Shown here: piece by piece, positions 1 to 21,847 of the stretch | How the letters are laid out: the number at the start of each line of letters is the position of its first letter | Position numbering within the stretch: the first letter of the stretch is position 1 | IMG/VR virus record: IMGVR_UViG_3300017818_000127 | Location: 1 to 21,847 of that record | Strand: one strand, 5' to 3' | DNA from: a virus | DNA: 21,847 bases | Program-made: the position numbers and the translations under genes | The notes under the pieces: generated by a model | Databases searched by the model: none | What the model was told of the DNA's origin: nothing | The model's input: the letters and a program-made list of their open reading frames with translations, nothing else

Positions 1-260
1 GTGCCAATATTCTTAACTTGAAGAGCATCAGAATCACCACGGAATGTGGCTACGATTGTGGAAGAACCAGCACCTAAGAAGTTATGAACATCGAGAGTAG
101 CAGACGAAGCAGTGTTGCTAGATATACTAGCTTCACCGGATAAATTTGTTGTTCCTGTGACCTGAAGTTGGTCCACACCATTATCAGTCGTTGTACCAAT
201 AACAGCGTTTTCAGGAGTCAAGAGACCATTCTTGACTATAAATTTTTTGTCGTTTGCCAT
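1..260 (-). CDS. N-terminal part of a probable phage fibre/structural protein (runs off the left edge)
   Basis: The reading frame opens with ATG at 260-258 and stays open to the window edge, giving 86 codons and no stop. The product begins MANDKKFIVKNGLLTPENAV and continues with short beta-prone repeats rich in Thr, Ser, Gly and Asn (for example TTNLSGEASISSNTASS). The opening 'M.N.KFIVKNGL' followed by a strand-rich stretch resembles, from memory, the start of many tail-fibre-like structural proteins of marine T4-like phages. A purine-rich GGGGAGAG lies about 9 bases upstream of the ATG and fits a ribosome binding site, which supports this start. It follows the 936-residue fibre gene on the same strand with a gap of 54 bases, so it is likely cotranscribed or served by a weak late promoter in that gap. 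The C-terminal part, which would show the tip or chaperone domain, is missing. Confidence 0.75.
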   Translation of the reverse strand, partial: MANDKKFIVKNGLLTPENAVIGTTTDNGVDQLQVTGTTNLSGEASISSNTASSATLDVHNFLGAGSSTIVATFRGDSDALQVKNIG

Positions 261-285
261 TCGGTTCACTCTCCCCAGTCAGGCG

Positions 286-293
286 ATTTTATA
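286..293 (-). promoter_or_regulatory. Possible variant T4-type late promoter box
   Basis: Read on the minus strand this is TATAAAAT, one A/T swap away from the T4 late consensus TATAAATA, 26 bases before the ATG at 260. A second candidate, AATAAATA, lies at 309-316 overlapping the stop codon of the preceding gene. In AT-rich DNA either could be chance. No terminator separates this gene from the one before, so a promoter is not required. Confidence 0.3.
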
Positions 294-314
294 TTGTAAT
301 TACTTTTCTATTTA

Positions 315-3125
315 TTAAATTTCTATAAGTGTTACCTGCAGTTTGTATGTTTTATAACTACTGTTTGAAGGAGTAATCTTAAACTCTACGTCACCACTAT
401 TATATGTAACATCAAATGTTGCTAGAACAGAACCAGTAGTTACCTCACCAAACTCAGTTGCATAAGCAGTTGAGCCATCATGTGTTATGAGTAACTTACT
501 AATATGTTTAGCGGTTCCCAATGTTGCTACAACAATTATTTCAGCACCACCATATTGTGTTGCGTCAAAACTGTAAGCAGTAAATTGAGATGTTCCTATC
601 GATAATTTTTCTTCTGAATCAAATGTAGCAGCTTCTAAAGAAATCGTATTGGAAACTGTAAGTGCACCGGTCATTGTATCACCAGTTACATTTACATATC
701 TAGCATCTGCTTGTGCTTGAGTTAGGAAGCTTAATGTTTTAGTTGTATGTGATAAGACGTGACCGAAAGTATCGAAATTTAAACTTTCAATAACGTCATT
801 ACCAGTCACTGAAACATTTGCTACACTACTTGTATCTGCGTGACTAATTGTCACGTTTGCCGATAATGGTCCACCATCAGTAAGACCAGCACCAGCTATA
901 ATCTGTGTTGTTTTATCTGTTTTAAGGTCAAGTAAATTATTAGTTTCTGTTTCTGTATAATATCTGTTATCTAATTGACCTGCATCTAATTCTGTTTCTG
1001 TATAATATCTATTGTCAAGCTGACCTGCATCTAATTCTGTTTCAGTATAGTACCTATTATCAAAATCAACTTGTGTTAAACCTGTTACATGTCCGTATGT
1101 GTCGAGTATAACATCTTGTATGACATCTCCACCAGAACCTAAAATACTTGGTTGAGAAGATGTGTCTGCGTGTTCGATGTCGATTGTAGTATTTGAGAAA
1201 TCATTAAGATTAAAACCACCACTACCAATTAACCCGTTGTTTGCGGTAATAGTAATTAAACCATTACCAACACCAGAAGATGCGGTATTAGCTGCTTGAG
1301 CTAAAATATCCGAGGCATGCAGACCATCAAGTAGGTCTGCATCAAGTCCCGACCCTGCACCATCCACTGACTTGATTTCGGTAAGAATCTCTGCAGCAGT
1401 TTGGTCTGCTGTCGCGTTAGATTCTATACCATCTAATTTTAAACCATCAGCTGCAATATCTCTTCCATCAACTGTACCACTAACACTAATGTTATTTGCA
1501 CTTATATCGTTGAAAGAATCTATAACTGTGTTGAATACACTACCATCACCTGTTTCAATAGCGAATGTATTATTTGCGCTATACCAGTTTGTAGCATCAA
1601 CACCAGCAACAGCTGTATTACTCGCAGATGTTATACGTCCATCTTCATCAATTGTTAAAACTGGAATTTGTGAAGCGGTCCCGTACGTACCAGGCGTGAC
1701 GCCCGTGTTCGCGAGTTCGGTTTGAACAGTCATAGTTCCAGTATTTGATGTAACTGAACCTGTGACTTTTCCTTGTAAGTTTATTGTAAGGTCTTCTTCG
1801 ATTCTATCGAGTTTATCGATATGTGCGAGATATATTGTACCATCACCTGTTTCTAAAGTGATAGTATTATTCGCATCTACAAAGAAGAAATCTTCTACAC
1901 CTGATACAGCAGCAGTATTTGCAGTTGTTAATCGTCCATCTTCATCGACGGTAAAAACTGGAATTGCTGTAGAGGAACCATAAACACCTGGTGTAACACC
2001 TGTATTCGCTAACTCAGTAGCAAGGGTCATTACACCTGTATTTGATGATGCTGTACCAGTAACCTTTCCAGTTAATGTAAGGTCTAATCCATCTTCTAAT
2101 AAATCAAGTTTAGCACCATCTAATGCAATATCTCTTCCATCAACTAAACCAGTGACAACGATATCACCATTGACTGTGAATGGTCCTGTAAATTCATCAA
2201 TAACAGTATTGAATGTTGAACCATCACCTGTTTCAATTGCATAGGTATTATTTGCTGAATACCAATTTGTTGCGTTTACACCAGCAACTGCGGTATTTGA
2301 TAATGCTGTAATTCTTCCATCGACATCAACTGTAACGACTGGAATTTGAGAAGCATTACCATAAGTTCCTGGAGTTACTCCAGTATCAGTAAGTTCTAAG
2401 TTTATATTAATTGTACCATCAGTAACATCTGTAAGTGTTGTATTTCCACTTCCTTCGACATCACCAGTAACAACAACATCAATTTTTGGGTCGGGTTTAT
2501 TTGTTGTATTGGTCCAATCTAAATAGTATGTTCCTTCTTGTCCATCAAGTAAATCTGCATCTAGTCCATTACCACTTCCAACATCTCCTGTTGTAAGAAT
2601 ACGGCCTACGGTACCACCAGATGCAATCTCCCAATAGTTATTGGTTTCATTCCATTGTAATACTACATTAGTTTCGCCACCTCTCTCAACTTCTATACCG
2701 GCGTCTTGAGTTGCAGTATTACCTGTAAAGTTTGCGTTAAGAGTAATAATGTTATCTGATAACTGAATTGTTTCGGTATTAACATACGTTGTATTACCTG
2801 AAACTGTAAGGTCACCAGTAATTGTGAGGTTGGCGTCAAATGTATCATCTACATCTGAACGTAAATATTGTGTGGAATCTAATCCATCTAATAAGTCGGC
2901 ATCAAGACCTGAGCCTGCACCATCGACAGTTTTAATTAAAGTAAGAAGGTCATTAGGGTCTGCACTAAACTCTATGATGCTTTCAGTATTTGAAACCGAA
3001 TCATATTGTTTAATAAAGATTTTACCGTCTTGTGTGTTAATCGCAAGTTCGCCCAACTCCAACTGAGCTGTAGTAGGAACGCGACCGGCAACGGCACTTC
3101 TTCTAAGTTTAATTAATGTCGACAT
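315..3125 (-). CDS. Repeat-rich phage tail fibre-like protein, 936 aa
   Basis: Probable virion fibre or adhesin acting outside the cell in host contact. The N-terminus carries a typical phage-fibre opening: KLRRSAVAGRVPTTAQLELG at 6-25, then ELAINTQDGKIFIK. Three SGLDADLLDG or NGLDADLLDG motifs follow at about 72, 186 and 592. Three long repeats built around TGVTPG.YG....IPV.T.D.DGR[IL]T start near 244, 370 and 470, each followed by an ETGDG segment; two are followed by VDGRDIA. Two HADTSS...D.[YF]GHV units lie near 652-680 and 762-790, with a 15-residue tandem repeat between them (691-727). The last ~100 residues (about 830-936) form a distinct strand-rich domain containing LLITHDGSTAYATEFG, like C-terminal domains I recall from other marine phage fibres. 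No cysteine and no S74 chaperone is visible. The ATG is preceded by AAGGAC about 8 bases upstream. It lies 34 bases after the 1341-aa gene. The exact position in the virion is not determinable. Confidence 0.85.
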   Translation of the reverse strand: MSTLIKLRRSAVAGRVPTTAQLELGELAINTQDGKIFIKQYDSVSNTESIIEFSADPNDLLTLIKTVDGAGSGLDADLLDGLDSTQYLRSDVDDTFDANLTITGDLTVSGNTTYVNTETIQLSDNIITLNANFTGNTATQDAGIEVERGGETNVVLQWNETNNYWEIASGGTVGRILTTGDVGSGNGLDADLLDGQEGTYYLDWTNTTNKPDPKIDVVVTGDVEGSGNTTLTDVTDGTININLELTDTGVTPGTYGNASQIPVVTVDVDGRITALSNTAVAGVNATNWYSANNTYAIETGDGSTFNTVIDEFTGPFTVNGDIVVTGLVDGRDIALDGAKLDLLEDGLDLTLTGKVTGTASSNTGVMTLATELANTGVTPGVYGSSTAIPVFTVDEDGRLTTANTAAVSGVEDFFFVDANNTITLETGDGTIYLAHIDKLDRIEEDLTINLQGKVTGSVTSNTGTMTVQTELANTGVTPGTYGTASQIPVLTIDEDGRITSASNTAVAGVDATNWYSANNTFAIETGDGSVFNTVIDSFNDISANNISVSGTVDGRDIAADGLKLDGIESNATADQTAAEILTEIKSVDGAGSGLDADLLDGLHASDILAQAANTASSGVGNGLITITANNGLIGSGGFNLNDFSNTTIDIEHADTSSQPSILGSGGDVIQDVILDTYGHVTGLTQVDFDNRYYTETELDAGQLDNRYYTETELDAGQLDNRYYTETETNNLLDLKTDKTTQIIAGAGLTDGGPLSANVTISHADTSSVANVSVTGNDVIESLNFDTFGHVLSHTTKTLSFLTQAQADARYVNVTGDTMTGALTVSNTISLEAATFDSEEKLSIGTSQFTAYSFDATQYGGAEIIVVATLGTAKHISKLLITHDGSTAYATEFGEVTTGSVLATFDVTYNSGDVEFKITPSNSSYKTYKLQVTLIEI
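945..1055 (-). repeat. Tandem 15-residue (45-bp) repeat in the 936-aa fibre
   Basis: Two full units of RYYTETELDAGQLDN (residues 691-705 and 706-720) are followed by a third that breaks off after RYYTETE (721-727). The two full units are identical in protein but differ at third codon positions. Similar short repeats occur in other phage fibre shafts, where they build a regular stalk. Confidence 0.85.
1425..2396 (-). repeat. Three TGVTPG.YG / DGRIT fibre modules
   Basis: Three imperfect copies lie at about 2396-2088, 2018-1788 and 1718-1425 (residues about 244-346, 370-446 and 470-567). The shared core is TGVTPG[TV]YG, then IPV.T.D.DGR[IL]T, then a Trp/Phe-containing A.N.T..[IL]ETGDG segment; copies 1 and 3 continue into VDGRDIA. 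Copies 1 and 3 are closest, both having AGV.ATNWYSANNT. A diverged core (TGVTAGLYG...RIRIDEQGRI) also occurs in the 1341-aa neighbour near residues 961-985, so the module is shared between adjacent genes. Confidence 0.85.
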
Positions 3126-3159
3126 ATATATGTCCTTTTTTCACTCCTATATAGGAAGG

Positions 3160-6100
3160 TTAAAAAGTTCCTCCGTCAAGTGTTGTGACTGTTACATCAC
3201 CACTTGTAACTGTAAAGTTATTTATGTTAAATGAAGCAACACCAATGTTCGTGTTGTTCGCTAATTCACCAGCAATCAATATCTGATTGTTGCTAGCTGT
3301 TATATCAATTCCTTCACCTTCGGCAAAGTTTAAGGTTTCTCCAAGTTGAATTACATCTGTATTCCCCACTGGAGCTGATATTTGAATACCACCTAATTGT
3401 AAATCTGTAATTTCGTCATCAACGTATTTCTTAGTCGCTGCATCTTGAGCGTTAATTGGGTCGAGAACGTTTGTAATATGAGAAGAACTAACATCAACTT
3501 CGTATGCTAGTGATTCAAGTGTAATAGCACTCGGTGAATATATTTTATCCGAGAACAGTTTCATATCATTACCGATTTCGACAAAGTTGTCTACATCGAT
3601 TTCTAATATTCTACTTCCACTACCGTTTAAATCTATGAGATAGTTTGTATTGTTTCTATCTATAAATCTATTTGCTTGAACATCACCTGAAACTTCAAAT
3701 AGAGATGTTTGTTTATTCCATACCGCACCAAATCCTTGAGCGTTATTTAAGAATCCGATAACACTACCGGCTGAATACATGTAGTTATCTACAATTCTTA
3801 CTAGTGAACTTGATTGTTGATAACCAATATGAATGTTCTTAATTTGTGAATCACCAGCAGGGTCAATGAAGAAATTAGTATTCGCTGAGTCTAAGAATCT
3901 TGGTGCTGCTATATCTCCAGTTGCGGTATCACCAGCAACTTCTAAATATCTCGTATCAAGTGTTGGGTATGCAGTAGAGAAGTCAATAGTTGTTGCGATA
4001 TCAACGTTTGAGTTATGAACAACAGTATTTGAACCAAGAACACTACCAGTTAAATTAATTACGAAGTCATTTGTTCTGAAATTAATCTTATCGTTTGCAT
4101 CATCACCTTCTACGTTAATACCTAACTCAACATTACTCCTCATCATTTCACCGACAAGGTCGTGTACAGTTTCTGTAAAGTCAGGAATCGCGTTCGCTTG
4201 TAATTCTACTGGAATGTCTGTTGCGAATGAAATACGTCCTTGTTCATCAATACGAATACGAGGAGTAAATCCATCGTTACCATATAGACCTGCAGTAACA
4301 CCGGTGTCTTCCATTCCAATTTCAAATTCATTATTTGCTAGAGCTGTATTTGCACCTAATTCTAAACCTGTACCAATGTAAACTCTAGGTGAATCGAGTA
4401 AGTCAATTACTCCTGTATTAGCACCATCTGTAATGTCTAAGTTTGAACTGAAATTATCATTAATAAATCTTAAATTAACTGCATCAGAAGGGTTGACAGG
4501 GTCCGCTAAACCTGTTATAATAGTATTACTGACATCAATATTACCAGATACAGTAAATGTTAAATCTGTATTTGCTGGGGTAGTAATATCACCATTTGCA
4601 GTAATCTTAAATCTTTCATTCCCAGCGGTGAAGAATTGTAATTCATCATTATCAGCATTAGGACTTGATTCAGCAATAATTTTTGTATCTTGGTCAACGT
4701 CGATTACTGAACCTGCGAGACCTGCCCAATTACTTCCATCATATCCTTCAAAGCGTGCATCATCAGTATTATAACGTAACATACCAGTTGCAGCTGAAGG
4801 TCTATCACTTGTATTACCAACCGGAAGTGTGATTGCTCCTGTTTCTGCAAATGTAATTACACCTGAGTCACTCTTGACTTGTGATACGAAGATTCGATTC
4901 CAGTTTTTATTTAATGAACCAATTGTATATGTTAAGTGGTCATTTGGAACTAAGTCAGATGTGAAGTCTGCAACAACATTAATTGTATCTACATCAGCAT
5001 CACCAATTCTTATATTACCACCAAGTGTAAGATTACCAGTGATGTCTGTATCACCAGTAACTGTAAATGTAGAACCATCCCAACGTAAATCGTTACTATC
5101 AGTTATTTCACCATCTACACCTGCAAACAATACTCTGTTTTGTGTTAGGTCAGTAACATTTAAACTATCAACTTCTAAAGAACCAGTAAGGTCAGTGTCA
5201 CCAATGATTGTTGTATCACCAACAACATTTAATGTTCCTTGAATGTCTGTATTTCCAGCAATGTTAGTATCACCAGTTTGCCAGTCAACTGTAAACTTAT
5301 TAAGACCATCACCATACTGGAAATCACCATCAGGTGCGAGTTTATATCTTAATGTTCCACCAGTAAAGAATTTAAGTTCGTCATTATCTGCGCCTGGTGA
5401 ATCTTCTGCAGTAATTTTTGTATCTTGGTCAACATCAATAACTCCACCAAGACCTTTCCATGCAGTACCATCATATCCTTCGAATTGTTGGTCACTGATA
5501 TTAAAACGAATCATACCGCGAACGGCGGTAGGTCTTTGAGCTGTTGTACCATCTGGAATGGTGATTGCTCCAGTAGAATCAAAGGTTACTAATCCTCTGA
5601 ATGTAGCATCACCTGAATTATAATCAATAATTAATTTATTGAGACTTGAACCAAAGTATAAATCACCATCTGCTTCAAGACGCATGACCTCTGTATTTGC
5701 AGTAAAGAATTGCAATTGGTCATTGTCAGCGCCAGGTGAAGATTCAGCAACAATTCTAGTATCTTGGTCAACATCAACTACACCACCTAATCCTGTCCAT
5801 GCTATACCGTTATATGCTTCAAATCTTGAATCAGTCGTATTATAACGAATCATTCCTTGGTCTGGAGTTGGTCTATCACTTGTTGCACCAACAGGGATAA
5901 TAAATCCACCAGAACTATTGACATCTACTACATTTGATGATATAATTAAGTTATCCGACAACCCATTAATAGTATCGAAGGTTTGAGTATAATCTACCTC
6001 AAATTCTGTACCTAAAGGACCGGTAAGAGTTAAACCTCTTCCATCAGTAAAGGTTCCATGTCCTTGGAATTGTTTGTATATAATATCGTCAGTATTTAAC

Positions 6101-7185
6101 GCAAATGTTTCTGCATCATTAACTGTTGCAACCCAACCAGTTTGGCCGTTAAGAGTACCATCAACTACGAATACGAAAGAACCAGGTATTTCGGCCAGAG
6201 TAAGTCCATACTCTGAGGTTTCATCGTTATACCGATTTCTCTGGAAAATCCAATCATCAGCTAAGGCGCCAACTTGTATTAACTCGTAACGGCCATTCTG
6301 TACTGGGTTTGTTTGGTCTTTGACTAAAAGTCCATCACCAAGTTCCCAATCTGTAACCCCGTCAATATTGATTGTTGAGGCGGGAGATAAAGAAATTGTG
6401 TCTGAATAAGAAGTATTACCAGTTGTATATGTACCACCTAAGTCTGCAGTCGATGCTGCTAGAACTGTTTGACGATTCAACATCGCAATTTGAACATTAT
6501 CTACATAACGTTTGTTTGCGACATCTTCTGGGTCTGTAGGGTCTCCAACTGTTCCTAATTCTTGTTCTAAATAATTGACTGTAACAGCATCTTGTGGGAA
6601 TAAAGGATTTTTAAGATTAGATATTCTGTGGTCGGTGACGTTAATAACATCATCAGCTTCGCCAGGAACTAATCGAATATCATCTAAACCTAATATTCCG
6701 TCTTGTGTTAAAGTAAGTTCACCAACATTAAAATTACTTAAACCTACGATTTCATTTGTAGATTCACCAATTGTAAGTGATGTATTACCTAGTGTGAAGT
6801 CATTTGCTTGAATGACTGTGCCGTTAGCAGTAAAGTTTAAAGAAGTTAAACTTGTATTATAAAAGGATGTAACATGACCGAATTGGTCGATGTCAATATT
6901 TCTTGAAATTGTTAATACATCATTATTAGTACTTACTTCGTTAGATGTATTTGCGTGAGAAACGACGACATTAGAAAGTTCTGTGTCTGTTTCAGGAGTA
7001 ATGATTATGCCTGGGCCAGCATCAATATCCTGTACGTATGCTCCAATTGTATCGATACCAAGAACAACGGAATCTGGAACGATTACCGGTTTTCTTTCTC
7101 CTGGTGCTACGATACTCGTTTGAGTATCTTGTTTAGGTACCGCTCGAATACTTTTCGAGGACTTGACCTTAACCTTTATACTCAC
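3160..7185 (-). CDS. Phage tail fibre-like structural protein, 1341 aa, GTG start
   Basis: Probable fibre or adhesin of the virion. Four motifs of the type N.[IL].[DN].DA..[KN].[YF][VIL] mark phage-fibre segment borders: about 191-207, 214-231, 894-910 and 1240-1257 (last one DPINAQDAATKKYVDDEI). A segment near 230-375 with VLAASTADLGGTY and GDGLLVKDQ has the look of a known fibre insert domain. Three repeats of RP[TS]...GM[IL]R[YF]N..D.[RQ]FE.Y[DN]G..W.GL followed by VDQDT[RK]I.AE.SP.ADND.L.FFT occupy about 429-535, 540-645 and 783-870. Paired 'RF.D..NTN[FY].ID..G' units lie near 1096-1111 and 1173-1188. I see no cysteine. The start is GTG at 7185-7183, and the frame overlaps the stop of the 111-aa gene as GTGA. 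A strong GGAGG lies 4 bases upstream, a short but usable spacing, and no better start is near. It is translationally coupled to the gene before it. Confidence 0.85.
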   Translation of the reverse strand: MSIKVKVKSSKSIRAVPKQDTQTSIVAPGERKPVIVPDSVVLGIDTIGAYVQDIDAGPGIIITPETDTELSNVVVSHANTSNEVSTNNDVLTISRNIDIDQFGHVTSFYNTSLTSLNFTANGTVIQANDFTLGNTSLTIGESTNEIVGLSNFNVGELTLTQDGILGLDDIRLVPGEADDVINVTDHRISNLKNPLFPQDAVTVNYLEQELGTVGDPTDPEDVANKRYVDNVQIAMLNRQTVLAASTADLGGTYTTGNTSYSDTISLSPASTINIDGVTDWELGDGLLVKDQTNPVQNGRYELIQVGALADDWIFQRNRYNDETSEYGLTLAEIPGSFVFVVDGTLNGQTGWVATVNDAETFALNTDDIIYKQFQGHGTFTDGRGLTLTGPLGTEFEVDYTQTFDTINGLSDNLIISSNVVDVNSSGGFIIPVGATSDRPTPDQGMIRYNTTDSRFEAYNGIAWTGLGGVVDVDQDTRIVAESSPGADNDQLQFFTANTEVMRLEADGDLYFGSSLNKLIIDYNSGDATFRGLVTFDSTGAITIPDGTTAQRPTAVRGMIRFNISDQQFEGYDGTAWKGLGGVIDVDQDTKITAEDSPGADNDELKFFTGGTLRYKLAPDGDFQYGDGLNKFTVDWQTGDTNIAGNTDIQGTLNVVGDTTIIGDTDLTGSLEVDSLNVTDLTQNRVLFAGVDGEITDSNDLRWDGSTFTVTGDTDITGNLTLGGNIRIGDADVDTINVVADFTSDLVPNDHLTYTIGSLNKNWNRIFVSQVKSDSGVITFAETGAITLPVGNTSDRPSAATGMLRYNTDDARFEGYDGSNWAGLAGSVIDVDQDTKIIAESSPNADNDELQFFTAGNERFKITANGDITTPANTDLTFTVSGNIDVSNTIITGLADPVNPSDAVNLRFINDNFSSNLDITDGANTGVIDLLDSPRVYIGTGLELGANTALANNEFEIGMEDTGVTAGLYGNDGFTPRIRIDEQGRISFATDIPVELQANAIPDFTETVHDLVGEMMRSNVELGINVEGDDANDKINFRTNDFVINLTGSVLGSNTVVHNSNVDIATTIDFSTAYPTLDTRYLEVAGDTATGDIAAPRFLDSANTNFFIDPAGDSQIKNIHIGYQQSSSLVRIVDNYMYSAGSVIGFLNNAQGFGAVWNKQTSLFEVSGDVQANRFIDRNNTNYLIDLNGSGSRILEIDVDNFVEIGNDMKLFSDKIYSPSAITLESLAYEVDVSSSHITNVLDPINAQDAATKKYVDDEITDLQLGGIQISAPVGNTDVIQLGETLNFAEGEGIDITASNNQILIAGELANNTNIGVASFNINNFTVTSGDVTVTTLDGGTF
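4576..5901 (-). repeat. Three RPT..GMIRYN / VDQDTKI modules in the 1341-aa fibre
   Basis: Copies lie at about 5901-5581, 5568-5251 and 4839-4576. The first two are nearly back to back; the third is separated by about 135 residues of T[ILV]GDTDITG-type short strands. Each contains a conserved Trp in 'W.GL' and the block SPGADND (SPNADND in the third). They are the most conserved internal repeats of this protein. Confidence 0.85.
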
Positions 7186-7517
7186 GAAACCTCCGTAATA
7201 GTATCAACTACAATCGCTAAGCCTTCAACTATTTTCGACAATTCTCCTGTGGTTTTTTCCATGATTAAATCATATTGGTATTTGCCAGGCTTAAGAGCGG
7301 AAGTATCCGTATCCGTCAATATCAGAGTGACGTCATTATTTGCAGTTTTCTCGATTGTAAAGGTCGCAACGGGGCTTGCGTCTGAGTATAGCTTTTTCAT
7401 TCCACCATAGAAATTATAAGTACTGTGGAAAAGCTCGGCATTATCTTCGTCGAACAACTCAACAGTTGTTCTGAAGTCCATACCTTTATCGATATATATG
7501 TTAGCTCTTGATGCCAT
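7182..7517 (-). CDS. Small probable virion structural protein, 111 aa
   Basis: The product begins MASRANIYIDKGMDFRTTVE and ends with EGLAIVVDTITEVS. It is a compact, strand-rich sequence with no signal peptide, membrane segment or cysteine. The pattern 'RANI.ID.G.DF.T' followed by a final 'G.Y.YDL......G....IVEG' resembles small beta-sandwich structural proteins next to fibre genes in T4-like cyanophages, as I remember them; I cannot name a family with certainty. It opens a transcription unit: a TATAAATA late promoter box lies 32 bases upstream of its ATG, and AAAGG about 11 bases upstream can serve as ribosome binding site. Its TGA overlaps the GTG start of the 1341-aa fibre, suggesting coupled synthesis and perhaps a role as fibre base, connector or assembly partner (inference). 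Confidence 0.75.
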   Translation of the reverse strand: MASRANIYIDKGMDFRTTVELFDEDNAELFHSTYNFYGGMKKLYSDASPVATFTIEKTANNDVTLILTDTDTSALKPGKYQYDLIMEKTTGELSKIVEGLAIVVDTITEVS

Positions 7518-7548
7518 GGCGATGAAACCTTTTAAATCTTTTATTAGT

Positions 7549-7556
7549 TATTTATA
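7549..7556 (-). promoter_or_regulatory. T4-type late promoter box (TATAAATA)
   Basis: Read on the minus strand this is TATAAATA, an exact match to the T4 late promoter -10 box recognised by the gp55-type sigma factor with RNA polymerase. It lies in a 116-base intergenic gap, just after a terminator-like hairpin and 32 bases before the ATG of the 111-aa gene. T4 late promoters lack a -35 element, so the box alone is the expected signal. Confidence 0.75.
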
Positions 7557-7562
7557 AGAATA

Positions 7563-7583
7563 AAGGGCATACGAGATGCCCTT
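7563..7583 (-). terminator. Rho-independent-type terminator after the collagen-like fibre gene
   Basis: An 8-bp perfect stem (AAGGGCAT paired with ATGCCCTT) closes a 5-base loop. On the minus strand it is followed by TATTCTTATAAA, a T-rich tail. It lies 51 bases after the stop codon of the 1767-aa gene. In the plus direction the following bases are less T-rich and no gene converges from that side, so it most likely ends the minus-strand collagen transcript. Confidence 0.7.
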
Positions 7584-7633
7584 CAATCTGTTTTATAATT
7601 GTTGAGCAAGTCACCCTTACTTCATAGTATAAA

Positions 7634-10600
7634 TTATTTTGACTTTAATTCGTCAATTTGTCTTTGTTGTTCTTTTATTGCTTCAACTAATAATGCTGTT
7701 ATATTTCCATAAGATACTGACTTAAATCCATCAGCATTATCTCTTACGACTTCTGGAAGTATACTCTCAACCTCTTGTGCAATGAGACCAATCTCATCTC
7801 TTTCATTATCAATCTTATTATATGAAACACCTCTTAATGCTTTGACTTTATCTAAAGCATCTTCTAATGTATTAACATTAATCTTTAATCTTTCGTCTGA
7901 GTTAGTTGTAACGTTACCACCAGCTGTGAAGTCACCCGTTCCTGTATCAAACGTGAATCTTACAACTGTACCTTCTCTAATGAACCAATCATGTCCAGAA
8001 TTAAGGTCGGTATACATTGCTGTGTTATTTGCGTAGAAATCAACATCACTTGATGTACCGAAGATTAAAGGAATATCATCATTAAATCTTAAGTAGTTAG
8101 CTGACTGTACGTTAGCAGATGTACCATCATAACCTGAACCACCCGATGGCCATGTAGTTCTAGTAACACCACCTAGTGTTATACCACCATCTACATAGAA
8201 GTTTTCTACGAGAACTGTTTCTGAGTTTAAGTTATATGTAAAGTTAGTATCACCTGAACCACCTGCATATAAATCAGGAGTTGTTGCAGCATATAGTGTT
8301 CTTACACCAGAACCAGGCTCAATAAATGTTGGATAGAAAGTACCTGTTTGTAGTGCGTTACTTTGTTCCCTAATTGAAGGTGCGTTAATACCAGAAGCTG
8401 AACCTGCAGGACCTTGTGAACCTTGGAAACCTAATGTTCCTTGAACACCCTGTAGACCTTGGATACCACCTCCACCAGTTCCACCATCAATACCTTGGAA
8501 TCCTCTAAATCCTTGAGTACCTTGATATCCATTGAAACCTTGAGCACCTGTGTCACCAGTGAAACCTTGAGAAGAAGCACCACCGGTAAATCCTTGAATA
8601 CCTTGGATACCTCTATAACCTTGAGGACCTCTTGTTCCTTGAGGACCTATTGGGCCTAACGGACCTTGAATTCCATTTCCACTTAAACCATCAGTACCTT
8701 GGAAACCACGAGGACCTTGTGGACCACCAGAACCTGAACCACTTACACCTTGATTACCTTGGAATCCTCTATAACCTTGAGTACCTTGTTCACCCTGAAC
8801 ACCGCCTCCACCTGTTCCACCATCGGCACCCTGTTCACCTTGAGCACCTTGATAACCTCTATATCCTTGTAATCCTGTTCCAGCATCACCTGTAGTACCT
8901 TGAATACCCTGTGGACCAGTAGGACCTTGAACACCGCCACCACCGTCTCCACCAACATTTCCTTGAACACCTTGATAACCTCTATAACCTTGGATACCTG
9001 GCGCTCCTGTTCCTGGAGGACCTTGTACACCTTGATAACCTTGGAAACCTTGAATACCCTGAACACCTGTACCCGTTGTTCCATCAATACCTTGAGGACC
9101 TTGAATACCTTGTGTACCTGTACCAGAGGCACCTTGGATGCCTGCACCCGTAGGACCCTGAACACCTTGTAGACCTTGCGCACCCTGGACTCCAAATACA
9201 CCCTGTGCACCAATACCACTTAAACCTTGAGTTCCTTGAGGACCTTGAGCACCAGGAGCACCTGCTCCACCGACACCCTGTGTACCTTGAACACCTTGAG
9301 TTCCTCCTGAACCGTCAGAACCCTGAACACCCTGAATACCTTGAGCACCTGCTGGACCTTGGAATCCTCCAGCACCTACACCCGCGATACCTTGTTGACC
9401 TATTAAACCTTGAACACCCTGAATACCTTGAGCACCAGTTCCGCCTGGTCCTTGGAATCCACCAAATCCTTGAGTACCAGTAGAACCCTGAATACCTTGG
9501 ATACCTTGAGACCCAGCTGCACCATCTGCTCCATCAGAACCTTGGAAACCAGATGTTCCTTGTAAACCTTGGATACCTTGAGCACCCGCACCAGCCGGTC
9601 CTTGGAATCCATAATCACCTTGAACACCTTGAGTACCTTGAACACCTTGTGGTCCAAGCGCACCTGTCGCACCAGCATCACCTGTTCTTGCGAAGGTAAT
9701 CATTACATCGTCACCACCTTGGAATGTATATCCTGCGTTGGAAACGTGTGCTACATCAATAGCAAAATAACCTGTTGTTTCTGTTAAACCTGAAATTGTA
9801 AATAAGATAAAGTTTTGTGGAGAACTCTTAAGAGTAATCTTAACGTGACCTTTAACTGGAGATGTTGAATCATCAATTGTTCTTAAGAAAGGTTGAATGT
9901 CGATAAAGTTATCATCTCTATCATCGATGAATATTAATGTTGCACTTGACTGTGTAGCACTATTCAGTTTAACCCAACCGGCTCCACCTGGGTCACCAGC
10001 TAATGTTCCTGAATTAAATGTATAATCAAATGTTACACCACCAAATGAACCATCGGCACCTTGAATACCTCCAGAACCTTGAACACCCTGAACACCTTGA
10101 GCACCCGAACCTGTAGGACCTTGAACACCTTGAGGACCAATTCCACCAACCGCACCTTGGATACCTGCGGGACCTCTTGGAATAAATGTAATAAGTGTTT
10201 CAGGACCGTGTGTTTGATTAACTGCAGTTTCCCAGTTAGTAACATTACCATCAACATAGTTAACATCAAAATAACCGTAATTCTTAGATACACCGTCCCA
10301 TGTCCAATCTGTAATTTCATATACTAACCAGTGATGCCCTCCTGGACCTCCACTTGCACCACCTGCTGCTCTTTGAATTTTTAGATAACCTTTGACTGCA
10401 CCTGGTTGAGCATCGATGAAATCTAAGAAGTCATCAATTTCTGTAGTGTATTGGTCATCTGGAATATCGTCTAATGTAATTAATGTTGCTAATGTTGGGT
10501 TAGCATTATTAAATTTGAAATTGTTTGTGCCTGGGTCTGTACCACCAATTGTGTTATTAACAAAGTTCCATTGGAAAGTTAAACCGCCATATTCGCCTTG

Positions 10601-12937
10601 TTCACCTTGTAATCCTTGAAGCCCTTGTAAACCTTGACCACCTTGAACACCCTGAATACCTTGAGCACCGGTTGCACCACTGTCACCTTGTAATCCGACA
10701 TCACCTTGGATACCAAATGTTCCTTGAACACCTTGAATACCTTGTGCACCAGTGTTACCAACATCACCTTGGAAACCTCTATAACCTTGAAGACCATCAG
10801 TACCTTGTACACCCTGAACACCTTGGAGACCTAAATCACCTTGGAAGCCTCTAAATCCTTGAGTACCTTGAACACCTTGAGTACCTTGGTCACCAGTTCT
10901 TGAGAATGATATACGAACATCTAAACCATTAGATAATGAAGATGCTCCACTTAATCTTGTACAATCAACTACCCAATAACCAGAACCATTCGTAATTTCG
11001 TCAATTCTAAATGTAATGTGGTTTGTAGTATCTGCACCATTTGTAATTTTGAAATAACCTTTAACACCTGAACTTACTGCATCTAAGTCAACCATTAATC
11101 CATCCATAACGTTGACGCCATTATCGTCTTCGTCATCGATGTACATTTGAGTTGCTGAAGCTAAGTTTGTATCATCAAACCTAATAATACCAGTGCCTGG
11201 GTCAGATGCTGTTGTGTTATTACTGTATGTGTAATCGTATGTGATACCACCAAAGTCACCAGTTGTTCCTTGAACACCCTGGATACCAACATCACCCTGA
11301 ATACCAGTTGTTCCTTGAATACCTTGGAGACCTACGTCACCTTGAACACCTGTATTACCTTGGATACCTATTGTACCTTGTGGTCCTCTAAATCCTTGTA
11401 AACCTTGTGGGCCCTGTAATCCTTGAACGCCTTGAATACCTCTTGGACCAATAGGACCTTGAATACCTTCATCACCAACAATACTAAATGCTACTAATAA
11501 TGGGTTAAGTGTCCAAACTCCGTTTCCACCATTATATTCTGTAAAGTCTTCTCTTAATGCGTTACCACCTTGGAATGTAACATTAAATTGCCAGTAACCT
11601 GTTTGGTCTGTTGCGTTTTGAATTGTGAAGATAACGTAATCATCTGGGTTTCCACGTTTGGTAATTTTCATTACCGCTTTATCAGTGGATGTTTGACTTG
11701 AAATTGTTGTATATAGTGCGTCTAAGTTAACACCGTATATTGCTTCATCGTCAATCCACATTGTGTCAACTGTTGAGAAATTAGATGTATTAGAGAAACC
11801 AGTATCATTAAAGATAATATTACCAGTGCCTGGGTCTGCTTGAGAAGTATTCCAATCTAATCTGTATTCAACTACGTGACCAGCATCATCACCATTAAAT
11901 CCTTGTAACCCTTGTAAACCTACATCACCTTGAATACCAGTTGTTCCTTGAACGCCTTGAACTCCTTGGATGCCTTGAATACCTAAGTCACCTTGGATAC
12001 CAGTAATACCTTGAACACCTTGAGGTCCTCTGAAACCTTGAACACCTTGGATACCTAAGTCACCTTGAACACCTTGATGGCCCTGTACGCCTTGCATACC
12101 TTGGAAACCACGGAATCCTCTTTCACCTTGAATACCTTCGTTACCTAAAGGACCTTGTAAACCTTGTGGTCCAATTACACCCTGTAAACCTTGAACTCCG
12201 CGGAATGAACCGATATTAACCCAGCTCGTTCCATTATAAATCCAAAGTTCATCGTCAGCTTCGTCAATAACACCTTCACCTGTATTTGGAGTAGGAAATG
12301 CTGTATTTAAAGTTGCTTGAGGGTCACCACCTGAATCTACATCTGCGACTGAACCAATGATTGTAAAACCAGGACCATAATCACCTTGTAGACCTTGAGC
12401 ACCTGTTGTACCTTGGATACCTTGCTGACCTTGACCTACTTGAGTGACAGGGTCAGATGCAAATACCATAATAGCAAATGCACTTGCAGAGGAAGGAGTT
12501 GTTGCATTACCATTGCTGTCATAGAATGAAGCTTCAAATCCATTAACTGTTTTACTTTGAATTGATACTAAACGACCATCATCATTGAGTTCACCATCAG
12601 TGACAACAGTATAATCAGTATCAGGTTGAGCAGTATCAAAGGCAAAGTCCATCGTACCATTAACTGCATCCCAATTCGAAGATGAAATTCCGGTACCTGT
12701 AATATTACCTGTTCCATCAACTCGGATAAACGCAAAAGGAAGAATAGCATCGACTGTGGTACCACCGCCACCTAATAATTCAATCCAACTTGTCCCGTCG
12801 GAGTAATAAACTTTATCGTTATCAGCATAGACCACCGCGCCTTCATAGACGGCTGGGTCAAGTGTAATAGGGAATGCTTGAGGTTCACCAAAACCTATTA
12901 GCTGACTTTTTCCTGTTAGTGTTCCAAAATTGGACAT
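7634..12937 (-). CDS. Collagen-like phage fibre with globular inserts and C-terminal S74 chaperone, 1767 aa
   Basis: Probable trimeric fibre or adhesin of the virion. Order: N-terminal beta region (1-168) with a '[10 protein letters not shown]' motif, likely for attachment; Gly-X-Y segments at about 169-189, 247-351, 489-562, 683-783, 923-963 and 1087-1512; a small '[12 protein letters not shown]' domain (190-244); four related globular inserts (352-488, 563-682, 784-922, 964-1086); a beta region (1513-1670); and a Peptidase_S74 domain (about 1676-1767). The Gly-X-Y triplets mostly carry Gln in the Y position (GIQGVQG) and few Pro, as in phage collagen-like proteins. The S74 domain shows SDERLK with Ser1680 and Lys1685 in the known catalytic spacing, GLIAQEVE and a final coiled coil ending IDELKSK. 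In this family the domain assembles the trimer and then cuts itself off at that serine. Only one cysteine (659) is seen. GGAG lies 10 bases before the ATG and a late promoter box 32 bases before it; a hairpin terminator follows. Confidence 0.9.
7637..7912 (-). other. Peptidase_S74 intramolecular chaperone domain
   Basis: Residues about 1676-1767 of the collagen-like fibre. Landmarks are TTNSDERLK (the Ser codon is at 7900-7898), [51 protein letters not shown] and a helical end. Known members (endosialidase tailspikes, phage neck appendages, T5 L-shaped fibre) fold as trimers and self-cleave at the conserved serine with the help of the lysine five residues on. Both residues are present here, so cleavage is expected, leaving a mature chain of about 1679 residues (inference). 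Confidence 0.85.
8402..9679 (-). repeat. Longest collagen-like segment (about 426 residues), degenerate 9-bp DNA repeat
   Basis: Residues about 1087-1512. At DNA level the plus strand shows continuous variations on CCTTGAACA / CCTTGGATA in a 9-base rhythm, the complement of codons for Gly-X-Gln. Arg is placed in recurring G[FY]RG[FY]QG units. Unlike the earlier segments it contains many two-residue Gly-X interruptions ([32 protein letters not shown]). Other collagen-like segments lie at 12199-11885, 11473-11252, 10891-10589 and 10171-10049. Confidence 0.9.
9680..11884 (-). repeat. Four related globular insert domains within the collagen-like fibre
   Basis: Copies at about 11884-11474, 11251-10892, 10588-10172 and 10048-9680, separated by collagen segments. 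They share a start [TYF].[WY].[FWY]..... followed by DPG......FN or F.D, then SAT..[IY]IDD..D, a helix-like stretch, VKG..KI, an [IF].[IF]..[IT].....GY[WF]..[DN]V core, and an end [IV].F...GD.G leading back into Gly-X-Y. They are diverged in sequence, so the duplications are old. Their role is unknown; in position they are bulges on a triple-helical rod. Confidence 0.8.
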
Positions 12938-12968
12938 TTAAGTTATTCTCCGTTAATCATTATTAATA

Positions 12969-12976
12969 TATTTATC
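12969..12976 (-). promoter_or_regulatory. Probable late promoter box (GATAAATA) of the collagen-like fibre gene
   Basis: Read on the minus strand this is GATAAATA, seven of eight bases of the T4 late consensus TATAAATA. It lies in the 44-base gap between the 141-aa gene and the collagen-like gene, exactly as far from the ATG (32 bases) as the perfect box at 7549-7556 is from its own gene. The shared spacing strengthens the call. Confidence 0.55.
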
Positions 12977-12981
12977 AGTAC

Positions 12982-13407
12982 TTAAACAACGTCATCTTCT
13001 TCAGATTGACCTAATGTGAATGATAATGTAGCATGACATGCTAAGTCAGTGTCTGCTATAATTTCTAATGTATCACCACTCTTTAAAAACTGGCCATTCA
13101 GAGGAATTGCTGTTGTCTGATAACCGCCTATAGGCATGTTTCTCAATATGTAAAATTCTGCGTTAACGTCATCACGGTGTGTTCTGACATCAATGTTCAC
13201 AGTGTTTGCGATTGTATTACACAAAATCAATGGTGAAATAACTTCACCAACGCCCGGCTCAATAGTTGTTGAACCACCAAATACTAGTTCAGGAACCTCG
13301 TATTGAGGTACTTCAATAAGAACTTGCCAGTTAGTGGATACAACCTTATTGACGGCAACTGGTTTAGCGTCAGGTGCCTGAGAAGTTGTAATTGTTGTTA
13401 TAGACAT
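12982..13407 (-). CDS. Small probable virion structural protein, 141 aa
   Basis: The product starts MSITTITTSQAPDAKPVAVN and contains TNWQVLIEVP, SPLILCNTIANTVNIDVRTH, EFYILRNMPIGG and a final TLSFTLGQSEEDDVV. It is strand-rich, without signal peptide or membrane segment, with two cysteines (within ILCN and LACH) and an acidic C-terminus. The spacing of strands suggests a single beta-sandwich domain. I recall similar small proteins beside large structural genes in marine T4-like phages but cannot assign a named family. It lies 16 bases after the giant protein gene and 44 before the collagen-like fibre, on the same strand. AGGAT about 8 bases before the ATG is a modest ribosome binding site. 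Likely role: connector or decoration protein of the fibre or baseplate assembly (inference from position). Confidence 0.7.
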   Translation of the reverse strand: MSITTITTSQAPDAKPVAVNKVVSTNWQVLIEVPQYEVPELVFGGSTTIEPGVGEVISPLILCNTIANTVNIDVRTHRDDVNAEFYILRNMPIGGYQTTAIPLNGQFLKSGDTLEIIADTDLACHATLSFTLGQSEEDDVV

Positions 13408-13423
13408 TTTTCTTTATCCTATT

Positions 13424-16400
13424 TTATAATGCTGCTCTACTGTTTGAAGCTCTTCTTGCGAGTTTTCTTACAGATGATGTAAATGGTCGACCTTCGATTC
13501 GACCCGTTCTACCATTAATTCTTAGACCTCTTGCGAAGTATTGGTTATTCAATTCATCCGCACCCGACCATCTGATTCTACCACCATCTTCACTTAGTAC
13601 CGAAGCCACCGCTGATATAGCAGAACCTAAGTTTCTAAAGTTTAGAGGTAGAGCATTTCTGTTAACACCTGCTGATGCACCATTAAACTGGTGAGCAATG
13701 GATTCAACCAAGGAACCAAATACTAATGTTTCTGGTCTTAGAATATTATCTTTCAGACAGTCATTAAATAAACCTTCAACCATTAAGTCGTGTTGTGAGT
13801 TAGGTGATAGATTATTAACAATATAATCTCTCATTCTATCCCAAGCACCAGTAAAGGCGTCAAGTAATGATGTGTCGTTAGTCTGGTCTAATACCCAAGT
13901 TGTTCCGTTCCAATAATATATATCTCCCGCAAAATGACTTACTGCATAGTTATCTGCAACAATATATGCGTGATTTGGTTTCTGTCCTGTGATAGCAGCT
14001 AGGTCAGATAGCTGTGATACACTTCCTTGGTATTTGTATGCTGTATTAGATGGATTAAATACTGGGAATGTATGCTGACCTTTCTGGTCGAAGAATGCTG
14101 CGGTAAATGACCTTGTAGATTTCTGAGACCCTGCCACGTTCCCGTACACTGGTACGCCCGCGGAAGCATCTTCATATCTAAAGTCATTTGTAATTGCTTC
14201 TAATAAGTTGTAACCATCTCTTCTTGTTAAGTTAATGTCAATGTAATCATAAGTTGTATTAACAAATCTTACGACATCAAATGCAAGGTCGAGTTTATTC
14301 TGTTCGAGGATGAACTGAGCACTTGTAAATGTATCATCAACATATGTATAATCTGGTTCTTCCTTAGCAGGTAAGTACTTAGTATCTTTAAAGAATTGTG
14401 TCTTGTAGAACATGTCTGCAAGTCCTTTAACTTTCTTAGACTCTACATCAGTACCAACTTCTCCAAGAACTGTTTGATTTGGATATTTACCAAGTACGAT
14501 ATCTTTACATATTACACCAAGTTGCTTATAAGCTTTTGCTGTTGGAATACGTTGGTCTTCAGGAACTCTAAACTGATTATTCCAGAAGTAGAAATCTGCA
14601 TTCCATCTTGATGCGATGTTACCACCATAGTTCAAGTCATAACTGAATGCATCGAGTAAGTATCCAATATCTCTTCTACACTTAGCTCTGTTATAATCAA
14701 GTACATCAAACTCTTGTCTAATGTAGTAGATTAATTCATCAGCAAGTGATTCAGTATTATCTTCAATCTGTTGAGCTGCACCTTGAATACCTGTGTCAAC
14801 CCATGCAATTGTAGGTTCAACAGGAAGTGGTAATGAATCTAAGTTGTCAGCACGTATTGCGTCTTCAACGATTCCTATTAAGTCACTAACCCTTCCACCT
14901 TCAATCGCTGTTGCAGGTGTTCCAAGTAAATCTTGAGTTGTCGATGTGTATGTTGTATTAGCAACACTGTTATCTTCTTGTACGACCGCATCAAGAACTG
15001 TTCCTAAGTAATTGTATATGTCTGCAGTTTGAGTTCTTGTGTCTGCAGGTAATACGCTGATACCATTTTCAAAATAAATCTTAGTTGCTGTTAGTGTAGC
15101 GATGTTTCCATCATACTGAACATCATGAGAGATAGCGTCTAGTAAGTATCCAATATCTCTTCTACACTTAGCTTCTGGGAAACTCAATCCATTATGAACA
15201 TTTGAAATGTAATTCAGAACAGAAGTTGCTAAACCAGTACTTGCATCTTCGATTAATTCTTTCGAATCAATGAAAGGTTGTGCCTGCCATGTTTGTAGTG
15301 GGTCTACTCTATTCGGGAAGTCTACATAAGAACCCTTATCGACTACATTAGAAATAATATTGACTAGGTTTTTAGCTCTAATTGCAATCTCTGGGTCACC
15401 AGCAATTTGTGACATATCTTGCTTGTAGATTTGGTTTTCAATGTGGAGAATAGCGTTAGGTAAAGCACTTACAAATGTATGAGCACCAGCGTATCCTTTG
15501 GCATATCCAGCATTTACTGTAAATGTCTGGTTAGTTACCGCGGTAATTCTTAAAGGTTGTCTATGATTTGGGTCAATATCTGGTCTTGGATGTGATATTT
15601 CAACACTACCACCACAACTAAATGTTATACCCTCATCTTCAACGATGACGTAATCGTCTGTTGTTAATCCGTGTGGAGCTTTTGTTGTTACAACCATGAT
15701 TCCAGTTACTGGGTCATAAGTTGCTGTTTGAACTCCGAATGTTTGTTTAATCCAACGTGATTGGTCTACTTCCATTCTTCTAACAACATGTTCTACAACA
15801 TTAGCGACATGAGTAAATGCTTCTTTACTTGCAGCTCTTTGTTCTTTAGGCAAGGTATTTACTGCATTATCAAAGTAGAGATATGCGTTATTTAATGTAG
15901 CTGCGTTACCACCGTATTGAATGTCATGTGATACTCCGTCAAGGATATATCCAACATCTCTTCTACATTTTGCTTCGCTGTATGGAAGAATGTCAAAGTA
16001 TCTTGCAAGATAAGCAAGGATTCCGTCTTGAATTGCTTCTTTACTTGCGTCTAATTCTACGTAAGATGCGAGTTCATCAGTGTAGAATGTTGTATTTGGT
16101 TCTTCAACATCTGGGTTAACTTCTAATCCGTTATCAGAAATTGCTGTTGCAACCAATCCAAATAGACCTTCAATCTTATCTGCAAGTGGTGTACCTACTG
16201 ACCCAGCTGAGAAGTTCTGTGATTCCGCATTTCCTGTTGTTGGAGTAACTGCGGTGTCGAGTACAACACTTCTTGCAACAGTACCTATATGATTAAAGGC
16301 TGCCGCTGTAGGTGCTCTCTGGTCTTCTGGTAAAACACTGATTGCATTTTCGAAGTAAAGTTTTGTATCATTAATTGAAGCACTATTACCACCATGCATT

Positions 16401-19400
16401 GCATCAAAGATAACAGCATCAATTAAGTATCCTAAATCTCTTTCACACTTAGCTGAATCATAAACTAGTGAACCATAATTCTGTGCAATCCAAGCTGTGA
16501 TTTCAGCTTGTAAGAATGCTTTGTTATTAAGTAATTGTTCTCTTGCATTAATACCGTTATTACCCGCTTGAGAAACACTACCATAAGTGATTGCATCAGC
16601 ATTAGTAGAACCATTCTTCATGATGTCAAGGATTTCATTAAATGCTGTCATTGCTCTTTGTTTTCCAACGCTAGATGTTACGTTGTTAACTGCAATGTCT
16701 CTTGTGTATTCAATTGCTTTAATTGTTTCTGAAAGTTGTTCTGTAATAACCGCATCAGCACCAGTTGTTCCAATTCTATATGCTAATCCATTGAACACTG
16801 CGTTAAAGTTAGAGTTTGTAAGTACATCACGTTTAACCGCATCAATAAGAATTCCAACATCACGCTTACACTTATCTCCATCGAATGTGTAGTAATCTTT
16901 CTTCAACTTAGCAATGACGTCTTCAGCAATAAAGTCTTTGTTTCTTTGTATTTGAACACGTGCTGCTGTTCTGTTTGAATCAACTGTTGGACTCACTAGT
17001 GTAGTTGTTAAGTTCTCATCTGAATCATCATCAACTACATTAGCAACAATTTCAATCAGGTCGTGAATTGCTGTACCAGTTGCTGCATCAGCCGGAGTAC
17101 CTGAAGTATCTTGTGAAGGTACATTGTTTGCTGAAGGTGTAATCGCAATTTCTTGTACTACATTACTTGCAACATCTGCTAAATGTCTAAATGCTTCCAT
17201 TGTTGGAATGCGTTGTTCAATAGGTAATATGTTTGTTAGTGTACGTAAACCTGAAACGTTTGCTGTCTTGTATTCTTCGGCAGTATCTTTAAACTGACCA
17301 AGTACTTCGAGAGGTAATACGTTAACACTTCTTAATTGTTCGTAATCTGCTGATTGTTCATCGTCAAGTCTAAAGTAGTATTTAGCAGCTTCGATAACAT
17401 TTGCATTACCACCATAGATAATGTCTTTAGAAGCAGCATCAACAATAAGACCAACGTCTCTTCTACACTTAGCTTTTTCGTATGGTAAACCTTTCCATTC
17501 TCTTTGTACATATCCGATAACATCGATTGAAAGAGGTTCTGTTTGACCATCAATCTTATTAACAGCATCTTCATAAGTTGCTTCAATTGTTGGTTCAATA
17601 TATTCAGGTAACCAATCAAGTGATTCGTTTCTTATTGTATCTGTAACGATATTCACTAAGTCTTTAACATCATTTGCAATGGCGATTCCAACATCAGTTA
17701 ATGATTGGTCTTGAGAAGCAGCATTTCCAGATGTAGGTGTGACTGCTTGGTCTCTTACAACTTGATATGCTACATCAGCAATATGTTGCCATGCTTTCGC
17801 TGTTGGTATCTTTTGGTCACCAGGTAGAACTGCAATCGCATTTTCAAAGTATAATCTTGCAAAGTTGATAGAAGCCGAGTTAGAACCGTGTTGAATATCC
17901 CAAGATAATGCATCAACTAGATAACCTGTATCTCTTTCACAATCAGCAACATCGTAATTTAAGTTAGGGAATTCTTGAGCAATATAAGCTGTAATTTCAG
18001 CTTGGATAAATGCTCTGTTATTTTGTAATGCATTCCTTGCTTCGATTGTTTGAGCACTTACACCATTAGCACCAAATGCTAGTGTGTTTGCATTTGCAGA
18101 ACCGTTAGTGATAATGTCTATAATTTCGTCAAATGCTGCGTTTGCTCTTGCTAATGAGTTACCAGAAAGTTCAGCTGCAATTTCTGATTTAAGATAATTG
18201 ATTGAACCAGTTGTTTGTGGTAATTGGTCATTAATAACTTTGTTAGCACCGACAGTACCGATTCTGTATCCTAATCCATTGAATACCGCATTATAGTTTG
18301 CACCTGTTGCAACGTCACGTCTTACAGCATCTAAAATAAATCCTGTATCTCTTGAACATTTAGCACCATCGAATACAAAGTAATTATTATCAAGATAAGC
18401 CATTACTTCATCTTGAATCATATTACGGTTAGCTTGTAATTGTTGAGCGGCATAGAATCCGTCTGAATTTGTTGTAACCTTAGCAACCGCTTCGTTTGAA
18501 ACTCTTACAAATGTATGTGTACCACCTGAACCTGCTCCAACATCGACAGTAATATCATCACCATTCACTGCAGTAATTTGCATTGGTGTATTGAAGTTAC
18601 CATCTCCTTTTCTTGGATATGAATGTTCAGTAGCATCTCCATCTTGAGAACATGTAAATGTGAAACTGTAAGGTGCGAATTCGATAAAGTCATCAACTAA
18701 TAAGTCGTGGCCTGGAATTGTAACTACACTTTCACCAGTTCCTGGGTTGTATGTTGCAGTTGTTGGTGTATAATATTTTAAGTACTTAGATGGGTCAGTC
18801 CAAATAATTGGGTCACCCTCGATAGCACCAACGTCAGCTCTAACGAATGTATGAGCACCACCAGAACCTACACCAACATTCATTGTGATTGTTGTCGCAG
18901 TTACTCCTGTTAATTTAACTGGAGTTTTATATGCAGGGTGGTGAGTTGCTGGATAAGCATGCTCAACTGTATTTGAATCTTGTGCACATGTAAATACGAT
19001 ACTTTCAGGTTTCAACTCAACATAATCACCTACTTCAAATGAGTGATTACCTATTGTTGCTTCAAATACTCCAGTTGCTGGGTCGTATGTAGCAGTTGAA
19101 GGTGTGAAAGATGAAATGTAATCAGATGCTTTAACACTGTTAGCAGTTGCTGATACAAATGTATGTGCTGTACCATTTTCGTATCCACCAACATTTACTT
19201 CAATCGTTGTTGATGTTACTTTGTTAATTAATACTGGTGTTCTGTAAGCAGGGTCACCTTTTCTTGGGTAAGAATGTTGTGTTGCATTACCGTCTAATGC
19301 ACATGTAAATGTAACACTCTCATCGTCAAGTACGATGTTTTGACCAGGTTCGAAATCATGAGCACCAATTGATAATACTAATTTACCAGATGTTGGGTCA

Positions 19401-21847
19401 TAAGTTGTTCCTGCTGCAGGTGTATATGATTTACCATTACTGTTTGTAATATCAATTAATTGTCTGAATGATTCATTTGACCTATGAATACTTCCAAGGT
19501 CTGTGATTGTGTTGTTAGCAACTAATTGCTTCAACTCTGTCATTGAACCAACGGTTTCTGGTCTTTCATTTAACCAAGTATCTTCTGCAGAAGTTTTAGA
19601 CCTGTATGCTATACCTGCTTGTTTAGCATTATAGTTTGAACCTGTAATAATATCTCTTTCAACTGCAGGTAAGATGTGTTTAAGAACATCTCTCTCACAT
19701 TTTTCTGAATCATATCTAAAGTAGTTATAATCAATATAACCAAGCATTAAGTCTTGAATAAATTCTTTGTTTTCTTGTAATTGAATTCTAGCATTACGCT
19801 TACTTGCTGTGATTGATGTATCATCAGAGAAGTAAATCTTAGAATTCGCTAAAATAACTGAGTTAACATCAGCTGATACGAATGTATGTGGTGCAACATA
19901 AGCTGAAGGACCAACTAACACTGTAATCGAATTAGATGTGACAGAGTCAATCTCTACTGGTGTTTTGTATGTTGGGTCATGTGGTCTTGGGTGTGATAAT
20001 TGTGTAACTGTACCATCACCTTCACATGAGAATGTTATACTCTCTGGTTTGAAGAATACTCTATCACCTTTGGATAGACCATGCTTACTTCCAAGAGTTA
20101 ACGTCATATAACCAGTTGCTGCATCATATGTTCCGCCTGTCGGTGTCCATGTGTATGTAGTAGCTGCTTGGATTGCGTCCTTATATGCACTTACGAATGT
20201 ATGTACTTTATTGACACCTGCCGGTTTTGCATCAACCGTTATAGTTGTTTGTGTTATCGATACAATATCAAATTTCTGATTCCACAATGGGTCACTTGGA
20301 CGTGGATGTGAAATATTGATTGGATTTCCTGTTCCATCTTCTGGACATGAGAATGTCATTCCATTCTCTTTAATAAAGATACCATCTCCAACTTTAAATG
20401 CATGGTCACCTATGGTAACTTCCATTAAACCACTTACGTGGTCATAAGAAGCATCTGTAGGTGTATAAGAAGCAGGTTCAGGTAATAACTTAATTCCATT
20501 ACCTTCTAATTGACCGATGATTTCGTCAAATGCTTCATCAGCTCTTACGTGACCAATTTCTGTATTTGCATCGATGAGTTCGTTTGTTTTATCTTTAAGA
20601 TGACGATATGCTGCAATTGTTTCATTACGTTGTTTATCAACTACTTTAGCAGCTGCATTCATGTAATAAGCATTACCCGCAGTTACTGCATTATAGTTTG
20701 TTCCTAATAACATATCATACTTAACAGCTGGAAGAATATAATCAGTTGTATCTCTTCTACATGCTACACTATCATAAGAGAAGAACTCATCATTATTATC
20801 AATCCAATCTGTTAATTCATCTTGAATAAATGACCTGTTGTCTTGTATTAACTCTCTAGCTGCTGTTCTTTCAGGATTATAAATGTCGTCAACCCATGTA
20901 ATTGGGTTCATGTTTTCTTCACCATATTGAAGAACATTAAAGAGTTCTTGCATTGAAGTATTTGCTCTATTAATAATATTTGTTGAGCCTTCGAAAATAC
21001 CTTCAATCTGGTCTTGTAAATATTCGTTTGCTGCGACTGTTTGTTCTAATTGGTCACCTACAACTTTTTGTGAGATAGGTGAACGATATGTAATACCAGC
21101 TAATCTACCCCAGTAGTTAGAATCTAATGCAACGTCATAACCTAATCCATCAACAATAATTCTTGTATCTCTTTCACATTTACCAGCATCGTATCCTGTG
21201 TAATTTAATCCACCGTTCGCTGTATTTGATGTGAGATAGTCAACCATATCATCGACGATATCGTCATAAGCATTCTCAATAGTGTCAGCAAATACTGTGT
21301 TACCGAATATAGTTGCATTGGTTGCTTTAGGTGCGAAGAACTGAGTTGTACCCTTAGCTCTCATTGAGATGTCACCGAACTGAGTACCTGAGTTGTTCAA
21401 TGTCATTTGTCCACCGTTCAATGCGTAGAATGCGCATCGTACGAAGATGGATAGAGAACCGATACCGTTTACACCAGCACCATCCCTAGCAACATAACCC
21501 ATACCGTTTTGAGAACGAGGTGTGAAACCAAAACATAATACGTAAGTATATAATGAATCTGGGTCTAATACTCTTCTATCTGCAAGTAGACATCCACCAC
21601 CTCTTCCAACTAATCTGTTAGGGAAGTCGTCGATACCAATTACGTCGATTGTAGCAGTACCACCAGATTCAGATGTAATAGTATCCCCAACCGCAAAACC
21701 TTTGTTGTTCTTTAAGTTTCTTACGTGAATCTTATTATCAGAAGCAAGTTCAGAAACGTAAGATACGAAACCAACTGCACCAGATGAGAATGTAATCTCA
21801 TCATCAACCGCAAATCCAGAAACACTTGAAACATTACTTAATGTAAA
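13424..21847 (-). CDS. Giant modular virion structural protein, at least 2807 aa, 5' end beyond the right edge
   Basis: The frame is open from the stop (TAA, 13426-13424) to the window edge: 2807 codons with no start needed. The ATG at 21502-21500 is internal, since 115 more in-frame codons precede it and match the protein's style (GFAVGDTITSESGGTATIDV). Residues are counted from the right edge. Residues 1-180 are beta-rich, with a region (SIFVRCAFYALNGGQMTLNN, then FGDISMRAKG) reminiscent of phage beta-helix or beta-solenoid parts. Residues about 190-2560 carry twelve helical modules centred on C-x-R-D and six beta modules centred on TF[TS]C. The C-terminus (about 2640-2807) is a separate domain with FGSLVESIAHQFNGASAGVN and a basic tail ending SVRKLARRASNSRAAL. 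No signal peptide is visible in this part. I recall such modules in very large proteins of marine phages; no function is established to my knowledge. Likely a long fibre, baseplate arm or adhesin. Confidence 0.85.
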   Translation of the reverse strand, partial: FTLSNVSSVSGFAVDDEITFSSGAVGFVSYVSELASDNKIHVRNLKNNKGFAVGDTITSESGGTATIDVIGIDDFPNRLVGRGGGCLLADRRVLDPDSLYTYVLCFGFTPRSQNGMGYVARDGAGVNGIGSLSIFVRCAFYALNGGQMTLNNSGTQFGDISMRAKGTTQFFAPKATNATIFGNTVFADTIENAYDDIVDDMVDYLTSNTANGGLNYTGYDAGKCERDTRIIVDGLGYDVALDSNYWGRLAGITYRSPISQKVVGDQLEQTVAANEYLQDQIEGIFEGSTNIINRANTSMQELFNVLQYGEENMNPITWVDDIYNPERTAARELIQDNRSFIQDELTDWIDNNDEFFSYDSVACRRDTTDYILPAVKYDMLLGTNYNAVTAGNAYYMNAAAKVVDKQRNETIAAYRHLKDKTNELIDANTEIGHVRADEAFDEIIGQLEGNGIKLLPEPASYTPTDASYDHVSGLMEVTIGDHAFKVGDGIFIKENGMTFSCPEDGTGNPINISHPRPSDPLWNQKFDIVSITQTTITVDAKPAGVNKVHTFVSAYKDAIQAATTYTWTPTGGTYDAATGYMTLTLGSKHGLSKGDRVFFKPESITFSCEGDGTVTQLSHPRPHDPTYKTPVEIDSVTSNSITVLVGPSAYVAPHTFVSADVNSVILANSKIYFSDDTSITASKRNARIQLQENKEFIQDLMLGYIDYNYFRYDSEKCERDVLKHILPAVERDIITGSNYNAKQAGIAYRSKTSAEDTWLNERPETVGSMTELKQLVANNTITDLGSIHRSNESFRQLIDITNSNGKSYTPAAGTTYDPTSGKLVLSIGAHDFEPGQNIVLDDESVTFTCALDGNATQHSYPRKGDPAYRTPVLINKVTSTTIEVNVGGYENGTAHTFVSATANSVKASDYISSFTPSTATYDPATGVFEATIGNHSFEVGDYVELKPESIVFTCAQDSNTVEHAYPATHHPAYKTPVKLTGVTATTITMNVGVGSGGAHTFVRADVGAIEGDPIIWTDPSKYLKYYTPTTATYNPGTGESVVTIPGHDLLVDDFIEFAPYSFTFTCSQDGDATEHSYPRKGDGNFNTPMQITAVNGDDITVDVGAGSGGTHTFVRVSNEAVAKVTTNSDGFYAAQQLQANRNMIQDEVMAYLDNNYFVFDGAKCSRDTGFILDAVRRDVATGANYNAVFNGLGYRIGTVGANKVINDQLPQTTGSINYLKSEIAAELSGNSLARANAAFDEIIDIITNGSANANTLAFGANGVSAQTIEARNALQNNRAFIQAEITAYIAQEFPNLNYDVADCERDTGYLVDALSWDIQHGSNSASINFARLYFENAIAVLPGDQKIPTAKAWQHIADVAYQVVRDQAVTPTSGNAASQDQSLTDVGIAIANDVKDLVNIVTDTIRNESLDWLPEYIEPTIEATYEDAVNKIDGQTEPLSIDVIGYVQREWKGLPYEKAKCRRDVGLIVDAASKDIIYGGNANVIEAAKYYFRLDDEQSADYEQLRSVNVLPLEVLGQFKDTAEEYKTANVSGLRTLTNILPIEQRIPTMEAFRHLADVASNVVQEIAITPSANNVPSQDTSGTPADAATGTAIHDLIEIVANVVDDDSDENLTTTLVSPTVDSNRTAARVQIQRNKDFIAEDVIAKLKKDYYTFDGDKCKRDVGILIDAVKRDVLTNSNFNAVFNGLAYRIGTTGADAVITEQLSETIKAIEYTRDIAVNNVTSSVGKQRAMTAFNEILDIMKNGSTNADAITYGSVSQAGNNGINAREQLLNNKAFLQAEITAWIAQNYGSLVYDSAKCERDLGYLIDAVIFDAMHGGNSASINDTKLYFENAISVLPEDQRAPTAAAFNHIGTVARSVVLDTAVTPTTGNAESQNFSAGSVGTPLADKIEGLFGLVATAISDNGLEVNPDVEEPNTTFYTDELASYVELDASKEAIQDGILAYLARYFDILPYSEAKCRRDVGYILDGVSHDIQYGGNAATLNNAYLYFDNAVNTLPKEQRAASKEAFTHVANVVEHVVRRMEVDQSRWIKQTFGVQTATYDPVTGIMVVTTKAPHGLTTDDYVIVEDEGITFSCGGSVEISHPRPDIDPNHRQPLRITAVTNQTFTVNAGYAKGYAGAHTFVSALPNAILHIENQIYKQDMSQIAGDPEIAIRAKNLVNIISNVVDKGSYVDFPNRVDPLQTWQAQPFIDSKELIEDASTGLATSVLNYISNVHNGLSFPEAKCRRDIGYLLDAISHDVQYDGNIATLTATKIYFENGISVLPADTRTQTADIYNYLGTVLDAVVQEDNSVANTTYTSTTQDLLGTPATAIEGGRVSDLIGIVEDAIRADNLDSLPLPVEPTIAWVDTGIQGAAQQIEDNTESLADELIYYIRQEFDVLDYNRAKCRRDIGYLLDAFSYDLNYGGNIASRWNADFYFWNNQFRVPEDQRIPTAKAYKQLGVICKDIVLGKYPNQTVLGEVGTDVESKKVKGLADMFYKTQFFKDTKYLPAKEEPDYTYVDDTFTSAQFILEQNKLDLAFDVVRFVNTTYDYIDINLTRRDGYNLLEAITNDFRYEDASAGVPVYGNVAGSQKSTRSFTAAFFDQKGQHTFPVFNPSNTAYKYQGSVSQLSDLAAITGQKPNHAYIVADNYAVSHFAGDIYYWNGTTWVLDQTNDTSLLDAFTGAWDRMRDYIVNNLSPNSQHDLMVEGLFNDCLKDNILRPETLVFGSLVESIAHQFNGASAGVNRNALPLNFRNLGSAISAVASVLSEDGGRIRWSGADELNNQYFARGLRINGRTGRIEGRPFTSSVRKLARRASNSRAAL
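15462..15740 (-). repeat. Isolated sixth beta module (TFSC...HTFVSA) of the giant protein
   Basis: It has the same plan as the five modules at 18500-20466: TATYDPVTG, then HGL..DDYV, ITFSC (Cys codon 15616-15614), SHPRP, DP, P[LV].I..V and AHTFVSA. It sits between CxRD modules 9 and 10, far from the others, with a shorter acidic loop after the cysteine. Confidence 0.85.
15780..18460 (-). repeat. Two tandem copies of a three-module block (I-II-II), about 1.49 kb each
   Basis: CxRD modules 4-5-6 (about 18460-16971) and 7-8-9 (about 16970-15780) correspond one to one. Matching cysteine codons are 1488, 1491+3 and 1500 bases apart (4 to 7, 5 to 8, 6 to 9). Shared marks beyond the module core are NAVFNGL.YRIGT.GA in 4 and 7, then NG[ST].[NA].A and a run Q[AT]EITA[YW]IAQ, then A.TPT.GNA.SQ after modules 5 and 8. 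This indicates an ancestral duplication of a whole block, not only of single modules. Confidence 0.8.
18500..20466 (-). repeat. Five beta modules (TF[TS]C ... HTFV) of the giant protein
   Basis: Modules at about 20466-20184, 20150-19870, 19427-19145, 19107-18836 and 18771-18500. Each is about 92-95 residues: [YWF]TP....YD..[TS]G, [LI][GP].H.[FL]..[GD]D, [IV].F[TS]C..D[GS], [HY].[YH]P[RA]..[DH]P, P[VM].[IL]..V....I.V.[VA], then HTFV[SR]A or HTFV[SR]V. The cysteine codons are at 20347-20345, 20026-20024, 19303-19301, 18988-18986 and 18652-18650. Modules occur as a pair (between CxRD 2 and 3) and a triplet (between 3 and 4). The fold is likely a beta-sandwich or beta-barrel (inference). Confidence 0.85.

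Follow-up and report, generated by a model that had tools for sequence, protein, structure and literature searches.

Phycobiliprotein-like domains in a probable giant virion protein of uncultured T4-like marine phages

In uncultured T4-like marine phages, represented here by a viral window of 21,847 nucleotides, a single gene very probably encodes a giant virion protein, the backbone of which is made of eleven phycobiliprotein-fold domains and a degenerate twelfth, with optional beta inserts. Within the virion, the protein is most likely a tail-fibre or baseplate appendage. The open-access literature, which was the literature searched (subscription journals and preprints lay outside it), yielded no account of virion proteins with phycobiliprotein-like domains.

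Architecture of the giant protein

The minus-strand frame at positions 13424-21847 is a single uninterrupted open reading frame (ORF) of 2807 codons plus a stop, open at the window edge and so truncated at its 5' end. The same protein is encoded at 100% identity on a second contig (L004), where it has a start codon, begins MSKISELGSITGANTRSEDLFVIVNLVQGDDGTKNITRKEL and is complete at 3388 amino acids, indicating that the window lacks the first 581 residues. On that contig the missing part comprises a short conserved head, pentapeptide-like repeats (matched by Pfam Pentapeptide_4 at 1.6e-12) and most of a conserved domain, the C-terminal part of which (full-length residues 582-764) falls in the window at 21299-21847 on the minus strand, as do all features below. 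We regard this domain, delimited by alignment A2, as beta-helix-like with low confidence: the AlphaFold2 model of the N-terminal part is poor (pLDDT 54) and its Foldseek matches, to beta-solenoids and tailspikes, are weak and of low TM-score, a hint only. An earlier note on this DNA had held the protein to be unlike beta fibres, but with a pentapeptide-like beta-solenoid and a predicted beta-helix at its full-length N-terminus it is not simply so.

Downstream of this domain, profile HMMs built from the repeats resolve helical modules bearing a CxRD motif and beta modules bearing a TFTC motif in the order H1 H2 [A B] H3 [C D E] H4-H9 [F] H10 H11, exactly as the earlier note had read them along the 2807-residue frame. 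The eleven CxRD modules are matched at E-values of 1e-33 to 1e-46 and occupy positions 20987-21298 (module 1), 20558-20881 (2), 19511-19816 (3), 18161-18472 (4), 17738-18061 (5), 17138-17590 (6, which carries an insertion), 16673-16987 (7), 16244-16561 (8), 15767-16081 (9), 14963-15271 (10) and 14486-14797 (11). The six beta modules, all clear matches (E 1e-33 to 3e-45), lie at 20171-20467 (A), 19856-20149 (B), 19133-19426 (C), 18821-19108 (D), 18485-18772 (E) and 15449-15739 (F). Twelve helical modules had been counted alongside these six; eleven stand, but the twelfth (14168-14341) is degenerate and is matched only at E 0.025, with Thr in place of Cys in the consensus of alignment A1 (LTRRD) and Arg and Asp kept. 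The protein closes with a near-invariant C-terminal domain (13427-14167), delimited by the alignment of homologues and ending in PFTSSVRKLARRASNSRA. A Pfam search with the whole protein gave no match up to E = 1, and phmmer against the PDB returned a phycocyanin alpha chain as its sole match (E 0.84), the significance of which was noticed in hindsight.

These matches in the window are far beyond chance, and the HMMs find the same module plan in 36 distinct full-length homologues. Exactly 11 strong CxRD modules are present in 34 of these, and the remaining two, from near-identical loci (L062 and L063), have 19, the extra copies being inserted mid-protein. Beta modules vary from 2 to 11 copies per homologue and sit at a few linkers only, namely after modules 2, 3, 5, 6, 9 and 10. 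The regular alternation of helical and beta modules that had been supposed does not hold; the helical number and order are constant, and the beta modules are optional insertions gained or lost at those linkers. A tree of 283 CxRD modules places 266 of them nearest to the module that holds the same position in another phage, and only 8 nearest to a module of their own protein, which identifies the helical string as an old, fixed, position-orthologous scaffold. Both ends of the protein are likewise nearly invariant among homologues (alignments A1 and A2). Positions 5 and 8 group together in the module tree (support 0.96), as do 4 and 7 more weakly, suggesting an ancient block duplication inside the giant gene. 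The L062/L063 variant is 4177 amino acids long and combines its 19 CxRD modules with only 2 beta modules; the extra CxRD copies, about eight in number and diverged, lie between positions 7 and 9.

No Pfam family was found for the beta module, for which matches were scattered (FCCH at 0.029 in 1 of 35 modules), and the PDB held no convincing relative of it. Alignment A4 of the beta modules contains six invariant positions including two His and one Cys (H22, C41 and H86), which makes a metal site conceivable.

Fold of the helical module

The helical module resembles the phycobiliprotein (bilin-binding globin) fold, an assignment on which profile search, profile-profile alignment, AlphaFold2 with Foldseek, and a reverse search with phycocyanin converge. 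When a profile of 50 modules (alignment A3) was compared with all PDB sequences, phycobiliproteins made up nearly all of the top 60 matches (best 8e-4). The aligned stretch, reading ..ARxLxxNxxxI....YP....KCxRDxGY.. in the modules and ..ARALTNNAQSLI....FPY....KCARDIGY.. in the phycobiliprotein, extends from helix B up to and including the bilin site (Cys84-x-Arg86-Asp87). Pfam PF00502 (Phycobilisome) matches 9 of the 50 modules taken singly (best 2.1e-6); its curated cut-off is passed by giant ORFs of 4 of 17 records, one of these being a contig of the same clade as the window (G007), and PF00502 has no match in G001, a contig identical to the window. In the opposite direction, a tblastn search of 50,697 phage records with a 66-amino-acid piece of CpcA placed giant cyanophage tail proteins at the top (S-CAM1, S-PM2 and others), that of S-CAM1 bearing CKRD modules, and in five cyanobacterial plasmids the A3 profile picks out cpcA, cpcB and cpeA genes.

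Profile-profile alignment of the A3 modules with eight genuine phycobiliproteins encoded on cyanobacterial plasmids (hhalign) gave a probability of 93.9, E 1.6e-7 and a score of 46.5 over 97 columns. The controls were a reversed profile (probability 0.1), 100 column shuffles (best score 17.4) and the beta module (probability 0.04); ten modules of the window alone reached a probability of 58.8. With the KCxRD columns masked, the score of 22.1 remained above every shuffle and the register was unchanged, but the match was weak (probability 6.8), indicating that most of the sequence signal resides in the motif. A globin-type helical fold was also seen in an AlphaFold2 model of modules 9, F, 10 and 11, which is of moderate to mediocre confidence (pLDDT 64, pTM 0.30). 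Searched against the PDB with Foldseek, this model matched phycoerythrin and phycocyanin subunits first, with probability 1.00, TMt mostly 0.55-0.73 and about 149 aligned columns, the best E-value being 0.023 and none falling below 0.001. The earlier note knew of no described function or structure for this architecture; for the helical module, matching as it does a characterised fold, that claim falls as regards structure, but the match does not extend to its role. One could still suppose an unrelated helical bundle in which CxRD is coincidental and there is no homology to phycobiliproteins, as the weaker signal after masking and the only moderate confidence of the model would allow; the profile, fold and reverse phycocyanin searches, however, agree on both family and register, and we consider such a coincidence improbable.

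In addition to the fold, the modules have in common with phycobiliproteins (PF00502) and the bilin biosynthesis-associated globins (BBAGs) the CXRD motif with its preceding Lys, the Asn of helix B and the Gly after helix E. They differ in being tandem domains inside a 3388-amino-acid protein rather than the product of a stand-alone globin gene, and only some of the phage relatives pass the PF00502 cut-off. The residues of phycobiliprotein alpha-beta assembly are not kept either: Arg93, invariant in the eight true phycobiliproteins, is replaced at the corresponding position (Cys+9) by Asp (81%) or Pro (16%).

Genomic setting and cyanophage relatives

The giant gene stands among baseplate and tail genes of a T4-like phage. 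Upstream are genes for a gp8-like wedge protein, a VrlC/DUF4815 protein and an S74-chaperone protein. Downstream is an ORF for a 141-amino-acid protein (12982-13407), which holds this adjacent place at the loci of relatives too, and then a collagen-repeat tail fibre with an S74 chaperone end identified by domain searches (7634-12937). Two more long fibre-like proteins are encoded further downstream on the same strand (3160-7185 and 315-3125), and in the first of them a domain with matches to several PHROGs recurs about three times. A T4-type gp23 is present in five of the seven long clade contigs, and that of a 169.7-kb contig (G002) is closest to those of Methylophilales phage Melnitz and Sinorhizobium phage phiM12 (66-67%). 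The host of the clade is probably not a cyanobacterium; psbA was absent from the seven clade contigs searched, and two homologous contigs (L241 and L242) occur in one Rhodobacteraceae genome bin, which is too weak for a host assignment. These two contigs encode different homologues and have bin coverages of 5.7 and 88, and are probably phage contigs caught in the bin.

CxRD modules also occur in two kinds of giant proteins of cultured cyanophages, annotated 'short tail fibre' proteins and wedge proteins in the gp7 position. The former, with related tail and virion proteins (PHROG 5342, 701, 4527 and 18802; for example S-PM2d218, S-RSM4_214 and S-WAM2_027), have CxRD modules and often beta modules in common with the clade and are encoded in virion gene clusters, but they show only ~25-30% identity, have other terminal domains and fewer CxRD modules, and often lie beside cpeT. 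The N- and C-terminal parts of the clade protein had no match in the 50,697 phage records. The gp7-position giants (P-SSM4 gp7, S-RIM2 and S-SM1 SSM1_102, also known as T4-GC969) likewise contain CxRD and beta modules, but as inserts with partly degenerate motifs, and P-SSM4 has mostly beta modules. In S-SM1 SSM1_102 there are three clear CxRD-module matches, reading CEDD, CKTD and CQRD, and two clear beta modules, and T4-GC969 was detected by mass spectrometry in purified S-SM1 virions (PMC3037559). Two very large S-PM2 proteins, S-PM2d088 and S-PM2d218, mutated during co-evolution with the host (PMC9910659); they correspond in size, and S-PM2d218 also in position, to the two module-bearing ORFs of S-PM2. 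No CxRD module was found in S-CREM2, which has a 4971-amino-acid long tail fibre in its virion proteome.

By analogy with these relatives, a virion role for the giant protein is well supported by its gene context and by the one homologue detected by proteomics. The suggestion that it is a virion component has thus gained from homologues among baseplate-wedge and tail-fibre genes and from a module-bearing homologue in purified virions, and gene order and the PHROG tail and virion families leave a very long segmented virion protein, encoded beside ordinary fibres, as the best reading. In such a protein the helical string would form a segmented rod that keeps the two end domains apart, the near-invariant terminal domains capping both ends, while the beta modules would serve as side domains that vary. 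One end of the protein would be attached to the baseplate, and the protein would take part in adsorption.

Pigmented or pigment-free tails

Phycobiliproteins frequently use CXRD, in which the Cys holds the bilin and Arg and Asp are hydrogen-bond partners, and BBAG globins with this motif (BBAG-1 and BBAG-3) take up bilins without a lyase (PMC10151467). The same attachment motif recurs in the phage modules, the Cys of each of which might covalently bind a linear tetrapyrrole (phycoerythrobilin, phycocyanobilin or biliverdin). The resulting pigmented rod could sense light or protect the virion, and the cyanophage CpeT would be its lyase or chaperone. Alternatively, the phycobiliprotein-type globin fold may have been recruited purely as a stackable helical spacer free of chromophore, with Cys, Arg and Asp kept for packing and salt bridges.

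Conservation of the motif bears on both readings. Among 491 distinct clade modules, Cys is kept in 100%, Arg in 99%, Asp in 100% and the preceding Lys in 77%, Cys being the most conserved column, and 25 cyanophage modules keep Cys and Asp in 100% and Arg in 76%; both sets of percentages are upper bounds because the HMM selects for the motif. A positional count less affected by this selection finds C..D kept in all 11 modules of each of 42 full-length proteins, which include some duplicates. In module 12, Cys is lost in the sequences checked and Arg-Asp is kept. The fold thus seems to tolerate loss of the Cys, which favours a bilin as the reason for its constancy elsewhere; the same retention of Arg and Asp without Cys also fits a structural role, as does the tolerance of cyanophage modules to Arg changes, seen in the S-SM1 motifs. 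A mere spacer, however, does not readily explain why Cys should be the least variable residue, nor why cpeT tracks the modules in isolates.

In the 22 isolates examined, cpeT, a homologue of T-type bilin lyases, and CxRD modules are jointly present in 16 and jointly absent in 6. The giant CxRD gene directly follows cpeT in 12 of the 16, separated from it by no more than tRNAs and one to three small genes, and in Sf-CH3 pcyA lies between the two. These observations favour pigment, but the isolates are related and were chosen partly for having one trait rather than blindly sampled, so the association may be one of descent, and in S-SM1 and P-HM2 cpeT is not adjacent to the CxRD gene. The Sf-CH3 locus (L222, 9001-18525) has cpeT, a 2OG oxygenase gene, pcyA and the giant CxRD virion gene in succession on the same strand.

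Bilin genes are sparse in the clade itself. The 169.7-kb contig encodes an adjacent heme oxygenase and bilin reductase, genes with which BBAGs are associated and which speak for a pigmented tail, but such a pair is present in only one of the seven clade contigs of at least 100 kb, 11 clade contigs are without cpeT, and the hosts of the clade may not make phycobilins; most clade contigs have no bilin genes, as expected of a chromophore-free scaffold. Moreover, among 22 contigs that encode a related bilin reductase, a single one carries modules, most of the other 21 being fragments, and the idea that ho1-pcyX phages generally carry such tails was rejected on this count. On the 169.7-kb contig the heme oxygenase and the ferredoxin-dependent bilin reductase form a ho1-pcyX-like pair (L126, G002:C1:37908-39149) on the same contig as the giant tail gene.

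Adsorption offers a further line of evidence. S-PM2 is presumably among the marine cyanomyoviruses with light-dependent adsorption. According to a review, several marine cyanomyoviruses adsorb in this manner (PMC2984593), and darkness prevents adsorption of P-HM2 but not infection by P-SSP7 (PMC7112961). The former carries modules and the latter does not, in keeping with a pigmented tail, although this contrast sets one myovirus against one podovirus. Because of the sampling bias, the location of cpeT and the missing cpeT, ho1 and reductase genes, we consider bilin binding doubtful, if possible, and lean towards the chromophore-free rod as the likelier of the two.

The finding provides a fold and a candidate function for a protein family that ranks among the largest still unexplained in marine viruses. 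Two questions thereby become accessible to experiment: the purpose of phage bilin genes, both cpeT and the ho1 with pcyX found in phages of non-cyanobacteria, and the reason for the failure of some cyanomyoviruses to adsorb without light. More tentatively still, the tails of many marine T4-like phages may be biliproteins, with covalent bilins on their tandem phycobiliprotein-like domains, in which case the phage-encoded CpeT of cyanophages, and sometimes PcyA, would serve the virion and not the host antenna, and the chromophores would give light control or photoprotection. If true, bilins on phage tails would be a physical basis for light-dependent adsorption.
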